Shown here in pieces: positions 1 through 64,000 of a stretch of DNA of 64,000 bases. The stretch's first letter is position 1. Each line of letters begins with the position of its first letter. The notes under the pieces were generated by a model, which was not told where the DNA came from, searched no databases, and saw nothing but the letters and a program-made list of their open reading frames with translations. The translations under genes and the position numbers were made by a program. The DNA comes from Cupriavidus necator N-1 (GTDB taxonomy: Bacteria; Pseudomonadota; Gammaproteobacteria; Burkholderiales; Burkholderiaceae): positions 1,178,001 to 1,242,000 of the forward strand of contig NC_015726.1 of assembly GCF_000219215.1 (NCBI RefSeq), written 5' to 3'.

Positions 1-35
1 CGGCGCTGGTGGAATCGTTCTGCGGCGCGGTGTGA
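1..35 (+). CDS. 3' end of an unidentified gene (partial)
   Basis: The first 35 bases read in one frame to a TGA at 33-35, giving only the C-terminal residues ALVESFCGAV. The reading stops 16 bp before the convergent stop of the flavoprotein reductase. The tail is too short to identify; it could be the end of a rightward gene or chance. Nothing more can be said without the upstream sequence. Confidence 0.3.
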   Translation, partial: ALVESFCGAV

Positions 36-51
36 GCGCCGGCGCCGCCGC

Positions 52-1137
52 TCAGGCGTGCGTCAGCTTTTCCTTCAGCGCGGCGTTGTTGCTGGTGTGC
101 ACATGCACCAGCGCCTTTTCCGGGAAGGCGTAGTGGTAGGCGCGGCGCAATGCCAGCGCGGCCTCGTGGAAGCCTGACAGGATCAGCTTCTGCTTGTTGG
201 TGTAGTAGGCGATATCGCCCGCGGCAAAGATGCCGCGGCGCGAGCTTTCATAGGTGGTGGTATCGACCAGGATGCGGCCGGCGCGCATGTCCATGTCCCA
301 CTGCGCGATCGGGCCCGGCTCGGACACCAGGCCGTACAGCGCCACCAGTTCATCGGCGGGCAGCACCGTGCTGCCGTCGCGGGTGCGCACCTCGACCTCG
401 GTCAGCGGGCCGTCCTGGCCTTCGGTGCGCAGGGCGCCGAGCATGCCGACCACGAAATCCATCTCGCCGGCCGCCGCCGCCTCGCGCATTTCCGCGACGG
501 TGCCGTCGGCCGCGCGGAAGCCTTCGCGCCGGTGCACCAGCGTCACGCGCGCGGCCACCTTGCGCAGCGCCAGCGCCCAGTCCAGCGCCGAGTCGCCGCC
601 GCCGGCCACCACCACGCGCTTGCCGGCAAAGCGCGACACATCGCGCACGGCGTAGTGCACGTGGCGGCCTTCCAGCGCCGGTGCTTCGGGCAGCGCCACG
701 CGCTGCGGCGCGAATGCGCCCGCGCCGGAGCAGACCAGCACCGCGGCCACATCGAAGCGCTTGCCGCTGTCGGTGGTGACCAGCAGGCGCTCATGGGCAG
801 CATGCCCGTCAGGTGCCGGCTGCCGCGGGATTTCGGACAAGCTTTCCGCGCGCTGGCCGAAGTGCATCGGGAAGTCGAACGGCGCGCACTGCTCCAGCAG
901 CCGGTCGACCAGGTCCTGCGCCAGGCAGCCCGGCACGGCGGGGATGTCGTAGATCGGTTTTTCGGGGTAGAGCTCGGTGCACTGGCCGCCGGCGCGGTCG
1001 AGCACATCGATCAGCTCGCATCTGAGGCCGAGCACGCCGGCCTGGAACGCGGCAAAGAGCCCGACCGGGCCGGCGCCCACGATCAGGACATCGGTGGTGG
1101 TGACGGGGGCTGGTGTGAGGGGGGTAGCGGTGGGCAT
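52..1137 (-). CDS. ferredoxin/flavodoxin-NADP+ reductase, thioredoxin-reductase-like type
   Basis: Predicted cytoplasmic FAD/NADPH oxidoreductase of 361 aa that passes electrons between NADPH and ferredoxin or flavodoxin. An N-terminal FAD dinucleotide motif (VLIVGAGPVGLFAAF) is followed by a GGQCTELYPEKPIYDIP segment typical of this subgroup, a second nucleotide-binding loop (VVVAGGGDSALDWAL) for NADPH, and a C-terminal GIFAAGDIAYY FAD-contact motif. The CxxC redox pair of true thioredoxin reductases is absent, which supports the FNR assignment. The start chosen is the ATG at 1137, giving the usual short N-terminus; an upstream in-frame extension to 1182 is Pro/Arg-rich and unlikely. The gene stands alone, divergent from the PHP gene. 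Confidence 0.85.
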   Translation of the reverse strand: MPTATPLTPAPVTTTDVLIVGAGPVGLFAAFQAGVLGLRCELIDVLDRAGGQCTELYPEKPIYDIPAVPGCLAQDLVDRLLEQCAPFDFPMHFGQRAESLSEIPRQPAPDGHAAHERLLVTTDSGKRFDVAAVLVCSGAGAFAPQRVALPEAPALEGRHVHYAVRDVSRFAGKRVVVAGGGDSALDWALALRKVAARVTLVHRREGFRAADGTVAEMREAAAAGEMDFVVGMLGALRTEGQDGPLTEVEVRTRDGSTVLPADELVALYGLVSEPGPIAQWDMDMRAGRILVDTTTYESSRRGIFAAGDIAYYTNKQKLILSGFHEAALALRRAYHYAFPEKALVHVHTSNNAALKEKLTHA

Positions 1138-1297
1138 TGGGCGTGGCGGGCACGCCAGGTGCCCGCAAAAAGGACGGTGCAAGGCCCGACTATACCCCGC
1201 ACATCGCCCGTTTCCGCCGACGCCAGCGTTGCCGGCAGGGCTTTCCAGGGTGCGCCGGCGTCACGCATGCAGGGGGCGACGGGAGTAGAATGGCTCC

Positions 1298-2143
1298 ATG
1301 CAAAACGCCCACGCCATCAATGCCGACCTGCATTGCCATTCCACCGTGTCCGACGGCACGCTGGCGCCGCGCGCCATCGCCGAGATCGCCCGCGACGCGG
1401 GGGTCGCATTCTGGGCGCTGACCGACCACGACGAACTGGGCGGGCAGGCCGAGGCGCGTGCCGCGGCCGAGGAATTCGGCATGCGCTATGTGCCTGGCGT
1501 GGAGATCTCGGTGACCTGGGCCGGGCAGACCGTGCATATCGTCGGGCTGCAGATCGACCCGCACTGCCCGGAACTGATCGACGGCCTGACCGATACCCGC
1601 TCGGGCCGCGCGCGCCGCGCGCGCGATATCGCTGACGCGCTGGCAAAGGTGGGCATCACCGGCGCCTATGAAGGGGCGCTGCAGCACGTGGGCAACCCGG
1701 ACCTGATCTCGCGCACGCACTTTGCGCGCTGGCTGGTCGACCAGGGCCGTTGCGCCACCGTGGGCGAGGTCTTCAGCGAGTACCTGTCGGAAGGCCGCCC
1801 CGGCTATGTCGGCCACCGCTGGGCCAGCCTGGCCGACGCAGTCGGCTGGATCCGCGCCGCCGGCGGCATCGCGGTGATGGCGCACCCGGGCCGCTACCAT
1901 TACACCGATACCCAGCACGACGCGCTGTTCGATGAGTTCACTGCGCTGGGCGGTGGCGCCGTCGAGGTCGTGACCGGCAGCCACACGCCCGACCAGTACC
2001 GCCGCTATGCCGAGGTGGCCCGCCACTACGGGCTGCTGGCCTCGCGCGGCACGGACTTCCACGGCCCCGGCGAAGGGCGCGTCGAGCTGGGCAAGCTGCC
2101 GCCGCTGCCGCCGACGGTGACGCCGGTCTGGCACGACTGGTAG
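1298..2143 (+). CDS. PHP-domain phosphoesterase (RNase AM / nucleoside-bisphosphate phosphatase family)
   Basis: A 281-aa metal-dependent phosphoesterase. Its metal ligands form the PHP pattern: DLHCHSTVSDG near the N-terminus, LTDHDEL, PGVEIS, MAHPGRY and TDFHGPG near the C-terminus. Members of this YciV/TrpH family remove phosphate from 3',5'-nucleoside bisphosphates or trim short RNA 5' ends; which substrate dominates here cannot be read from sequence. It is first in a rightward run of housekeeping genes (PHP, YciO-type, M50, methyltransferase, dapA, bamC), an arrangement common in Burkholderiaceae. The ATG at 1298 starts just before the conserved fold, so no long N-terminal extension is present. 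Confidence 0.85.
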   Translation: MQNAHAINADLHCHSTVSDGTLAPRAIAEIARDAGVAFWALTDHDELGGQAEARAAAEEFGMRYVPGVEISVTWAGQTVHIVGLQIDPHCPELIDGLTDTRSGRARRARDIADALAKVGITGAYEGALQHVGNPDLISRTHFARWLVDQGRCATVGEVFSEYLSEGRPGYVGHRWASLADAVGWIRAAGGIAVMAHPGRYHYTDTQHDALFDEFTALGGGAVEVVTGSHTPDQYRRYAEVARHYGLLASRGTDFHGPGEGRVELGKLPPLPPTVTPVWHDW

Positions 2144-2214
2144 GCGCAAGCCCGGCCTGGCCGGGGTACCCCCCAGATTCCGCTCCGATCCGTCCGAATC
2201 CGCCTCCCTGGTCC

Positions 2215-2838
2215 ATGTCACAGTACTTCGAGATCCATCCGCTCAATCCGCAGTCGCGCCTGGTCAAGCAGGCCGCCCAGATCCTGCAGAAGGGCGGCCT
2301 GATTGCGCTGCCGACCGATTCCAGCTATGCGCTGGCCTGCCGGCTCGACGACAAGGGCGCCGTCGAGCGCCTGCGCCGGCTGCGCGGCATCGATGACCGC
2401 CACCACCTGACGCTGATGTGCCGCGACCTGTCCGAGCTCGGCAACTTTGCCCGCGTCGACAACCGGCAGTACCGCTGGCTCAAGGGCGCCACGCCGGGCC
2501 CCTACGTGTTCATCCTGGAGGCGACCAAGGAAGTGCCGCGGCGGCTGTCGCACCCGGCGCGCAAGACCATCGGCGTGCGCGTGCCCGAACACGCGATTCC
2601 GCTGGCGCTGCTGGGCGAAACCGGCGAGCCGCTGATCTCGGCCACGCTGCAGATGCCGGGCGACGAAGCGCCGCTCAACGACCCGGCGGAAATCCGCGCG
2701 CGGCTGGAGAAGCAGCTTGACCTGGTGGTGTGCGGCGGCCCGGCGCCGGCGCAGCCGACCACGGTGATCGACCTGACCAGCGGCGAGCCCGAGCTGATCC
2801 GCGCGGGCCGCGGCGACGTCGAGCGCTTCGGGCTCTGA
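2215..2838 (+). CDS. YciO/TsaC-type threonylcarbamoyl-AMP synthase family protein
   Basis: A 207-aa member of the YrdC/Sua5/YciO fold family. True TsaC proteins make threonylcarbamoyl-AMP for t6A tRNA modification. This copy has the YciO look: the start MSQYFEIHPLNPQSRL, the conserved LIALPTDSSYALACR phosphate-binding region, and a C-terminus with TTVIDLTSGEPELIRAGRGD. YciO proteins often have weaker or uncertain TsaC activity, so the label is family-level. The gene lies 71 bp after the PHP gene, a pair frequently found together in betaproteobacteria, and may be in the same transcript. Confidence 0.85.
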   Translation: MSQYFEIHPLNPQSRLVKQAAQILQKGGLIALPTDSSYALACRLDDKGAVERLRRLRGIDDRHHLTLMCRDLSELGNFARVDNRQYRWLKGATPGPYVFILEATKEVPRRLSHPARKTIGVRVPEHAIPLALLGETGEPLISATLQMPGDEAPLNDPAEIRARLEKQLDLVVCGGPAPAQPTTVIDLTSGEPELIRAGRGDVERFGL

Positions 2839-2918
2839 GTTCCCCCGGGCGCTGCCACCCCGCCTGGCGGGTGCACAAGCGTGCGCCCGGGCGGCGCCGG
2901 GCCGTTACAATAGGGACC

Positions 2919-3584
2919 ATGGATTCCTCCCTTATCCAGACCTTCGCGGTCTATGCCCTGCCGGTGCTGTTCGCCATCACGCTGCATGAGGCCTCGCACG
3001 GCTACGTGGCCAAGCTTTTCGGCGACGACACGGCCTATGCGCTCGGGCGCGTCAGCCTGAACCCGATCCGCCATATCGATCCGATCGGCACCATCGCGGT
3101 GCCGCTGCTGCTCTACATCATGACCAGCGGCCAGTTCGTGTTCGGCTACGCCAAGCCGGTGCCGGTGGCGTTCGAGCGCCTGCGCAACCCGCGCTGGCAC
3201 GGCATGTGGGTGGCGCTGGCGGGGCCGGCCAGCAATGTGGTGCAGGCCTTCGTCTGGGTGCTGCTGGCCATCGGCCTGACCTGGGGCGGCGTGCGCGAGC
3301 CGTTTTTCGGCGAGATGGCGCTGGCGGGCGTGCGCGTCAACCTGGTGGTGGCGGCCTTCAACCTGTTTCCGGTGCCGCCGCTGGACGGCGGCCGCGTGCT
3401 GACCGCGCTGCTGCCGCAGGGCATTGCCCGCGCGGTGTCGCGCATCGAGCCGTACGGCATCTTCGTGGTGCTGGCGCTGGTGGCCGCGGGGGTGATCACC
3501 ACGGTCTGGATGACGCCGGTGGTCAATGTGCTGATGTCGCTGATCGAGCTGCTGCTGCGCCCGATCGTGATGCTGCTGCATTGA
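2919..3584 (+). CDS. site-2 protease family (M50) membrane protein
   Basis: A 221-aa integral membrane zinc metalloprotease of the short, PDZ-less M50 group. The zinc ligands are in the first membrane segment (ITLHEASHGY, an HExxH motif around residues 18-22) and in NLFPVPPLDGGR near residue 155, where the Asp is the third ligand. Hydrophobic segments surround both motifs. It would cut transmembrane substrates inside the cytoplasmic membrane; no substrate is suggested by its neighbours. The ATG at 2919 follows a GGGA-type ribosome site, and a TACAAT hexamer (2906-2911) sits too close to the start to be a sure promoter. The methyltransferase follows after 16 bp. Confidence 0.85.
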   Translation: MDSSLIQTFAVYALPVLFAITLHEASHGYVAKLFGDDTAYALGRVSLNPIRHIDPIGTIAVPLLLYIMTSGQFVFGYAKPVPVAFERLRNPRWHGMWVALAGPASNVVQAFVWVLLAIGLTWGGVREPFFGEMALAGVRVNLVVAAFNLFPVPPLDGGRVLTALLPQGIARAVSRIEPYGIFVVLALVAAGVITTVWMTPVVNVLMSLIELLLRPIVMLLH

Positions 3585-3600
3585 CGTGCCGGGGAACGCC

Positions 3601-4173
3601 ATGATGCATACTGGGATTTCTGCCCCGTCCCCCTGGGTTGCCCGCTGGGCCCACCTGCTGCGCCCCGGCGCGCGGGTGCTGGACCTGGCCTGCGGCAGCG
3701 GCCGCCATGCCGCCTGGCTGGCGGCGCGCGGCCATGCGGTGCTGGCCGTCGACCGCGACGCCGAGGCCATCGCCGGCCTGCCGGCCGGCGTGACCGGCCG
3801 GGTGGCCGACCTGGAGCAGGGCGCCTGGCCGCTGGCCGGCGAGGCGCCGTTCGACGCCATCGTCGTCACCAATTACCTGCACCGGCCGCTGTGGCCGCAC
3901 TTGGCGGCGGCGCTGGCGCCCGGCGGCGTGTGGATCTACGAAACTTTTGCTGCCGGCAATGAAACCGTCGGCAAGCCGTCGCGGCCGGATTTCCTGCTGC
4001 GGCCGGGCGAATTGCTCGAAGTGGCGCGCCAGTATGGCCTGCGCGTGGTCGCCTATGAGGATGGCCTGGTCGAAGTGCCGAAAACAGCCTTCATGCAGCG
4101 GATATGTGCGGTGCGCGAGGCGGCTGCGGGCGCCGATGCGCCCGCGCCGGCACGCTACCGGCTCGACGCCTGA
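3601..4173 (+). CDS. class I SAM-dependent methyltransferase
   Basis: A 190-aa protein with the Rossmann methyltransferase core: motif I VLDLACGSGRHAAWL (about residues 23-37), an acidic post-I position (AVDRDAEAI) that would hold the ribose of S-adenosylmethionine, and motif IV DAIVVTNYLHRPLW. It resembles the TehB/YodH-like small-molecule methyltransferases; the substrate is unknown. The start was placed at 3601 after a GGGGA ribosome site. An in-frame GTG at 3586 would add only five residues. It follows the M50 gene by 16 bp, suggesting co-transcription. Confidence 0.8.
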   Translation: MMHTGISAPSPWVARWAHLLRPGARVLDLACGSGRHAAWLAARGHAVLAVDRDAEAIAGLPAGVTGRVADLEQGAWPLAGEAPFDAIVVTNYLHRPLWPHLAAALAPGGVWIYETFAAGNETVGKPSRPDFLLRPGELLEVARQYGLRVVAYEDGLVEVPKTAFMQRICAVREAAAGADAPAPARYRLDA

Positions 4174-4310
4174 GCCAGCCATGGCGCTGTCGGCGAGAAT
4201 GCCGCTGCACACGTTGAAACAGTTGGTATCAACCCCTGTCCGGGCGGCGGTCGAAGCGGCCTGCGGTTCCGGTACAATCCCGTTATTCGCATCCCGAATT
4301 CCTTAACGTT

Positions 4311-5195
<885 letters not shown>

Positions 5196-5243
5196 TCTTT
5201 CGCGGCGTCCTGCTGTCGCCTCACCTACTAGGATTGCGTGTCA

Positions 5244-6476
5244 ATGAAACTGAAGCTTAACCGCCGCGGCGCGACGCAAGTCCGCCGCGCCGCCCTGGTT
5301 GTGCCCGTGCTCGCCGCTGGCGTGATCACCGGCTGCAGCAGCATCAACGAAGCGATGCAGCCGGACAAGATCGACTACAAGTCGTCGGCCTCGAAGCGCA
5401 CGCCTACGCTGGATATCCCGCCCGACCTGACCAAGCTGGAGGGCGATCGCCGCTATTCGGTGCCCGATGCGAACGGCACCTCGACGCTGTCGACGTACAG
5501 CCAGGCCACCAAGGTGCGCGAGCAATCCCCGAGCGAGAACGTGCTGCCCTCCGCCCAGGGCATCCGCATGGAGCGTGACGGCAACCAGCGCTGGCTGGTG
5601 ATCAGTAACGGCATGCGCGGCGACCAGCTGTGGCAGCAGCTGCGCGGCTTCTGGCAGGAAAGCGGATTCCTGCTGGTGCAGGACTCGCCCGAGACCGGCA
5701 TCATGGAAACGGACTGGGCCGAGAACCGCGCCAAGATCCCGCAGGACATCATCCGCAACACCATCGGCAAGGTCTTCGACGGCCTGTACTCGACCTCGGA
5801 GCGCGACAAGTTCCGCACCCGCGTCGAGCGCTCGCAGAATGGCACGCTGGAGGTCTTCATCAGCCACCGCGGCGCGCAGGAGCAGCTGACCGGCATCGAC
5901 AAGTCGAGCACGGTCTGGACCCCGCGTCCGGCCGATCCTGAGCTGGAAGCCGAATTCCTGTCGCGCCTGGCCCAGCGCCTGGGCGTGCAGAAGGAACAGG
6001 CCGACCGCATGGCCAAGAACCCGGCGGCGGCGGGCAATGCCGCAGCCGCTGCGGGCACGGCCGCCGCTGCCGGCACCGCAGCCGCCGCTGGTGCCGATGG
6101 CGCCGCGCCGGCCAAGTCGTACCTGTCCCAGGTCAACGGCGCCCCGGCGCTGCAGCTGCCCGAACCGTTCGACCGCGCCTGGCGCTCGGTCGGCCTGTCG
6201 CTGGACCGCGTGAACTTCACCGTGGAAGACCGCGACCGTGGCCAGGGCCTGTACTACGTGCGCTATGTCGACCCGCGCACCGTTGCCGACAGCCGTGGCT
6301 TCTTCTCCAAGCTGTTCACCAAGCCGGAAGATTCCAAGACCGCCAAGAAGTATCGCGTGGCGCTCAAGGGCACGGGCAGCGGCACGCTGGTGACGGTGCT
6401 CAACGATGCCGGCCAGCCTGAGAACGGCGAAATCGGCAAGCGCATTCTGTCGCTGATCGACGAGCAACTGCACTGA
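5244..6476 (+). CDS. bamC: outer-membrane assembly lipoprotein BamC
   Basis: Accessory lipoprotein of the BAM complex, which inserts beta-barrel proteins in the outer membrane. A basic N-terminus and hydrophobic stretch lead to a lipobox (VITGC), followed by the characteristic unstructured segment with TPTLDIPPDLT that contacts BamD, then two helix-grip domains. An Ala/Gly-rich low-complexity linker (about residues 255-285) separates the two domains and is longer than in E. coli. The ATG at 5244 was preferred; a GTG two codons upstream (5238) has a slightly better-placed AGGA and is also possible. The position after dapA supports the assignment. Confidence 0.9.
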   Translation: MKLKLNRRGATQVRRAALVVPVLAAGVITGCSSINEAMQPDKIDYKSSASKRTPTLDIPPDLTKLEGDRRYSVPDANGTSTLSTYSQATKVREQSPSENVLPSAQGIRMERDGNQRWLVISNGMRGDQLWQQLRGFWQESGFLLVQDSPETGIMETDWAENRAKIPQDIIRNTIGKVFDGLYSTSERDKFRTRVERSQNGTLEVFISHRGAQEQLTGIDKSSTVWTPRPADPELEAEFLSRLAQRLGVQKEQADRMAKNPAAAGNAAAAAGTAAAAGTAAAAGADGAAPAKSYLSQVNGAPALQLPEPFDRAWRSVGLSLDRVNFTVEDRDRGQGLYYVRYVDPRTVADSRGFFSKLFTKPEDSKTAKKYRVALKGTGSGTLVTVLNDAGQPENGEIGKRILSLIDEQLH

Positions 6477-6543
6477 GCCGGCGCATGACTGCTGGCTTGC
6501 CAGCCGGCCTTCCTGGCCGGTGCCTGGCGGGGAGGGCGCGGCC

Positions 6544-7332
6544 ATGATGCGCTTCGCCTTCCTCGGCAGCGGCAGCGAGGGCAACTCGCTGCTGATTGAA
6601 TCCCGCGAAGACACCACCACCACGCGCGTGCTGCTGGACTGCGGCTTCGGCATCCGCGAGACCGCCCGGCGCCTGGAGCGCCTGGGCGTCGCGCCGGACC
6701 AGCTCGACGCCGTGCTGGTCACGCACGAGCATGGCGACCACGTCGGCTCGGCCTATGCCTTTGCAGCCCGCCATCGCCTGGCGGTCTACACCAGCCACGG
6801 TACCTGGCTGGCGACTTCGCACCTGCGTGGCGCCGATGCGGCCGATGTGCGCGTCTGCTGCGCCGACCATACCTTTGCCATCGGCGGACTGCAGGTGCTG
6901 CCGTACACCGTGCCGCACGATGCGCGCGAGCCGGTGCAGTTCGTCTTGTCGGACGGGCAGGCGAGGCTGGGCGTGCTGACCGATGCGGGCATGGAGACGC
7001 CCTACGTGACGGCGCGCCTGGCAGGCGTGGATGCGCTGGTGCTGGAATGCAACCATGACCGCGAGATGCTGCGCAATTCGGTCTATCCGGCTTCGCTGAA
7101 GCGGCGCATTGGCGGGGACTTCGGCCACCTGGCCAATGAAGTGGCGGCCAGCATCCTGGCGCAAGTTGCCCATGCCGGCCTGAACCGCGTGGTCGCGGCC
7201 CACCTCAGCAAGCAGAACAATACGCGTGAGCTGGCAACCGGGGCGCTGGCGGTGGCATTGGGTGCGCTGCCGTCCGAGGTGCTGGTGGCAGACCAGGACG
7301 AGGGCCTGGACTGGCAGGCAGTGCGCGTCTGA
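6544..7332 (+). CDS. metallo-beta-lactamase-fold hydrolase (YycJ-like)
   Basis: A 262-aa metal-dependent hydrolase. It begins with FAFLGSGSEGNSLLIES, has the HxHxDH signature in VLVTHEHGDHVGSAY, and further ligands in GVLTDAGMETPYVT and LVLECNHD with AAHLSKQNNT near the C-terminus. This layout fits the YycJ/WalJ group, for which nuclease activity has been reported in some members; the role here is inferred only at family level. ATG at 6544 (double ATG) was chosen. It closes the rightward cluster and is followed by a strong bidirectional terminator. Confidence 0.85.
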   Translation: MMRFAFLGSGSEGNSLLIESREDTTTTRVLLDCGFGIRETARRLERLGVAPDQLDAVLVTHEHGDHVGSAYAFAARHRLAVYTSHGTWLATSHLRGADAADVRVCCADHTFAIGGLQVLPYTVPHDAREPVQFVLSDGQARLGVLTDAGMETPYVTARLAGVDALVLECNHDREMLRNSVYPASLKRRIGGDFGHLANEVAASILAQVAHAGLNRVVAAHLSKQNNTRELATGALAVALGALPSEVLVADQDEGLDWQAVRV

Positions 7333-7377
7333 GGGATACCTGGATGCAGCGGGGCGCAGTGCGGTAGCGGCGCCCAA

Positions 7378-7407
7378 ATAAAAAAACCGGCCCGAAGGCC
7401 GGTTTTT
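7378..7407. terminator. bidirectional intrinsic terminator
   Basis: A 7-bp perfect GC-rich stem (ACCGGCC / GGCCGGT at 7385-7391 and 7396-7402, loop CGAA) is flanked by an A-tract on the left and a T-tract on the right. It can end both the rightward hydrolase transcript and the leftward lipoprotein transcript. Confidence 0.9.
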
Positions 7408-7425
7408 TCATCGGTCAGGAGCCGA

Positions 7426-7671
7426 TTACTGCTTGGCAGCCGGAGCCGAAGCGTCAGCAGCGGCAGCAGCCGGGGCTTCAGCAGCGGGAGCCGAAGCGTC
7501 AGCAGCGGCAGCAGCCGGGGCTGCAGCAGCGGGAGCCGAAGCTTCAGCAGCCGGAGCGGCAGCAGCCGGAGCAGCCGTTTCAGCGGCCGGAGCGGCAGCT
7601 TCTTCCTTCTTGCCGCAAGCGGCGAGAGCAACAGCGGCCAGCAGCGATGCGATCAGGAGAGACTTCTTCAT
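7426..7671 (-). CDS. small Ala/Pro-rich lipoprotein
   Basis: An 81-aa predicted lipoprotein. The signal sequence MKKSLLIASLLAAVALAACGKK ends in a lipobox (LAAC) with Gly-Lys after the cysteine. The mature part is almost entirely Ala, Pro, Glu, Ser and Asp, arranged as repeats containing the phrase ASAPAA. No enzymatic fold is expected; it may be a cell-envelope spacer. The gene is monocistronic, with about 200 bp of comparatively AT-rich DNA upstream that probably contains its promoter. The repeats could change in number between strains. Confidence 0.8.
   Translation of the reverse strand: MKKSLLIASLLAAVALAACGKKEEAAAPAAETAAPAAAAPAAEASAPAAAAPAAAAADASAPAAEAPAAAAADASAPAAKQ
7442..7531. repeat. 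45-bp tandem repeat inside the lipoprotein gene
   Basis: Two consecutive 45-bp units (7442-7486 and 7487-7531) differ at one base (cttcagcag versus ctgcagcag), followed by a degenerate partial third copy from 7532. The unit is a multiple of three, so copy-number change would keep the frame. Confidence 0.8.
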
Positions 7672-7870
7672 TGTTCGTCCTTTAACTTGTAATAACGGAA
7701 AACAGGCGATGAATAATTACCGGTAATTATCGCTCTTGAACTGCAAAATAGAGGCCCTCCCGGGTCCCGACAAATGCAATGGTCCACAGTACTAGCCAGC
7801 CAACGATTATATCCGCGTTTTCCCGGCTTGTGTAGCGCCGAAATTTACTGATTCGCAATGTTACGCATTA
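7672..7870. other. AT-rich intergenic region
   Basis: About 200 bp between the lipoprotein start and the oxygenase stop. It is clearly richer in A+T than its surroundings and has an inverted element around aattaccggtaatt. It presumably holds the lipoprotein promoter. No gene is visible. Confidence 0.5.
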
Positions 7871-9076
7871 TTACAGCCGCGGTCCCAATTGCAGCCATCC
7901 TTCCAGCGTCCAGTGATGGAAAGTTTCCATCAGATCGGGTAGATCCGCGCAAGCCGCAACATCTTCGCCACTAAGTTGCCGATAATCGGCCAACTTTTTC
8001 AGCCACTGCATCAGTTCGGCCGGCGGCTCGTAGGCTTCTCCATTGAGGAAGAAATTCGCGCGGTCGTAAAGCGCAATCGATGCCGATGGCAGGACGACGC
8101 CATGGCGGGCCGCCAGTGTCGCATAACGGCGCAACGGCATGTCAGGTATCTCTGAGAATTCCACGCCAGGCTTGGGTTCTGACAGATGGCTGCCGAGGAA
8201 TTCAGACACCATCTGGCTATTCCATTGCAGCGCCTTGAGCCGCTCGGCAACTGCCTTGGCCATGCCGGCGGGCAACTGCGCGGGCCGCGTGGCGGCGCGC
8301 TCGCCGGCGTCGGCATAACGGCCGCCGAGGTCTTCGTTGTCTTCGACCGTTTCAGACAGCCAGGCCAGGAAATGCCCGGCCAGTTCGCGGTAGGCCGGCG
8401 CGCGGAAGCCGATCGAGCAGGTCATGCATTCGCCCTCGGCAATGCCATCGTGCGCATATTGCGGCGGCAGGTAGAGCATGTCGCCGGGTTCGAGCACCCA
8501 TTCCTGTTCCGCGTTGAAGTCGGCGAGGATCTTCAGCGGCATGTCCGGGATCAGCTCAAGGCTGGTCTGCGACGAAATGCGCCAGCGGCGCCGGCCCGAG
8601 ACTTGCAGCAGGAACACGTCGTAGGAATCGAAGTGCGGGCCCACGCCGCCGCCGTCGGTGGCGTAGCTGATCATCAGGTCGTCTAGGCGCGCATCGGGCA
8701 CGAAACGGAAGCGGCCCATCAGCTCCGCCGCGGCGGCGTCGTGCAGATTTACCCCTTGCACCAGCAGGGTCCACTGGCGGGTCTTGACGCCGGGCAGGTT
8801 TTCGCGCGCAAATGGGCCATGCGCGAGTTTCCAGCGGTTGCGGAAGTGCGTCACCAGGCGCGATTCGACGTCGTCGCTGTCGGCCAGGTCGAAAAGCGCC
8901 TCGCGCGACACAGGCGGCACGATTCCGGGTACTGCCTGTCGAATCACCAGGGGCTTGCGATGCCAGACATCCCGCATGAATGCAGCAGGCGTCATGCCAC
9001 CAAGCAGGTCGAGCGGAGTGTCTGGATCGACGGGGCCAGGGGGCAGGGCCTGCGCGTATAATGCGGAATCGTTCAT
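7871..9076 (-). CDS. JmjC/cupin-type 2-oxoglutarate oxygenase (RoxA/YcfD family)
   Basis: A 401-aa Fe(II)/2-oxoglutarate dioxygenase. The E. coli relative hydroxylates an arginine of ribosomal protein L16. The iron-binding HxD is in GVGPHFDSYDVFLLQ, with the distal His in LPPQYAHDGIA, and a winged-helix-like C-terminal region follows, matching the length of the family. The start at 9076 lies only 11 bp from the TTG start of the divergent slyD-type gene, so promoter elements for each gene must overlap the other's coding sequence. Confidence 0.85.
   Translation of the reverse strand: MNDSALYAQALPPGPVDPDTPLDLLGGMTPAAFMRDVWHRKPLVIRQAVPGIVPPVSREALFDLADSDDVESRLVTHFRNRWKLAHGPFARENLPGVKTRQWTLLVQGVNLHDAAAAELMGRFRFVPDARLDDLMISYATDGGGVGPHFDSYDVFLLQVSGRRRWRISSQTSLELIPDMPLKILADFNAEQEWVLEPGDMLYLPPQYAHDGIAEGECMTCSIGFRAPAYRELAGHFLAWLSETVEDNEDLGGRYADAGERAATRPAQLPAGMAKAVAERLKALQWNSQMVSEFLGSHLSEPKPGVEFSEIPDMPLRRYATLAARHGVVLPSASIALYDRANFFLNGEAYEPPAELMQWLKKLADYRQLSGEDVAACADLPDLMETFHHWTLEGWLQLGPRL
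9057..9062 (+). promoter_or_regulatory. candidate -10 element for the slyD-type gene
   Basis: A perfect TATAAT lies inside the 5' coding part of the divergent oxygenase gene, 25 bp before the TTG start at 9088. Initiation about 7 bp downstream would give a leader of roughly 19 nt that still includes the GGAG ribosome site. No good -35 hexamer is visible 17 bp upstream. Confidence 0.45.
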
Positions 9077-9087
9077 GGAGTCAAGAA

Positions 9088-9615
9088 TTGAAAATCGCTA
9101 AGAATACTGTGGTGTCCGTGATGTACAAGCTATCGGACACACAAGGCAATCTGATCGAGGAGTCAGATGAAGCCATGGTTTATTTGCACGGCGGGTATGA
9201 TGGCACGTTCCCCAAGATCGAGGAAGCGCTCGACGGTCATGACGCGGGCTTCGAGACCCAGCTGCAGCTGGAGCCGGAAGACGCGTTCGGCGACTACGAC
9301 GCCGATATGGTGAAGGTCGAGCCGCGCAACCGCTTCCCCGAGCCGCTGGAAGTCGGCATGCAGTTCGAAGGCATGCCCGAGGACGGCGACGAAGAGGACT
9401 CCGTCATCTACACCGTGACCGACGTGGCCGAGGACAAGGTCGTGCTGGATGGCAACCATCCGCTGGCCGGCATGGCGCTGCGCTTCTGGCTGAAGGTCTC
9501 CGAAGTCCGCGAGGCCACCGCCGAAGAAATCGAGCACGGCCACGCCCATGGCGCCTCGGGCGTTGAAGTCGTGGATGAGGACGAGGACGACGACACGCCG
9601 CGCACGCTGCACTGA
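9088..9615 (+). CDS. FKBP-type peptidyl-prolyl isomerase, SlyD-like
   Basis: A 175-aa cytoplasmic folding helper. It has the SlyD-type FKBP domain with inserted flap: VVSVMYKLSDTQGNLI, then the YLHGGYDG and EDAFGDYD segments, DGNHPLAGMALRFW, and an acidic His-containing C-terminal tail (GHAHGASG). Start choice: no ATG fits upstream of the conserved N-terminus, but TTG at 9088 has GGAG at 9077-9080 with a 7-nt spacer, so a TTG start is assigned. It ends in a strong intrinsic terminator. Confidence 0.88.
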   Translation: MKIAKNTVVSVMYKLSDTQGNLIEESDEAMVYLHGGYDGTFPKIEEALDGHDAGFETQLQLEPEDAFGDYDADMVKVEPRNRFPEPLEVGMQFEGMPEDGDEEDSVIYTVTDVAEDKVVLDGNHPLAGMALRFWLKVSEVREATAEEIEHGHAHGASGVEVVDEDEDDDTPRTLH

Positions 9616-9648
9616 TCGCGCTGCACGGATCGTATTCCGCACCCCAAG

Positions 9649-9674
9649 AAAAAGCCGGCCGCAGCCGGCTTTTT
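9649..9674. terminator. intrinsic terminator after the slyD-type gene
   Basis: An 11-bp perfect stem, AAAAAGCCGGC with GCCGGCTTTTT, with a CGCA loop. Because of the A- and T-tracts it could also serve the convergent phosphoesterase gene. Confidence 0.9.
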
Positions 9675-9696
9675 CGTTTTCGGCCGGCAACCCGCC

Positions 9697-10746
9697 TCAG
9701 TGCAACACCGGTGCGTCCTTGAGCATGACCGCGAACGGTGACGCCGCGCCTGGCGTGATCACCAGCTCGGCCCATTGCGCGACCGTGTCGGTGGGCAGCG
9801 ACACGCGCGTGAAGTTCTGCATGACCTTGCCGGCCGCATCGCGCAGCGGCTTGTCGATGCCGAAGCCGTTGTCGGCCCCGTTGGCCCCGTTTCCGCCAGC
9901 ATGCACCAGCAGCACCTGGCCGCGGAAACGACCGGCCAGCTCGCGCAGCTGGCGCTTGAATTCCAGGTAGCCATCGCGGGTGCGGTGGCGCATGAAGCCG
10001 TCGAGCAGCGTCGGGCGGCCTTTCTTCTCCCAGCCGTTGGCAAAATGCGGGTCGGCGTGGACCACCACCACGATGCCGTTCAGGTCGCGTTGCCGCGCCA
10101 CCGAGAACGCGCGCGCCAGCCACTGGCGGTTGGCCTCGCGCCGGTCCTCGAACTCGCCGTTGCGCCCGCCTTCGTCGCGGTAGTGGTTGTTGTCGCCCGG
10201 CAGGTTCATGCCGACGAGCAGGATATCGCCCACCTCCATGCGCATGTTCTCGCGGAAACTGCGGAACAGCGCCTGGTCCGACTGCCGCAGCAGCGGCCGC
10301 GGATGCCGGCCGAGCGTGGCGTCTTCAGGGAAGAACAGCTCACGCAGCCGGTTCAGGCGCTCGACCGCGTCAAAGCCGCCGTTGACCGGCAGCCGGCATT
10401 CGGACCAGTCGGTCTCGCCGGGCACGTAGACCAGCGGCAGCGGCGACTGGTTCAGCAGTTGCTGGCGGCTGCCCAGCACAGCATCGCTGCACGATTCTGT
10501 ATCGCCCTTGATGCCGCCGGCATGAATGACCAGGTCCAGCTTGCGCTCGCCGAAGTAGTCGAGCAGTGCTGCCGCGTTGGCCTCCGCGGCCGGCCACTGG
10601 GGCAGGTCGGCGATCAGCGCGATGCGCGTCAGCTGTGGCCTGGCCGGTGCCTTGGCGCTGCGGCCCGCGGGCGCGGCCGATGCCATGCCGGCCGTGCAAA
10701 GCAGCGGCAGCAGCATGGCAAGCAGGGCACGGCGCGCAGCGTTCAT
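9697..10746 (-). CDS. secreted calcineurin-like phosphoesterase-related protein
   Basis: A 349-aa protein with an N-terminal signal peptide (hydrophobic segment ending ASAAPA around residue 25). It has the outline of a metallophosphoesterase, but the metal-binding motifs are altered: the first DxH is IADLPQW, GDxxD appears as [12 protein letters not shown][DE] as PGETDW, and VVHADPHF and VHAGG sit where later His ligands would be. It may be catalytically weak or use a different ligand set. Its start codon overlaps the mutS stop by 4 bp (ATGA), so it is translationally coupled to mutS. Confidence 0.6.
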
Positions 10747-13499
10747 GCGGCGTCGAGCGCCTCGCCTGCCAGTGCCTTGAGCCGGTACAGCGCCTCCAGC
10801 GCGGCGCGCGGCGTCAGGGTGTCGGGGTCCAGGCCGGCCAGCGCATCGATCAGCGCGGCCTGTTCGGGTGCGAGCGCGGGCGCCAGCGACGCGGACACGG
10901 TCGCCGGGGCGGCGCCGAAGTCGTCCTCGTCGTCCTCTGGCGTTGGCGGCGCCGCGAACAGGTCCAGCTGCGGTGTGGGCGTGGCGTCGGCCGATTGCTG
11001 CTCCAGCCAGGCCAGGTGCTTGCGCGCGGCGCGGATCACCGGCTGCGGCACGCCGGCCAGCTGCGCTACCTGCAGGCCGTAGCTCTGGCTGGCAGGGCCG
11101 TCCTGCACCGCGTGCAGGAAGACAATGCCGTCGCCATGCTCGACTGCCGACAGGTGCACGTTGGCTGCCTGCGGGAACTCTTGCGGCAGCTGTGTCAGCT
11201 CGAAGTAATGCGTGGCGAAGAGGGTATGGCTGCGGTTGTGCGACAGCAGGTGGCGCGCGATGGCCCAGGCCAGCGCCAGCCCGTCGAAGGTCGACGTGCC
11301 GCGTCCGATCTCGTCCATCAGCACCAGCGAAGCCGGGGTCGCGTGGTGCAGGATGCCGGCGGCCTCGGTCATCTCCACCATGAAGGTTGAGCGGCCGCCC
11401 GCGAGGTCATCGGCGGCGCCGATGCGGGTAAAGATGCGGTCGATCGGCCCGATCACGGCGCGCCGCGCCGGCACGTAGGCGCCGACACAGGCCAGCAGCA
11501 CGATCAGTGCGGTCTGGCGCATGAAGGTCGACTTGCCGCCCATGTTCGGGCCGGTGATCAGCAAGAGCTTGCGCGCTTCATTGAGCTGGCAGTCGTTGGC
11601 GATGAACGCCACCGACTCCGCCGCGAGCTGGCCTTCGACCACCGGATGGCGGCCCTGCACGATGTCGACCACGTTCTCGGCGACGCGCTCCGGCGCGGAC
11701 CAGTCCAGCGTCTGCGCGCGCTCGGCCAGTGCCGTCAGCACGTCCAGGCGCGCCAGCGCGCCCGCCACCCGCTGGAGCTCGCCGATATGCGGCAGCAGCG
11801 CCTGCAGCAGGCCGTCGTAGAGCTGCTTCTCGCGCGCGAGCGCGCGGTCCTGCGCCGACAGCGCCTTGTCTTCGAAGGCCTTCAGCTCAGGCGTGATATA
11901 GCGCTCGGCATTCTTCAGCGTCTGGCGGCGGCGGTAGTCGTCGGGCACCTTGTCGGCCTGGCCGTTGGTGACCTCGATATAGAAGCCATGCACGCGGTTG
12001 AACTCGACGCGCAGGTTGGCAATGCCGGTGCGGGCGCGTTCGCGCGTTTCCAGGTCGATCAGGAACTGGCCGCAGTTCTCGGAGATGTCGCGCAGTTCAT
12101 CCAGGCCGGCATCGTAGCCGCGCGCAATCACGCCGCCGTCGCGCACCACCGTGGCCGGCTCTTCGGCCACGGCGCGCACCAGCAGGTCCAGGCAGTCCTG
12201 CGGCACGGCCAGGTCGTGCAGGGTCTGCGCCAGCAGGGTGCTGCCCTGGTCGTCGCGGATGCAGGCCTGCACCTCAGGCAGCGCGCGCAAGGTGTCGCGC
12301 AGCGAGGACAGGTCGCGCGGCCGCGCATTGAGCAGCGCCAGCCGCGAGGTGATGCGCTCGACGTCCGCCAGCCGGCGCAGCGCCGTGCGCAAGGCATCGG
12401 TGCCCTGGTCGATCAGCACGCCGATGGCCTGCTGGCGTGCCTGCGGCAGCGCCGGGTCGCGCAGCGGGTGGTGCAGCCAGTGGCGCAGCGCGCGGCTGCC
12501 CATGGCCGTGCAGCAGGTGTCCAGCAGCGAGAACAGCGTCGGCGACTCGCCGCCGCGCAGGGTCTCGGTCAGTTCCAGGTTGCGCCGCGTGGCGGAATCC
12601 AGGCCGACGTACTCTGATTCGCGCTCCACCTTCACGCCCTGCACATGGCGCAGCGACTGGCCCTGCGTGGTGGCGGCGTAGTTCAGCAGCGCGCCGGCCG
12701 CGCCCAGCGCGGCACCCAGCCCGGCACAGCCGAACGGGTCCAGGCTGGCCACGCCCAGCTGCTCGCGCAGCCGGCGCGTGCCGGCGTCCTGGTCGAAATG
12801 CCATTCGGGCAGGCGGGTACGCGCGCACGCCAGCGCGGGCAGCTCGATGCCGTCGGCATACAGCAGCTCGGCCGGGCGGATGCGCTCCAGTTCGCGGCCC
12901 AGTTGCGCCGCTTCGCATTCCATCAGGCGCAGCTCGCCGCTGGCCAGGTTCAGCCACGCCAGCCCGGTCTTGCTGACGCCGCGGCGCGTGGTCTGCTGGT
13001 GCACTGCCATCAGGAAGGTATCGGCCTTGTCCGGCAGCAGCGCGGCATCGGTCAGCGTGCCGGGGGTGACGATGCGCACCACCTTGCGCTCCACCGGCCC
13101 CTTGCTGGTGGCCGGGTCGCCGATCTGCTCGCAGATGGCCACGGATTCGCCCAGCTTCACCAGGCGCGCCAGGTACTGGTCCGCCGAATGGAAGGGGATG
13201 CCGGCCATGCGGATCGGCACTCCGTTGGATGCGCCGCGCGCGGTCAGCGTGATGTCGAGCAGGCGCGCGGCCTTTTCGGCATCGTCGTGGAAGAGTTCGT
13301 AGAAGTCACCCATGCGGTAGAACAGCAGGGTGTCGGGGTGGTCTGCCTTGATGCGGAGATACTGTTGCATCATGGGGGTGTGACGTTCTGCGGGCGATTC
13401 CGTAGTGGCCTGATCTACCTTGGTTTTTCCGCGCGATCCCTTTGCTGGCGCGGCTTCCACGCCAATCTGGGGGCTTTCGTTCATCTCGTCAACACTCAT
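10743..13499 (-). CDS. mutS: DNA mismatch repair protein MutS
   Basis: Recognises base mismatches and small loops and recruits MutL. The 918-aa protein is complete: the FxE mismatch-binding motif in RMGDFYELF near the N-terminus, connector, lever/clamp domains, and the ABC-type ATPase with Walker [12 protein letters not shown] and Walker [17 protein letters not shown]. The ATG at 13499 is assigned; a GTG at 13505 is in frame. The first about 45 residues are a variable extension before [14 protein letters not shown]. The phage attachment repeat begins 28 bp upstream of the ATG, so the native upstream region now lies 40 kb away, beyond attR. Confidence 0.95.
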
Positions 13500-13526
13500 C
13501 GTCACTCGCCTACACTCCTGTCGTCA

Positions 13527-13537
13527 GCGTAGGTTTC
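13527..13537. other. attL (11-bp prophage direct repeat)
   Basis: GCGTAGGTTTC occurs here and again at 53534-53544 in the same orientation, exactly bracketing the integrase-to-membrane-protein phage block. It lies between mutS and the integrase. The match is short, so the crossover core could be part of this repeat. Confidence 0.65.
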
Positions 13538-13586
13538 TAGCGTATCATCCCGAAAAAACCACGCCGGGGTGCGCCGATGCCATTCC

Positions 13587-13600
13587 GGCAAAACCTACGC
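13587..13600. repeat. 14-bp inverted copy of the sequence at the right junction
   Basis: GGCAAAACCTACGC here is the exact reverse complement of GCGTAGGTTTTGCC at 53546-53559, beside attR. A shorter related string, cctacgcc, occurs just before the integrase start. These could be integrase arm or core-type binding sites. Confidence 0.6.
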
Positions 13601-13617
13601 TACTGAAATCCTACGCC

Positions 13618-14898
13618 ATGCAATTCGACGCGCGCGCTGCCAAGCTGCTTAAACCGGGCGAGCACATGACGATCACAGATCATCCGGGCCTGCGCCTTGA
13701 ATGCGCCGCCAGCCGGCGCACGTGGATCTACCGCTACAAGTCGCCGGTCGACGGCCGCATGAAGCAGACGAAGATCGGGGCCTGGCCAGCGATGTCGCCG
13801 GCGGCTGCCATTGTCGAATGGGAGAAGCTCAGGGCTGCCCGGGACAGTGGCCGCGATGTTGCAGCGGAGAAGCGTGCAGCGAGAGCCAGCGCACGGTCGG
13901 TATCGGATGGGAGTTTACCGCAGGAGGGGCCGTACGATGTCCGTCGGCTCTGCCGGAACTATCTGGAAGGGCACGTTGAGCGCAATCGAGCACTGAAAGG
14001 GGCGAAAGAGATCCGCAGGATGTTTGACACCATGCTCGACCCAATTGCCGACATGCTTCCTCAGCAGGTTACCCGGTCGGTTGCGTTTGAGCTGCTCAAC
14101 TCTTACATGCACATTCCTGTCCAGGCTGGGAGGCTGCGTTCCGAGCTCGGGGCGGCGTGGGACTATGGTCTGGACGCCGGAAAGCTCCCGGATGACACGC
14201 CGAACTGGTGGCGCCAGATTATGCGCGGCAGATTCCAGAGTCGGGGGAAAAAGATCGAAGGAAAGTCGGTTGGGGAGGTGAAGCGCGTGCTGACGGAGAG
14301 CGAGGTCGGCGAGCTGATCCGCTGGCTGCCGAATTTCAGCCGTATCGTGGCAGACGCGCTGGCGCTGTATCTGTGGACCGGCACGCGCGGGTCGGAGATT
14401 GTCTCGATGGAGGCGGCCGAGATCAGCGAGGAGGAGGACGGCCTCTGGTGGACTATTCCCAAGGCGAAAACCAAGAATGCCAAGCGGCAGGGGGCTACGG
14501 ACCTGCGCGTGCCGCTGTTCGGCCAGGCCGAGCAGATCGTGCGCCGGCGCCTGGCCATTGCTGGCAAGGGGTATCTGTTCCCGTCCAGGGTCGGCGGCCC
14601 GACCGAGCAGAAGACGATCCAGACGGCAGTCTTCTATCACCAGCCGTACTCGAAGACCCGGCCGGAGGATCAGCGGCCCCGTCTCACGGTCGCCCGGTGG
14701 GCGCCGCATGACCTTCGCCGCACGGTTCGCACGCTGCTCGCGTCAATGGGCTGCCCGACCGAGGTTGCGGAGTCCGTTCTCGGTCACATGTTGCCTGGCG
14801 TGCAGGGTGTCTACAACCGGCACACGTATGACCGCGAGCGGCATGAGTGGCTGGGGAAACTGTCGGAGAAGCTGGAGAGCCTCGCGGCCCTCCGGTAG
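13618..14898 (+). CDS. int: phage tyrosine integrase (P4-type, DUF4102 N-terminus)
   Basis: Site-specific recombinase of 426 aa that would integrate and excise the prophage. The N-terminal DUF4102 arm-binding domain (FDARAAKLLKPGEH to about residue 85) is followed by a core-binding domain and the catalytic domain with Arg257 (TGTRGSE), Lys around 284, HDLR (His364, Arg367), His390 (LGH) and nucleophile Tyr399 (GVYNRH). The start is ATG 13618, directly after the att region. It is transcribed away from attL and converges with the leftward early operon, whose last stop is only 7 bp downstream of the int stop. Confidence 0.93.
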   Translation: MQFDARAAKLLKPGEHMTITDHPGLRLECAASRRTWIYRYKSPVDGRMKQTKIGAWPAMSPAAAIVEWEKLRAARDSGRDVAAEKRAARASARSVSDGSLPQEGPYDVRRLCRNYLEGHVERNRALKGAKEIRRMFDTMLDPIADMLPQQVTRSVAFELLNSYMHIPVQAGRLRSELGAAWDYGLDAGKLPDDTPNWWRQIMRGRFQSRGKKIEGKSVGEVKRVLTESEVGELIRWLPNFSRIVADALALYLWTGTRGSEIVSMEAAEISEEEDGLWWTIPKAKTKNAKRQGATDLRVPLFGQAEQIVRRRLAIAGKGYLFPSRVGGPTEQKTIQTAVFYHQPYSKTRPEDQRPRLTVARWAPHDLRRTVRTLLASMGCPTEVAESVLGHMLPGVQGVYNRHTYDRERHEWLGKLSEKLESLAALR

Positions 14899-14905
14899 GG
14901 GGGGC

Positions 14906-15160
14906 TTATTTGGAGCGACGCCAGGCGTTGAAGGGAAACCCAAGCTCGGCGTGGAAGCGCTGGGCAGCCGTGGGATCGCTGTCAAGCTCGCTGCGCGATT
15001 TGATGCCGCAGGCGTGGCGAAGCACTGCGGCGGCGCGGTCGGTATCCTCCAGGTCGGAGAAGTCTCGCCAATCCACCGGGAAGCGCTCGGCGAGGAAGCG
15101 GCGGAATTCCGGGTTGCCGCAAAGGATGCCCGCAGTGCGGGCGAGGGCAGGGCGGGTCAT
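14906..15160 (-). CDS. phage hypothetical protein
   Basis: An 84-aa protein, last gene of the leftward early operon. It contains NPEFRRFLAERFPVDWRDFSD and RHACGIKSRSELD. Its form is reminiscent of small DNA-replication- or recombination-linked phage proteins, but I cannot assign a function. It starts 2 bp after the stop of the preceding gene and ends 7 bp from the int stop, with no hairpin between. Confidence 0.75.
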   Translation of the reverse strand: MTRPALARTAGILCGNPEFRRFLAERFPVDWRDFSDLEDTDRAAAVLRHACGIKSRSELDSDPTAAQRFHAELGFPFNAWRRSK

Positions 15161-15162
15161 GG

Positions 15163-16017
15163 TCAGGCGGCCTCCTGCGAGGAATGGATGGGGGCTCCGA
15201 GCGACAGCACGATCGTGTCGGTGGGCAAGTCGTAATCCCGCTGGATATGCGTCACGCGCTTGATTACCTCGCGGCCCGTGTACTTCAGCGGCATGCCCTT
15301 CGACATAGCCTTTGCGCTGTACAGCGTCTCGCGCAGGCGCAGTAGGTCGCCCACTTCGTAGCCTCGGTCATCGCGGCGGACCTCGCATGCTTTGCGGCCA
15401 GAGAGTAGGTCTGCGAACGGCTCCTCATCGCATTTCAATTCGTGTATCACGGGCTCCGAGCAGTCACTACATATGTCGCTGTGGCATTCCGCCTTGGCTT
15501 CCTGCTGGGCCTCTAGCTCTGCGATGCGGTCCAGTAGGCGAATAACAGTGCGAGGATGGACGGCCGCCACGTACTCAGCGAGTCCATTGAAATAACCCTT
15601 TTCGCTTGCGAAATGGCACACCCACTGTCTTCCCATTCCGCGGAAGTTGTCCGCATACAAGTAGCGATGCCCGAAAGCGGGTTTCCCGATGTACCAGCCA
15701 GAGAGCTGCAGATGTTCCGGCACAGCGGACGCCAGCGCTCGCAGCTCTTCATTGGTCGGCATGGGGCATGCTAGCGGAGTACTATCCGCGCCCTTCTTCC
15801 ATTTCTCCACCGGGAAGAGGCCGGTTTGCTTCCAGCGTGTCCTTTGCTCATCGGTCATCGGTGCCCATTGCTCTTCGGGGGCGGCGGCTTGCAGTCTGGC
15901 GACCTGATAGGCCAGGGTGCGGGCGTACGATACGAGCGCGTGTGCGTCCTTCCAGGTCAGCTTTCCGTGAGTTATCGCGTTGCGCTCGAGGGCGTCGAGG
16001 TTCAAAGGTTGTGACAT
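15163..16017 (-). CDS. phage protein with C-terminal DUF3850 (ASCH/PUA-like) domain
   Basis: A 284-aa protein in two parts. The N-terminal half is a phage-type module beginning LNLDALERNAITHGKLTWKD, with a glutamine/alanine segment. The C-terminal about 95 residues (IHELKCDEEPFADLLSGRK, CEVRRDDRGYEVGDLLRLRE, then VTHIQRDY) match the DUF3850 pattern, an ASCH-like small domain thought to bind RNA or modified nucleotides. Fusion of this domain to longer phage early proteins is known. It lies in the early leftward operon, so it is probably expressed soon after derepression; its exact target is unknown. Confidence 0.7.
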   Translation of the reverse strand: MSQPLNLDALERNAITHGKLTWKDAHALVSYARTLAYQVARLQAAAPEEQWAPMTDEQRTRWKQTGLFPVEKWKKGADSTPLACPMPTNEELRALASAVPEHLQLSGWYIGKPAFGHRYLYADNFRGMGRQWVCHFASEKGYFNGLAEYVAAVHPRTVIRLLDRIAELEAQQEAKAECHSDICSDCSEPVIHELKCDEEPFADLLSGRKACEVRRDDRGYEVGDLLRLRETLYSAKAMSKGMPLKYTGREVIKRVTHIQRDYDLPTDTIVLSLGAPIHSSQEAA

Positions 16018-16021
16018 GGTG

Positions 16022-16300
16022 CTAGCCCTCCTTGCTGGCGCTCATGGCGGCGCGACGATTTCGCAGGATCTCGACCAGGCCGGCCCGGTCGATTTCGACG
16101 GCGCCATGCGCGATTGCTAGCGCGCGCTTGCTATTGGCGATGTCGAAGTGTTCATGGTGTGTGCCGGCCTTCTGCATCCACTTCCGCTGCACGCCGATCT
16201 TGTCGGCCATGGCCAGCAGTTCCTCAGTCGTATCGGCCAGCATGTGGCACATCACCATGCGGCCATAGCTGGCTTCCATGTCGTCAACGTAGACCGTCAT
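16022..16300 (-). CDS. DUF4031 domain protein
   Basis: A 92-aa protein with the full DUF4031 signature: start MTVYVDDMEASYGRMVMCHM, then LADTTEELLAMADKIGV, an HHEHFDIANSKRALAIAHG segment and a C-terminal helix. The family is common in phages and actinobacteria, and its function is unestablished. It overlaps the upstream gene by 4 bp and so is likely translationally coupled. Confidence 0.8.
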   Translation of the reverse strand: MTVYVDDMEASYGRMVMCHMLADTTEELLAMADKIGVQRKWMQKAGTHHEHFDIANSKRALAIAHGAVEIDRAGLVEILRNRRAAMSASKEG

Positions 16301-16578
16301 GGGTGACCCTCCGGAACTCCACCACCCACACCCATGGATTGCGCGGCGGGATCACGGTCCAGGTAGTGGCGATACGCGCCCTCGATAAAAGCCTGCTCGA
16401 TGAACGCGGCAATGGCCTTTGCTCGTTCTGCTTCGGGCTGGTAATTGGCCAGGCGCTGCGCGACCTCGCTGAGGCGGATTTCGGCACCCCACATGGCTGC
16501 CATCGTCTGCAGCGCGGACAGGGCTTTGCCGAGTGCGCGGCGCTGGTTCGGAGTCAGGTTCTCAAGCTCTTCAGCCAT
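16297..16578 (-). CDS. phage hypothetical protein
   Basis: A 93-aa, mainly helical protein starting MAEELENLTPNQRRALGKAL, with a Gly/Pro-rich end. No recognised domain. It overlaps both neighbours by 4-8 bp in the early leftward operon, which supports it as a real gene. Confidence 0.65.
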   Translation of the reverse strand: MAEELENLTPNQRRALGKALSALQTMAAMWGAEIRLSEVAQRLANYQPEAERAKAIAAFIEQAFIEGAYRHYLDRDPAAQSMGVGGGVPEGHP

Positions 16579-16819
16579 TGCCGTGCTCCACGTTGGTGGT
16601 GATCGCCTTGATTCCCTCCACGGAAATCACGCGCATCCGGTGCTGCTGGTCGGCCTTGTGGACGATGTTGCGAACAGAGTTGATCGCTTCTTCTGCCGCC
16701 TGCCCGTAGACCTGTGAGAGGGCGCATTCAGGGCCCCAGCTGCCGACGTGGACCTCGACAGTCAGTGAAACAGTGGCTACTGTGGTGGTGCGGATGCGTT
16801 GCTTGTGTCGTTCAGCCAT
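16571..16819 (-). CDS. phage hypothetical protein
   Basis: An 82-aa protein beginning MAERHKQRIRTTTVATVSLT. It has alternating basic and hydrophobic residues in a possible beta-sheet N-terminus and a helical middle (AAEEAINSVRNIVHKA). ATG at 16819 was chosen because it overlaps the upstream gene by 8 bp; the longer in-frame extension to 17044 runs across another gene. Function unknown. Confidence 0.65.
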   Translation of the reverse strand: MAERHKQRIRTTTVATVSLTVEVHVGSWGPECALSQVYGQAAEEAINSVRNIVHKADQQHRMRVISVEGIKAITTNVEHGNG

Positions 16820-17447
16820 TGTTCGTCTCCGCCTTGATGGCACGCTGCGCGGCGTCCAGCAGTCGCTCGCGCAGCGTCTGGTGCGGTTCGTAGGACACGC
16901 CCAACGCTTGGCGAAGCATCTCCAGCTCAGTGCGCGCGTCGTCCAGCATGTCGCGGTTGGCGGAGGCCTCGTTGTGCAGATCGGTGATGGCGTCTTCGAG
17001 GCGCTGCGCGAGTGCGTTCCCGCGGCCCGTAATGGCGGCGGCATACTCTGCCCACTCCCCGCTGTCGAGCATGGTCAGCATTGCTCTGACGGCTGCCACC
17101 AGGTCGCCTTGGCCGACTGCCGTGGAGGTGGCCAGTAGCTCGTCAATCGCGGCGAGAATCGGCTCGGCGCCACCGTCATTGGGATCAAGGCCCAGCTTCT
17201 CGTTAATGAGCCCGAGGTCAGAGCAGGCGGCCTGGAACATGCGTCGATACTGCGCCTTCGAGGTGTGGTCGTCGTCGGCATCGTTATGCTTCACGCCATG
17301 GGCGGCACGCACAGCGTCAGCAAAGCGCCCGAGCGCGGCATCCCATGCGTTTGTGCCAGGCCCGGCCATCATCAGTCCGCTCTCGCGCGCCAGCTTCCAG
17401 TCTTCGTCCCGGCAATGTGCCGGTGTAGTTGATTCGGTCATTGTCAT
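16812..17447 (-). CDS. phage hypothetical protein
   Basis: A 211-aa mostly helical acidic protein, MTMTESTTPAHCRDEDWKLARES at the N-terminus and a long predicted coiled region (DAITDLHNEASANRDMLDD) in the C-terminal half. The ATG at 17447 overlaps the TGA of the upstream gene (ATGA). No family recognised. Confidence 0.65.
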   Translation of the reverse strand: MTMTESTTPAHCRDEDWKLARESGLMMAGPGTNAWDAALGRFADAVRAAHGVKHNDADDDHTSKAQYRRMFQAACSDLGLINEKLGLDPNDGGAEPILAAIDELLATSTAVGQGDLVAAVRAMLTMLDSGEWAEYAAAITGRGNALAQRLEDAITDLHNEASANRDMLDDARTELEMLRQALGVSYEPHQTLRERLLDAAQRAIKAETNNG

Positions 17448-17914
17448 TCCTCGAAAAGCGCCACTTGGCGCGGGTCGGATTCGGTAGGGGAGGGCTCGGC
17501 CTTGCTTGTGCGTTGCGATGGGGTGTCCGGCATCAGCTGCGGTGCGCGCAGGACGTGGCCGCCGGCGTAGACGTGCGCAAACAGCCGGCGGATCGCGTCG
17601 ACGGGGTGGGCGCACGCGCGTGCTTCGCCTGGGATGAAGAGACCGGCGTTGTGCGGAATCAAATCGCTGTAGGCGCAGCCCAGCTCGCGCGCGAGATCCG
17701 TCATGGCGGCCTCGATGGCGCTGGCCACGTCAGCGTTGCCGCATGCTGCGGCGGCGATCGCAGTCGGCTGCTCGCCTGGCAGGACCTCGCGCACCAGCAC
17801 ACGCTCGATCTCGGCCGGACTGCGGTTCCAGGCGCTGCGGTCCATGCACATCACGCCGCGGATCGGGCTGGTGATCGCGGCATACCATTCGCGCGGTTGT
17901 GCTTGGGCGCTCAT
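17444..17914 (-). CDS. phage hypothetical protein
   Basis: A 156-aa protein starting MSAQAQPREWYAAITSPIRG, with HNAGLFIPGEARACAHPVDA in the middle and a low-complexity tail ending DPRQVALFEE. The last residues resemble a short clamp-binding-like peptide (QxxLF), which is speculative. It overlaps neighbours by 4 bp on both sides. Confidence 0.6.
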   Translation of the reverse strand: MSAQAQPREWYAAITSPIRGVMCMDRSAWNRSPAEIERVLVREVLPGEQPTAIAAAACGNADVASAIEAAMTDLARELGCAYSDLIPHNAGLFIPGEARACAHPVDAIRRLFAHVYAGGHVLRAPQLMPDTPSQRTSKAEPSPTESDPRQVALFEE

Positions 17915-18666
17915 GCTGGGGCCTCGCTATTCGTCGTGGCCCGGACTTTGGCCTCGGCGTAGTGCGCCTCACTGCAGAACCCTTGCTTCATCCAGCCGAT
18001 ATGCGAGGGTCGGCCGCAGAAGCATTGCGGCATGGGATTAGACTGGTTGGCATCGAACCAGGCCTGTGCTTCCATCCCGTACGGCGCGTCTTCGTCCGGG
18101 ATGTGGCCCGGTCCACATAGGGTGTTGTGGATCCAGCCCATGGCATCGTCGGCGCCGCGCCCGTGTTCCCACTCGATCCAGGCGGCCTGCATCACCACGA
18201 CCTGGTCATGCACGATGTTCGAGAGCGACGCGGTGAGCCTTTCGAGCTGCTCAGCCTTGGCTGCCATGGTTTCGCGGCTGCCCTGCAGGAACGCGCGCAT
18301 CGCGTGCTCGGCGACGACTTGCTCGCTGGCGCCGCGGGCGCGCAGCATGGCGGCGTAGTTGGCCACATTGACCAGCTTGCCCTTGCACAAGGCTTCGGCC
18401 ATCAGCTGTGCCAGGCGTTCGATCGAGCATTCCAGCGGGTTGTCCCAGCCGCCGGCGCCTTCCTTGCGTTTTTCGGCCAGCTTGGCCTTCATCGCGCTGG
18501 CCAGCTGATCCACGGCGATGTCGTCGACGTGGGTGCGGGGTGATTTGCGGAAGGTCTTGGCATCATCACGCGACGTGGCGGCGAGTCGCAGGCCTTGCTC
18601 TTCGGGGATGCGTGCGCCGATGCTGTTGATCGATGGCGCACGGTTAGTGCGGCGATGCTTTGCCAT
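17911..18666 (-). CDS. phage hypothetical protein with C-terminal Cys motif
   Basis: A 251-aa protein: basic N-terminus (MAKHRRTNRAPSINS), helical middle, and a C-terminal segment PQCFCGRPSHIGWMKQGFCSEAHY whose Cys/His spacing could bind one zinc ion. Function unknown. It sits between the ParB-type gene and the rest of the early operon, overlapping its downstream neighbour by 4 bp. Confidence 0.65.
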   Translation of the reverse strand: MAKHRRTNRAPSINSIGARIPEEQGLRLAATSRDDAKTFRKSPRTHVDDIAVDQLASAMKAKLAEKRKEGAGGWDNPLECSIERLAQLMAEALCKGKLVNVANYAAMLRARGASEQVVAEHAMRAFLQGSRETMAAKAEQLERLTASLSNIVHDQVVVMQAAWIEWEHGRGADDAMGWIHNTLCGPGHIPDEDAPYGMEAQAWFDANQSNPMPQCFCGRPSHIGWMKQGFCSEAHYAEAKVRATTNSEAPA

Positions 18667-18687
18667 GGGGATCTCCGGTGTGATGGT

Positions 18688-20715
18688 TCAGCTGGCCAGC
18701 AGGTCGTCCAGGGTCTTGCCGCTGGCGAGGGCTGCTTCGACCCAGCCTGGGCGCTTGCCGCGGCCGGTCCAGGTGTTGCCGAGCTCGTCGCGATAGCGGA
18801 CAGCGGGCTTTCGGCTGGTGGGCTTCGCTGCTGCCTTGGGCGGGATGGGGCGGCGCAGCAGGGCGGGGAGCCAGCGTCGGCCGTCCAGGTGTCCCTCGGC
18901 CGCGGCTATCATGTCGCCCTTCTTCATACCGGCCAGGCCTGCGGCGGCTTCTTCACCGGCAGCTTCGCGCACGGCTTCGATGCGGCGGGCTGCCGGCACG
19001 CTAGCCAAGTAGGAGCCGGCGGTGGGCTGCCACCAGTCGGCCATGTCGAGATCCAGCGCCTCGGCGAGTTGGTTGGCGCGCGCGTGGCCGGCGGCGTCCT
19101 CCCGTTGCTCGAAGGTGTTGATGCTGTGCGCCACGCAGACCGCCAGCAGATCAAGCTGGTCGGCCTGGCTAAGTTCCTGGAGCCAGGTGAACAGATCGTC
19201 GGCCTCACCGGGCAGGCGGTCTTCCCAGCGTGCAACGCTGGCTTCCATGCGCTGCCAGGCGGGCGAGGCCTCGATGTCGGACGTGGCAGATGACGCGGAG
19301 CCGCGCTGGTCAGTGATCGAGACCTTGGCCACGGCGTCATATCGATGGCGATAGTTCAGCGACGAATGGAAGACGTCCGGTACCAGTGCATACAGCAACG
19401 CCGTGAGTGCTACCGTTGGCGACTCAGCCACCAGCGCCTGCAGCGCGACGGTGCGGTGTGCGGTGAGCTTGTGTATCAGGGTTGCCGGCAGCGACTTCTC
19501 CTGCGGCGCCTGCGTTGGAGTCTCGCCGCCTTCGCTTTCGGCATGCAGATCCTGCGGCTTCTTGCCGTCCTTGGTCGGTTTGATTAGCCCGCGGTGGATC
19601 TCGACAGCGCCTGCGTGGTCGATGGTGACGATTGCGCCGGCGCGGGACTTCTGACGTTCGGTGTAGTCTTCCAGGCCTGTCTTGAGGTTAGCGATTTCGG
19701 CCTCGACCTGGTCGAATTCTGCTTGCTGCTCGTCGGTGGAATCCTCGTCCTGGAGTAGGTCGTCGAGCTGGCGTGCACGCATCTCCAACTGCTCGAGCTG
19801 AGCGGCCTCCTCGGCGGTGGTGTCGCGTTTCTTCGCTTGGCTGCGGCCGAAGCTGTGCTGTTCGCTGTAGTCGAGCTTCTCCCGGGCTTCAACCCAACTC
19901 CAGCCTTCCGCGCGCACTTGGTCGGCGATCCCTTCGAGCTTTTCCATGGCCATGCGCTGGAGCAGCTTGGCGTCGCCGATGTAGCCGCCGCCGTTGCTGA
20001 AGAGATCGCGCGTGACCGGGCCACCCGCGGCCTCGTAGGCGTCCAGGCCGACGAAGCGCGCCAAGCGATCGCGCGAGGCGTCGATGGCCTTGTCAACCAG
20101 AGCTTCACGCAGATAGGTCGGATTGCGTTGCCACGGAGTGGCGGTGTCCCACACGCGTTCCTGGTCAGCGTGGTTGTCGGAGATGGCCAGGGCCGTGAGC
20201 TGGTCCAGCTTGATGTTGCCCGCGCGGTATTCGGTAATGAGTCGTGGCGAGACGTTTGCCAGCTTGAGGCGGCGGCGCACAACCAGCGGCGTGACGCCAA
20301 AGCGCGCGGCGACATCGTCGACGGAGCTGCCGGCATCGATCAGCACCTTGAAGGCCTCGAACTCGTCGGCGGGGTGCATGGCTTCGTGCATGTTCTCGGC
20401 GATGCTGGCCTCCTCGGCGTCGCCGGCCTCACGCAAGATGCAGAGGACTTCGTGATCCTTGGGCAGCTTGCGCTCGGCCATGAGCTGCTGGAGCGCCTGC
20501 AGGCGCCGGCCGCCGGCGATGACCTCGTAGGGTGCGGCGTTCTTCTTACGGTTGGTGGTGGCCGTGATGGTGAGGTTCTGCATCAGTCCATGAGACAGGA
20601 TCGATGCGGCCAGTTCGTTGATGGTGGAGGAGGGGGTCTTGCGGACGTTTCGCGGCGAGATGGCCAGCTGGTCGATGCGCACGTGCAAAAGATCGCCTGC
20701 TTGGGGGGTGCTCAT
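18688..20715 (-). CDS. ParB-type protein with a C-terminal H-NS-like DNA-binding domain
   Basis: A 675-aa phage protein. The N-terminal about 250 residues follow the ParB/RepB/Spo0J pattern: LAISPRNVRKTPSS, the CTPase box EVIAGGRRLQALQ, ENMHEAMHPADEFEAF, and the helix-turn-helix VDDVAARFGVTPLVVRRRL. A charged coiled-coil-like section follows (about 290-370), then a variable part with many Ala. The last about 35 residues (VRYRDELGNTWTGRGKRPGW, then LASGKTLDDLLAS) match the H-NS C-terminal motif, YRDxxTGxxWxGRGRxPxWL in betaproteobacteria. The combination suggests a DNA-condensing or silencing protein. It is the largest gene of the early operon. Confidence 0.85.
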   Translation of the reverse strand: MSTPQAGDLLHVRIDQLAISPRNVRKTPSSTINELAASILSHGLMQNLTITATTNRKKNAAPYEVIAGGRRLQALQQLMAERKLPKDHEVLCILREAGDAEEASIAENMHEAMHPADEFEAFKVLIDAGSSVDDVAARFGVTPLVVRRRLKLANVSPRLITEYRAGNIKLDQLTALAISDNHADQERVWDTATPWQRNPTYLREALVDKAIDASRDRLARFVGLDAYEAAGGPVTRDLFSNGGGYIGDAKLLQRMAMEKLEGIADQVRAEGWSWVEAREKLDYSEQHSFGRSQAKKRDTTAEEAAQLEQLEMRARQLDDLLQDEDSTDEQQAEFDQVEAEIANLKTGLEDYTERQKSRAGAIVTIDHAGAVEIHRGLIKPTKDGKKPQDLHAESEGGETPTQAPQEKSLPATLIHKLTAHRTVALQALVAESPTVALTALLYALVPDVFHSSLNYRHRYDAVAKVSITDQRGSASSATSDIEASPAWQRMEASVARWEDRLPGEADDLFTWLQELSQADQLDLLAVCVAHSINTFEQREDAAGHARANQLAEALDLDMADWWQPTAGSYLASVPAARRIEAVREAAGEEAAAGLAGMKKGDMIAAAEGHLDGRRWLPALLRRPIPPKAAAKPTSRKPAVRYRDELGNTWTGRGKRPGWVEAALASGKTLDDLLAS

Positions 20716-20737
20716 GTGGTGCTCCGGATGGTTGGGG

Positions 20738-21157
20738 TCAGGCTTCGACGGGCGCGCCTTGCGCTTGCATGGTGGCCTTGGTGATGGCGTGGGCGGCGGT
20801 GAATGTGTCGAGGCGCGTACGGCCGATGGCCTCCTCGATGGAGGGTGCGGCTGCGCGCAGCGTCAGCGCTTCAAGGTCCAGCACCGTGACTTTGGCGGAG
20901 CGCTGCCAGCGCCCGAAAACGCCAGCCATGGCGCGCCGGGCGGATCCCAGCTGCACGTCATAGTCCTGGATGCCCTGTGCCTTCATGGCGAGGGTGATCA
21001 GCTCCAACGTGCGCATCAGCCGGTTGTAGCCGGTATCGCTGGGCGCGCTGATGAAGCCGGCCAGGTCCGCGTAAAACGTGAGGTCGACGTGCCGCGTGTT
21101 CTGGGCCGTCATGGGGATGGCGACCGGCCGTGGCTGGTAGTTGCTGCGCTTTTTCAT
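20738..21157 (-). CDS. phage hypothetical protein
   Basis: A 139-aa protein beginning MKKRSNYQPRPVAIPMTAQN, with a helical segment (GYNRLMRTLELITLAMKAQG) and a C-terminal region containing SIEEAIGRTRLDTFTAAHAI. It overlaps the kinase-like gene by 4 bp. No family recognised. Confidence 0.65.
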   Translation of the reverse strand: MKKRSNYQPRPVAIPMTAQNTRHVDLTFYADLAGFISAPSDTGYNRLMRTLELITLAMKAQGIQDYDVQLGSARRAMAGVFGRWQRSAKVTVLDLEALTLRAAAPSIEEAIGRTRLDTFTAAHAITKATMQAQGAPVEA

Positions 21158-21513
21158 GTCGCGGCCCCCAGGAACTCGGCGTCGCCAATCACGCGGTCGA
21201 GCAGGTCGAAGGCGCGGAAGAAATCGCGCGACACGGTGACCTGGTGGTCGATGTCACGCAGCGCAATGTCATTCTCGGGCCCGAAGTCGGGCAGATGGGG
21301 GTCGCGCAGGTGCACGACGATGCCGCCACGCTCAGCCAGGATCTCGGCGTCGACTCGATCGCGGATATGCATCACCACGATGTGGTGGCCTGCCAGTTCG
21401 TCGACGAGCGGGTCGGTGATGAGCTTCGTAGGGGTGAAAGCGTGGGTGCGCGCGAGATAGTCGGCGACAGCATCCTGGCCGACACCAGGGCGGCCGGTAA
21501 GTCCGATCAGCAT
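21154..21513 (-). CDS. deoxynucleoside-monophosphate-kinase-like protein
   Basis: A 119-aa protein resembling the N-terminal half of phage dNMP kinases (T4 gp1-type): MLIGLTGRPGVGQDAVADYL has the P-loop outline, followed by FTPTKLITDPLVDEL and the pattern VVMHIRDRVDAEIL. The P-loop lysine expected in GxxGxGK is replaced by Gln (GVGQD), so classical ATP hydrolysis would be impaired. ATG at 21513 is preceded by GGAGAGACCC. The protein is also shorter than most family members. Confidence 0.55.
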   Translation of the reverse strand: MLIGLTGRPGVGQDAVADYLARTHAFTPTKLITDPLVDELAGHHIVVMHIRDRVDAEILAERGGIVVHLRDPHLPDFGPENDIALRDIDHQVTVSRDFFRAFDLLDRVIGDAEFLGAAT

Positions 21514-21523
21514 GGGTCTCTCC

Positions 21524-21754
21524 TCAGTCGAGGTCGTTTGCCTGGCGGCGTTTGTGATCTGGGATGGATGGATCGAAGCGGAGGCGGGGAGGGTGGCGGC
21601 GCGCCTGAGTCTTGCGCTGGGCATCGAGAAACGCGCGCACCTGCATGGCCACGCGCCATTCGCGGACGCGCAGCTCAGCGTTGCCCGACCCGTTCATCAG
21701 GCGGAAGCCTTCGACCAGGTCGGCAAACGTGTAGCGGGCGCGGCGCCGGCTCAT
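21524..21754 (-). CDS. phage hypothetical protein
   Basis: A 76-aa basic protein, MSRRRARYTFADLVEGFRLM, with an arginine-rich C-terminal half. Unknown function. It lies between the 45-residue protein gene and the kinase-like gene, 10 bp from the latter. Confidence 0.55.
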   Translation of the reverse strand: MSRRRARYTFADLVEGFRLMNGSGNAELRVREWRVAMQVRAFLDAQRKTQARRHPPRLRFDPSIPDHKRRQANDLD

Positions 21755-21755
21755 T

Positions 21756-21893
21756 TCAGCCCTGTGACGTGATGCGCTTGGCAGCTACCGTGCGCGCGCC
21801 GCGGTTGAATCCGTCTTCGATCGCATCGAAGGTGCAGCGAAACAGGCCGACATAGGCGCGACGGCCGTCGAGGACGATGCGGAACGCGATCAT
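21756..21893 (-). CDS. small phage protein, 45 aa
   Basis: A 45-aa reading frame starting MIAFRIVLDGRRAYVGLFRC and ending AKRITSQG. The AGGAGG ribosome site 8 bp upstream and the 4-bp overlap with the AlpA-type gene support expression. No function known. Confidence 0.6.
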   Translation of the reverse strand: MIAFRIVLDGRRAYVGLFRCTFDAIEDGFNRGARTVAAKRITSQG

Positions 21894-22114
21894 TGCGGCT
21901 TCCTCCTGGATGTGTTCGGCGGCGGCGGGAGGTCGGATACCGGGCGGGCTTCGGCCCACTCTTCAACCTCGCGTACAAGCCAGGCAACCCGACGGCTCGA
22001 AACGGTGCGCGGTTTCGGGAACTGCTCTTCGCGCACGAGCTTTTGCACGCTGGTTTCCGAGAGCGCCACGATGGACGCTACCGTAGGTAGGTCGACGTAG
22101 AAGGGGCGGATCAT
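21890..22114 (-). CDS. AlpA-type helix-turn-helix regulator
   Basis: A 74-aa protein. It contains the MerR/AlpA-like winged helix: MIRPFYVDLPTVASIVALS, then ETSVQKLVREEQFPKPRT and SRRVAWLVREVEEWAEAR. AlpA-like proteins act as excisionase or integrase activators. Being early and opposite int, a role in excision is likely but inferred. It overlaps genes on both sides by 4 bp. Confidence 0.8.
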   Translation of the reverse strand: MIRPFYVDLPTVASIVALSETSVQKLVREEQFPKPRTVSSRRVAWLVREVEEWAEARPVSDLPPPPNTSRRKPQ

Positions 22115-22623
22115 TGCGCAGCCCCCATAGCGCGAGCTGTCGCCCTGGCGGCTGCTTCTGCGAGATCTCGGGCTCGCTCTAGCTCGAGGTATTGCCAGCA
22201 GAGTTCGAGCAGTTCAGGCATGGAGGTCACGCAAGACTCGAGCCGCTCGCCGTAGTGGCCGCCCACAGTGATGCATTCGATCTTTATCTGTGCGCCATGC
22301 TCTCGCGACGTTAGGGGTTCGCCTCGTACGTCGTCCCATGCCGGGCAATGCCAGAAGTCGATGCAAAGATCGAGTTCGACGCTGAGGCCAAATGTCGTAC
22401 TGAAGGACATCGCCTCCCGCATGTAGTGGCGGGTGGGGGTGGTCTCCTCCAAGCGGAGGAAGTCCGGATCCTGATTGGCGCTGTCTAGGAAAATAGATCT
22501 GCCACGATCGCCTTCGGTGTACCCGGACCGGTAGATCCAGTTGTGCTCGGAGCCGAAGTCATCGATGACCAGCCAGCGGTTAGGGCGCGGACGTACTGCG
22601 TAGTCGGGATATTCGAGATGCAT
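22111..22623 (-). CDS. phage hypothetical protein
   Basis: A 170-aa protein starting MHLEYPDYAVRPRPNRWLVI, with many acidic and aromatic residues (FWHCPAWDDVRGEPLTS) and an Ala-rich C-terminus. No recognised domain. It is the second gene after PL. Confidence 0.6.
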   Translation of the reverse strand: MHLEYPDYAVRPRPNRWLVIDDFGSEHNWIYRSGYTEGDRGRSIFLDSANQDPDFLRLEETTPTRHYMREAMSFSTTFGLSVELDLCIDFWHCPAWDDVRGEPLTSREHGAQIKIECITVGGHYGERLESCVTSMPELLELCWQYLELERARDLAEAAARATARAMGAAQ

Positions 22624-22632
22624 GGCCGCCCC

Positions 22633-22767
22633 TCACACTTGGCGCGCCGTAGCGGTCGTGGGGTCGGCCCGTAGGTCAGACTCAACGGCGCAGGCGTGGA
22701 CGGCGAAGGCGGCGGCTACCAGGGTCAGGTAGAAGATCCAGCCTTTGATCTGTTTGGGCTTGTTCAC
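22633..22767 (-). CDS. small membrane protein, first gene after PL
   Basis: A 44-aa protein with a GTG start at 22767 and a GGAGG ribosome site 4 bp upstream. VNKPKQIKGWIFYLTLVAAA is followed by FAVHACAVESDL: one predicted transmembrane helix with a cytoplasmic basic start. Being first under the early promoter, it may act at the membrane soon after derepression. Function unknown. Confidence 0.55.
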   Translation of the reverse strand: MNKPKQIKGWIFYLTLVAAAFAVHACAVESDLRADPTTATARQV

Positions 22768-22807
22768 GGTGCCTCCATCGTTGACGCGGATTGCGTCGAT
22801 GGGGGCA

Positions 22808-22836
22808 ATTAAACACCACGTTTATTTTTGCGTCAA
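22808..22836 (-). promoter_or_regulatory. PL, leftward early promoter
   Basis: Read leftward: TTGACG (complement of 22831-22836), 17-bp spacer, TTTAAT (complement of 22808-22813). It would start transcription near 22801 with about a 34-nt leader to the GTG at 22767. Confidence 0.8.
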
Positions 22837-22849
22837 CACGGTGTTTAAT
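22808..22849. promoter_or_regulatory. OL operators (two repressor sites)
   Basis: Two 19-bp palindrome-like sites, ATTAAAC-ACCAC-GTTTATT (22808-22826) and CGTCAAC-ACGGT-GTTTAAT (22831-22849). They share the layout of the two sites near PR and overlap the PL -10 and -35 elements, so repressor binding would block PL. Confidence 0.75.
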
Positions 22850-22856
22850 CTGGTGT

Positions 22857-22885
22857 GAAAAAAAACCCACCAGGGCGGTGGGCTT
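22857..22885 (-). terminator. terminator of the repressor gene
   Basis: Read leftward: CCCACC...GGTGGG stem (22866-22871 with 22877-22882) followed by a T-tract. It lies 25 bp after the repressor stop and keeps repressor transcription out of PL. Confidence 0.8.
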
Positions 22886-22909
22886 TCACTGTGTGTAAGG
22901 TCGACCTGC

Positions 22910-23674
22910 CTACAGGTCAAATCCAGCGTGGCGGACAACGCCACAGAATTGGTCCCCTTCTTTGAGCCTTTGGTATCGCTCCGGCCAGTCCGGGTTGAGC
23001 GCCTCAAGGTACATTTCACCCTCAACCAGCGTCAGCTTTTTGAAAGTTGCCTTTCCTTCGCGACGGACGATCACATATTTGCCGGGAAGGGCTTCGGCGT
23101 CGGGACTCACAAATAGTTTGATCCCATCAGGGAATGACGGGTAGACCCCTGCAGGCGCAGTCATCGATGGGCCCCGTACCGTCACCACAAAGCCGCATGG
23201 TCCGAGATCGATATGGCACTGATGCCAGATCGTATGCTCGTCCGGCTCGAAATTCTCACAAAGCTCTGCCCACATCCCCGCTTGCACCCAAGAAATCTCG
23301 GGGTATCGCCTTGGTCTGAGATCCGGACCTGGTTCGAAGTTATCCCCCGCCATCGAAAGGGGATTGTAAGCGGGTGCTGAGGTTATCTCGTTAAGTTTTG
23401 CTTCTACCTGACCTGCACCAGATTTGGGCTTGACAGCCTCCATCGGTGGAACTCCAGTCAGCAACCAGGTGGCACTGCAGCCAATCGCCGCCTGCGCCTT
23501 CAGCATCCCACCCTGGGAAATACCCCTCCGCTCCCAGTTATTGATGGTTTGCTGTGACTGATTAAGCGCCCGAGCGACTTCGGTTGGCGTGCTCAGTCCC
23601 CTGAGTGTCTTCGCGGCCTCGTAGAGGCGAACCATGGATTCGTGCATGCCGCGGATGTTCTCACGAGTAAACAT
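22910..23674 (-). CDS. cI: LexA/CI-like phage repressor
   Basis: A 254-aa lysogeny repressor. The N-terminal helix-turn-helix is around residues 28-55 (TEVARALNQSQQTINNWERR). The C-terminal S24 peptidase domain has the cleavable Ala-Gly (132-133, WVQAGMW), Ser170 (VRGPSM) and Lys212 (FKKL), so RecA-stimulated self-cleavage and SOS induction are expected. ATG 23674 is the best start and lacks a Shine-Dalgarno; a later ATG at 23647 is possible. A weak leftward promoter with -10 TTTATC at 23681-23686 would give a leaderless message like lambda PRM. Confidence 0.9.
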   Translation of the reverse strand: MFTRENIRGMHESMVRLYEAAKTLRGLSTPTEVARALNQSQQTINNWERRGISQGGMLKAQAAIGCSATWLLTGVPPMEAVKPKSGAGQVEAKLNEITSAPAYNPLSMAGDNFEPGPDLRPRRYPEISWVQAGMWAELCENFEPDEHTIWHQCHIDLGPCGFVVTVRGPSMTAPAGVYPSFPDGIKLFVSPDAEALPGKYVIVRREGKATFKKLTLVEGEMYLEALNPDWPERYQRLKEGDQFCGVVRHAGFDL

Positions 23675-23680
23675 TCTGTT

Positions 23681-23723
23681 GATAAACGCCGTGTTTGACT
23701 TGTGATTAAACGTCGTGTTTAAT
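23681..23723. promoter_or_regulatory. OR operators and PR
   Basis: Two 19-bp palindrome-like sites, GATAAAC-GCCGT-GTTTGAC (23681-23699) and ATTAAAC-GTCGT-GTTTAAT (23705-23723). PR on the plus strand is TTGACT (23695-23700), 17-bp spacer, TTTAAT (23718-23723); its start point would be near 23730, the ATG of cro. The same sites would control repressor transcription leftward. Confidence 0.8.
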
Positions 23724-23729
23724 TGCGCC

Positions 23730-23987
23730 ATGAGCTCGAACCAGACCACCGTCCATTGCGACTGGCAAATCATCGAGGACCTTGGTGGCGCAACCGAGGT
23801 CGCCAAGCTCCTTGGCTATGACAAAAAGCGCGGCGGTATTCAGCGAATTCACAACTGGAGGGTAAGAGGCATCCCATCGGCAGTAAAGGTTGCCCACCCG
23901 GGATTGTTCATGAAGGAGGTAGTCAGCAGTTTGGACGCCTCTGACGACGCCCAGCCTCCAGTGGGGCGCATCGAGGTGGATTCTTGA
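23730..23987 (+). CDS. cro: Cro-like repressor
   Basis: An 85-aa protein starting MSSNQTTVHCDWQIIEDLGG; its helix-turn-helix (GGATEVAKLLGYDKKRGGI, QRIHNWRVRGIP) fits Cro-type proteins. The start lies 6 bp after the PR -10 element with no ribosome site, so the message is predicted to be leaderless. It would oppose the CI-like repressor at the shared operators. A longer reading starting at 23715 would use a GTG inside the operator and is less likely. Confidence 0.8.
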   Translation: MSSNQTTVHCDWQIIEDLGGATEVAKLLGYDKKRGGIQRIHNWRVRGIPSAVKVAHPGLFMKEVVSSLDASDDAQPPVGRIEVDS

Positions 23988-24203
23988 GATCGGCGTCGGG
24001 CACGGTTGCCTCATGTTGAGGTGCGTGCCAATTCTTCCGACGAGGGGTACTTTGCCGCCTCTCAATCGGAGTCAAACGACGAAGAAATTTCGGCTTGGGC
24101 TGGAACACAGATTTCTCCCTGAGCTCGCGGTCAAGTGCCGCGTTGAGACAAAGATTAGCAGGCCGTGCTTGCAGAAAGAACGGCTGTTTTCCGGGGGTTT
24201 ACC

Positions 24204-24503
24204 GTGGTCTCTGTGAAGATCGGCAACGACATCAACCAGCACGAGGCGCTCTACAGCCTCGCGAGCCGGTATCCGGGTTCGATTGAGGGCCTCGCGCAGG
24301 CAATGGGCCGTCGCCTTGGGCGACAGATGTACCCCAATGTATTGCGCAACAAGCTGCGGCCAGGGATTGATACGCACCATCTCAACTTCGAGGAGTACTC
24401 CCTCATCCTGGAACTGTGTGAGGAGGCCAAACTTGATGGCTGGCAGATCCCAATGCGCGCGCTCTGCTGGCGTCATGGCATGGTCGCGATCCCCTTACCG
24501 TAA
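24204..24503 (+). CDS. CII-like phage regulatory protein
   Basis: A 99-aa protein of the phage CII/CP76 type: IGNDINQHEALYSLASRYPG, then EGLAQAMGRRLGRQMYPNVL with a helix-turn-helix, and ALCWRHGMVAIPLP at the end. The assigned GTG start at 24204 has GGGGG 6 bp upstream; another GTG at 24165 is possible. Between cro and this gene are about 216 bp with no convincing frame. It probably helps to set up lysogeny. Confidence 0.75.
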   Translation: MVSVKIGNDINQHEALYSLASRYPGSIEGLAQAMGRRLGRQMYPNVLRNKLRPGIDTHHLNFEEYSLILELCEEAKLDGWQIPMRALCWRHGMVAIPLP

Positions 24504-24524
24504 GTCGAAGGCGCGCCCGCCAGT

Positions 24525-24749
24525 GTGGCGACCGCAATGCGTCAGGCCGGCGAGGCAGCGCGTGAGTTCGGCGAGATGATGGCGGAGTTTGCGCAGGCGG
24601 CTTCGGACGGAAAGATCACGCGCAGCGAGGCTGAACGTGTGCTACCCGAGGTCCAGCACGTGCTGACCATGGTGACGATGCTTCGGGACTCCATCGAGGC
24701 CGTCACGGTTCCTGACGATACCGCCTTCGGAATTCCGCGTCTCGTATGA
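24525..24749 (+). CDS. phage hypothetical protein
   Basis: A 74-aa helical protein with GTG start. Its middle is EMMAEFAQAASDGKITRSEA, followed by an LTMVTMLRDSIEAV helix. Small proteins with a DGKIT-like turn often accompany CII-type regulators; no function is established. It overlaps the next gene by 4 bp. Confidence 0.6.
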   Translation: MATAMRQAGEAAREFGEMMAEFAQAASDGKITRSEAERVLPEVQHVLTMVTMLRDSIEAVTVPDDTAFGIPRLV

Positions 24750-25096
24750 TCCGATCCGATCTGTTGCCCGGCACACGAAGCGTGGCGCCTGTGGGCCGCG
24801 TGCGTCCAAAACTCATCCTTCGGCGGCGCAAGCCACTGACGGCGCGCGAGCTGAAATCGGTGTTTGACCGAGTCAAGAAGCGTGTGCTGAAGGGTGGTGA
24901 GCCCTTCGGGTTGTTCGCGATCAAGCATGGCCAGGGCCGCGTCTTTCGCCTGATCAGCGTGAAGGACGCGAACTACACGGCGCAGCTGCGCGTCGACAAG
25001 GCTCTGCAGCACATGGTCGGGACCTACGACGGCAGCGCCAATTTAGGCCACGTCTGGGATGACCTGTGCGCGTTTGACCGGACGCCACCCGCGTGA
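24746..25096 (+). CDS. phage hypothetical protein
   Basis: A 116-aa basic protein with MIRSDLLPGTRSVAPVGRVR and a domain containing EPFGLFAIKHGQGRVFRLIS. ATG overlaps the previous TGA (ATGA). No domain recognised. Confidence 0.65.
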   Translation: MIRSDLLPGTRSVAPVGRVRPKLILRRRKPLTARELKSVFDRVKKRVLKGGEPFGLFAIKHGQGRVFRLISVKDANYTAQLRVDKALQHMVGTYDGSANLGHVWDDLCAFDRTPPA

Positions 25097-25506
25097 AGAT
25101 GGAAGTCCGCTTCCGCCCGGACATGGCGTGCTGCAAGTCGACGCGAGAAGCGATCGGCCTGCCATGCCGGGGCGACGCGCAAAAGTGCTGCGCCTGGCAT
25201 CACGCCTGCCGATTGGCGTCTGACAAAGGGATGCGCGGCCTGCGTGTCTTCGCCCAGCACTTGCTGGGCTTTTGGTCGTTGTGTGATGTGTTTTGGATCT
25301 TCGCGGCGGCTGGCCAGATGTCGGCGCTCGCGGAGATCTGCTGCGAGCGCTGGACCTCGTTGCCCGATGCGACGGCGCGCGCCGCTTACCGCGCGGAAGT
25401 AATCAACGCCACGCAGGTGTATCGCGCCGAGTGTGGTCCTGACAACCCGGCCGCATTCATGGCCACCTTCGATGTTCTCTGTGAGGCGGCCGCTGTGCGG
25501 CCATAA
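25093..25506 (+). CDS. phage hypothetical protein, Cys-rich N-terminus
   Basis: A 137-aa protein starting at GTG 25093 that overlaps the previous stop (GTGA). The N-terminal half holds several cysteines and histidines (MACCKSTREAIG, KCCAWHHACRLA), which may bind metal. The rest is helical. Function unknown. Confidence 0.6.
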   Translation: MKMEVRFRPDMACCKSTREAIGLPCRGDAQKCCAWHHACRLASDKGMRGLRVFAQHLLGFWSLCDVFWIFAAAGQMSALAEICCERWTSLPDATARAAYRAEVINATQVYRAECGPDNPAAFMATFDVLCEAAAVRP

Positions 25507-25514
25507 GGACTTCC

Positions 25515-25688
25515 ATGGATCTTCCAGTCCAATCTATCGAATCGCTGCGTGAAGCAGGGCAGAAGGCCGCCGTGAAGGGAGCGCGGGCCGATGCCAATCC
25601 GTTCCCCCCGTATAGCGGCCACTATCGCCAGTGGGAGCATGGCCACGTCTGGCAGCTCCTGGATCCTCGCAGCGAGGAGGGTGTCTGA
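25515..25688 (+). CDS. Rmf/CrpP-like small protein
   Basis: A 57-aa protein, MDLPVQSIESLREAGQKAAV then KGARADANPFPPYSGHYRQW and EHGHVWQLLD. The layout (short helix, G-x3-A-A-x-G-x6-NP[FY], then a W-containing helix) fits the ribosome-modulation-factor-like fold that includes the plasmid/phage protein CrpP. It starts at ATG 25515 and shares one base with the next ATG (TGATG). Ribosome binding or small-molecule modification is possible; neither can be told from sequence. Confidence 0.6.
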   Translation: MDLPVQSIESLREAGQKAAVKGARADANPFPPYSGHYRQWEHGHVWQLLDPRSEEGV

Positions 25689-26755
25689 TGCCCGCATTCC
25701 GTATTAATGACGCTGAGCTCGATGCGCTGATGGGTGAGGGGGCGGACCTGTTCCAGCTCTATGTCGGTGCCTTGCGGCCTCGGATGGATTTCAAGACTGG
25801 CGTGGTGGGTCGGCGCGTGCGCATCTCCTACCAGGCGCTAAAGGAGTGGACGGAGCGCGCAGCACGGTCCGGGGTGCGATTCCTCGCTCACGACAAGAGC
25901 AAGCTGCAACGCATGCTGGCGCGCCTGCAGCATCTCGGCCTGCTGCGCAAGATGGGTGGCCCTTATGACCTGGTGTTTGCGTGTCCGCTCGCCGATACGG
26001 ATAACTGCGCCCAGAAACAGGCCGATACGAAGTCGATACATCCGGAGAAGCCCACCAAGCCCAGACGCAGTAAGGCCTCGCGTGACTTGCCCACAGCCAG
26101 CGAAAACGCCGAGGCCGCCACACATCAGGAGTCCGGTAACACCTTAAAACCTCCTCCCCCTACCCCCTCAGGCCTGCGGCCCGAGGAGGATGGATCAATC
26201 GACCCTCCCGCGCCTGCGGCGCAGGAGGCAGGCAACCCCAAGATCGACGAAACACCGATCAATGCGCGCAGCCAGCAGCCCTCAGAGGAACGCCTCGAGC
26301 GGCCGACGCGCGGTGGGGGACGGCCTGCGGCCGAGCGATTAGATGAGGGGGCGAAGCCGAGCGTCACGTGGGAACCTCATCTCGCTTGGCCGACCGGCAT
26401 TACGCCGCACCAGCGGGCCTACATTGCGCGAAGGCTTGTCGAAGTACCTGAATCGCTCCGTCAGCGTGTTTTGGACGAATGGCATGGCGCTACGCAGGCC
26501 GGTGCCGCCAAGAAGCCGTGGCCGTACTTCAATGGATTATTGCGGAATGTGAAAGAACGGGGCGACGCCTGGACCTCGATCCACGCCGAGGGAGTTGCCG
26601 AGGCGCGGGAGCAGGAGCGCCGGCGCTTGGCCAACCTGGCCGCGGTCGAGGCTGCCCATGCCGAGCGCCTGCAGGGCGAGGCCGTATCACCTGGTGGGCT
26701 GCTGCAGTGGAAGCGGGAGCTCGACGCGACGCGCGAGCGTCGTCGCCAAGCATGA
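25688..26755 (+). CDS. phage replication-type protein
   Basis: A 355-aa protein with a winged-helix N-terminal region (PAFRINDAELDALMGEGADL, followed by YQALKEWTERAARSGVRF), then a long Pro/Glu-rich linker, and a conserved basic C-terminal part (TPHQRAYIARRLVEVPESL, KKPWPYFNGLLRNVKER). This matches the general layout of phage replication initiators. The start shares one base with the stop of the Rmf-like gene. Confidence 0.65.
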   Translation: MPAFRINDAELDALMGEGADLFQLYVGALRPRMDFKTGVVGRRVRISYQALKEWTERAARSGVRFLAHDKSKLQRMLARLQHLGLLRKMGGPYDLVFACPLADTDNCAQKQADTKSIHPEKPTKPRRSKASRDLPTASENAEAATHQESGNTLKPPPPTPSGLRPEEDGSIDPPAPAAQEAGNPKIDETPINARSQQPSEERLERPTRGGGRPAAERLDEGAKPSVTWEPHLAWPTGITPHQRAYIARRLVEVPESLRQRVLDEWHGATQAGAAKKPWPYFNGLLRNVKERGDAWTSIHAEGVAEAREQERRRLANLAAVEAAHAERLQGEAVSPGGLLQWKRELDATRERRRQA

Positions 26756-27066
26756 GCACGGGCCAGATCGGCGCCGAGCAGGCCTATGCCGAAGCGGCCG
26801 AGCAGCTGCCGCTGCGCGCTGAGCGGCGCGACCAGTGGAGCGATCGCGCGGTATTCTGGACTGCCGTGCGCTATGGCGTAAGTGAGGTCCACCCGGGCGC
26901 CTGGCCGGTGGCGGCGGCGCGCTGGAGCAGGCTGTGGGAAGTCGCGCGGCGTGAGCACCTGCCGCCGATTCCCGGTATTCCCGAAGTCGAAAACATGCCG
27001 GCAACGGCCTCGGTAGCTGAACGCGGGATCGCATCGGTCCGGGCCATCGTCGGGAAACGGAGGTGA
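26752..27066 (+). CDS. phage hypothetical protein
   Basis: A 104-aa protein from ATG 26752 (overlapping the previous TGA) with conserved FWTAVRYGVSEVHPGAWPVA and a C-terminal basic helix. The longer reading beginning at 26479 would overlap the replication gene and is rejected. Function unknown. Confidence 0.65.
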   Translation: MSTGQIGAEQAYAEAAEQLPLRAERRDQWSDRAVFWTAVRYGVSEVHPGAWPVAAARWSRLWEVARREHLPPIPGIPEVENMPATASVAERGIASVRAIVGKRR

Positions 27067-27068
27067 GC

Positions 27069-27455
27069 ATGGCGAGTAATGACTGGGTCAAGGATCGACT
27101 ACGCTCCTGGGCAGCCTGGCTGCACAAGGGGAATGGCGGGCGCGGCTACGGGGAAAGCAGCCTGACGATAGACGAGGCGCGCACGGTGCCGGTGCGCCCG
27201 TTCGTGGCCACCTTCGAAGATGAGTGCGAGCGCACGCACAAGGCCGTGCTGAAGCTGCCGCTGGACATGCGCAAGGTAGCGATGGGCTTCTACGTCGACG
27301 GTCTGCCGGCGTGCGATGTGGCTAAGCGCGTGAAGGTCAGCGAACGCCAGGCGTACCACATGAAGAAGACGCTGCATGTGATGGTGAAATATTGCCTTGA
27401 GAATCAAAACGTTAAGAGACCCCCCTTTCACCTGCTCTTGCAATCCGTGCAGTGA
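27069..27455 (+). CDS. Q-like late antiterminator (sigma-like helix-turn-helix)
   Basis: A 128-aa protein from ATG 27069, preceded by GGAGGTGAGC. It contains KLPLDMRKVAMGFYVDGLPA and CDVAKRVKVSERQAYHMKKT, a helix-turn-helix of the sigma-70 region 4 type found in phage Q/ArpU-like late regulators. The position, immediately before a promoter (27438-27466), a terminator (27509-27538) and the late genes, supports antitermination of late transcription. Confidence 0.6.
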   Translation: MASNDWVKDRLRSWAAWLHKGNGGRGYGESSLTIDEARTVPVRPFVATFEDECERTHKAVLKLPLDMRKVAMGFYVDGLPACDVAKRVKVSERQAYHMKKTLHVMVKYCLENQNVKRPPFHLLLQSVQ

Positions 27456-27466
27456 ATCAGTAGATT
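27438..27466 (+). promoter_or_regulatory. candidate late promoter (pR'-like)
   Basis: TTGCAA (27438-27443), 17-bp spacer, TAGATT (27461-27466), located over the end of the Q-like gene and followed 40 bp later by a terminator, the arrangement of lambda pR'-tR'. Confidence 0.55.
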
Positions 27467-27508
27467 TCCGCTACGCTGTGCGCTCGGTGCGTGCAGTGAA
27501 GATGAAAG

Positions 27509-27538
27509 CCCGGCCCGGTCCTCCGCGTCGGGTTTTTT
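27509..27538 (+). terminator. intrinsic terminator after the late promoter
   Basis: A ten-position stem with one mismatch and one wobble (27509-27518 with 27523-27532), TCCT loop, then six T. It would stop transcription from the candidate late promoter unless an antiterminator acts. Confidence 0.65.
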
Positions 27539-27555
27539 CATTTCTGGAGCGCGTC

Positions 27556-27792
27556 ATGTACCTATGTCTGCTTGGAATGGCCGTGGGCTCGATCATGACT
27601 CGCGAACTGCTGGATCACGGCGCGGCACGCGCAGAACGGAGGCAGCGACGACATGAAAGGAATTCGCAGACTGATCGCCTGGTGGCGAGGAAGCAACCAG
27701 CTGCCGCCGATCCGCATGCCGGTACCAGCAATGCCAGCGGTGGCGGTGGCGCGCTCACCGGAGCCGACTCTGGTGGGTGTGCGCAGCCCTGA
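27556..27792 (+). CDS. phage small protein (possible membrane protein)
   Basis: A 78-aa reading frame from ATG 27556, after GGAG, with a hydrophobic N-terminus (MYLCLLGMAVGSIMTRELLD) and a basic middle followed by a Gly/Ala-rich tail. It overlaps the next gene by 140 bp in another frame, which is unusual; either or both may be expressed. Confidence 0.4.
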   Translation: MYLCLLGMAVGSIMTRELLDHGAARAERRQRRHERNSQTDRLVARKQPAAADPHAGTSNASGGGGALTGADSGGCAQP

Positions 27793-28096
27793 CGTTCTCG
27801 CTTCGCGAGCGCTGCTGCAGGCTGCCGTGGCGGTGCCGCGTCGCGCGCATGTGTCGCGTGCCGCGCCGGTTTCGACCGCTTCCCGCGCGAGTGTGGGCGA
27901 TGAGGGCATGTCGATGCTGCCGGCGGCGATGCTCCTCGCGTCATACAGCTGCGACGGCGCGGCGGCTGACGAGGGTTCCTTCGGTCTGCGCGACGCCGCA
28001 CCGGTGGCCGGTGGTGGTGGGTTCGATGGCGGTGGTGCCTCAGGCAATTGGGATTCCGGTGGATCGGATGCGACGAGCAGCTTCTCGTCGGATTGA
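27653..28096 (+). CDS. phage hypothetical protein with Gly/Ser tail
   Basis: A 147-aa frame from ATG 27653 (GGAGG upstream). MKGIRRLIAWWRGSNQLPPI is followed by a Pro/Val/Ala middle and a tail rich in Gly, Ser and Asp. No domain. It overlaps the preceding frame heavily. Confidence 0.5.
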   Translation: MKGIRRLIAWWRGSNQLPPIRMPVPAMPAVAVARSPEPTLVGVRSPDVLASRALLQAAVAVPRRAHVSRAAPVSTASRASVGDEGMSMLPAAMLLASYSCDGAAADEGSFGLRDAAPVAGGGGFDGGGASGNWDSGGSDATSSFSSD

Positions 28097-28208
28097 CAGT
28101 GTCTCCTTCCCTGCAAGCGAGTCGGTCGCAAGCAGGGCTTCGGGGCCGAGGCTTGTGTCTTGGCCCTTTTCTTTTTCTCCCTGGCTCGCACTGGCGGGCC
28201 GTTCCCGA

Positions 28209-28250
28209 TAGGCCGGCGCGTTCTCCCCGTTCGCGTCGGCCTACCTTTTT
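28209..28250 (+). terminator. intrinsic terminator
   Basis: A 12-position stem with one mismatch (TAGGCCGGCGCG, 28209-28220, with 28232-28243), followed by CCTTTTT. It lies just before the 53-residue protein gene. Confidence 0.75.
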
Positions 28251-28263
28251 CTGGGGTGAGCGA

Positions 28264-28425
28264 ATGTTTGGGCTGCTGAAATCCGTGGGTGAGTTGGCGC
28301 TGGATGTTGCTAAGGTCGCTGTGGCTCCGGTTGAGATCGTGGTCGGCGTGGCAAGCGCGGCGGTCAAGCCGATTGCCGAAGCTGCCGAGGCGCTTGTCGA
28401 TGACGTGAAGTCGTTGAAGGATTGA
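28264..28425 (+). CDS. small phage protein, 53 aa
   Basis: A 53-aa protein, MFGLLKSVGELALDVAKVAV then APVEIVVGVASAAVKPIAEA, mostly amphipathic helix with Val/Ala. Similar short proteins precede tail or packaging genes in many phages; function unknown. The start is preceded by GGGGTGAG. Confidence 0.6.
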   Translation: MFGLLKSVGELALDVAKVAVAPVEIVVGVASAAVKPIAEAAEALVDDVKSLKD

Positions 28426-29016
28426 ATGCTTACCGTCTCGGTGCGGCACAACATCGCCGACGTGCGCAAGACGCTGGACAACATCGCGCAGAAGCAGATG
28501 CCATTTGCGATTGCCAAGGCGTTGACCCAGACCGCCAAGGCGGTTGCGGGTGTGGAGTCGAGGGCCTTGCCGCGTGAGCTGGACAAGCCCACGCCGTTCA
28601 CGATGCGCGCATTCGGTACGAAGCCGGCAACGAAGCAGAGGCAGATCGCCTCGGTGTTCATCAAGCCGGACCAGTGGAAGTATCTTCGCTACCAGGTGGA
28701 TGGTGGTGAGCGCCGCCCGACAAAGCGGGCGGTCGTGATCCCGCAAGGCCTTCGGGTCAACCAGTACGGGAACATGCCGAAGGGCGCGATCCGAAAGCTG
28801 CTGGCGAAGCCCGGTGTATTCAGCGGGACGGTGAACGGCGTGCCTGGCATCTACCAGCGCAAGGGTCGCAGCGTGGCGCTGCTGGTCAAGTATGTCGACA
28901 AGGCCGGCTACAAGCGCCGCTTCGACTTCGCGGGCATCGGCCAGCAGGCCATTGCCGCCGAGTTCGGCGCGATTTTCGGGCGCGCGCTGGCGGGGGCGCT
29001 GGCCACGGCCCGCTAG
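28426..29016 (+). CDS. phage structural-type protein, minor-tail-Z-like
   Basis: A 196-aa basic protein starting MLTVSVRHNIADVRKTLDNI, directly abutting the preceding stop. It resembles the phage minor tail protein Z group by its N-terminal helix and the GERRPTKRAVVIPQGLR and FDFAGIGQQAIAAEFG segments. Its position before terminase is unusual for a tail protein, so the name is tentative. Confidence 0.5.
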   Translation: MLTVSVRHNIADVRKTLDNIAQKQMPFAIAKALTQTAKAVAGVESRALPRELDKPTPFTMRAFGTKPATKQRQIASVFIKPDQWKYLRYQVDGGERRPTKRAVVIPQGLRVNQYGNMPKGAIRKLLAKPGVFSGTVNGVPGIYQRKGRSVALLVKYVDKAGYKRRFDFAGIGQQAIAAEFGAIFGRALAGALATAR

Positions 29017-29123
29017 GTGGCGCCGGGGTCACGCGGCGGGGGTCCTTCCGACCTTCCCCAAACGCGGGTAATTCGCGCCCCGATCGCGCACTACTCACGA
29101 AATTATTCCTAGGGGGTTATACC
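29017..29123. other. possible cos region upstream of terminase
   Basis: 107 bp between the previous stop and the terminase small subunit. It has a CGCGGCGGGGGTCC stretch, TTCCGACCTTCCCC, and GCGGGTAATTCGCGCCCCGATCGCGC, which resembles the non-coding cos area next to Nu1-type small subunits. No cleavage site can be proved here. Confidence 0.4.
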
Positions 29124-29642
29124 GTGACCGAGCTGTTGGATGACGTCGATCGCACGGTCACGCAGGCAGCCTTCGCCGACCTGGTCGGTATTTCCCAGCC
29201 GGCCGTGAGTGACCTGATCGGGCGCGGCACGCTGACGCGCGGCGCGTCGCTGCGCCGCTGGCTGGTGGAGTACTGCGAGAACCTGCGCGAGCAGGCGGCC
29301 GGCCGCGCCTCCACCGGCGATCTGGATCTGATCCAGGAGCGTGCCGCGCTCGCCCGCGAGCAGCGCATCAAGATCGCCATGGTCAACCAGCAGCTGCAGA
29401 AGGAACTGGCGCCGGTGTCGGTGCTCGAGGCGGTGCTGGCCAAGGTCGGGCGACAAATCGCGACGCGGCTCGAGGCGATCCCTGTGCAGATCAAGCGGCG
29501 GACCACCACGCTGTCTGCAGAAGACATTGACCTCATCACCGAGGAGATCACCAAGGCGCGCAACATCGCAGCCGCCATCAAGCTGGAAGACCTGAACGAT
29601 GGACCTGTCGGAGATTCAGAAGGCGATTACGAAGGGCCTTAG
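29124..29642 (+). CDS. terS: terminase small subunit (Nu1-like)
   Basis: A 172-aa DNA-binding packaging subunit. The N-terminal winged helix (VTQAAFADLVGISQPAVSDL) is followed by a helical region with DLDLIQERAALAREQRIKIA, typical of Nu1-type phage DNA packaging proteins. The GTG start at 29124 is preceded by AGGGGG. It overlaps the large subunit by 44 bp. Confidence 0.85.
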   Translation: MTELLDDVDRTVTQAAFADLVGISQPAVSDLIGRGTLTRGASLRRWLVEYCENLREQAAGRASTGDLDLIQERAALAREQRIKIAMVNQQLQKELAPVSVLEAVLAKVGRQIATRLEAIPVQIKRRTTTLSAEDIDLITEEITKARNIAAAIKLEDLNDGPVGDSEGDYEGP

Positions 29643-31647
29643 TGCCCTGGCCGCGCCGACGCCCATGTCGCTTTCGAGCTGGGCGGCCGAGCACTTCTAC
29701 CTGTCGGCAGAGTCGAGCTACGTCGAGCAAAAGTGGCAGGCCTTCCCCTACCAGGTGGCCATCCTGGACGCGATGTCGAACGACGACATCGAGGAGGTGG
29801 TGTTCATCAAGTCGGCCCGGGTTGGCTATACCAAGATGATCCTGGCGGCGATGGGCTACTTTGCCCATCACAAGCGGCGCAACCAGGCTGTATGGCAGCC
29901 GACCGACGAAGACGCCGACGACTTCGTGAAGACCGAGGTCGATACGATGTTGCGCGACGTGGCCGCGATGGCCACGGTCTTTCCCGCGTTCATGCAGCGG
30001 AGCAAAGACAATACGATGCGCAAAAAGGGCTTCCTTGGCTCGACGTTGCACATCCGTGGTGGCAAAGCCGCCAAGAATTACCGGCGTCTTTCCGTCGACG
30101 TCATCTACCTGGACGAGCTCGATGGCTTCGACAGTGATGTCGAGAAAGAGGGCTCGCCCGTGGTGCTCTCGCGCAAGCGTATTGAGGGCGCGACCTTCCC
30201 GAAGCAGATCCTCGGCAGCACGCCGAAGCTGAAAGGCTTCTCCCTGATCGAGGGGCGGTCCGAGCAGGCCGAGCAGCGGTTCAGCTTTCGTGTCCCTTGC
30301 CCGCATTGCGGCGGTGAGCATGTGGTGCGCTGGGGCGGAAAGGACAAGCCGTTCGGGTTCAAGTGGCAGGGCGATGATCCGGGGACGGTGCTCCACTACT
30401 GCCCGCTGTGTGGTGAGGGGTACTCGCAAGCGGATTACCTGACTGTCTGGCGGCGCGGGCGCTGGGTGTCGGAGACCGGCATGTGGATCGACCTGGATGG
30501 TCGGTTCCGATCGCCGGAAGGCGAGGTGGTGCGCGCACCGAGGTCCGTGTCGTTCTGGGTCTGGACGGCGTACAGCGAGATGACGCCGTGGTCGCAGATC
30601 GTGCGCGAGTTCCTATCGGCGCAGGCCAAGGCGAAGAAGGGCGACACCTCCGAACTCAAGACGTTCGTCAACACCACGCTCGGCGAGACGTGGGAAGAGG
30701 ACGTCGAGAAAGCCGATCACGAGCAGCTCAAGGCGCGCGCCGAGCCGTATGCGCTGCGCACGCTCCCGATGGGAGTCCTCGCCGTGACTGCTGGCATTGA
30801 CGTGCAGGATGATCGCTTCGAGATCGTCGTGTGGGGCTGGGGCGAGGGCGAGGAATCGTGGCCTGTCGACTATCAAGTGCTGGCGGCCAACCCGGCCAGC
30901 GAAGCGTCCTGGGATCAGCTCGACGCATACCTGAAGACGACCTATCCGCACGCCAGTGGCCAGGTCCTCGGCATCGAGGCGGCCGCGATCGACACCGGTG
31001 GCCACTTCACGCACCAAGTCTACAACTTCGTGCGGACTCGGGGTGGGCAGCGCCTGTATGCCGTGCGCGGCGAGCCGGCTGCTGGCAAGCCGATCAAGGG
31101 GCGTGCGACCAAGCAGGACATTAACTACAAGGGCGTGATGGTCAAGCGCGGCGTGCGGCTGTGGCACGTCGGTACCGACACGGCCAAAGACTTGTTGTTC
31201 GGACGCCTGAAGCTGTCCACACCGGAGCCCGGGCAGTCAATGCCAGGGTTCGTGCATTTCTCGGACCAGCTTCCTGTTGCGTTCTACGAGCAACTCACCG
31301 CCGAGGTTCGCGTGATCCAACGCACGCCCCGTGGCGAGGAGCATCGCTGGGTCAAGCGAAAGTCCGGCGCGCGCAACGAGGTGCTGGACTGCACGGTGTA
31401 CGCGATGTTTGCGGCGTACTGCCTGGACCTGCACCGGTACACCAAGCCGATGTGGGATCGGTTGCGCGAGCGCGTGGCGCCGCGGCAGGGAGACTTGCTG
31501 TCGGATCCACTGCCGGGCGCGATCGAGCAGCTGCTCGCGGTGCCGGCGGAAGCTCCGGCGACCGACAGCAGCGTGCCGGAGGCCTCTGTGCCGACGGCGC
31601 ACGACGATAACTGGCTGGGCGACACCGACGGGTGGCTCGGCCGCTAA
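29599..31647 (+). CDS. terL: terminase large subunit (GpA family)
   Basis: A 682-aa ATPase/nuclease that packs DNA into the head. The Walker-A-like motif is FIKSARVGYTKMIL (about residues 73-86), the acidic Walker B is in VIYLDELDGFD, and a Cys cluster (FRVPCPHCGGEH, HYCPLCGEGY) in the middle fits lambda GpA relatives. The nuclease part follows with GIDVQDDRFEIVVWGWG and an Asp-rich C-terminal segment. Confidence 0.95.
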   Translation: MDLSEIQKAITKGLSALAAPTPMSLSSWAAEHFYLSAESSYVEQKWQAFPYQVAILDAMSNDDIEEVVFIKSARVGYTKMILAAMGYFAHHKRRNQAVWQPTDEDADDFVKTEVDTMLRDVAAMATVFPAFMQRSKDNTMRKKGFLGSTLHIRGGKAAKNYRRLSVDVIYLDELDGFDSDVEKEGSPVVLSRKRIEGATFPKQILGSTPKLKGFSLIEGRSEQAEQRFSFRVPCPHCGGEHVVRWGGKDKPFGFKWQGDDPGTVLHYCPLCGEGYSQADYLTVWRRGRWVSETGMWIDLDGRFRSPEGEVVRAPRSVSFWVWTAYSEMTPWSQIVREFLSAQAKAKKGDTSELKTFVNTTLGETWEEDVEKADHEQLKARAEPYALRTLPMGVLAVTAGIDVQDDRFEIVVWGWGEGEESWPVDYQVLAANPASEASWDQLDAYLKTTYPHASGQVLGIEAAAIDTGGHFTHQVYNFVRTRGGQRLYAVRGEPAAGKPIKGRATKQDINYKGVMVKRGVRLWHVGTDTAKDLLFGRLKLSTPEPGQSMPGFVHFSDQLPVAFYEQLTAEVRVIQRTPRGEEHRWVKRKSGARNEVLDCTVYAMFAAYCLDLHRYTKPMWDRLRERVAPRQGDLLSDPLPGAIEQLLAVPAEAPATDSSVPEASVPTAHDDNWLGDTDGWLGR

Positions 31648-31659
31648 CAAGGCCGACAC

Positions 31660-31881
31660 ATGGCATTCACCCTTTCGCAACTGGAGGCCCTTGAGCAGGC
31701 CATCGCATCCGGCGAGCTTTCCGTGAAGTATGACGGCAAGGAAGTCACATACCGCTCGATGGATGACTTGACCAAGGCCTACAACATGGTCCGTGGCTCG
31801 CTGCTGGCCACCGGCCAGCTGACCGAGTCATCGCGCACGAACCGCGGCCCCTCCTCGCTGGCCTACTTCACCAGGGACTGA
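31660..31881 (+). CDS. gpW-like head-tail joining protein
   Basis: A 73-aa protein, MAFTLSQLEALEQAIASGEL then SVKYDGKEVTYRSMDDLTKA, the pattern of the lambda gpW / phage head-tail joining family. It lies between terminase and portal, exactly where gpW sits in lambda. Confidence 0.85.
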   Translation: MAFTLSQLEALEQAIASGELSVKYDGKEVTYRSMDDLTKAYNMVRGSLLATGQLTESSRTNRGPSSLAYFTRD

Positions 31882-31882
31882 C

Positions 31883-33334
31883 ATGAACTGGCTCGATAAC
31901 CTGGTCAGCTATGTGTCGCCACTGGCCGGCGTGCGGCGCGCGCAGGCGCGCATGGCGCTCGATACCGTGCGCGCCTACGATGCGGCCAAGGTCGGCCGCC
32001 GCACCGATGGCTGGATCGCCGGCGGCGGCAGTGCCAATGCGGAGATCGCGCCGGCACTGCACCGCGTGCGCCAGCGCTGTCGCGACGTGGTGCGCAACAA
32101 TGAGTACGCCGCGTCGGCGTTGGACAAGTTGGTATCCAATACCGTGGGCACCGGCTTCACGGCGAAGGCGCCGAATCAGGCGATGTGGGATGCCTGGTGC
32201 GATTACTGCGATGCCGACGGCCAGCTGGACTTCAGCGGGCTGATGGAGCTGGCGCATCGCACTCGCCGCGAGTCCGGCGAGGTCATCATCCGGTTCCGTC
32301 CGCGCATGCCGGAGGATGGGTTCGAGGTGCCGCTGCAGCTTCAGGTGCTGGAGCCCGACCACATCGATTCGACGAAAACCGGGCCGATGCCGAACGGCAA
32401 CTATGCGATCACTGGCGTGGAGTTCGACGCTCTGGGTCGCCGCGTCGCGTACTGGTTGTTCCCGCAGCATCCGGGCGAGATTGCAGGCTTCAGGCTCAAC
32501 AGCCTGGAGAGTCGCCGGGTGCCGGCCAGCGAGATCCTGCACTACTACCGCAAGCGCCGGCCGGCGCAGGTGCGCGGCATGCCGGAGCTCGGCGTCTCGC
32601 TGCTGCGCCTGCGGGATCTGGCCGACTATGAGCAGGCCGAGCTGGTACGCAAGAAGATCGAGGCCTGCTTCGTGGCGTTCGTCCGCACCGATGACGCCAA
32701 CCAGCAGCTCGGCGAGGCCAAGCAGGGTGCTTCCGGGCAGCGGCAGGAGAAAGTGGCGCCCGGGATGATCAAGTACCTGTCCAATGCGGAGGGCGTCGAG
32801 TTCGGAACGCCATCGGCTGCCGGTGGCTACGGCGATTACACCGTGACGCAGTTGCATGCGATCGCAGTGGGTGCCGGTACCACCTATGAGCAGATGACAG
32901 GCGACCTGTCTCGCACCAGCTACAGCAGCATGCGCGGCGGCCTGGTCGAGTTTCGCCGGCTGATTGGTTCCGAGCAGTGGCTGGCGCTGGTGCCGATGGT
33001 CATGAAGCCGATCGCGCAACGCTTCCAGGTCACTGCGAAGCTGGCCGGAAAGCAGCGCGAGGCGATCGCGCCGTTCATCTGGACGCCGCCCAAGCTGGAG
33101 TGGGTCGACCCGTTCAAGGACGTGATGGCGACCAAAGAAGCCATCCGCGCCGGGATGATGAGCCTGTCCGAGGCCATCCGCGAGCGTGGCGACGACCCGG
33201 CCCGGGTGTTTGCCGAGATCAAGCGTGAGCGCGATGAGCTCCGGGCCATGGGCATCCTCTCCGATGCGGATGCTGCCATCTCGGAGCGCCTGATCGACGC
33301 CTCGACGGCCGCCCAGGTGATGAATCAGCAGTAA
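31883..33334 (+). CDS. phage portal protein (lambda family)
   Basis: A 483-aa portal. It contains RCRDVVRNNEYAASALDKLV, GTGFTAKAPNQAMWDAW and TYEQMTGDLSRTSYSSMRGG in the order of the lambda gpB family. It forms the dodecameric DNA-entry ring. Starts 1 bp after the gpW stop. Confidence 0.95.
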   Translation: MNWLDNLVSYVSPLAGVRRAQARMALDTVRAYDAAKVGRRTDGWIAGGGSANAEIAPALHRVRQRCRDVVRNNEYAASALDKLVSNTVGTGFTAKAPNQAMWDAWCDYCDADGQLDFSGLMELAHRTRRESGEVIIRFRPRMPEDGFEVPLQLQVLEPDHIDSTKTGPMPNGNYAITGVEFDALGRRVAYWLFPQHPGEIAGFRLNSLESRRVPASEILHYYRKRRPAQVRGMPELGVSLLRLRDLADYEQAELVRKKIEACFVAFVRTDDANQQLGEAKQGASGQRQEKVAPGMIKYLSNAEGVEFGTPSAAGGYGDYTVTQLHAIAVGAGTTYEQMTGDLSRTSYSSMRGGLVEFRRLIGSEQWLALVPMVMKPIAQRFQVTAKLAGKQREAIAPFIWTPPKLEWVDPFKDVMATKEAIRAGMMSLSEAIRERGDDPARVFAEIKRERDELRAMGILSDADAAISERLIDASTAAQVMNQQ

Positions 33335-33353
33335 GCCCGCCTTTGTTCAACCC

Positions 33354-33389
33354 GCCCCGCCCAGGTGCAGACCTGCGCGGGGCTTTTTG
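33354..33389 (+). terminator. intrinsic terminator between portal and capsid genes
   Basis: Long hairpin GCCCCGC..AGGT / ACCT..GCGGGGC (33354-33383) followed by TTTTTG, just before the protease-capsid gene. Hairpins at such places may also shape mRNA processing. Confidence 0.7.
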
Positions 33390-33398
33390 CGTACAAAC

Positions 33399-35453
33399 AT
33401 GCCAACACCACAAACACCTGCGGCCGCCCCGGTGGCCGGCGAGCGGCGAGACCTGCCGCTGATGGGCCGTTCGGCGGAAGTCGGTACCGTCGATCGCGAT
33501 GCGCGCACCGTCGATCTGGTCTGGACCACCGGCGCGCGCGTGCAGCGCTACGACTGGTGGAACGAGCGCTACTACCTCGAGGAGCTCAGTCTCGACCCGG
33601 CGCACGTGCGGATGGGTCGGCTGCAGTCCGGCACGGCCAACCTGCTGAACACGCACTCGAGCTACGACTTGTCGGACGTGCTCGGCGTCGTCACGGCGGC
33701 GAGCCTCGACGGCGATCAGGGCCGGGCGTCGGTGCGCTTCAGTCAGCGCGACGACGTCCAGCCGTACTTTCAGGACGTTGTCGACGGAATCATCCGCAAC
33801 GTCTCCGTGGGCTACCGGATCTACAAGATGGAGCGCATCGCGCCCGCTGTGGACGGTGACCCGTGGATCTACCGCGCAATCGACTGGGAGCCGTACGAAC
33901 TCTCGCTCGTGCCGGTACCGGCCGACCCGGGCGCGACGACGCGCTCGGCAGAGCAGGGCCGGCAGCAACGCACGTTCGCGTGCGAATTCTTCGACCAATC
34001 CACGCCGGCAGCCGCTGGCAACCCCACCCGAAAGGAACCCAACATGCCCGGTGAGAACACGACCACCCAGCCGGCGGCCACGACGACGGCTGCCACCCAG
34101 ACTGCCCCGGTGGTCGACCAGCGTGCCCTGGACGCGGCGCGCGAGGAAGGCGCCCGCGCGGAAGCTGAGCGCCAGACTGGCATCCGCGAGGCGGTGCGCC
34201 TCGGTGGCCTGGACGGCGCCTTCGCTGACCAGCTGATCGGCGAGCGCAGCATGAGCGCTGCGGACGCTGGCATGGCGGTGCTGCGCGAGCAGGCTCGCCG
34301 CTCGGCGGCTAACCCGACGCGCTCGGCGGCCGACATCCAGACCACGCGCGACGAAACGGACGCGCGCCGCGCTGCCATGGGCGACGCGATCGTGCTGCGC
34401 GCCAACCCGCGTGCCTTCAACGATGCGGCGCGTATGGATGCAGCCCGCCAGTTCCGCGGCATGGACCTGATGGACATGGCACGCCAGGCCATCGAGCTGG
34501 GCGGCGGCAACTGCCGTGGCCTCAGCAAGCGTGAAATCGCGGTGATGGCGCTCAACCTGGACCGCGACATGCAGGTTCGCGGTGGCATGAGCAGCACCAG
34601 CGATTTCCCGGAAATCCTGGGCAACACCGTGGGCCGCAGCCTGCGCCAGGCGTACCAGGTGCAGACCCGTACCTTCCTGCCGTTCTGCCGCCCGTCGACC
34701 GCGCCGGACTTCAAGCAGGTGGCTCGCACGCAGCTGTCCGAGGCCTCCGCGCTGCAGAAGGTCAACGAAGGCGGCGAATACAAGGCCATCTCGTTCGGTG
34801 ACTCGGCCGAGAAGTACTCGCTGGGCAAGTACGGCGGCATCGTGTCGATCACCTGGGAATCGCTGATCAACGATGACCTGTCGGCGTTCGACCGCATGCC
34901 GATGGCCATCGCGGCGGAAGCTGCGGCCCTCGAGGGCGACATCGTCTACGGCATCCTGACAGGCAACCCGAACATGGCCGATGGGGTGGCGCTGTTCCAT
35001 GCCACCCACGCCAACCTGGCCGGTTCCGGTGCCGCGATTTCCGAGGCGGCGCTCTCGGCTGGCCGTGCTGCGATGCTCAAGCAGAAGGGCTTGAAGAATC
35101 GCGTGCTCAACGTGAAGCCCAGCTTCCTGGTGGTCGGCCCGGACAAGGAATTCGAGGCGAACAAGTTCACCTCGGCCAACTTCGTGGCAGCCAAGTCGGT
35201 CGACATCAACCCGGTCTACAACACCTCGCTCGAGGTGATCGTCGACGCCCGCATCACCGGCAACCTCTGGCACCTCATCGCCGAGCCTGGTCTGATCGAC
35301 ACCATCGAATACACCTACCTCGAGGGTGAGGAGGGTCTGTTCACCGAGCAGCGCCGCGGCTTCGAAGTCGACGGCCTGCAGATCAAGGCGCGCCACGTGT
35401 TCGCGGCCAAGGCTATCGACTGGCGCGGTCTGTATCAGAACCCGGGCGCGTAA
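33399..35453 (+). CDS. prohead protease / major capsid fusion
   Basis: A 684-aa fused head protein. Residues 1 to about 180 form an HK97-type prohead protease, with the catalytic His in NLLNTHSSYD and Ser in IIRNVSVGYR. A helical scaffold-like middle follows (around residues 230-300). From about residue 400 it is a major capsid protein (SDFPEILGNTVGRSLRQAYQ; WESLINDDLSAFDRMPMAIA; LFHATHANLAG). An internal ATG at 34044 (residue 216) with AAAGGA upstream could yield a separate scaffold-capsid product. Such fusions are recorded for many temperate phages. Confidence 0.9.
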   Translation: MPTPQTPAAAPVAGERRDLPLMGRSAEVGTVDRDARTVDLVWTTGARVQRYDWWNERYYLEELSLDPAHVRMGRLQSGTANLLNTHSSYDLSDVLGVVTAASLDGDQGRASVRFSQRDDVQPYFQDVVDGIIRNVSVGYRIYKMERIAPAVDGDPWIYRAIDWEPYELSLVPVPADPGATTRSAEQGRQQRTFACEFFDQSTPAAAGNPTRKEPNMPGENTTTQPAATTTAATQTAPVVDQRALDAAREEGARAEAERQTGIREAVRLGGLDGAFADQLIGERSMSAADAGMAVLREQARRSAANPTRSAADIQTTRDETDARRAAMGDAIVLRANPRAFNDAARMDAARQFRGMDLMDMARQAIELGGGNCRGLSKREIAVMALNLDRDMQVRGGMSSTSDFPEILGNTVGRSLRQAYQVQTRTFLPFCRPSTAPDFKQVARTQLSEASALQKVNEGGEYKAISFGDSAEKYSLGKYGGIVSITWESLINDDLSAFDRMPMAIAAEAAALEGDIVYGILTGNPNMADGVALFHATHANLAGSGAAISEAALSAGRAAMLKQKGLKNRVLNVKPSFLVVGPDKEFEANKFTSANFVAAKSVDINPVYNTSLEVIVDARITGNLWHLIAEPGLIDTIEYTYLEGEEGLFTEQRRGFEVDGLQIKARHVFAAKAIDWRGLYQNPGA

Positions 35454-35536
35454 CGCCAGCGGGTAGCACCACACGATAGGACGGGCGGCGAAGGTCGCCC
35501 GTTCTGCATTTCCATCAGCATTCAAGGAACATTGCG

Positions 35537-35869
35537 ATGAAAAACTTTGTGCAAAAAGGTGACACGCTCACCCTGACGCCCGCCGCTGCGGTCGCCTCTG
35601 GCGAGGCCATCCTGGTGGGCAAGATTTTCGGCGTCGCGGTCACCGCAGTCGCCATCAACACGCCGGGCGAGTTCGTGACCGAAGGCGTCTTCGATATCAC
35701 GGCCCTCAGCACTGACACCGCCTCGGTCGGCACCGTCCTGTACTGGGACAGCACCAACAAGCGCCTGACAACCACCTCCACCAGCAACACCCGCGTGGGC
35801 GTGGCGGTGGCGGCCAAGGCCAACGGCGACACCACGGCACGCATCAAGCTCGACGAAACGGTGGCCTGA
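35537..35869 (+). CDS. DUF2190 capsid decoration-type protein
   Basis: A 110-aa protein, MKNFVQKGDTLTLTPAAAVA then SGEAILVGKIFGVAVTAVAI, the DUF2190 pattern. These proteins are thought to be capsid cement. Right after the capsid gene, in the expected place. Confidence 0.85.
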   Translation: MKNFVQKGDTLTLTPAAAVASGEAILVGKIFGVAVTAVAINTPGEFVTEGVFDITALSTDTASVGTVLYWDSTNKRLTTTSTSNTRVGVAVAAKANGDTTARIKLDETVA

Positions 35870-36171
35870 TGGGCTTCGATACCGCCCGTTTCTGGCCGTC
35901 CTTCAAGCGCCACGGCATGCTCAGCGCGGTCAGTGTCGCCGGGTCGCCGGACTTCGACGGGCGGCTCGATGCGCCGTCTGGCTTCTTCGTCGACAACATG
36001 GTGCAGGCCGGCGACGTGACGCTGCAGTACCCGGCCGATACGCCTGTGACGCTGTCGCACGGCATGACGCTCCAGTGCAAGGGGCGCACCTACAAGGTGC
36101 TCTCCGAAGAGCCGGAGCGCTTGCAGGACGGCTGGCTGCTGCAGGTCAAGCTCAAGGACATCACGCCATGA
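35869..36171 (+). CDS. head completion / head-tail attachment protein
   Basis: A 100-aa protein, MGFDTARFWPSFKRHGMLSA with a beta-rich remainder (YPADTPVTLSHGMTLQCKGR). Its size and place fit lambda FII-like head-tail attachment proteins. Shares one base with the DUF2190 stop. Confidence 0.6.
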   Translation: MGFDTARFWPSFKRHGMLSAVSVAGSPDFDGRLDAPSGFFVDNMVQAGDVTLQYPADTPVTLSHGMTLQCKGRTYKVLSEEPERLQDGWLLQVKLKDITP

Positions 36172-36743
36172 CGACGACTCGCAAGGCCATCCGGCACGCT
36201 GTGCGCGACCTGCTGGCGGCGCAACCTGCGCTGACAGGGCGCGTGTTCGCCTCCCGCAACTATCCCGTCAGCGAAAAGAAGCTGCCGGTGGTGTTGGTCT
36301 ACACCGAGCGCGATGTTAGCGAGCAGGTCACGGAAACGCAGGAGCAGCACACCCTCGATGTCGTGGTCAGGGTCGTGGTGCCGGGCGATGCCGATGAAGG
36401 CGCAGACGACCAGCTCGACGACCTCTGCACGTTGGTGACGGCGACGATCGCCGCGGCCATCTACGGGTGGCTGACGCCCATGCCGACGTTGACAGACCTG
36501 GTCGAGAACATGGTCCAGCGCGAAACCAACTTGGCTTACCGCGGCGACGATGGGCAGCAGGACCTGCTGGCCGCCGAGATCACCTTCGCGGCCAGCTACT
36601 CGGCTTCGCCAACAGCTGAGTTCGACCAGCTCGGCATCGTGTCCGTGAGCTTCGACATGGCCAGCCCGCGCAATGACCCGCCGACGCCGATCGGGCCCGA
36701 TGGCCAGATCGACGCGCGCGCGGACATCGTTTTGCCAACGTAG
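36168..36743 (+). CDS. tail-completion-type protein (gpU-like or Mu gpJ-like)
   Basis: A 191-aa protein, MTTTRKAIRHAVRDLLAAQP then VFASRNYPVSEKKLPVVLVY and a central acidic segment. Size and position before the tail genes suggest a tail terminator. Start ATG overlaps the previous TGA. Confidence 0.6.
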   Translation: MTTTRKAIRHAVRDLLAAQPALTGRVFASRNYPVSEKKLPVVLVYTERDVSEQVTETQEQHTLDVVVRVVVPGDADEGADDQLDDLCTLVTATIAAAIYGWLTPMPTLTDLVENMVQRETNLAYRGDDGQQDLLAAEITFAASYSASPTAEFDQLGIVSVSFDMASPRNDPPTPIGPDGQIDARADIVLPT

Positions 36744-36763
36744 CCCTTCCGATAGGAACAAAC

Positions 36764-36952
36764 ATGAAAAGCATCACCATCAAGCCCGTCGAAGGGCGGC
36801 TGGTGCGCGACCCGGCGACGGGCCGCGAGATTGCGGAGCCGACGCCGGTGGACGGCGACGATCCGTTCTGGATCCGCCGCCTCGCTGATGGCGACGTGGC
36901 GGAAGTGACCAACACGGCCGCCAGCGGCCAGCCTGCGCGAGGTGACAAGTAA
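36764..36952 (+). CDS. DUF2635 protein (Mu gp38-like)
   Basis: A 62-aa protein with VRDPATGREIAEPTPVDGDD and WIRRLADGDV, the DUF2635 signature. In Mu the homologue gp38 precedes the sheath gene, as here. Overlaps the sheath start by 1 bp. Confidence 0.85.
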   Translation: MKSITIKPVEGRLVRDPATGREIAEPTPVDGDDPFWIRRLADGDVAEVTNTAASGQPARGDK

Positions 36953-38433
36953 TGGGCCAGATCAGTTTCAACCAGATCCCGGTCAACCTGCTGACGCCCG
37001 GGGCCTATGTCGAGTTCGACAACAGCAAGGCGGTCAGTGGCCTGGTGGTGATGCCCAACCGCATCCTCATCATCGCCCAGATGCTGGCTGCCGGCACCGC
37101 CACGGCGAACGTGCCGTTCCAGGCCGACAACCTGGCCGGCGTGCAGGCCCGTTGCGGCCGCGGCTCGCATGCGGCGCTGATGTTCGAGGCCGTGCTGCGC
37201 ATCACCGATTCCATCGAGACATGGATCCTCCCGGTGGCTGATTCGGGCGGTGGCGTGGCGGCGACCGGGACTGTGGCGCTGGCTGGTACGCCGACCGCTG
37301 CCGGCACGCTCAACCTGTACGTGGCTGCTGACCGCATCCAGGTGGCGGTGGCAACGACCGACACACCGACGACCGTGGCCACGGCGCTGGCCGCCGCGAT
37401 CAATGCCAACGCAGACCTGCCGGTGACGGCCACGTCCGCCGCTGGCAACGTGACGCTGACGGCGCGCAACAAGGGCACGCTGGGCAACGACATCGACCTG
37501 CGGCTGAACTACTACCCGCTGTCCGAGAGCACGCCGGCCGGCCTGAACGTGACCATCACGGCGATGGCCAGCGGTACCGGCGACCCGTCGATCGCCACGG
37601 CGATCGCCGCCATGGGCGAGACGCAATACAACACCGTGCTGATGGGTCTGTCAGATGCGTCCAACATGGCGCTGATCGAGACCGAGCTCGACGCGCGCTG
37701 GGGCCCGCTGCGCCAGAACGACGGGCGTGTGCATACCGCGGTGCGTGGCACGGTCGGCTCGCTCAACACCTACGCCAGCACGCGCAACAGCCCGCACGTG
37801 GTGGCCTGGTCGGTCGAGCAGGGTGGCTCGCCGTCGCCGGTGTGGGAGCACGCGGCCATCTGGGGCGCGATCTGCGCGTTCTACCTGGGCGGCATCGACC
37901 CGGCTCGCCCGGTGCAAACGCTGGTCGGTGCCGGCCTGCTGCCGGCCTCGGCCGAGAAGCGCTTCACCCGGGCCGAGCGCAACAACCTGCTGTCGTACGG
38001 GATGGCGACCTGCATCGCCAACCCGGGCGGCCAGCTGGCGGCGGAACGTGCGGTCACGATGTACACGCAGAATGCCAGCGGCATCGTCGACCCCAGCTAC
38101 CGCGACGTCGAGACGATGTACACGCTCAGCTACCTGCGCTACAGCGTGCGTGCGCGCATCTCGCAGGTGTACCCGCGCCACAAGCTGGCCAATGACGGCA
38201 CCGTGTTCGACGCCGGCCAGGCGATCGCCACGCCGACGATGATCCGCGCCGAGCTGATCGCGCTGTTCCGCGACTGGGAGGAGGCAGGGCTGGTCGAGGA
38301 CTTCGACCAGTTCAAGGCCGACCTGCAGGTCGTGCGCAGCGGAACCGACGCCAACCGCGTCGACGTCCTGCTGCCGCCGAACCTTGTCAACCAGTTCCGC
38401 GTGTTCGCCGCGCAGATCCAGTTCCGCCTGTAA
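36952..38433 (+). CDS. contractile tail sheath protein (Mu gpL-like)
   Basis: A 493-aa sheath protein. It contains FNQIPVNLLTPGAYVEFDNS, RSTGLSD-type beta segments and the C-terminal TLSYLRYSVRARISQVYPRH region, which fits the Mu gpL family. Presence of sheath, tube and baseplate genes shows a contractile (myovirus) tail. Confidence 0.92.
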   Translation: MGQISFNQIPVNLLTPGAYVEFDNSKAVSGLVVMPNRILIIAQMLAAGTATANVPFQADNLAGVQARCGRGSHAALMFEAVLRITDSIETWILPVADSGGGVAATGTVALAGTPTAAGTLNLYVAADRIQVAVATTDTPTTVATALAAAINANADLPVTATSAAGNVTLTARNKGTLGNDIDLRLNYYPLSESTPAGLNVTITAMASGTGDPSIATAIAAMGETQYNTVLMGLSDASNMALIETELDARWGPLRQNDGRVHTAVRGTVGSLNTYASTRNSPHVVAWSVEQGGSPSPVWEHAAIWGAICAFYLGGIDPARPVQTLVGAGLLPASAEKRFTRAERNNLLSYGMATCIANPGGQLAAERAVTMYTQNASGIVDPSYRDVETMYTLSYLRYSVRARISQVYPRHKLANDGTVFDAGQAIATPTMIRAELIALFRDWEEAGLVEDFDQFKADLQVVRSGTDANRVDVLLPPNLVNQFRVFAAQIQFRL

Positions 38434-38481
38434 CCCGAAGCGTGGGGCGCCCGCCCCACGCGCAACCTCAAGGAAGACAAC

Positions 38482-38847
38482 ATGGCAGGCAAACAAGTCA
38501 TGGGGCGTGCCTTCATCACCGTCGCGGGCCAGCGCCTGGCGTCGGTGCCCGGCTCGGCCAAGCTCAACACCGGCGGTGTCGAGCGCACCCCGCAGGTGTC
38601 CGATGCGGGCACGGTGTTCTACACGGAAAAACCGGTCCAGTCCGAGATCGAGTGCGACATCCTGATCACGGCGGACACCGACATCATCGCGCTGAACAGC
38701 ACCACCGATGCCGTGGTGCTGTTCCAGGCGGACTCGGGCCAGAGCTACATGGTCCGCAACGGCGCCATGGCCTCGCCGCTGAACCCGCAGGCGGGTGACG
38801 GCAAGGCCTCGGTCAAGATGTTTGGCGCACCGGCGGAGGCTGTCTGA
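38482..38847 (+). CDS. tail tube protein (Mu gpM-like)
   Basis: A 121-aa protein, MAGKQVMGRAFITVAGQRLA, then ITADTDIIALNSTTDAVVLF and ASPLNPQAGDGKASVKMFG, the tube family of Mu-type tails. Forms the inner channel below the sheath. Confidence 0.9.
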   Translation: MAGKQVMGRAFITVAGQRLASVPGSAKLNTGGVERTPQVSDAGTVFYTEKPVQSEIECDILITADTDIIALNSTTDAVVLFQADSGQSYMVRNGAMASPLNPQAGDGKASVKMFGAPAEAV

Positions 38848-39176
38848 TGGCTGCTCTCGCGAATATCAAGGTCACGCTCAGTGAGCCGATCAAGCTGAAA
38901 GGCGGCGGCGAGCTCACCGAGTTGGTAATGGCCCGGCCGAAGGCGCGCCATCTGCGCACCATGGAGATGACGGCCAAGCCCAGCATGGGCATGATCCTCG
39001 ACCTAGCTGCCGAGCTGGCCGGCCTCACGCCGGAAGAGATCGACGACCTCGAGGCTGCCGACGCCATGGAGGTCGTCACCGAGCTTGGCCCTTTCTTGGT
39101 GAAAGACGATGGGACGAAGCCGTTGCCCTCATCGCCTACACCTTCCACTTCCCCCCAGACTCCATCTGGGACATGA
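38847..39176 (+). CDS. tail assembly chaperone (Mu gp41-like), zero-frame product
   Basis: A 109-aa product. MAALANIKVTLSEPIKLKGG, LTELVMARPKARHLRTMEMT and MILDLAAELAGLTPEEIDDL match the Mu gp41 family. It reads through the slippery site at 39089-39095 in frame 0 and ends with a Pro/Ser/Thr-rich tail of uncertain relevance. It shares one base with the tube gene stop. Confidence 0.85.
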   Translation: MAALANIKVTLSEPIKLKGGGELTELVMARPKARHLRTMEMTAKPSMGMILDLAAELAGLTPEEIDDLEAADAMEVVTELGPFLVKDDGTKPLPSSPTPSTSPQTPSGT

Positions 39177-39250
39177 CCACGGCGGATCTCGACTTCTGGT
39201 GCGGCAAGGCCGAGGAGATCCACAAGGCGCTGGGTAGCGCGCAGGGGTAA
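38847..39250 (+). CDS. tail assembly chaperone, -1 frameshift product
   Basis: Predicted 134-aa longer product made by slipping -1 at C CCT TTC (39089-39095): the first 83 codons are read in frame 0, then 51 residues (starting LGERRWDEAVALIAYTFHFP, then WDMTTADLDFWCG and AEEIHKALG) in the -1 frame to TAA 39248-39250. The -1 segment has no start codon of its own but encodes a well-formed helical/aromatic domain, as for the G/GT or E/E' pairs of other phages. Confidence 0.75.
39089..39095 (+). promoter_or_regulatory. programmed -1 frameshift site
   Basis: Heptamer C CCT TTC fits X XXY YYZ: both tRNAs re-pair fully after slipping back one base (CCT to CCC, TTC to TTT). No stop interrupts the -1 frame from the heptamer to 39248. 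Confidence 0.8.
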
Positions 39251-39255
39251 TCGGC

Positions 39256-40977
39256 ATGGCAGACACGAACAAGGCCGAGATCGTCATCACCGCACTGGAT
39301 CGGGCGAGTGCCACGCTCCAGCGCATCGGTGAGAAGTTCGACAGCGTCACCAAGCCGGTCGGCCGCGTGCAGGAGGCGGTCGGCCGATTCACCGATGCTA
39401 CCGGCTTCAGCAAGATGGGCGGCGCCGTCAGCGGCCTGACCGAAAAGCTCAAGGGGCTGGCCACCGTCTCGGTCGGGTTGGGTGTGGGTTACAGCGTAGC
39501 GCTGGGCGGCATCGTCGCCACGGCTAAGGCGGCAGCGGACGCCGTCGACCAGGTCGGCGACCTGTCCTCGCGCTATGGAGTGGCCAGTCAGGACGTCCAG
39601 GTATTCGGCGGCTTCGTCTCCGAGGCCGGCGGCAACATGGACGACGCGGCCAAGGCGCTGGGCAAGCTCAACAAGAACATGAGCCTGGCCAGGGCGGGCA
39701 GCAAGGAAATGCAGGGGGCGTTCGCGTCCGCCGGCATCTCCATGGCTGACCTGCGATCGAAGACGCCGGCCGAGGTCCTGTTCAAGATGGCAGAGGCGGC
39801 CAAGGCTTCCGAGAAGGAAGGCGCCAAGCTGGCCACGCTGGAGGCGGTCATGGGCAAGAGCGGCTCCATCATGCTCGACGCGCTCAACAAGGGCGGCGAC
39901 GAGCTGAAGGATCGCTACAAGCAGATGACGGCCGACGGCGCGCTCTTCACCGAGGAGCAGATCAGCCAGGCGGACGCCTTCGACAAGTCGTGGCAGCGCA
40001 TGTCGCGCACCGTCGAAGGGGTCAAGAATGCGCTGGGGCTGAAGCTGGCCAACGCCATGCAGCCGCTCGTCGACCGCATGCAGGCCTGGGTGGTGGCCAA
40101 CCGCGCCATGCTGGAGTCGAAGGTCGACAAGTTCGCCGAGGCGCTGCCCGGGGTGCTGTCGGATGTGGTCGATGTCTTCGAGGGGCTGTGGAATGTCGCC
40201 GTCAAGCTCGGCGCGGCGTTCAAGGCGCTGAAGACGGCAATCGGGCCCACTAATGCGGTGCTGGCGGTCATGGCGCCAATCCTGGCGCCGGTGGCGCTGG
40301 CGGTCGGGCAGGTGGTGTTCGCCTTCGGCCGCTTCGCCTGGATCATGGGCAACGGCCTCTTCATCATGCTGCCCAAGCTGATCGGCCTGATCCGCCTGGT
40401 AGGCGCGGCGTTCATGGCCAACCCCATCCTGGCAGTCGTGGGGGTGCTGGCTGCTGCGGCGTTCCTGTTGTGGCAGAACTGGGACTGGGTGATCGGCCGG
40501 CTCGCGGCGGCGTGGCAGTGGCTGGCGGATATGGCCTCGGCCTATGTCAACCTGGTCGTCGGCTTCTGGTCTGGCATGGGGCAGGCGCTGATGGCCGTCT
40601 TCACGGGCGACTGGGAGCGCTTGGGCCAGATCGTCCAGGGCGCACTTGACACGATCAAGGGCTGGTTTCCTGGCCTGTATGACGTGTTCGTCTCGGTGTG
40701 GGACCGGATCGTCGCGTGGTTCGCCCCGAAGATGCAGGCCCTCACCAGCATCTTGCCGAGCTGGTTGACGGGCGGCAGCGTCAACGTGACCGCGAGGGGC
40801 GTGCCGGCGGCACCTGTCGCCGCCCAGGTGATCGCGGGCGGCCAGGCGCAGCGCCAGGAGGTGGGCGGCCGGATCCAGATCGAACTGTCCGGTGCGCCGG
40901 CCAAGGTGACCGACATGCGGTCGAACAATCCCAACGTCCCGCTGGATGTGTCGTCAGGCATGTACGCCTTCGGCTGA
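39256..40977 (+). CDS. tail tape measure protein
   Basis: A 573-aa protein with N-terminal coiled-coil (VITALDRASATLQRIGEKF), Gly/Ala-rich segments, hydrophobic helices in the middle (VLAVMAPILAPVALAVGQVV, VVGVLAAAAFLLWQNWDW) and a final region with SGMYAFG. This is the tape-measure layout. The modest length suggests a tail of medium length. Located directly after the chaperone frameshift pair, as expected. Confidence 0.9.
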   Translation: MADTNKAEIVITALDRASATLQRIGEKFDSVTKPVGRVQEAVGRFTDATGFSKMGGAVSGLTEKLKGLATVSVGLGVGYSVALGGIVATAKAAADAVDQVGDLSSRYGVASQDVQVFGGFVSEAGGNMDDAAKALGKLNKNMSLARAGSKEMQGAFASAGISMADLRSKTPAEVLFKMAEAAKASEKEGAKLATLEAVMGKSGSIMLDALNKGGDELKDRYKQMTADGALFTEEQISQADAFDKSWQRMSRTVEGVKNALGLKLANAMQPLVDRMQAWVVANRAMLESKVDKFAEALPGVLSDVVDVFEGLWNVAVKLGAAFKALKTAIGPTNAVLAVMAPILAPVALAVGQVVFAFGRFAWIMGNGLFIMLPKLIGLIRLVGAAFMANPILAVVGVLAAAAFLLWQNWDWVIGRLAAAWQWLADMASAYVNLVVGFWSGMGQALMAVFTGDWERLGQIVQGALDTIKGWFPGLYDVFVSVWDRIVAWFAPKMQALTSILPSWLTGGSVNVTARGVPAAPVAAQVIAGGQAQRQEVGGRIQIELSGAPAKVTDMRSNNPNVPLDVSSGMYAFG

Positions 40978-40998
40978 TCCTCTGGCAACCGCAACACC

Positions 40999-41024
40999 CG
41001 CCCGGCCTGCGCGCCGGGCGTTTT
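40999..41024 (+). terminator. intrinsic hairpin before the gpN-like gene
   Basis: CGCCCGGC / GCCGGGCG stem (40999-41006 with 41013-41020), six-base loop, then TTTTC. The following TTTTCATTTCTGGAG is identical to the string after the terminator at 27538. Confidence 0.7.
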
Positions 41025-41040
41025 CATTTCTGGAGGCACC

Positions 41041-42204
41041 ATGAGCTGGCGTGATGAGCTGCGCCCGGCATCGTTCCGCGGCGTCGCCTTTGAGACCCGT
41101 GGCCACGAGCTGGGCGGTGGCCGGCGCCTCGCGCGGCATGAATACCCGCAGCGCGACGAGCCGTACCTGGAGGACATGGGCAAGAAGGCGCGCGAGTACA
41201 AGGTCCAGGCCTTTGTAATCGGTCCGGACTACCGTGCGGCGCGCGATGCGCTCCTGGAGGCGCTGGAGCAATCCGGCCCTGGCGAGCTGGTGCATCCGTT
41301 CTTTGGCCGGCGCAGCGTCGTGGCCGGTGAGTTCGGTCTCAAGGAGAGCACCGAGGAAGGCGGGATGGCCACCTTCTCGCTGGTCTTCACCGAGGCGGGC
41401 AAGCTGGCCGAGCCGGACGTCGATATCGACTTGCCGGCGGAGCTGCTCGCCAGTCAGGAAACGGCCTTCGATGAAGTGGCCAACGATTTCGCCGAGTCGT
41501 TTGATGTGTCCGGCCTGCCGGCCTGGTCGCTCGATGACATCGAGGCAGCCATCAATGATTTCCTGTCGCTGGATGCCTTCAAGGCGGTGGCCAACGAAGT
41601 CTCCGGCTTCGTCAGTCGCGTTGCTGACCTGGTGATGCGGCCGGTCGACTTCGCCAATTCCGTGATCGGGCTGGTGCGGCGGCTCACCGACGTCTCGTCG
41701 ATCCTCAGTACGCCGTATATGCCGGTGCGGGCATGGCGCACGCAGTCGGTCCAGGCGGAGACGACGACGCGCGGCGTGGTGGCGAAACAGCAGGCGGCGG
41801 TCAACATGCTGTTTCACCGTGCGGCCCTGGTGCAGGAAACCGCCACACTGCAAGCCACCGACGGGCCGACTGCGCTCGAAACCCGTCAGCAGGTGGAGGC
41901 GGCGCGTCAGTTGGTGCTCGAGCATTTCGACACGCACGACGTGACGCCAGGCCTGCCGCGGCCGGCCCCGGCGCTGGCCGCTGCCCTCAAGGCGCTGCAG
42001 GTCAATACGCTGGTCTACCTGCGTCGGCAGTCAGCCGCGCTGCCGCAGGTGTACGCCCTGCAGCTGCTGGAGGCGACGCCGGCGGTCGTGCTCGCCTATG
42101 ACCTGTACCAAAATCTGCGTGCCGACGAGATCGTCCGCCGCAACGCGGTCCGCCATCCCGGCTTCGTGCCGGCGGGCGTGCCGCTGGAGGTAACCAGCCA
42201 ATGA
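41041..42204 (+). CDS. DNA circularization / tail protein (Mu gpN-like)
   Basis: A 387-aa protein, MSWRDELRPASFRGVAFETR, GRRLARHEYPQRDEPYLEDM and VAGEFGLKESTEEGGMATFS, the Mu gpN family. In Mu it is essential for tail and for genome circularisation after infection. Start is preceded by GGAGG. Confidence 0.9.
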   Translation: MSWRDELRPASFRGVAFETRGHELGGGRRLARHEYPQRDEPYLEDMGKKAREYKVQAFVIGPDYRAARDALLEALEQSGPGELVHPFFGRRSVVAGEFGLKESTEEGGMATFSLVFTEAGKLAEPDVDIDLPAELLASQETAFDEVANDFAESFDVSGLPAWSLDDIEAAINDFLSLDAFKAVANEVSGFVSRVADLVMRPVDFANSVIGLVRRLTDVSSILSTPYMPVRAWRTQSVQAETTTRGVVAKQQAAVNMLFHRAALVQETATLQATDGPTALETRQQVEAARQLVLEHFDTHDVTPGLPRPAPALAAALKALQVNTLVYLRRQSAALPQVYALQLLEATPAVVLAYDLYQNLRADEIVRRNAVRHPGFVPAGVPLEVTSQ

Positions 42205-43400
42205 GCGAGGACCGTAACAAGCTCACCTTGCGGGTGGGTGGTCAGGTGTTCGGCGGCTGGACGGCGGTGCGCATCCGTCACAGCATTGAGCAGATCGCCG
42301 GCACCTTTGACATCAGCTACACCGAGCGCTGGCCAGGTCAGACGGACGGCTGGGTCATCCCGGCCGGCGAGGCCTGCGAGGTCCGCATCGGCGAGCACGT
42401 GGTGATCACGGGCTACGTCGACAAGACGTCGCTGAGCTATGACGCGTCCAGCCACACTATCCGGGTCACCGGGCGCGATCGCACCGGGGATCTGGTGGAC
42501 TGCTCGGCGCCGTCGCAGGCCTTCTCCGGCATGACGTTCAAGCAGCTCGCCGACACGTTGTGCAAGCCGTTCAGTATCACGGTGTACGACGAGACGGTCG
42601 ACGAGAAGAAATTGACTGTCTCGCAAAAGAAGGCGGGCAAAAAGGGCACGCCACCGAAGTCCGCGCGCGTGGGCGGTGCTTTGCCGAAGGCGGCCTGCCA
42701 GAACTCCGAAAGCGTGTTCCGGATCCTGCAGCGCCTGGCGAAGAACGAGGGCGTCCTGCTGGTTTCCGATGCGGAGGGCGGGTTGCTGCTCACGCGTGCC
42801 GGGCGGGCGGGGACGATCTCCGCGCCGCTCGAGCTCGGCGTCAACATCCTGGCGGCCGAGTACGAACACTCGCAGGCCAATCTGTTCTCCGAGATCACCG
42901 TCAAGGGCCAGGCCTCGATGCAGGATGCCGACAGTGCCGGGGGCAAGTTCGAAAACTGGATCAGCCCCAAGCACACGGTGAGCCGCGGCAGCGGCGGGAC
43001 TAAGACTGGAAACAGCGAGATCACCCGGTACCGCCCGCTGATCATCGTGGCCGAGGCGCAGGCCGATGCGCGGCGCGTCAAGCAGCGCGCCGAGTGGGAG
43101 GCCAGCAATCGCGAGGCCAAGTCGCGCACCTACAAGGCCACCGTGCAGGGCTGGTACCCGAGTGCAGACGATGGCGACATCTGGCGCATCAACAGCCTGG
43201 TCCGCGTGCGGGATCCCTGGGCGCGCATCGATGAGGACTGGTTGCTGGCTGCGGTCGAGTTCAACCTCGACGAGGCGGGCAGCCGCTGCACGCTGGAGCT
43301 CACCAGTCCGAAGGCCTTCGAGGAGTTGCCCGAACTGCCACAGCCAGCGGCGGGTGCCTCCGGCGCGGGCGCGTCGGGCGGGAAAATGGAGAAGTGGTGA
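42201..43400 (+). CDS. baseplate hub protein (Mu gpP-like)
   Basis: A 399-aa protein with RVGGQVFGGWTAVRIRHSIE and SFDISYTERWP-type start of the gp27/gpP hub family and IRVTGRDRTGDLVDCSAPSQ. The C-terminal tail is Ala/Gly-rich. Overlaps gpN by 4 bp. Forms the central hub at the tail tip. Confidence 0.9.
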   Translation: MSEDRNKLTLRVGGQVFGGWTAVRIRHSIEQIAGTFDISYTERWPGQTDGWVIPAGEACEVRIGEHVVITGYVDKTSLSYDASSHTIRVTGRDRTGDLVDCSAPSQAFSGMTFKQLADTLCKPFSITVYDETVDEKKLTVSQKKAGKKGTPPKSARVGGALPKAACQNSESVFRILQRLAKNEGVLLVSDAEGGLLLTRAGRAGTISAPLELGVNILAAEYEHSQANLFSEITVKGQASMQDADSAGGKFENWISPKHTVSRGSGGTKTGNSEITRYRPLIIVAEAQADARRVKQRAEWEASNREAKSRTYKATVQGWYPSADDGDIWRINSLVRVRDPWARIDEDWLLAAVEFNLDEAGSRCTLELTSPKAFEELPELPQPAAGASGAGASGGKMEKW

Positions 43401-43963
43401 TGCTTGAAGCCATCCAGACGATGCTGGAGCCGGTCAAGAACAAGGTGGGGCTCATGGTCGGTCGTTGCGTGCTGCGCGCCATCACGGACACCGGCAAGCT
43501 GCAGCGTGTCCAGGTGCAAGCGCTGGCCGATGAAACACACGACGACGTCGAGCGGGTCCAGCAGTACGGCTTCACCAGCGTGCCCTTCGCTGGCGCCGAG
43601 GGCGTGGTGGTGTTCGTCGGTGGCAACCGCGACCACGGTCTGGTGATCGCCGTCGACGACCGGCGCTATCGCCTGGTTGGACTCTCGGCCGGGGAGGTGG
43701 CGCTCTATGACGACCAGGGCCAGAAGGTGCATCTCACGCGCACGGGGATCGTGGTCGACGGCGCCGGCAAGGACATTCACTTTGTGAACGCGCCGACCGT
43801 CTTCATCCCGCAGGATCTGCACGTTGGGCGGGACATCATCGCCGACCGCGATATTTCCGACCAGGGCGGCACGAAGAGCATGAAGGGCATGCGCACCGCA
43901 TACAACGGCCACAGGCACGTTGAGACCGGCAGCACCACCAACACACCCGACGCAGGCATGTAA
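43400..43963 (+). CDS. baseplate assembly protein V (Mu gp45-like spike)
   Basis: A 187-aa protein, MLEAIQTMLEPVKNKVGLMV, a beta-rich centre (VHLTRTGIVVDGAGKDIHFV) and a C-terminal His-rich turn (NGHRHVETGS) that could hold the metal seen at spike tips. Start at ATG 43400 or GTG 43397 or 43394; the ATG overlaps the previous TGA. Confidence 0.88.
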   Translation: MLEAIQTMLEPVKNKVGLMVGRCVLRAITDTGKLQRVQVQALADETHDDVERVQQYGFTSVPFAGAEGVVVFVGGNRDHGLVIAVDDRRYRLVGLSAGEVALYDDQGQKVHLTRTGIVVDGAGKDIHFVNAPTVFIPQDLHVGRDIIADRDISDQGGTKSMKGMRTAYNGHRHVETGSTTNTPDAGM

Positions 43964-44421
43964 TGGACATTGAACTCTTCTGGAGTACCGACCTCGGCCG
44001 ATGCGAGTGGCGTCAGCGGCCGGACGGGCAGCTGGCGGTGGATCACGACCTGAAAACCGCAGTGCTGATTTCCCTGTTCACCTGGCGCCGCGCCGAGGCC
44101 GACGACATCCTGCCGGATCCGCGCGGGCCGCGCCGGGGGTGGTGGGGCGACCTGCTGGCAGCCCGGCCCATTGGCTCGCGCCTGTGGCTGCTGTCGCGGG
44201 AAAAGCAGACCGCCGAGGTGGTCCGGCGCGCCCGGGAGTATGCCGAGGAGGCGCTCGCGTGGCTGCTGGACGATGGCGTCTGCGCCAGCGTGGAGGTCAT
44301 CACCGAGATCGTGCAAACCGGGATGCTTGGGCTGCGCTGCAGGTTCACCCGGCCGGACGGCACCGCTGTGGCGTACCAGTTTGACTTTGCCTGGCGCAAT
44401 CTTTCCAACGTAACGAGCTGA
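43963..44421 (+). CDS. baseplate protein (Mu gp46-like)
   Basis: A 152-aa protein, MDIELFWSTDLGRCEWRQRP with RGPRRGWWGDLLAARPIGSR, the GP46 pattern. A wedge component of the baseplate. Shares one base with the gp45 stop. Confidence 0.88.
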   Translation: MDIELFWSTDLGRCEWRQRPDGQLAVDHDLKTAVLISLFTWRRAEADDILPDPRGPRRGWWGDLLAARPIGSRLWLLSREKQTAEVVRRAREYAEEALAWLLDDGVCASVEVITEIVQTGMLGLRCRFTRPDGTAVAYQFDFAWRNLSNVTS

Positions 44422-44422
44422 C

Positions 44423-45475
44423 ATGGCCTATCAAAGACCAGAACTCATGGATCTGCGCGACGCGGCCTACGCTGCGATCGAGGCGATCCCCGGGGCGGAT
44501 GCCCGTTTGCGCTTTGCGGTGCTCAACGCGCTGGCCGTGATGACGGCCGGCGCTGCCGACGGCCTCTACGGCTACCAGGAGTGGATCAGCAAGCAGATCC
44601 TGCCGGACCGGGCGGAAAAGGAGTTCCTCGACCGGTATGCGTCGCTGTGGCTATCCGGGGGCAGAAAGCAGGCGACCGGCGGCGCCGGCCTGGTAACGGT
44701 TTCCGGTACCGACGGGACGGTCGTGCCGGCGGGCACGCTGTTCATCCGCTCAGACGGAGTCCAGTACGCCAGCCAGGCGGATGCCACCGTAGCAACAGGG
44801 ACGGCATCGGTATCGGTGCTGGCCACCACGGCAGGCCTGTCGACCAATGCGGTGATGGGGCAAAGCCTCACGCTGGTCACCCCGGTGCCGGGACTGCAAA
44901 GTACCGCTGCGGTCGGTGTTGCGGGGCTGACAACGGGCACCGACGTCGAGAGTGACGATGACCTGCGTGCGCGCTTGCTGCAGCGTCTGCAGCAGCCGCC
45001 AGACGGGGGATCGGCGGCCGATTATGTGCAATGGGCGCTGTCGGTGGCTGGCGTGACGCGGGCATGGGTGGCACCGCTCGAACTGGGCCCCAACACCGTG
45101 GTGGTGCGTTTCGTGCGTGACGATGATGCATCGATCATCCCGGACGCCGCGGAAGTGGCGGCGGTGCAGGCGTACATCGACAGCGTTCGCCCAGTGACGG
45201 CCGAGGTCACTGTCGTCGCGCCGGTGGCCATGGCGGTCAACTTCCAGATCCAGCTGACGCCGAATACGGTGGCGGTGCGGGCCGCTGTCGAGGCCGAGTT
45301 GCGGGATCTTATTACGCGCGAAGCCATTCCGGGCGGCACGATCTTGCTCTCCCACATTAATGAGGCAATCAGCCTGGCTGCCGGCGAAACCGACCATGTA
45401 CTGACTTCGCCGAGCGCCAACGTGGCGGCGCCTGTCGGTCAGCTGGCCGTCTTCGGGAGCATCACATGGATGTAA
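44423..45475 (+). CDS. baseplate J protein (Mu gp47-like)
   Basis: A 350-aa baseplate wedge protein with FLDRYASLWLSGGRKQATGG, VESDDDLRARLLQRLQQPPD and GGSAADYVQWALSVAGVTRA, typical of gpJ/gp47. Links the baseplate to fibres. Confidence 0.93.
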   Translation: MAYQRPELMDLRDAAYAAIEAIPGADARLRFAVLNALAVMTAGAADGLYGYQEWISKQILPDRAEKEFLDRYASLWLSGGRKQATGGAGLVTVSGTDGTVVPAGTLFIRSDGVQYASQADATVATGTASVSVLATTAGLSTNAVMGQSLTLVTPVPGLQSTAAVGVAGLTTGTDVESDDDLRARLLQRLQQPPDGGSAADYVQWALSVAGVTRAWVAPLELGPNTVVVRFVRDDDASIIPDAAEVAAVQAYIDSVRPVTAEVTVVAPVAMAVNFQIQLTPNTVAVRAAVEAELRDLITREAIPGGTILLSHINEAISLAAGETDHVLTSPSANVAAPVGQLAVFGSITWM

Positions 45476-46131
45476 CCGTCACCCACTACCGCCAGCAGCT
45501 GCTGCGGCTATTGCCTCAGGGTCCGGCCTGGCCGCAGGACGAGGGCGACCTCGCCGTGCGGGTGCTGAACGCGCTCGCGCTGACCTATCTGTCTGTCCAC
45601 AAGGCCGCTGAGCAGCTGCATGAGGAGTCTGATCCGCGTGCCACGTCGGCCTTGTTGGATGACTGGGAGCGCAACTACGGGCTGCCGGATCTGTGCCTGA
45701 CGCCGCCGGTGTCGGTGGCGGATCGGCGTGCGCGTCTGGTGCGCAAGGTGGTGTGGGGAGGTGGTCAGTCACGAGCGTTCTTCCTGGGATTCCTCTCATC
45801 GCTCGGTTATCCCATCGAGCCTGGTGACCCCTCTGGCGCGGCGATGGACCTGGACTTCGTCAATCAGTCCTATCGCACCGACGGGTACGTCACGATCACC
45901 GAGTTCCGGCCGTTCCGGGCGAACAGCAAGTGCAATGCGGCGCTGAATCAGGGGGGCTGGCGCTACGCGTGGCGTGTCAACGTACCGTCCACCGCGACGG
46001 TGCGGGCCATGACGGCGGCGGCTCGGTGCAACGAACCGCTGGGAAGCTGGGGGGATCCCGGGTTGTATTGTCTGCTGGCCCAGCACAAGCCTGCTCATAC
46101 CGTTCTGTATATCTCATACGGGTCTAGCTGA
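45466..46131 (+). CDS. DUF2313 baseplate protein (Mu gp48-like)
   Basis: A 221-aa protein, YRQQLLRLLPQGPAWPQDEG and SALLDDWERNYGLPDLCLTP, the YmfQ/gp48 family. Overlaps gp47 by 10 bp. Confidence 0.88.
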   Translation: MDVTVTHYRQQLLRLLPQGPAWPQDEGDLAVRVLNALALTYLSVHKAAEQLHEESDPRATSALLDDWERNYGLPDLCLTPPVSVADRRARLVRKVVWGGGQSRAFFLGFLSSLGYPIEPGDPSGAAMDLDFVNQSYRTDGYVTITEFRPFRANSKCNAALNQGGWRYAWRVNVPSTATVRAMTAAARCNEPLGSWGDPGLYCLLAQHKPAHTVLYISYGSS

Positions 46132-46155
46132 TCGTCTAACTCAACAAGGAAAGAG

Positions 46156-47352
46156 ATGCTGGTCAACAAGGCATTTTCAGATCTGATTACCTTCACCAGG
46201 GCCAGCCCGGCGTGGCGCTTCAATGCGTCGGGCATCCTGGTGCAGGACGCTGCGAATACGCCGCGTGTCGACTGCGATCCGCTGGCGCTGCAGCCGCGCG
46301 GGTTGCTGCTCGAGGAGGGGAGGACAAATCTGATCACTTACTCCGCCGGACTCGAAAATGCGGCGTGGTCGAAATCCAACTGCACAGTAACGCCGGCCGC
46401 AGGCGTGGCTCCGGACGGCACCACCAGCGCGTGTAAGGTTATTGGTGCCAGCGGGGCATCAGCGAGATACTTGGCAAGCGCTGCGGCCACGGCATCGAAC
46501 GCGCTTGTCGTCGGGTCGATTTTTGCCAAGGCAGGGGAGCACTCGAAGTTCCGCCTGAACCTGACGAACTTTGCCAGTGATTCGCGCGGCGTTTATGTGG
46601 ATCTGGCGACTGGTGCCATCTACCAGACGGACACCAGCGGGTCAGATTTCACGGGCATCAGTGGCTCCATGACGTCGGTAGGTGGAGGCTGGTATCGGTG
46701 TGTCGTGCTGGCCCTCAAGGGTGCAGCAAATAGTGTCGTGCGGTTGGCAATCGACCCCAAAGACAATTCTGGAGCGGCCAGTGGTGACGGGACGTCTGGA
46801 ATTTATGCGTGGGGAGGGCAACTTGAGCTTGGCGCCTTCCCGACAAGCTATGTGCCCACGACCAGTGCAGCAGTGGCGCGCGCCGCAGACGCGGCGAGCA
46901 TTACGGACCTTACCAAGATCGGCTTAAATCCTGTGCAGGGCACGCTCTACGCAGAATTCGTCGCGCCAAACATGACCGTTGCGGCGAATCAGTCCATCTT
47001 TTCACTATCTGATGGGACGACTGCAAATCGCATCCAGCCGTTCATCAATGCGGGGGTGCTGACAACGCGCGTTACAACTGCGGGAGTCGCGGCGGACTTC
47101 ACGAGCGCGATCTCCGGCGCATCGGCAGTGCATAAGCTCGCTATTGGCTGCGCGGCGGGAAGCGCTGCGCTGAGCGTCGATGGCGGGGCCGCGGCGCAAA
47201 CCAGCCCCACCGCCTTCCCGGCGGTCTCAAGACTGTATCTGGGGTCGACCTTCGATGGACTCGGATTCTTTCTCAATGGTTACCTGCGGGCGCTTCGTTA
47301 CTACCCACGCAAGCTCTCGAACGCCGAGCTGCAGGCGTTGACTGCTGCCTAA
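46156..47352 (+). CDS. tail fibre or spike protein with LamG-like domain
   Basis: A 398-aa protein with the fibre-type start FSDLITFTRASPAWRFNASG, then RGLLLEEGRTNLITYSAGLE, a beta-sandwich region and a C-terminal LamG-like part (FPAVSRLYLGSTFDGLGFFL). Likely binds cell-surface sugars. Followed by a terminator at 47376-47398. Confidence 0.75.
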   Translation: MLVNKAFSDLITFTRASPAWRFNASGILVQDAANTPRVDCDPLALQPRGLLLEEGRTNLITYSAGLENAAWSKSNCTVTPAAGVAPDGTTSACKVIGASGASARYLASAAATASNALVVGSIFAKAGEHSKFRLNLTNFASDSRGVYVDLATGAIYQTDTSGSDFTGISGSMTSVGGGWYRCVVLALKGAANSVVRLAIDPKDNSGAASGDGTSGIYAWGGQLELGAFPTSYVPTTSAAVARAADAASITDLTKIGLNPVQGTLYAEFVAPNMTVAANQSIFSLSDGTTANRIQPFINAGVLTTRVTTAGVAADFTSAISGASAVHKLAIGCAAGSAALSVDGGAAAQTSPTAFPAVSRLYLGSTFDGLGFFLNGYLRALRYYPRKLSNAELQALTAA

Positions 47353-47375
47353 GGCAGATCGCATCCCTATACAGT

Positions 47376-47398
47376 GCCCTCGTGAATCGAGGGCTTTT
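47376..47398 (+). terminator. intrinsic terminator after first fibre gene
   Basis: GCCCTCG / CGAGGGC (47376-47382 with 47388-47394), five-base loop, TTTTC. Confidence 0.7.
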
Positions 47399-47411
47399 CA
47401 TGGAGAAATAA

Positions 47412-48386
47412 ATGCGGCGTATTTCGACGTCAACTAAGGTGACCGACAAGTTCGGCGCCGGGAAACACGGCTTCACGAATGGCAACGCTGTCGGTGGGAT
47501 TCCAGCGACGGACTTGGAGGATGTGTGGTTCGATCACGCCCAGGAGGAGATCTGTTCGCCAATCGAGGCCGCTGGCCTCGCGCTGGATTCCAATGACAGG
47601 ACCCAGCTCCTGCAGGCGATGCAGATCCTGTCGGCACCGATTGTCGGGTTGATGCGTAAGGCGCGGATGAGCGTTACCGCTGCCTCGGCCTCGGCTACAT
47701 TTCTCGCCGACCAGATTGTGGTGGCGACCGCCCTCGGGGGAAAGCACTACCGCCTGTCCGGATTCAGCAAAACCGTCAACCTGGCTACCACCGGAGCTGG
47801 CGGCATGGACACCGGGAGTGCGCCGACAAGCGGTTATGTGGCGCTCTATGCGATCTACAACCAGACGAGCGGCGCCAGCGCGCTGCTTGCTACGAACGCA
47901 ACCTCGGCAGTTGCGTCGCATGTCTACAGTGGGGCGAATATGCCGGCGGGTTATACCGCCTCGGCGCTGGTCAGCGTGTGGCCGACGAATGGAAGTGGCC
48001 AATTCACAGTCGGTCAGCAGCAGGACAGGGACATCTATCGCAACTCGACGTCAGTTCTCAGCACCACGACGTCGGCTACGAGCGTTCCTTTCACGTCCCT
48101 GTCTATCTCGTCCGCAGTGCCGCCGAATGCGGTCCGCGTGAAAGGTACTCGCACAATCACCTTCACTTCGGCAACGGGTTGTGCGCCATCATTTGCCTTC
48201 GCGCCGGACTCCGGTGGCAGTGGCGGAAACTTGATGTACGTTTCCGGTAGCACATCGTCTGGACCGAACTGGGGCATGGATTTTGAGTCACTGGTTGTCA
48301 CGCAGCAAACGCTCTACTACGCGATCGGAAATTCGGCCGCAGTTTCCGTGACCTATGCGGCGTCGATTGTCGGCTACAGCATCTAG
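47412..48386 (+). CDS. tail fibre protein
   Basis: A 324-aa protein with the fibre N-terminus FGAGKHGFTNGNAVGGIPAT and DLEDVWFDHAQEEICSPIEA, a Ser/Thr/Ala/Gly-rich shaft, and a C-terminal receptor-type part (ALYYAIGNSAAVSV-like end). It is a probable host-range determinant. Confidence 0.8.
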   Translation: MRRISTSTKVTDKFGAGKHGFTNGNAVGGIPATDLEDVWFDHAQEEICSPIEAAGLALDSNDRTQLLQAMQILSAPIVGLMRKARMSVTAASASATFLADQIVVATALGGKHYRLSGFSKTVNLATTGAGGMDTGSAPTSGYVALYAIYNQTSGASALLATNATSAVASHVYSGANMPAGYTASALVSVWPTNGSGQFTVGQQQDRDIYRNSTSVLSTTTSATSVPFTSLSISSAVPPNAVRVKGTRTITFTSATGCAPSFAFAPDSGGSGGNLMYVSGSTSSGPNWGMDFESLVVTQQTLYYAIGNSAAVSVTYAASIVGYSI

Positions 48387-48394
48387 GGGTAATG

Positions 48395-48580
48395 ATGACA
48401 ACGCTTAATGTCCAATTCGACGATGCTCAGTCCAACATCGTGAGCTACTTTGGAGCACCTCAAGACCCAGACGTCTACCCGAATTTGGGTACCGTGGAGT
48501 CAACGGATCCGCGCTGGCTGGCCTTTTACGAGGAGATGAGTCCTGTTGTGCAAAGGTCTCTGCCGGCACCTGGAGTTTGA
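48395..48580 (+). CDS. small fibre-linked phage protein
   Basis: A 61-aa acidic protein, MTTLNVQFDDAQSNIVSYFG and DPDVYPNLGTVESTDPRWLA. Found right after the fibre gene, with AGGGG before the ATGATG start (48392 or 48395). Possibly a fibre assembly helper; uncertain. Confidence 0.6.
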   Translation: MTTLNVQFDDAQSNIVSYFGAPQDPDVYPNLGTVESTDPRWLAFYEEMSPVVQRSLPAPGV

Positions 48581-48643
48581 GTGATATTGACGCTCAGTCG
48601 ACGCTCCGTCATAGTTCTGCGCTAGTTATGACGGAGCGACCTG

Positions 48644-49501
48644 GTGTCCACAATTTTCGAGCCACTGTACCAGAATGGGCAGGTGCTATCTGAGCCGGCG
48701 TTTAAGCCGCTTCGCATGCCCGATAACTCGCATGCCGCTTGGCGTGAAGTCAGGATCTTGGTGGACTTCTATCGCCGGGGGGATCACCGCAATGGCAGTA
48801 CGGGCATCTTCTCGCCGAAGTTCGGGTTGAAAACCAAGGTGTCCGGTGAGCAGTTCCTGCAGTTCGTGCGCGAGCAGCGAGACGCAGACGTTTGGATTAT
48901 CAACCCCTTCCCGACCATCGCCTACTACTCGTACAACGTGTGGATGCAGGGGGAAATCAACCATCCGGGGCTGACTGAGCGGGCGCAGGGTCTTCTCGAT
49001 TCCTGCGGTATTGGTTGGGATCTTGCTCGCGTGCCGCGGCAAACGAATGCGGTGCTGTGCTACTCCAATTTTTGGGTCGGGACGTCGGCCTTCTGGGAAG
49101 GGTACGTCGGAGGGGTGCTGGATCCGATCGCGCGTTACCTGGAAGCGAGTCCGGACACGCCGGTGGCCAAGGCGGTGATGGGTGACACGTGGCATACCGA
49201 TGCAGCGCCGTTCCTGCCGTTCATCGTCGAGCGGCTTTTCAGTACCTACCTGTCGCTGCAGCCGAGCGTCCGCATTGCGTCGTATCCCATCGAGTCGATC
49301 CTGGACTACTGCCTGACAGACTTCGAGCGTGAGCTCGTTGAGCGCATGCGGCCGTCCGTGGATGCGGCTGACCGCGCTGGCGCCTTCCCTAAGGAGCTTG
49401 CGGAAATGCAGGGCCTGTTGTGTTCGCTGTACAAGCGATATGCGATCGAGCATTTCGCGGTCAACGCGCACCCGCATTCGGGTAAGACGGTCGCCGCATA
49501 G
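48644..49501 (+). CDS. unrecognised protein, possible lysogenic-conversion gene
   Basis: A 285-aa protein with GTG start at 48644 (GGAG 7 bp upstream) that does not match any phage structural family I know. Notable segments are LVDFYRRGDHRNGSTGIFSP, KFGLKTKVSGEQFLQFVREQ and ADVWIINPFPTIAYYSYNVW. The pattern of 'SPKF...K..G..F' with 'D[V]W.INPFP' reminds me of uncharacterised proteins in surface-polysaccharide gene clusters, but I cannot verify this. It is placed between fibres and lysis genes and ends in a strong terminator, as expected of an accessory gene. Confidence 0.6.
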   Translation: MSTIFEPLYQNGQVLSEPAFKPLRMPDNSHAAWREVRILVDFYRRGDHRNGSTGIFSPKFGLKTKVSGEQFLQFVREQRDADVWIINPFPTIAYYSYNVWMQGEINHPGLTERAQGLLDSCGIGWDLARVPRQTNAVLCYSNFWVGTSAFWEGYVGGVLDPIARYLEASPDTPVAKAVMGDTWHTDAAPFLPFIVERLFSTYLSLQPSVRIASYPIESILDYCLTDFERELVERMRPSVDAADRAGAFPKELAEMQGLLCSLYKRYAIEHFAVNAHPHSGKTVAA

Positions 49502-49522
49502 ACGCTGTCTACATTCGAGGAT

Positions 49523-49545
49523 AGCCGCCTTCGGGCGGCTTTTTT
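49523..49545 (+). terminator. strong intrinsic terminator
   Basis: AGCCGCC-TTCG-GGCGGCT (49523-49540) followed by TTTTTA. A second hairpin, GCCCGC / GCGGGC with ATTTT, follows at 49549-49570. Both precede the endolysin. Confidence 0.9.
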
Positions 49546-49588
49546 ATTGCCCGCGCAAAGCGGGCATTTTCGTTTCCGGGGTCACAAG

Positions 49589-50230
49589 ATGGATAAGCAG
49601 GTATTCAGACAGGCAGCCGGCCTGTCATCGGAGCTGGCCGAGCGCTGGTATCCGGTCGTGTCGGCCGCGCTCTTTGAGTTCGGCATCCTGGCGCCGCATC
49701 GCGTCACGGCATGGATCGCGCAGGTCGGTACCGAATCGGCTGGCTTTGCCAGGCTGCAGGAGTCCTTCGACTACAGCGTCGACGGGCTGCAGCGGACGTT
49801 CGGTAGCCGCATGCCGCCGGCGCTGGCCAGCACTCTCGGCCGTCAGCCGGGCGAGCGCGCGGTGCCGGCTGAGCGCCAGGCACGCATTGCGTCGATCGTG
49901 TACGCCAAGCGCTTCGGTAATGGCGAGGCGGCCAGTGGCGACGGCTGGCGCTACCGCGGACGCGGGCTCAAGCAGATCACGTTCGCCGACAACTACCACG
50001 ATTGCGGTCACGCGCTCGGCGTCGACCTGGATAGTCAGCCGGACCTGCTGGCCACCGACGACCAGCTGGCCGCCCGCTCAGCGGCGTGGTTCTGGTACGC
50101 CAAGGGCTGCAACCAGCTGGCGGACCTGGGCGACTTCGAGCAGCTCACGCGGCGCATCAACGGCGGCCTTAACGGGCTCGACGACCGGCGACAACGCTGG
50201 CAGCGTGCCCAGCAATTCATCCACGCATAA
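49589..50230 (+). CDS. endolysin, glycoside hydrolase family 19 type
   Basis: A 213-aa lytic enzyme. KMDKQVFRQAAGLSSELAER, AWIAQVGTESAGFARLQESF (the catalytic Glu is in GTESAGF), YRGRGLKQITFADNYHDCGH and NGLDDRRQRW fit the GH19/chitinase-like lysozyme fold used by many phages. No signal or membrane anchor is seen, so release needs the holin. Confidence 0.9.
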   Translation: MDKQVFRQAAGLSSELAERWYPVVSAALFEFGILAPHRVTAWIAQVGTESAGFARLQESFDYSVDGLQRTFGSRMPPALASTLGRQPGERAVPAERQARIASIVYAKRFGNGEAASGDGWRYRGRGLKQITFADNYHDCGHALGVDLDSQPDLLATDDQLAARSAAWFWYAKGCNQLADLGDFEQLTRRINGGLNGLDDRRQRWQRAQQFIHA

Positions 50231-50252
50231 ACAACCGCAAAGGAACGGGTAC

Positions 50253-50549
50253 ATGCAAGAACCAGAAAAGAGCTTGTTTATGTTGGTGGTCGTTGGCGCC
50301 ATGATTGGCCTGGGCAAGTTGCTGGCCAGCGACGAAGCCATCACTGTGCGCCTGGTGTTCGCTCGGACGGTGATGGGGGCAGCTGCCTCGATGGTGGCCG
50401 GTATGGCGCTCATTCAGTTCCCGGAGCTCAACCCGGTAGCACTGGTGGGGCTTGGCAGCGCATTCGGCATCGTTGGCGCGCAGGCCCTGGAAAGTTACTT
50501 CAAGCGCAGGCTGCGCCAGAGCGAGGGCCGGCATGGCAAAGGCACTTGA
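50253..50549 (+). CDS. holin
   Basis: A 98-aa membrane protein with three hydrophobic segments (LFMLVVVGAMIGLGKLLAS, VMGAAASMVAGMALIQFP, VALVGLGSAFGIVGAQAL) and a basic C-terminus (YFKRRLRQSEG). Directly after the endolysin, so assigned as holin. Confidence 0.75.
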   Translation: MQEPEKSLFMLVVVGAMIGLGKLLASDEAITVRLVFARTVMGAAASMVAGMALIQFPELNPVALVGLGSAFGIVGAQALESYFKRRLRQSEGRHGKGT

Positions 50550-51072
50550 GTTCCTGGCTGCGTGGAAGAGCCGCCTGGTGGCGGCCTTTCTTATGGTGGC
50601 GGTCGGTGCGGTGCTGGGCGGGGTGCTCGCCTGGTGGCTGCAGGGAAATCGTTATGAGCGCCAGCTCTCTGAGTGCGGGCGCGAGCTGGCCGAGCTGCAC
50701 GCGGAGCAAGCCAGGCAGGTGGCCGAGGCGGTCAACGCCGCGCGCCTCGAGGAACAACGCCGCACCGCGGCACAGACGGAGATCGCCAATGCGGCCATCC
50801 AACAAGCCGAGGCGGCCCGGGTCGATGCTCGGGCTGCTGACACTGCTCGTCGCGAGTTGCTCGCACGTGCAACCGCCCTCGCCAACGCCAGTCGAGGCCC
50901 CGGCGATCCCGCCACTGTCGGCGGCGGCGCGCCAGCCGCCACTCCCGTCGATCTGCTCGCCGACGTGCTCGGCCGGGCTGATGCGCGAGCGGGAGAGCTG
51001 GCTGCGGCGCTTGACGCCAGCCACGGCGCAGGTCGCACCTGCGAGCGCAGCTACGACGCGCTGACCCCGTAG
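50533..51072 (+). CDS. Rz: inner-membrane spanin Rz
   Basis: A 179-aa type II membrane protein: N-terminal transmembrane helix (AAFLMVAVGAVLGGVLAWWL) then a long coiled-coil periplasmic part (ERQLSECGRELAELHAEQAR, EEQRRTAAQTEIANAAIQQA). The outer-membrane spanin gene is nested in its +1 frame. Overlaps the holin end. Confidence 0.85.
   Translation: MAKALEFLAAWKSRLVAAFLMVAVGAVLGGVLAWWLQGNRYERQLSECGRELAELHAEQARQVAEAVNAARLEEQRRTAAQTEIANAAIQQAEAARVDARAADTARRELLARATALANASRGPGDPATVGGGAPAATPVDLLADVLGRADARAGELAAALDASHGAGRTCERSYDALTP
50789..51064 (+). CDS. Rz1: outer-membrane spanin Rz1 (nested)
   Basis: A 91-aa lipoprotein read +1 within Rz. The ATG at 50789 has GGAG 8 bp upstream. Basic start MRPSNKPRRPGS, hydrophobic MLGLLTLLVASC with lipobox LVAS|C, then a Pro-rich mature part (SHVQPPSPTPVEAPAIPPL), a textbook Rz1. 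Confidence 0.85.
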   Translation: MRPSNKPRRPGSMLGLLTLLVASCSHVQPPSPTPVEAPAIPPLSAAARQPPLPSICSPTCSAGLMRERESWLRRLTPATAQVAPASAATTR

Positions 51073-51091
51073 CGGCACCCGTCCGGGCGCG

Positions 51092-51472
51092 CTATGTCCT
51101 GGCGCGTGTCCGGCGCTTGGCGATGCGCCCGCGCGCCTCCGCCTGGATGGTGGCCAGCCGGACCTCATGCTCGGGGGTGCGCACATCCCCTCGCCACCCG
51201 CGCGACCCTGGCGTACGGCTGCCATAGTCTGCCTCCAGTGCCTCGACAATGCACGGCTCCTCCATCAGCTGCCGGAGCCAGCTATCGGCCATGACTCCGC
51301 CTTGACTGTACAGTAGCTCGGCGATGTAATGCGCCCGCTGTACCGTCTGCCGCAGCCGCGCAATCTCCCACAGCAGGTCACGGACGTCCTGGTTGCGCAC
51401 GCGCTGGCCGATGTCGCGCAGTTCTTCTTCCGTGAGCGCAGGGAGATCCCGCGGCAGTTCCTTGGTGGCCAT
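51092..51472 (-). CDS. phage accessory hypothetical protein
   Basis: A 126-aa helical protein, MATKELPRDLPALTEEELRD, with an Arg-rich end. It is the second gene of the leftward pair after the SOS box at 51750-51765. Unknown function. Confidence 0.65.
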   Translation of the reverse strand: MATKELPRDLPALTEEELRDIGQRVRNQDVRDLLWEIARLRQTVQRAHYIAELLYSQGGVMADSWLRQLMEEPCIVEALEADYGSRTPGSRGWRGDVRTPEHEVRLATIQAEARGRIAKRRTRART

Positions 51473-51476
51473 GAGC

Positions 51477-51725
51477 TCACCGCAGGGTAAAGCGCACGGT
51501 CATCGGAGCCAGGGTAACCCATGGCCCGACTGCCAGGCGCAACAGCTGGCCATCGTCCCAATATGACAGGTGATCCGGGCGCCATTTCAGTCTCTGCAAG
51601 GGGCGCAGTTCGATGCCGGTGATGACTAGGCCGCCCGCCGCGGCCGCGACCGCATCGCACGGCAGGCGCAGTTCCTCGCGATCCTCGCCGAAGTAGTGGG
51701 CTTCTAGAAAAATGGTGGTGGCCAT
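51477..51725 (-). CDS. phage accessory hypothetical protein under an SOS box
   Basis: An 82-aa protein, MATTIFLEAHYFGEDREELR then LPCDAVAAAAGGLVITGIEL, beta-rich, no family recognised. ATG 51725 lies 25 bp after a perfect LexA-type box, so it is likely induced with DNA damage. Next to a DNA ligase gene but transcribed separately. Confidence 0.65.
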   Translation of the reverse strand: MATTIFLEAHYFGEDREELRLPCDAVAAAAGGLVITGIELRPLQRLKWRPDHLSYWDDGQLLRLAVGPWVTLAPMTVRFTLR

Positions 51726-51749
51726 GGGGCGGTCCGATCTGTCCAATCA

Positions 51750-51765
51750 CTGTACAAATATACAG
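51750..51765 (-). promoter_or_regulatory. LexA-type SOS box
   Basis: CTGTACAAATATACAG, a perfect CTGT-N8-ACAG palindrome, lies directly upstream of the leftward small gene at 51725. Spacing suits repression of a promoter that overlaps it. Confidence 0.75.
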
Positions 51766-51779
51766 TATCCGGGTCGAAC

Positions 51780-52412
51780 CTATCCCCCGCGGCGGAATCG
51801 CCCGGGCGGCACCGCGCCGGGCCGCTTGATCTTGAGCCAGTCCGGCGAGAGGCCGGCCGTGTACACGCTGCCGGCGCGCTTGGCCACCACGCCCTCCAGT
51901 TTCAGCTGCAACACCTGGTGGTAGAGCCAGGCGCCATCCTCGACGGCGCAGACATACAGCAGGCCGGTGGTGGTGCCGGCCAGCAGCTGCTGCAGCTGCG
52001 CCTTGCGCTGCTCGATGGGCAGTGCGCGCAGATCCCGGCCGCAGTAGGCGAGCAGATCGAACGCGCACAGCACCACCAGGTCGGCGCCTGGGTACCAGCG
52101 CCGGCGCAGTGCGCGCGCGTGCAGCCGATCGAAGTCCGGGCGGCCGATGTCATCCAGCACGCAAACCTCGCCGTCCAGCACGGCGCCGGCCGGCAGCCTG
52201 GCCAGATCAGCTGCCAGCTCGGGAAACCAGGTGGTCGCGTCGCTACCCTGGCGCAGCCGCAGCGCCGGCGTGCCGGTGGCCGCCAGCATGCGGTAGCCGT
52301 CGAACTTGATTTCGTAATGCCAGGAGCCGGAGCGCGGCAGCGCGAGGCGCCGTTCGGCCAGCATGGGCTGGAAGTGCGTGAGATCCGGCGGCGGAGACGG
52401 CCGGGTGGCCAT
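51780..52412 (-). CDS. minimal ATP-dependent DNA ligase (adenylation domain)
   Basis: A 210-aa enzyme carrying the nucleotidyltransferase motifs in order: I EIKFDGYR (Lys-AMP site), Ia RLRQG, III AVLDGEVCVLDD, IIIa LCAFDLLAY, IV LEGVVAKRAGSVY and V WLKIKRP. No OB-fold part follows; the protein ends about ten residues after motif V. It resembles the ligase part of LigD-type proteins. ATG 52412 is preceded by GAGG. Most phages of this type lack a ligase, so its use in repair or replication is notable. Confidence 0.8.
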   Translation of the reverse strand: MATRPSPPPDLTHFQPMLAERRLALPRSGSWHYEIKFDGYRMLAATGTPALRLRQGSDATTWFPELAADLARLPAGAVLDGEVCVLDDIGRPDFDRLHARALRRRWYPGADLVVLCAFDLLAYCGRDLRALPIEQRKAQLQQLLAGTTTGLLYVCAVEDGAWLYHQVLQLKLEGVVAKRAGSVYTAGLSPDWLKIKRPGAVPPGRFRRGG

Positions 52413-52600
52413 GATTGCCTCGCTGTGAGCTGCTATGGCGCCAGTCTGGCGCTGAGCCTGCACGTCCCGGTATCGGCGCAAGTCCTACAGTGGGCGCGGA
52501 TCATGTATGACAAAAGCGCTACTCGCCTTACCGTTTCATCTATTGGGCGCTGCCGGCGTGACGCTTTTGGCTACGCGCGCGGCAGTTCAGCGGAGTGCGC

Positions 52601-52783
52601 TCACCGGCCAGATTGGAATGGCTCGATCGGTCCGGAGATCTGCTCGGCAAAGTCCCGCGTGTAGCGCGCGATGGCGGCGCGGACAGCGGCCTCATGCGCC
52701 GGCTGCCCGGTGGCCTGCAGGTGTGCGGCGGCAGCGCAGAGGCTGGCCAGTTCGGTGTGGAGTTGTCGTTGGGCGTCGGTCAT
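52601..52783 (-). CDS. small phage accessory protein
   Basis: A 60-aa protein, MTDAQRQLHTELASLCAAAA, then HLQATGQPAHEAAVRAAIAR and DFAEQISGPI. Helical, no family recognised. ATG at 52783 chosen; the in-frame extension to 52816 has no better ribosome site. Confidence 0.5.
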   Translation of the reverse strand: MTDAQRQLHTELASLCAAAAHLQATGQPAHEAAVRAAIARYTRDFAEQISGPIEPFQSGR

Positions 52784-52843
52784 GGGATTTCCGGGTGATT
52801 GAGCATAAGGAACCATTTGCGAAAGAAAGAAATTGTGGCGGCC

Positions 52844-53497
52844 TTAGTCGCTCACGCCAGAAGGGCCACGCCTGTCGAGTTTATTCGCGCTGGTTTTCGA
52901 TTGTTTGATTGCTGCTGCCTTCTCGGCCTGTGCCTCACGAGATAGGTCATATGCACCCTGAAACGCGCACCAGGCGCCGGCGAGAAAGAGCAGTAGCGAC
53001 AGGACGGCGATGTAGGCACCCCAATCGATTTGCTTTTGCCGCCGCTCATCGCGGTCGATGGCTCGGACCCATTCCCACCGACCAAGAAGCACCTTCTTGT
53101 AGTCCTCATTCCAGCCGTCCAGCAGCCATGCCATGTATGTGTAGCGATAGAGGTAGATGGCGCCGACCTCGAAGAGACCGCACATGAAGGCAGCGCCGCC
53201 CCAAGAAAGCAGGGGGTGCACTATTTTCATGCTGCCCATGAAGGCAAGCACGGCCCCCAACCCCCCAAGGTTGATTGTGGCCAGAAACTTGATGCCATCG
53301 GTCGCGGTTTCGACCACGATGCCATTGAGTTGCTCAAAACGTTGCCGCGAGAAAGCATCCCGTTTTTCCCAGACTTCGGGCGGCACCGGCGGTGGCGACG
53401 CTGGCTTGCGAGGGCTGTGGCGGTGCGTGACGGACAGTAGTCGGCGGCCATTGTTCGGCCCTGGTCTGCCAGCGGTCCGTCTAGTAAGGGGTGCCAT
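52844..53497 (-). CDS. membrane protein beside attR (possible immunity/exclusion gene)
   Basis: A 217-aa protein with a basic N-terminus and 3-4 hydrophobic segments (FLATINLGGLGAVLAFMGSM, WGGAAFMCGLFEVGAIYLYR, YIAVLSLLLFLAGAWCAFQG) separated by charged loops. It is the last phage gene before the right attachment site, a typical place for prophage-encoded exclusion or fitness genes. No family was recognised. Confidence 0.6.
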   Translation of the reverse strand: MAPLTRRTAGRPGPNNGRRLLSVTHRHSPRKPASPPPVPPEVWEKRDAFSRQRFEQLNGIVVETATDGIKFLATINLGGLGAVLAFMGSMKIVHPLLSWGGAAFMCGLFEVGAIYLYRYTYMAWLLDGWNEDYKKVLLGRWEWVRAIDRDERRQKQIDWGAYIAVLSLLLFLAGAWCAFQGAYDLSREAQAEKAAAIKQSKTSANKLDRRGPSGVSD

Positions 53498-53533
53498 CGT
53501 CGAAGATTTCTCGCGGAATTCGTATTCTCAGGC

Positions 53534-53544
53534 GCGTAGGTTTC
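53534..53544. other. attR (11-bp prophage direct repeat)
   Basis: GCGTAGGTTTC, identical to attL. The longer neighbour GCGTAGGTTTTGCC (53546-53559) is a 14-bp inverted match to 13587-13600. The native upstream DNA of mutS begins just right of here. Confidence 0.65.
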
Positions 53545-53559
53545 GGCGTAGGTTTTGCC

Positions 53560-53903
53560 TAGAGCCTTTGCGGGCTAACGCAAAGGTGCTGCTGCATCAT
53601 TGGCGTGTGGCGGCTCGCGGCCAAATCTGCCTGCGCCTGTTCCGGGTCGGTTTTCTTCTGCAATCCCATTGCCATTTAGCCTGTCTGGCGGTGGGCCTGC
53701 CTGATGCTGCCCGCTCCGCTCGGATCGCCGCCTTGCGCAAGCCGGTTGGCGGCCGCGCGGGGCGTCCGGGCGGTCATCCGGCGGCCTGGGGCCATGGCGC
53801 GAAGGGGCGTTTTCGAATATGGGCGATATGGTACAGCACGGGGCAGCGGTTGCCGCGCCGCGTGGGCCGGATCTGGCCCGGCGGCGGGGGCGGCGGCGTG
53901 CCG
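53560..53903. other. chromosomal non-coding DNA, former mutS upstream region
   Basis: About 340 bp between attR and the stop of the Usp gene. In the ancestral chromosome this would have been the DNA upstream of mutS. On the minus strand, TTGCGT followed by 16 bp and TAGGCA (weak promoter-like) lies near 53560-53585, pointing toward the former mutS start. No gene is visible. Confidence 0.45.
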
Positions 53904-54773
53904 TCAGCGGAACACCAGCACCGGCACGTCGCTGTGGGTCAGCACCTTCTGCGTCTCGCTGCCCAGCAGCAGCCCGCTGATGCCCTTGCGGCCGAGCGAG
54001 GCCATGAAGATGACGTCGCAACCCAGGTCCCGGGCGGCGTTGACGATGCCGTGATACGGGGCGCTGGCGGCCGAGACGTGGCCCGCGCAGGGGACGCCGG
54101 CCATTGCCGCCGCGGCCTCGATCTTGGCCAGTTCCTGGCGCGCCAGTGCCTCCACGCGTTGCTGGAATACCTCGCGCCGCTCATGGGTGCTGTCGCTGCC
54201 CACCATGTAGGGGTAGGTCTCCACGCACATGTAGGGCGTCAGGCGCGCCGCGGCAGTGCGGGCAAACTGGATGGCGGCGGACACGGCCTTGTGGGAAAGC
54301 TCGGAACCGTCGACGGGCAGCAGGATGTGCTTGAACATAGGGGCCAGCTCCACCTGCAGGCGGTACTTCTGCTTTTCGTAATTGCGCCGCGACATCAGGT
54401 TCTGGTACGGGTACGCGCCTTCGCGCCAGCCCGCGGACAGCTCGTCGTCCGGATGGCGCTTGCGGCCGGCCTGCCACGCGGCGGGATCGCCTTCGAGGAT
54501 CAGGCTGCGCAACTGCGCTGCTTCGTCGGGCGCCAGGCCGTCAAGCAGCGTGCGCACGGCGTCGAGCATGTCGACGCCGTGGCCGGCGCGGCTGGCCAGG
54601 ATGTCCTGCATACTGCTGGCCACCAGCTGCACCGCGGCGTCGACGGCGCTGTCGACTTCATTGCGCTGGGCTGAAAGCGCCGAGTTGGTGGGCAGCACGT
54701 CGCCCCTGGCCGTGGCGCGGGCACGTGGCGGGGTAGCGGCGTGGGAGGGCTGGATGGTGTCGCGATCGGTCAT
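53904..54773 (-). CDS. universal stress protein with N-terminal PPK2-like segment
   Basis: A 289-aa protein. Residues 146-289 (FKHILLPVDGSELSHKAVSA onward, with the nucleotide-binding GSETQKVLTHSDVPVLV motif) are a complete UspA domain. Residues about 84-145, ending YPYQNLMSRRNYEKQKYRLQ-VEL, resemble the N-terminus of polyphosphate kinase 2, cut before its Walker A. An internal ATG at 54338 with a GGAG-like ribosome site could allow a separate Usp. This looks like a fusion by deletion, or a Usp gene with a PPK2-like regulatory arm. Confidence 0.7.
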   Translation of the reverse strand: MTDRDTIQPSHAATPPRARATARGDVLPTNSALSAQRNEVDSAVDAAVQLVASSMQDILASRAGHGVDMLDAVRTLLDGLAPDEAAQLRSLILEGDPAAWQAGRKRHPDDELSAGWREGAYPYQNLMSRRNYEKQKYRLQVELAPMFKHILLPVDGSELSHKAVSAAIQFARTAAARLTPYMCVETYPYMVGSDSTHERREVFQQRVEALARQELAKIEAAAAMAGVPCAGHVSAASAPYHGIVNAARDLGCDVIFMASLGRKGISGLLLGSETQKVLTHSDVPVLVFR

Positions 54774-54786
54774 CTGCGGTCCTCCG

Positions 54787-55002
54787 TCAGGCAGCGGTGT
54801 TGCGCAGGATCGCGTAGAGCTGGTCCTTGAGCAGGAGCTTCTCTTTCTTCAGCCGCTCGATCTCGAAGGTGGAGGCCGGCACCAGCCCCGACTCCATGTT
54901 GTGGATTTCCTGGTCCAGCGCGTTGTGGCGGTGGAACAGGCGCGCGAAGCGGGCATCCTGCGTCTTCAGGGTGGTGATCTGGTCGCGGTATTCGGGAAAC
55001 AT
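54787..55002 (-). CDS. YdcH-family (DUF465) protein
   Basis: A 71-aa helical hairpin protein, MFPEYRDQITTLKTQDARFA then LDQEIHNMESGL and FEIERLKKEKLLLKDQLYAI, the DUF465 pattern. Start ATG 55002 is preceded by AGGAGAG. It lies just upstream of the Usp gene, perhaps co-transcribed. Function unknown. Confidence 0.85.
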   Translation of the reverse strand: MFPEYRDQITTLKTQDARFARLFHRHNALDQEIHNMESGLVPASTFEIERLKKEKLLLKDQLYAILRNTAA

Positions 55003-55157
55003 GCTGGCTCTCCTGCTGGATCCGCGCGCACGGGGCGTGGCGCATGGTTTCATTTTGGGGAGGGCAGGGTGGGGCGACCTTGACGAGGATCATGGCCGTC
55101 TGGGGAATGAGAAAGGTCTGCAGTGCAGGGCGCGGTGGCAGGCGGGGCGCACCATGC

Positions 55158-55187
55158 AAAACGCCCGCCGGGGTGCGGCGGGCGTCG
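55158..55187 (-). terminator. terminator of suhB
   Basis: Read leftward: stem CGCCCGCCG / CGGCGGGCG (complement of 55163-55185) followed by TTTTG. Lies 39 bp after the suhB stop. Confidence 0.7.
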
Positions 55188-55225
55188 GGGTATGGCTGAT
55201 CTGGCCGTCAGGCCAGGTGCCGGTG

Positions 55226-56044
55226 TCAGGCGGCGGGCTTGGCGTTGTCCAGCGAGAACGGCGACAGCAGGCGCACCATCTGGGCGAACGCCTTGGGGTT
55301 GCCGGCCAGCACTTCGCCCTGTTCCATCTGGCGCGGCTCGCCGGCGTAGTTGCCGACCAGGCCGCCCGATTCGGTGATCAGCAGCATGCCGGCAGCCATG
55401 TCCCACGGCTGCAGGCCGCGCTCGAAGAAGCCGTCCAGGCGGCCGCAGGCCACATAGGCCAGGTCCAGCGCGGCTGCGCCCGGGCGGCGCAGGCCGGCGC
55501 AGCTGCGCGTCATCAGCGCGAACAATTCCATGTATTCGTCCAGGCCTTCCAGATCGCGGAACGGGAAGCCGGTGCCGATCAGGCAGTCGGCCAGCTTGTC
55601 GCGGCGCGTGACGCGGATGCGGCGGTTGTTCAGGAAGGCGCCGGCGCCCTTGCTGGCGGTGAAGAGTTCGTCGCGGGTCGGGTCGTAGACCACGGCCTGC
55701 ACGGGCGTGCCGCGGTGCAGCTGGGCGATCGAGACCGCGTATTGCGGGAAGCCGTGGATGAAGTTGGTGGTGCCGTCCAGCGGGTCGATGACCCAGGTGT
55801 ACTCGTGGGTGTCTTCACCCTCGGCCCAGGACTGGCCGGATTCTTCCGCTAAAATGCCGTGTTCCGGGTAGGCCGTGCGCAGGATCTCGATGACCGCGGC
55901 TTCGGCGGCGCGGTCCACCTCGGTGACAAAATCGTTGTGTTGCTTGCGCGAGACGCGCACCAGATCGACGTCGAGCGACGCGCGGTTGATGATGGATCCC
56001 GCCTTGCGGGCCGCCTTGACGGCGATATTGAGCATCGGATGCAT
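55226..56044 (-). CDS. suhB: inositol-1-monophosphatase family protein SuhB
   Basis: A 272-aa metal-dependent phosphatase. In E. coli SuhB also joins the rRNA antitermination complex. Motifs: [31 protein letters not shown] (metal site) and [22 protein letters not shown] 56044 after GGAGAGATT gives the standard length. Divergent from trmJ. Confidence 0.95.
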
Positions 56045-56235
56045 GAATCTCTCCAGGCCGGCCATGACGACGCGGCGGGGCGCAAAAGCGCCGCACGCCC
56101 GCTCATGGGCAGCTGACAACACAACGGATTGTAGAAGAACGTCGGGCGTCGCCGGTTCTGCTGCAAATGTGCCGCGAGAGTCTCGCGAGCAAGCAAAAAC
56201 CTGGCGCCGCGCCAAAGAAGAACCCCGAATTGTAT

Positions 56236-57066
56236 ATGAACCCGGCAATTGATACGAGCCAGCCCGCTGCCGATGGCAACAGCGGAGACCCCGGCGGCGA
56301 CGCCTTCGGCCGCGTGCGTTTCGTGCTGGTCGAAACCAGCCACCCGGGCAACGTGGGCTCGGTGGCGCGCGCGATCAAGACCATGGGCTTCGGCAGCCTG
56401 GTGCTGGTCTCGCCACGCGAGCCGGATGTGCTGCGGCACCCCGACGCCATCGCCATGGCCAGCGGTGCCGACGATGTGCTGGCGGGCGCGCTCATCGTCG
56501 ACCAGGTCGACGCGGCGCTGGCCGGCGCCGCGCTGACCGTGGCGATGACCGCGCGCCACCGCGAGTTCGGCCCGCCGCGGCTGTTGCCGCGCGCGGCCGC
56601 GGAACGTGCGCGGCAGACGCTGTCCGGCAGCGGCGGCGTTGCCTTCGTGTTCGGCAACGAGCGTTATGGCCTGCCCAATGAAGTGGTCGAGCGCTGCAAC
56701 GCCGTCACCCATATCCCCGCCAATCCCGCCTATACCTCGCTGAACCTGGCGCAGGCGGTGCAGCTCATCGCCTACGAGTTGCGGCTGGCGCTGCTGGAGG
56801 CGGCCCCGGACGCCGGCGCCAATATCGGCTATGCTGGTGAGCCGGCCACGGCCGAGCAGGTCGAGGCCATGTTCGGCCATCTGCAGACGGGCCTGGAGGC
56901 GATCGGCTTTCTCGATCCGTCCAACCCGCGCAGGCTGATGACCCGGCTGCGCCGGCTGCTGGCACGCAGCGGCCTGGAGCGCGAGGAAGTGAATATCCTG
57001 CGCGGCATCGCCAAGCACATGCTGATCGCCGCGCAGAACCAGCCGGGCCCGCACCAGGACCGGTGA
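56236..57066 (+). CDS. trmJ: tRNA (cytidine/uridine-2'-O-)-methyltransferase TrmJ
   Basis: A 276-aa SPOUT-class enzyme that methylates position 32 of tRNAs. [20 protein letters not shown] (motif 1), [19 protein letters not shown] (motif 2) and [16 protein letters not shown] (motif 3, the knot) are all present, followed by a C-terminal helical part. ATG at 56236; the region between it and suhB is the divergent promoter area. Confidence 0.93.
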
Positions 57067-57371
57067 TAGGAGCAAGGACAGTGGCAGCAAACCGGAGCGA
57101 TTCGATGCAGGGCGATGCAGGCATGCGCGGCAAGCGCGCGTGCTGTCGTCCCGCGGCTGCGGGTTTGCGCAGGCCCGGGCGATGTTGATCGCAGCATCGC
57201 CGCAATGTCCCTGACGGATCAGGGGCCAAACACCGGTACCCCAAGCGGGTCCGGCAAATCACTTACACTCCCTGATCCCGTCCCCACCGGCCACTGACCT
57301 CGCCGGCGACCCTGCCCCGGGCACCAGCCCGCGTGGCGCGGCGCACGGCGCGGCAACACGACACGACCAAG
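57067..57371. other. trmJ-cysE intergenic region
   Basis: About 300 bp, GC-rich. It probably contains the cysE promoter (a TTGATC and a TTACACT-like string are seen near 57185 and 57262), but no consensus pair is clear and no gene is visible. Confidence 0.5.
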
Positions 57372-58115
57372 ATGTTCTCTCGCCTGAAGGAAGATATCGA
57401 CACGATCATGCTGCGCGATCCCGCCGCGCGCAGCCGCCTGGAGGTGCTGACTTGCTACCCCGGCCTGCATGCCGTGGTGTTCCACCGCTTTGCGCATGGA
57501 TGCTGGAACGCGGGCTTCCACTGGCTGGGGCGCTGGATCTCGCACTGGGCGCGGTTTTTCACCGGCATCGAAATCCATCCGGCGGTCAAGCTGGGCCGGC
57601 GCGTATTCATCGACCACGGCATGGGCGTGGTGATCGGCGAGACCGCCGAGATCGGCGATGACTGCACCATCTACCAGGGCGTGACGCTGGGCGGCACCTC
57701 GCTGTACAAGGGCCAGAAGCGGCACCCCACGCTGGGCGCCAACGTGGTGGTGAGCGCGGGCGCCAAGGTGCTGGGCGGATTCGTGGTGGGCGACGGCGCG
57801 CGCGTGGGCTCCAACGCGGTGGTGCTCAAGCCGGTGCCGGCGGGCGCGACTGCCGTGGGCATCCCGGCCCGTATCATCCTGCCGGATGCGCCATCGGCGC
57901 AGCAGGGTGCCAAGCAGGAGTTCTCGGCCTACGGCATCACGCCCAATGCGGACGATCCGGTGTCGCTGGCGCTCAAGAGCCTGATCGACAATGCGGGGCG
58001 CCAGCACGACCGCATCGAGGCGGTGCTGGCCGCACTCGACCGGCTTGGCGAACACCTGGAGAACACGCCGAACGATCCCTTCGACGCGAGCGAACTGCGC
58101 AGGCTGATGAAGTGA
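57372..58115 (+). CDS. cysE: serine O-acetyltransferase CysE
   Basis: A 247-aa acyltransferase that makes O-acetylserine for cysteine synthesis. The N-terminal helical part [20 protein letters not shown] is followed by the left-handed beta-helix with [20 protein letters not shown] and [20 protein letters not shown]. This is the short N-terminus type. ATG 57372 chosen at the conserved start. Confidence 0.92.
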
Positions 58116-58145
58116 GCGGGGCAGGGGCCGGGCCGGCGCTGTCGC

Positions 58146-58943
58146 TCAGTCCGTCTGCGGCAACAGGCGGAAGCCGTCGCGATCCAGTTGCAGCACCGCG
58201 GCGCGCGGATGGGCGCCGTCCAGGTCCCAGTCAGTGAGCACCCAGCGCACGCCGGCGGCTTCTTCATGCCGTGCCGGGCGGTGCGTGTGTCCATGCACCA
58301 GCAGCGACGCACCGGCGGCGCCGAGCAACTCGGCCGCGGCGGCGGGCGCCACATCACCATAGATCACCGGCACGGGCGCACCCGCGCTCAACTGCCTGGC
58401 GCGGTTGCCTTCACTGTCTGCCCGCAGCTTGCGGGCGATCGACAGACGCGCGCTAAGCGGCAGTGCCAGGAACACGCGTTGCACCCAGCCCTTGCGGGTC
58501 CAGCGGCGGAAGCGGTTATAGCGTTCGTCGTCGATGCACAGCATGTCGCCGTGGCTCAGCACCACGCGCTGGCCGGCACAGTGGATCACGGTGGGGTCGG
58601 GCAGCAGGCTGGCACCGGCCGCGCTGGCGAAACGCTTGCCCAGCAGGAAGTCCCGGTTGCCGTGCATCAGATACACGGCCACGCCGCGCGCGGCCAGTGC
58701 GCGCAGGGCGCCGGTCACGCGCTGCGCGAAGGGCGAGTCGGTTTCTTCGTCGCCGATCCAGAATTCAAAGAAGTCGCCCAGGATGAACAGCGTGCGCGCG
58801 TGCTGCGCGGCGCGCTCGAGCGTGCGCTCGAAGGCCGCCAGCGTGCGGGGCATGCCGGGCGTCAGGTGCAGGTCTGAAATGAACCACGCCGGCGCCTGTG
58901 CCTCGAAGGGACCGGCCACCGGCGTGTGGGGGATTGCGGTCAT
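58146..58943 (-). CDS. lpxH: UDP-2,3-diacylglucosamine diphosphatase LpxH
   Basis: A 265-aa lipid A enzyme that hydrolyses UDP-2,3-diacylglucosamine. Metallophosphoesterase motifs are intact: FISDLHLTPGMP, LGDFFEFWIGDEE, LMHGNRDFLLG, VVLSHGDML, VHGHTHRPARH. ATG at 58943; the conserved N-terminus excludes the longer reading. Confidence 0.92.
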   Translation of the reverse strand: MTAIPHTPVAGPFEAQAPAWFISDLHLTPGMPRTLAAFERTLERAAQHARTLFILGDFFEFWIGDEETDSPFAQRVTGALRALAARGVAVYLMHGNRDFLLGKRFASAAGASLLPDPTVIHCAGQRVVLSHGDMLCIDDERYNRFRRWTRKGWVQRVFLALPLSARLSIARKLRADSEGNRARQLSAGAPVPVIYGDVAPAAAAELLGAAGASLLVHGHTHRPARHEEAAGVRWVLTDWDLDGAHPRAAVLQLDRDGFRLLPQTD

Positions 58944-59009
58944 GCGCGGTGTCGGAAGGGGAATGCCGGCACGTGGATGCGCACGGAACCGCAATCGGCA
59001 GGCATCGGC

Positions 59010-59510
59010 TTACTCGACGATGACGGCCTTCTCGATCACCACGTCTTCCAGCGGCACGTCCTGGTGGAAGCCCGAGCTGCCGGTGCGCACGCCCTTGATC
59101 TGGTCGACCACGTCGGTGCCTTCCACCACCTTGCCGAACACGGCATAGCCGAAGCCCTGCGGCGTGGGCGAGGAGAAGTTCAGGAAGTCGTTGTCGACCA
59201 CGTTGATGAAGAACTGCGCGGTGGCCGAGTGCGGGGCGTTGGTGCGCGCCATGGCCACGGTGTAGCGGTCATTCTTCAGGCCGTTGCCGGCTTCGTTCTC
59301 GATCGGGGCGTCGGTGCCCTTTTGCTTCATGCCGGGCTCGAAGCCGCCGCCCTGGACCATGAAGTTCTTGATCACGCGGTGGAAGATGGTGTTGTCGTAG
59401 TGGCCCTTGCGCACGTACGACAGGAAGTTCTCGACCGACTTCGGGGCCTTTTCGGCGTCGAGTTCAATGGTGATGACACCCTGGTTGGTGTGGAGCTGGA
59501 CCTTGGACAT
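59010..59510 (-). CDS. ppiB: cytoplasmic cyclophilin (peptidyl-prolyl isomerase B)
   Basis: A 166-aa cyclophilin, [20 protein letters not shown], with [39 protein letters not shown] and [19 protein letters not shown]. No signal peptide. It follows ppiA in the same direction by 21 bp. Confidence 0.93.
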
Positions 59511-59531
59511 GGGATTTCCTCTGTTCGGTAA

Positions 59532-60116
59532 TTATTTGACGACGGTGGCCGACTCGATCACGATCGGCGCGGCCGGCACATTGCGCATGGGGCCGTAGGC
59601 CGTGGTCGGCACGCTCTTGATCTTGTCGATCGTCTCCATGCCTTCCACCACCTTGCCGAAGACGGCGTAGCCGTTGCCGTCCGGCTGCGGGTAGTCGAGA
59701 TTCGAATTATCCACCACATTGACGAAGAACTGCGCGGTGGCCGAGTTGGGGTCGCTGGTGCGTGCCATGGCCACCGTGCCGGCCTTGTTCTTCAGGCCGC
59801 TACGGGCTTCCAGCGGGATCGGCGCACGGGTGGGCTTTTCCTTCATGTCGCGGTCAAAACCGCCGCCCTGCACCATGAAGCCATTGATCACGCGATGGAA
59901 GATGGTGCCACTGTAGAAGCCGCTCTTCACATATTCCAGGAAGTTCGCGACGGTCTTCGGCGCGGCCTCGGGGTAGAGCTCGATGGTGAACTTGCCGGCA
60001 CTGGTGACGAACTGGACGCGTTCGGCGGCCTTTTGCTGCGCCAGCGCGCTGAACGAGGACAGTGCCAGGGCGCCTGCGGTCAGGCCGGCCAGGACGATGC
60101 GACGGGAACGGATCAT
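59532..60116 (-). CDS. ppiA: periplasmic cyclophilin (peptidyl-prolyl isomerase A)
   Basis: A 194-aa cyclophilin with signal peptide MIRSRRIVLAGLTAGALALS..ALA. Catalytic segments [20 protein letters not shown] and AMARTSDPNSATAQFFVNVV are intact. ATG at 60116 is preceded by GGAG. Paralogue of the neighbouring ppiB. Confidence 0.92.
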   Translation of the reverse strand: MIRSRRIVLAGLTAGALALSSFSALAQQKAAERVQFVTSAGKFTIELYPEAAPKTVANFLEYVKSGFYSGTIFHRVINGFMVQGGGFDRDMKEKPTRAPIPLEARSGLKNKAGTVAMARTSDPNSATAQFFVNVVDNSNLDYPQPDGNGYAVFGKVVEGMETIDKIKSVPTTAYGPMRNVPAAPIVIESATVVK

Positions 60117-60187
60117 GAAGGAACTCCGGTAAGTCTGGATGCACATGGTCCGGGCGCGCCGCGCCCGGACCTTGGAATGGGTGGCCG

Positions 60188-60889
60188 TCAGTTGGCCGCA
60201 GGGGCGCTGGCAGGTGCCTGGCGCTGCGCTGGCGTCGCCTTGCGGCCAGTGCCGGCGGGCGCCGCCGGCGACGCGGCATCAGGGTTCAGCTGGCGCAGGC
60301 CGGTGCTGGCGCGGGCATCGCCCGGATTGCGGCGCAGCGCTTCGGTGTAGGCCTGCTCGGCCAGGCGGCGGTAGACGTCGCCCAGGTTGGTGTAGCCAAT
60401 GGCGAAGCCCGGCTTGACTTCGGTGGCCAGCAGCAACTCGGCCTCGGCGCGCTTCAGGTCGCCGCGCTTGGCGTAGAGCAGCGCCAGGTTGTTGTGGGGC
60501 TCGGGCAGTTCCGGGAAGTCCTGCGCCATTTCGGCAAAGGCCTGGATGGCGGCGTCCTCGCGGCCGGACTGGGCCAGGGCCCAGGCGCGCTGGAAGCGTG
60601 CCTGCGCATTGCGCGGGTTGGCGGCCAGCACGCGGTCAAAGCCCTTGATGGCTTCGTCGTAGCGGCGCGCGTTGGCGGCCTGCTGGGCCTCGCTCATGCC
60701 AGGATCGGTCGACTGGATGCCACCGGCCGGCGCTGTCGGCGCGGCCAGCGACAGCGGGCCGTTCTGCGCGTAGGCAGGGGCCGCCAGCGCGGCGGCAAGG
60801 GCCAGCAGGGGCAGTACGGCGCGATGGCCGCGTCGGCGCGCGGGGGCGGCGAACATGGCAGAACACGGGGAGGGCAGCGGCAGGCTCAT
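60188..60889 (-). CDS. secreted tetratricopeptide-repeat protein
   Basis: A 233-aa protein with a signal peptide (hydrophobic [17 protein letters not shown]) and three to four TPR-like repeats ([60 protein letters not shown]). The C-terminus is Ala/Pro-rich. It lies directly upstream of the ppi genes and divergent from cysS. A protein-binding scaffold in the periplasm is likely. Confidence 0.8.
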
Positions 60890-61172
60890 TGAGGACAGGT
60901 CCGTTATACTCCGCGGCATTCTAGCAAAGCGGCAAGTCCGGCACGAAGGGCGATGCCATCGGGGCGGCAGGCGCGGCATCTGGCGCGGCCTGGCAGCGCG
61001 GTGCCGGAGGCAACCTGCGCACCGCCTTCCGGTAAGATATGGGGCGCGACGGAATTGCGCCAGTGGCCGCGTTGCCGCCGGCGGCCTGCCAGGCGCCGGG
61101 CAACCGGCGCCACGGCCCGCGCTGCCTGCTGTGCGAACCCCGGCAGTCTCCTCTCACCACTCACTTCGTTTC

Positions 61173-62561
61173 ATGCAGCTTCTGAACATCTACAACACGC
61201 TCGCGCGTGAGAAACAGCCATTCGTGCCAATCGAACCCGGCAAGGTCCGCATGTATGTGTGCGGCATGACGGTGTACGACTATTGCCACGTTGGCCACGC
61301 TCGCGTGATGGTGGTGTTCGACATGGTGCACCGCTGGCTGCGTGCCGCCGGCTACGAGGTGACGTATGTGCAGAACATCACCGACATCGACGACAAGATC
61401 ATCCGCCGCGCGGCCGAGAACGGCGAGACCATCGGCGAGCTGACCACGCGCTTTATCCAGTACATGCATGAGGATGCCGCCGCGCTGGGCGTGATCCGCC
61501 CTGACCACGAGCCGCGCGCCACCGACTACGTGCCGCAGATGCTCGACATGATCGGCAAGCTGGAAGCCAGGGGCCTGGCCTACCAGGCCAGCGACGGCGA
61601 CGTGAACTATTCGGTGCGCAAGTTCGACGGCTACGGCAAGCTCTCGGGCAAGTCGCTGGAAGACCTGCGCGCCGGCGAGCGTGTCAGCGCCAACGACGCC
61701 AAGCAGGACCCGCTCGACTTCGTGCTGTGGAAGTCCGCCAAGGCCAGCGAGCCGCCCGAGAGCAAGTGGGACTCGAAGTGGGGCGCCGGCCGCCCGGGCT
61801 GGCACATTGAATGCTCCGCCATGAGCTGCACGCTGCTGGGCGAGCATTTCGACATCCATGGCGGCGGGGCTGACCTGCAGTTCCCGCACCACGAGAACGA
61901 GATTGCGCAGTCTGAAGGCGCCAGCGGCAAGCCCTTCGTCAATATGTGGATGCACAACGGATTCGTGCGCATCAACGACGAAAAAATGTCCAAGTCGCTT
62001 GGCAATTTCTTCACCATCCGCGAGGTCCTGAAGTCGTACGACGCTGAGGTCGTGCGCTTCTTTATCTTGCGCGCGCACTACCGCAGCCCACTGAACTACA
62101 GCGACGCGCACCTGGACGATGCGCGCCACGCCCTGACACGCCTGTACACGGCACTCAAGGACAGCCAGCCGGGCGGCTGCGCGGTGGACTGGGACGAGCC
62201 GCACGCCAGGCGCTTTGCCGAGGCCATGGGCGACGACTTCAACACGCCGATCGCGATGTCGGTGCTGTTCGACCTGGCCAGCGAGATCAACCGCACCGGC
62301 TCGACCGCGGCTGCGCGCCAGCTCAAGGCGCTGGCGGGCACGCTGGGCCTGCTCGAGCGCGATCCGCATACCTTCCTGCAAGGCGGCAGGTCCGACGACG
62401 GCATCTCGCCGGAACAGATCGAGACCTTGATCGCCGCGCGCAAGACCGCCAAGCTGGAGCGCAACTTTGCCGAAGCGGACCGCATCCGCGCGCAACTGCT
62501 GGAAGCGGGCATCGTGCTGGAAGACAAGCCGGGCGGTGCCACCGAGTGGAGGCGTGCTTGA
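61173..62561 (+). CDS. cysS: cysteinyl-tRNA synthetase
   Basis: A 462-aa class Ia synthetase. Motifs: [15 protein letters not shown] (HIGH-like and first zinc Cys), [27 protein letters not shown] and [10 protein letters not shown] (KMSKS). Length is standard. A TAAGAT element near 61033 could be its -10. Confidence 0.96.
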
Positions 62562-63397
62562 ACGCTGCCGCGCGCAAGCCCGCCACCGCCACGCCGCCGG
62601 CCACGTCTCCCGCTACGAGGGGCCGGGCGAAGGCGGCCGGTCCGCGCCCGGGCAAGGCTGGCGCCAGCGAGGCGCCGCTGCCGGATGGCAAGGACGCGGC
62701 CAGGGGCACGCGCAACGCCAAGGCCGTGCTGCCCGAGGCGGATGCGGTACCGCTGCCGGTCGAAACCGTCATCGATGCGGTGCGCCCCGCCTACTGGGAC
62801 GAAGCCTGCGCCGACCTGATGAAGCGTGACCGCATACTGCGCAAGATGATCCCGACCTACGGCCCGGCGCACCTGGTGTCGCGTGGCGATCCGTTCGTCA
62901 CGCTGGCGCGCGCGGTGGTGGGCCAGCAGATCTCGGTCAAGGCGGCGCAGTCGGTGTGGGAGCGGCTGCATACGCTCTGCCCCAAGCTCACCCCGGCCCA
63001 GTTCCTGCGCGCCGGTCCCGAGAAGCTGGCAGGCTGCGGCCTGTCCAAGCGCAAGGGGGAATACCTGATCGACCTGGCCGACCACTTCAAGGCGGGCATG
63101 GTGCATGTCGCCGAATGGGCGCAGATGGACGACGAAGCCGTGATCGCGGAGTTGACGCAGATCCGCGGCATCGGCCGCTGGACCGCGGAGATGTTCCTGA
63201 TGTTCAACCTGATGCGGCCCAACGTGCTGCCGCTGGACGATATCGGCCTGATCAACGCAATCTCCGCCAACTATTTCAGCGGCGAACCCGTCACCCGCAG
63301 CGAGGCGCGCGAAGTCGCGGCCAACTGGGAGCCGTGGCGAACTGTGGCGACGTGGTATATGTGGCGCAGTCTCGACCCGTTGCCAGTGACGTATTAG
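62558..63397 (+). CDS. DNA-3-methyladenine glycosylase (AlkA-like HhH)
   Basis: A 279-aa base-excision glycosylase. The N-terminal about 70 residues are low-complexity Ala/Pro/Lys. The HhH-GPD core follows with [37 protein letters not shown] and the catalytic Asp in LPLDDIGL. Start is TTG 62558, which overlaps the cysS TGA and has GGAGG 5 bp upstream; a GTG at 62546 would lie further inside cysS. Confidence 0.85.
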
Positions 63398-63512
63398 GCA
63401 TCGCAGAAAGAAAATTTAGTGGCAGGTGCAGTCCGGGCTATCTGGCAGGCGCTAAGATAGCGACCAAATTCCGGTAGAATGCGCCCCTTCACAGACAGGT
63501 ACGTGTGATTTT

Positions 63513-64000
63513 ATGAAAACCACCTTCCTGGATTTTGAGCAGCCCATTGCCGAACTTGAGGCAAAGATCGAAGAACTGCGCTTTGTGCAGGACGATTCGG
63601 CTGTTGATATTTCCGAAGAGATTTCGCGGCTGGCCGGCAAGAGCCAGCAGCTGACCAAAGACATCTACGCCAACCTGACCCCGTGGCAGGTTGCGCAAAT
63701 TGCCCGCCACCCCCAGCGTCCCTATACGCTGGACTACGTGCGCGAGATCTTTACCGATTTCCACGAGCTGCACGGCGACCGCACCTTTGCCGACGATCTT
63801 TCGATCATCGGCGGCCTGGCGCGCTTCAACGGCCAGGCGTGCATGGTCATCGGCCACCAGAAGGGCCGTGACACGAAAGAGCGCGCCATGCGCAATTTCG
63901 GCATGCCCAAGCCCGAGGGCTACCGCAAGGCGAAGCGCCTGATGGAGCTGGCGGACAAGTTCGGCCTGCCGATCTTCACCTTCGTCGACACCCCGGGCGC
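63513..64000 (+). CDS. accA: acetyl-CoA carboxylase carboxyltransferase subunit alpha (partial)
   Basis: The 5' part (162 residues visible) of AccA, which makes malonyl-CoA for fatty acid synthesis. [40 protein letters not shown] and [12 protein letters not shown] are typical. The gene continues beyond the window end. A TAGAAT hexamer (63475-63480) lies 33 bp before the start. Confidence 0.95.

Follow-up and report, generated by a model that had tools for sequence, protein, structure and literature searches.

A prophage lying beside mutS raises the question of whether lysogeny deprives the host of this mismatch repair gene or leaves it readable from another start. The question was addressed in a 64,000-nucleotide stretch of the Cupriavidus necator N-1 genome (NC_015726.1, positions 1,178,001–1,242,000; hereafter the window), whose features are collected in Table 1. 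The locus very probably arose when a temperate phage integrated in the mutS codons for HTPMMQQ and replaced the start of the gene in frame, a reading built on the observed anatomy, reading frame, orphaned start, vacant sites in relatives and recurrence.

Table 1. Features of the mutS locus and its prophage (positions in the window)
Feature	Position	Strand	Basis
Host part of mutS, core to stop codon	10743..13373	-	NCBIfam, Pfam, identity to G037
attL core ATGATGCA in the HTPMMQQ codons of mutS; crossover in or near core	13366..13373	-	Bases shared by attL and attR
Predicted phage-supplied replacement start of mutS, 44 codons in frame; GTG 13505, alternative ATG 13499	13374..13505	-	Leader homology
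Prophage body	13374..53592	none	Head and tail gene matches, core positions
Divergent control region, 112 bp, mutS leader to int	13506..13617	none	Sequence, alignment of 7 relatives
Promoter-like site TCGTCA-16-TATCAT, towards int, arm word in spacer	13521..13548	+	Consensus match alone
Predicted arm-type word AGCGTAGGTTT, originally predicted as attL repeat	13526..13536	+	Word search; function inferred
Arm word, inverted copy	13591..13601	-	11/11 complementary
Third arm-like word, one mismatch	13607..13616	-	Word search
Tyrosine integrase (int), 426 aa	13618..14898	+	Arm-DNA-bind_3 and Phage_integrase domains
S24-peptidase-type protein, likely phage repressor (role inferred)	22910..23806	-	Pfam PF00717, 2.8e-17
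Terminase large subunit	29599..31647	+	PHROG 15, 7.2e-248
Portal protein	31883..33334	+	PHROG 21, 2.6e-95
Major head and protease protein	33387..35453	+	PHROG 4523, 2e-224
Tail sheath (contractile tail)	36952..38433	+	PHROG 165, 3e-185
Two tandem arm words; second originally predicted as attR repeat	53534..53555	+	Word search
Orphaned native mutS start, 38 aa: 29 native residues, then 9 codons and stop	53559..53675	-	N-termini of vacant relatives
attR core ATGATGCA	53593..53600	-	Bases shared by attL and attR, position checked
Native upstream region of mutS (presumed promoter), now reading into phage end	53676..53903	-	Synteny with vacant relatives
usp (universal stress protein); precedes mutS in the native arrangement	53904..54773	-	Pfam PF00582

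The prophage and its site in mutS

The window carries a 40.2-kb prophage at mutS, measuring 40,227 bp from core to core (53600 minus 13373), and the prediction that a prophage adjoins the gene is borne out by a full head and tail gene set, which includes terminase, portal, head, contractile tail, holin and an S24-type protein. The mutS protein belongs to NCBIfam TIGR01070 (mutS1), with 1077.9 bits against an equivalog cut-off of 641.7, and contains the Pfam MutS domains I–V; the host part of mutS is 97% identical over query 156–641 to G037, the nearest vacant relative. The crossover falls within the HTPMMQQ codons on the minus strand, about 150 bp from the repeats that had been proposed as attL and attR; those repeats are found in both orientations, with two copies at the far end, and do not mark where host sequence starts. 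The sequence ATGATGC is common to all three attL/attR pairs (window, G023 and G046) and is followed by A in the window and G023 and by T in G046. The boundary between host and phage lies within mutS: among 59 congeneric genomes, past approximately position 13400 the window is matched only by the two other occupied ones. When the host flanks are joined in silico, a single ORF results, in which 167 of 173 bases are the same as in vacant G037, and excision at the core would likewise leave the mutS ORF intact, as judged from the joined-flank sequence.

The native N-terminus of mutS is found at 53675–53593 with usp behind it, and close vacant relatives share this N-terminus (MAMGLQKKTDPEQ...), a type also present in, for example, the vacant L002/L037 and L003. 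The prediction that the ancestral upstream DNA lies behind the far end of the prophage is confirmed by the gene order of relatives: tblastn places usp before mutS in 26 of 56 vacant loci, and usp also adjoins the orphaned start of G023. Three of the 59 genomes (window, G023 and G046) have an element at mutS, each with an orphaned start, and the other 56 are vacant. The layout of G023 and G046 is the same, with their own, differing native starts orphaned approximately 44.7 kb and 55.3 kb away, respectively. The stranded host start, the in-frame phage start, the ORF of the joined flanks and the three occupied genomes with orphans together indicate that mutS lost its native upstream DNA and that its frame was rebuilt. 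A far-end hairpin (CCUUUGCG/CGCAAAGG) was rejected as a terminator behind the orphan ORF, its energy (z -1.26) being matched by 23 of 200 shuffles.

The phage-supplied start

The new start of mutS is probably the GTG at 13505, judging from aligned leaders, since six of seven close leaders keep it in frame; the ATG at 13499 is lost in G046, L083, L085 and L087. The original prediction that a repeat begins 28 bp before the mutS ATG is arithmetically right, but this ATG is itself phage DNA and is not the conserved start. Leaders homologous to the replacement start occur only in G023 and G046 among the 59 congeneric genomes. The finding that would have counted against the original prediction, namely mutS always having this 5′ region without phage, is not seen in this sample, in which the region is confined to the three occupied genomes.

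A total of 26 upstream regions, including the window and lacking L125, were selected for containing the HTPMMQQ motif. Ahead of the motif the frame stays open over 20 to 73 codons, and an ATG, GTG or TTG is present in all 26 of these motif-selected regions; 20 have an in-frame ATG, and the other six would need GTG or TTG. Five of the 26 (L086, L098, L104, L116 and L127, phage Aval) appear to be free attP with no mutS behind. Leaders of this attP-like kind, occurring in related sequences with no adjoining mutS, lend indirect support to the predicted excision as a circle.

Comparison of the leaders gave dN/dS below 1 for window versus G023 (0.19/0.84) and window versus G046 (0.36/1.15), approximately 0.8 for G046–L085, and 0.9 for L083–L085, a pair with only four differences. 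Selection on the phage leader is only suggested by these sequence comparisons, in most of which dS is near saturation. The hybrid MutS presumably works.

The region between mutS and int

The repeated word of the original prediction, GCGTAGGTTT, does exist, as exact copies at four positions (13527+, 13591-, 53534+ and 53546+; approximately 0.07 expected by composition); with at most one mismatch, six copies were found versus 1.52 expected, a number reached by 2 of 100 shuffles. Of these copies, those at 13527 and 53546 most probably serve as integrase arm sites. Between the int ATG (13618) and the mutS GTG lie 112 bp, so that the integrase is within 300 bp of mutS, as in the mutS elements of Chu et al. 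(2017).

A promoter scan identified one site, directed towards int, versus shuffle means of 0.1 and 0.4. No sigma-70-like promoter towards mutS was detected by consensus scan in 13380–13700, which includes 13527–13618, or in 13340–15600, and the same scan found none in the native upstream stretch (53500–53950) either, indicating that it is not sensitive for this genome. A phage promoter may drive mutS in the lysogen. SOS control of the leader was considered and rejected: the leader has no CTGT-N8-ACAG match (13 overall, versus 17.7 expected), and the 112-bp region has no LexA-type box.

Alternative explanations

The original prediction placed the att site in the untranslated 5′ leader of mutS, such that the gene would be cut off from its promoter and the lysogen would be a conditional mutator. 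Integration indeed uses the 5′ end of the gene and separates the native upstream DNA, now 40 kb distant, and no promoter directed at mutS was recognised in the phage leader; however, the junction is inside mutS, in coding HTPMMQQ codons, the start codon and N-terminus are supplied by the phage in frame, and an in-frame start is likewise present throughout the motif-selected regions. The relative-rate counts show no mutator imprint on the window lineage, with 135 unique changes versus 155 in G037, a weak test if the prophage is young; transitions numbered 84 versus 115 (outgroup G032), and the sole comparison with χ2 above 3.84 (5.7; outgroup G014, 127 versus 168) places the excess on the vacant relative. 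This explanation is accordingly quite improbable, the idea of a conditional mutator is unsupported, and the claim that mutS is switched off gives way to the view, based on the reading frame, that the repair gene was probably rebuilt, because the phage supplies an in-frame start and N-terminus. An ordinary species difference in the MutS tail, with the phage merely adjacent, would accord with the wide variation of native tails among the 59 genomes, but in all three occupied genomes the host tail is present across the prophage from mutS and reads in frame as far as the same codons, and these orphan starts refute it; its probability is negligible.

A regulatory switch, in which MutS would be functional in both states while phage and native promoters differ, and in which integrase bound to arm words in the shared 112 bp would link the amount of MutS with expression of int or with induction, is conceivable but rather unlikely. 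The sole promoter-like site has arm words both inside it and next to it, the 112 bp are common to the divergent int and mutS, and control switching is proposed in general terms in the available text of Chu et al. (PMC5296598); against this, the proposal draws on a consensus scan, and the region lacks a LexA-type box. Replacement of the mutS start in frame remains the preferred reading throughout.

Targets of related integrases

The survey drew on 11 genome loci, 49 viral loci, a third set of nine including the window, and two of 118 phage records. Too little sequence upstream of int left 27 of the 49 viral loci unclassified; outside the window, 43 loci could be classified, comprising 22 viral loci, 11 genome loci, eight from the third set and two phages, and these were assigned manually. 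Their targets were mutS or a mutS-type attP in 26, a 2-hydroxyacid dehydrogenase gene in four, ribA in two (one assigned by kinship only) and other or unknown in 11. These 26 mutS-type loci, which differ from the 26 motif-selected leader regions, include L110, which stops directly after HTPMMQQY, L125, a near-duplicate of L104, and L068, which is the G023 genome. For the dehydrogenase, two apparent free forms carry MNIVILD together with a handful of codons, and in two copies that are integrated the sequence runs on into the enzyme; this gene was not found as an integration target among the matches listed in a literature search.

On a quick integrase tree of 69 rows (L076, L120, L123, L125 and L138 dropped; several long branches and two possibly false joins), the mutS label is clustered, requiring nine changes versus a shuffled mean of 14.9, with 1 of 500 shuffles as low. 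Use of mutS as a single clade was not recovered, the starred branches requiring at least three changes. KS9 is not supported as a mutS phage, with no HTPMM within 240 bp before int at the one end of the record examined; its integrase groups with that of L130, located behind ribA. It is conceivable, if rather doubtful, that integrases of this family are specialists in taking over conserved host genes at their 5′ ends by a phage-borne substitute start, that the family has moved between targets (mutS, 2-hydroxyacid dehydrogenase) and that the start is expressed from a control region which int also uses and to which integrase binds, the state of the phage setting MutS dosage.

Relation to known elements

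SXT/R391 ICEs supply a new prfC start. Their tyrosine recombinase likewise targets a conserved coding gene at its 5′ end, whereas they are conjugative elements at prfC and the window element is a phage at mutS (available text of PMC2791158). The available text of PMC4482086 describes dusA-associated integrases whose prophages and islands similarly insert in a coding gene at its 5′ end and put element sequence in place of that end, with function possibly restored, the target being dusA instead of mutS.

The closest precedent is the report by Chu et al. (2017, mBio; PMC5296598), the available text of which describes mobile elements, prophages included, in the mutS HTPMMQQ motif of beta- and gammaproteobacteria, with PCR revealing excision that leaves no scar in three strains outside Vibrio (E. 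coli 536, P. putida F1 and B. multivorans CF2) and a 2-bp scar after excision in V. splendidus 12B01. Like these elements, for example the Burkholderia multivorans CF2 prophage, the window has a junction at HTPMMQQ, an integrase adjoining mutS, an element-supplied in-frame start and, at the opposite end of the element, the native mutS start left as an orphan; the phage and host differ, and a 2-bp scar of the 12B01 type is not predicted. The Cupriavidus prophage is a further case of these already described elements. Its integrase is a distant homologue of the 249-aa mutS-side integrase of E. coli 536 (29% over query 35–185, 2e-11 in the set searched), the one described element used in this comparison. 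No insertion in mutS in Cupriavidus was found among the matches listed in a literature search, including the available text of PMC2864759.

The original prediction had invoked Streptococcus pyogenes islands at mutS. As given in the available text of PMC3430984, SpyCI islands in fact have mutL as their integration site and come to lie between mutS and mutL, with mutS still transcribed. In both systems, integration of a phage-like element affects mismatch repair, but SpyCI targets mutL and silences downstream genes, whereas the window element targets mutS and restores its frame (available text of PMC3430984 and PMC4689407). The convergence proposed with those islands is replaced by the true parallel, the elements of Chu et al., which include betaproteobacterial prophages.

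Model and implications

In the proposed model, a temperate phage with a contractile tail, living in a Cupriavidus host, would have integrated near the mutS start by means of its tyrosine integrase. Behind a start codon and approximately 44 codons of its own, the phage attachment site would bear a look-alike of the HTPMMQQ codons, and therefore integration would exchange the variable N-terminal tail of MutS and the upstream region while the conserved domains stay in frame. In the lysogen, mutS would be read from the phage-borne leader next to the divergent int, with the native start left as a short orphan ORF, and excision would reunite the native start with mutS without a scar. The phage may thus exploit a conserved coding motif for integration without much burden on its host.

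The analysis corrects a plausible reading in which repair is turned off, and illustrates how an attachment site may be misplaced if it is judged from repeats only. The published mutS elements gain a fully resolved case from Cupriavidus, in which two congeneric genomes serve as replicates and attP forms apparently of free phages are available. A regulatory question also becomes testable, namely whether the phage-borne start alters the level of MutS during residence of the phage or on its induction.

Position of the junctions in mutS

The junctions of the prophage were located by comparison with congeneric genomes, 60 of which, including the window's own, were searched; the start of mutS was matched in 59. 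In 56 of these, the match ends between about 13370 and 13400, and it continues to 13540 and 13538 in the two other genomes with an occupied mutS, G023 and G046, respectively. Vacant close relatives open mutS with MAMGLQKKTDPEQAQAD; mutS of the window opens with a different leader of 44 residues, whose homologues among the 59 genomes occur in G023 and G046 only, and a native-type start is found at the far prophage end, where it passes into phage sequence after HTPMMQQ and forms an orphan ORF (see table). With the host flanks joined at ATGATGCA, the reading frame is restored, and 167 of 173 bases of the resulting ORF are identical to those of the vacant close relative G037. Of the 56 vacant loci, 26 have usp, the gene beyond the far junction, ahead of mutS; usp also adjoins the orphan start of G023. 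The native start of this genome, MPDKGMQEKIELNQEVAKPLAEKHTPMMQQ, is orphaned approximately 44.7 kb from the phage-led mutS; in G046, a third, distinct native start is orphaned 55.3 kb away, and the host motif is HTPMMLQ. The bases ATGATGC are common to all three attL/attR pairs.

The original prediction regarded the word GCGTAGGTTT as the att repeats. This word is present in four exact copies (0.07 expected), two at each prophage end, which occupy both strands at the left end, and the junction lies elsewhere; from this pattern, the copies are predicted to be arm sites of the integrase.

Features of the mutS locus and prophage (window coordinates)
Feature	Position	Orientation	Remarks
Gene adjoining mutS	9697-10746		4 bp overlap with mutS stop
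mutS		minus	scores above MutS equivalog cut-off
Junction in HTPMMQQ codons, mutS side	13366-13373	minus	
Prophage body	13374-53592		
TCGTCA-16-TATCAT	13521-13548	directed at int	spacer contains an arm word
Tyrosine integrase (int), 426 aa	start 13618	away from mutS	Arm-DNA-bind_3 and Phage_integrase domains
Prophage ORF	18688-20715		N-terminal region ParB-like (PHROG 7783/6218)
Exact LexA-type box CTGTACAAATATACAG	51750-51765		within prophage; just upstream of possible minus-strand ORF, start near 51725
Junction in HTPMMQQ codons, far side	53593-53600	minus	
Native-type mutS start	53675-53593	minus	
Orphan ORF, 38 residues	53559-53675	minus	native start plus phage end

The genome containing the window is 8.48 Mb in size. 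Downstream of int, the prophage encodes a ParB-like protein, an S24-type protein, terminase, portal and head protease/major head protein, as well as tail sheath, tape measure, baseplate, tail fibre and holin; 16 of 20 prophage proteins were matched in a PHROGs search at <=1e-5, some to families of unknown function only. The gene adjoining mutS, previously called a phosphoesterase, gave no match in Pfam (1e-3) or NCBIfam (1e-5), which leaves that name unconfirmed.

Recurrence and published parallels

A profile search placed the integrase family beside mutS in only 3 of the 59 genomes (the window, G023 and G046), the loci of the remaining genomes extending about 1.4 to 2.5 kb upstream. An order-wide sample of 399 genomes contained the integrase (<=1e-60) in 7 genomes, with 9 copies in total, 4 of which, counting the window, lie beside mutS. 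One genome (G133) has two copies of a related integrase (L132 and L135), neither beside mutS.

Chu et al. 2017 (PMC5296598) describe a class of elements, 4 to over 150 kb in length and in some cases prophages, that are inserted in mutS at the HTPMMQQ motif, occur in hundreds of beta- and gammaproteobacteria, supply a start and orphan the native one; among the literature matches listed for HTPMMQQ and mutS insertion, the motif was met only in this paper. The same paper reports scarless excision in E. coli 536, P. putida F1 and B. multivorans CF2, and a 2-bp deletion that breaks mutS upon excision in V. splendidus 12B01. Because the two sides of the core have the same frame in the window, its prophage is predicted to be of the scarless type.

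SXT supplies a new start to prfC. Insertion of SXT at prfC also parallels that in mutS (PMC2791158), and replacement of the 5′ end of the target has likewise been published for dusA elements (PMC4482086). The Streptococcus islands previously offered as a parallel involve mutL, not mutS (PMC3430984).

The leader as phage sequence

A total of 26 upstream regions, including that of the window, were selected for the presence of HTPMM or a similar motif. In all 26, an open frame of 20 to 73 codons precedes the motif and includes an ATG, GTG or TTG (ATG in 20); because the motif itself chose the frame, this is consistent with, rather than proof of, a phage-borne leader. Five regions have no mutS behind the motif; instead, a stop is reached within a few codons or unrelated sequence follows, as would be expected of attP; one belongs to the sequenced Acidovorax phage Aval (L127). 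The annotated int of Aval (OP131589) starts at 82 and overlaps an unannotated mutS-like leader on the opposite orientation.

Among seven close leaders, the GTG equivalent to 13505 is in frame in six and is preceded by GGAG in three; the ATG at 13499 is missing from G046 and three further loci (L083, L085 and L087). Codon comparison gave dN 0.19 and dS 0.84 for window–G023, and dN 0.36 and dS 1.15 for window–G046. These values weakly suggest mild purifying selection, the signal being weakened by dN/dS ratios near 0.8 for G046–L085 and near 0.9 for L083–L085 (4 differences).

Other targets of the integrase family

In the integrase tree, 4 labelled rows form a branch (support 100) that appears to have moved to the 5′ end of a 2-hydroxyacid dehydrogenase gene. 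At L074 (1793-2998) and L136 (2865-3965), the sequence runs on into the dehydrogenase; upstream of int at L122 and L124, MNIVILD is followed by a few codons and a stop, and these are apparently free forms carrying the first codons of the dehydrogenase. At L130 (2979-3704), a related integrase follows the 3′ end of ribA. The integrase of Burkholderia phage KS9 (L126) branches as its sister, and KS9 is placed with the ribA site by kinship alone. The mutS-type rows are clustered, yet do not form one clade. Repeated use of coding-gene ends by the family is suggested, within the limits of a quick tree with long branches.

Consequences for mutS

A relative-rate test compared the window with vacant G037 over 12,894 aligned sites, all on the downstream side of the junction. 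Lineage-specific changes numbered 135 (window) versus 155 (G037) with outgroup G032 (chi2 1.38), and 127 versus 168 with outgroup G014 (chi2 5.7), the excess not being on the window side. The conditional mutator state of the original prediction is therefore unsupported by a test that could miss the effect if the phage arrived recently.

A consensus scan of 13340-15600 detected a single promoter-like sequence, that directed at int, and none directed at mutS; the scan was also blank in the native upstream stretch. The arm word in the spacer of the int-directed sequence hints at possible control of int, and perhaps of mutS too, by the integrase itself. Integration would exchange the variable N-terminal tail of MutS and the upstream region, with domains I to V retained, and because the segment contributed by the phage provides a start and continues in frame, the simplest expectation is that MutS would be functional in the lysogen.
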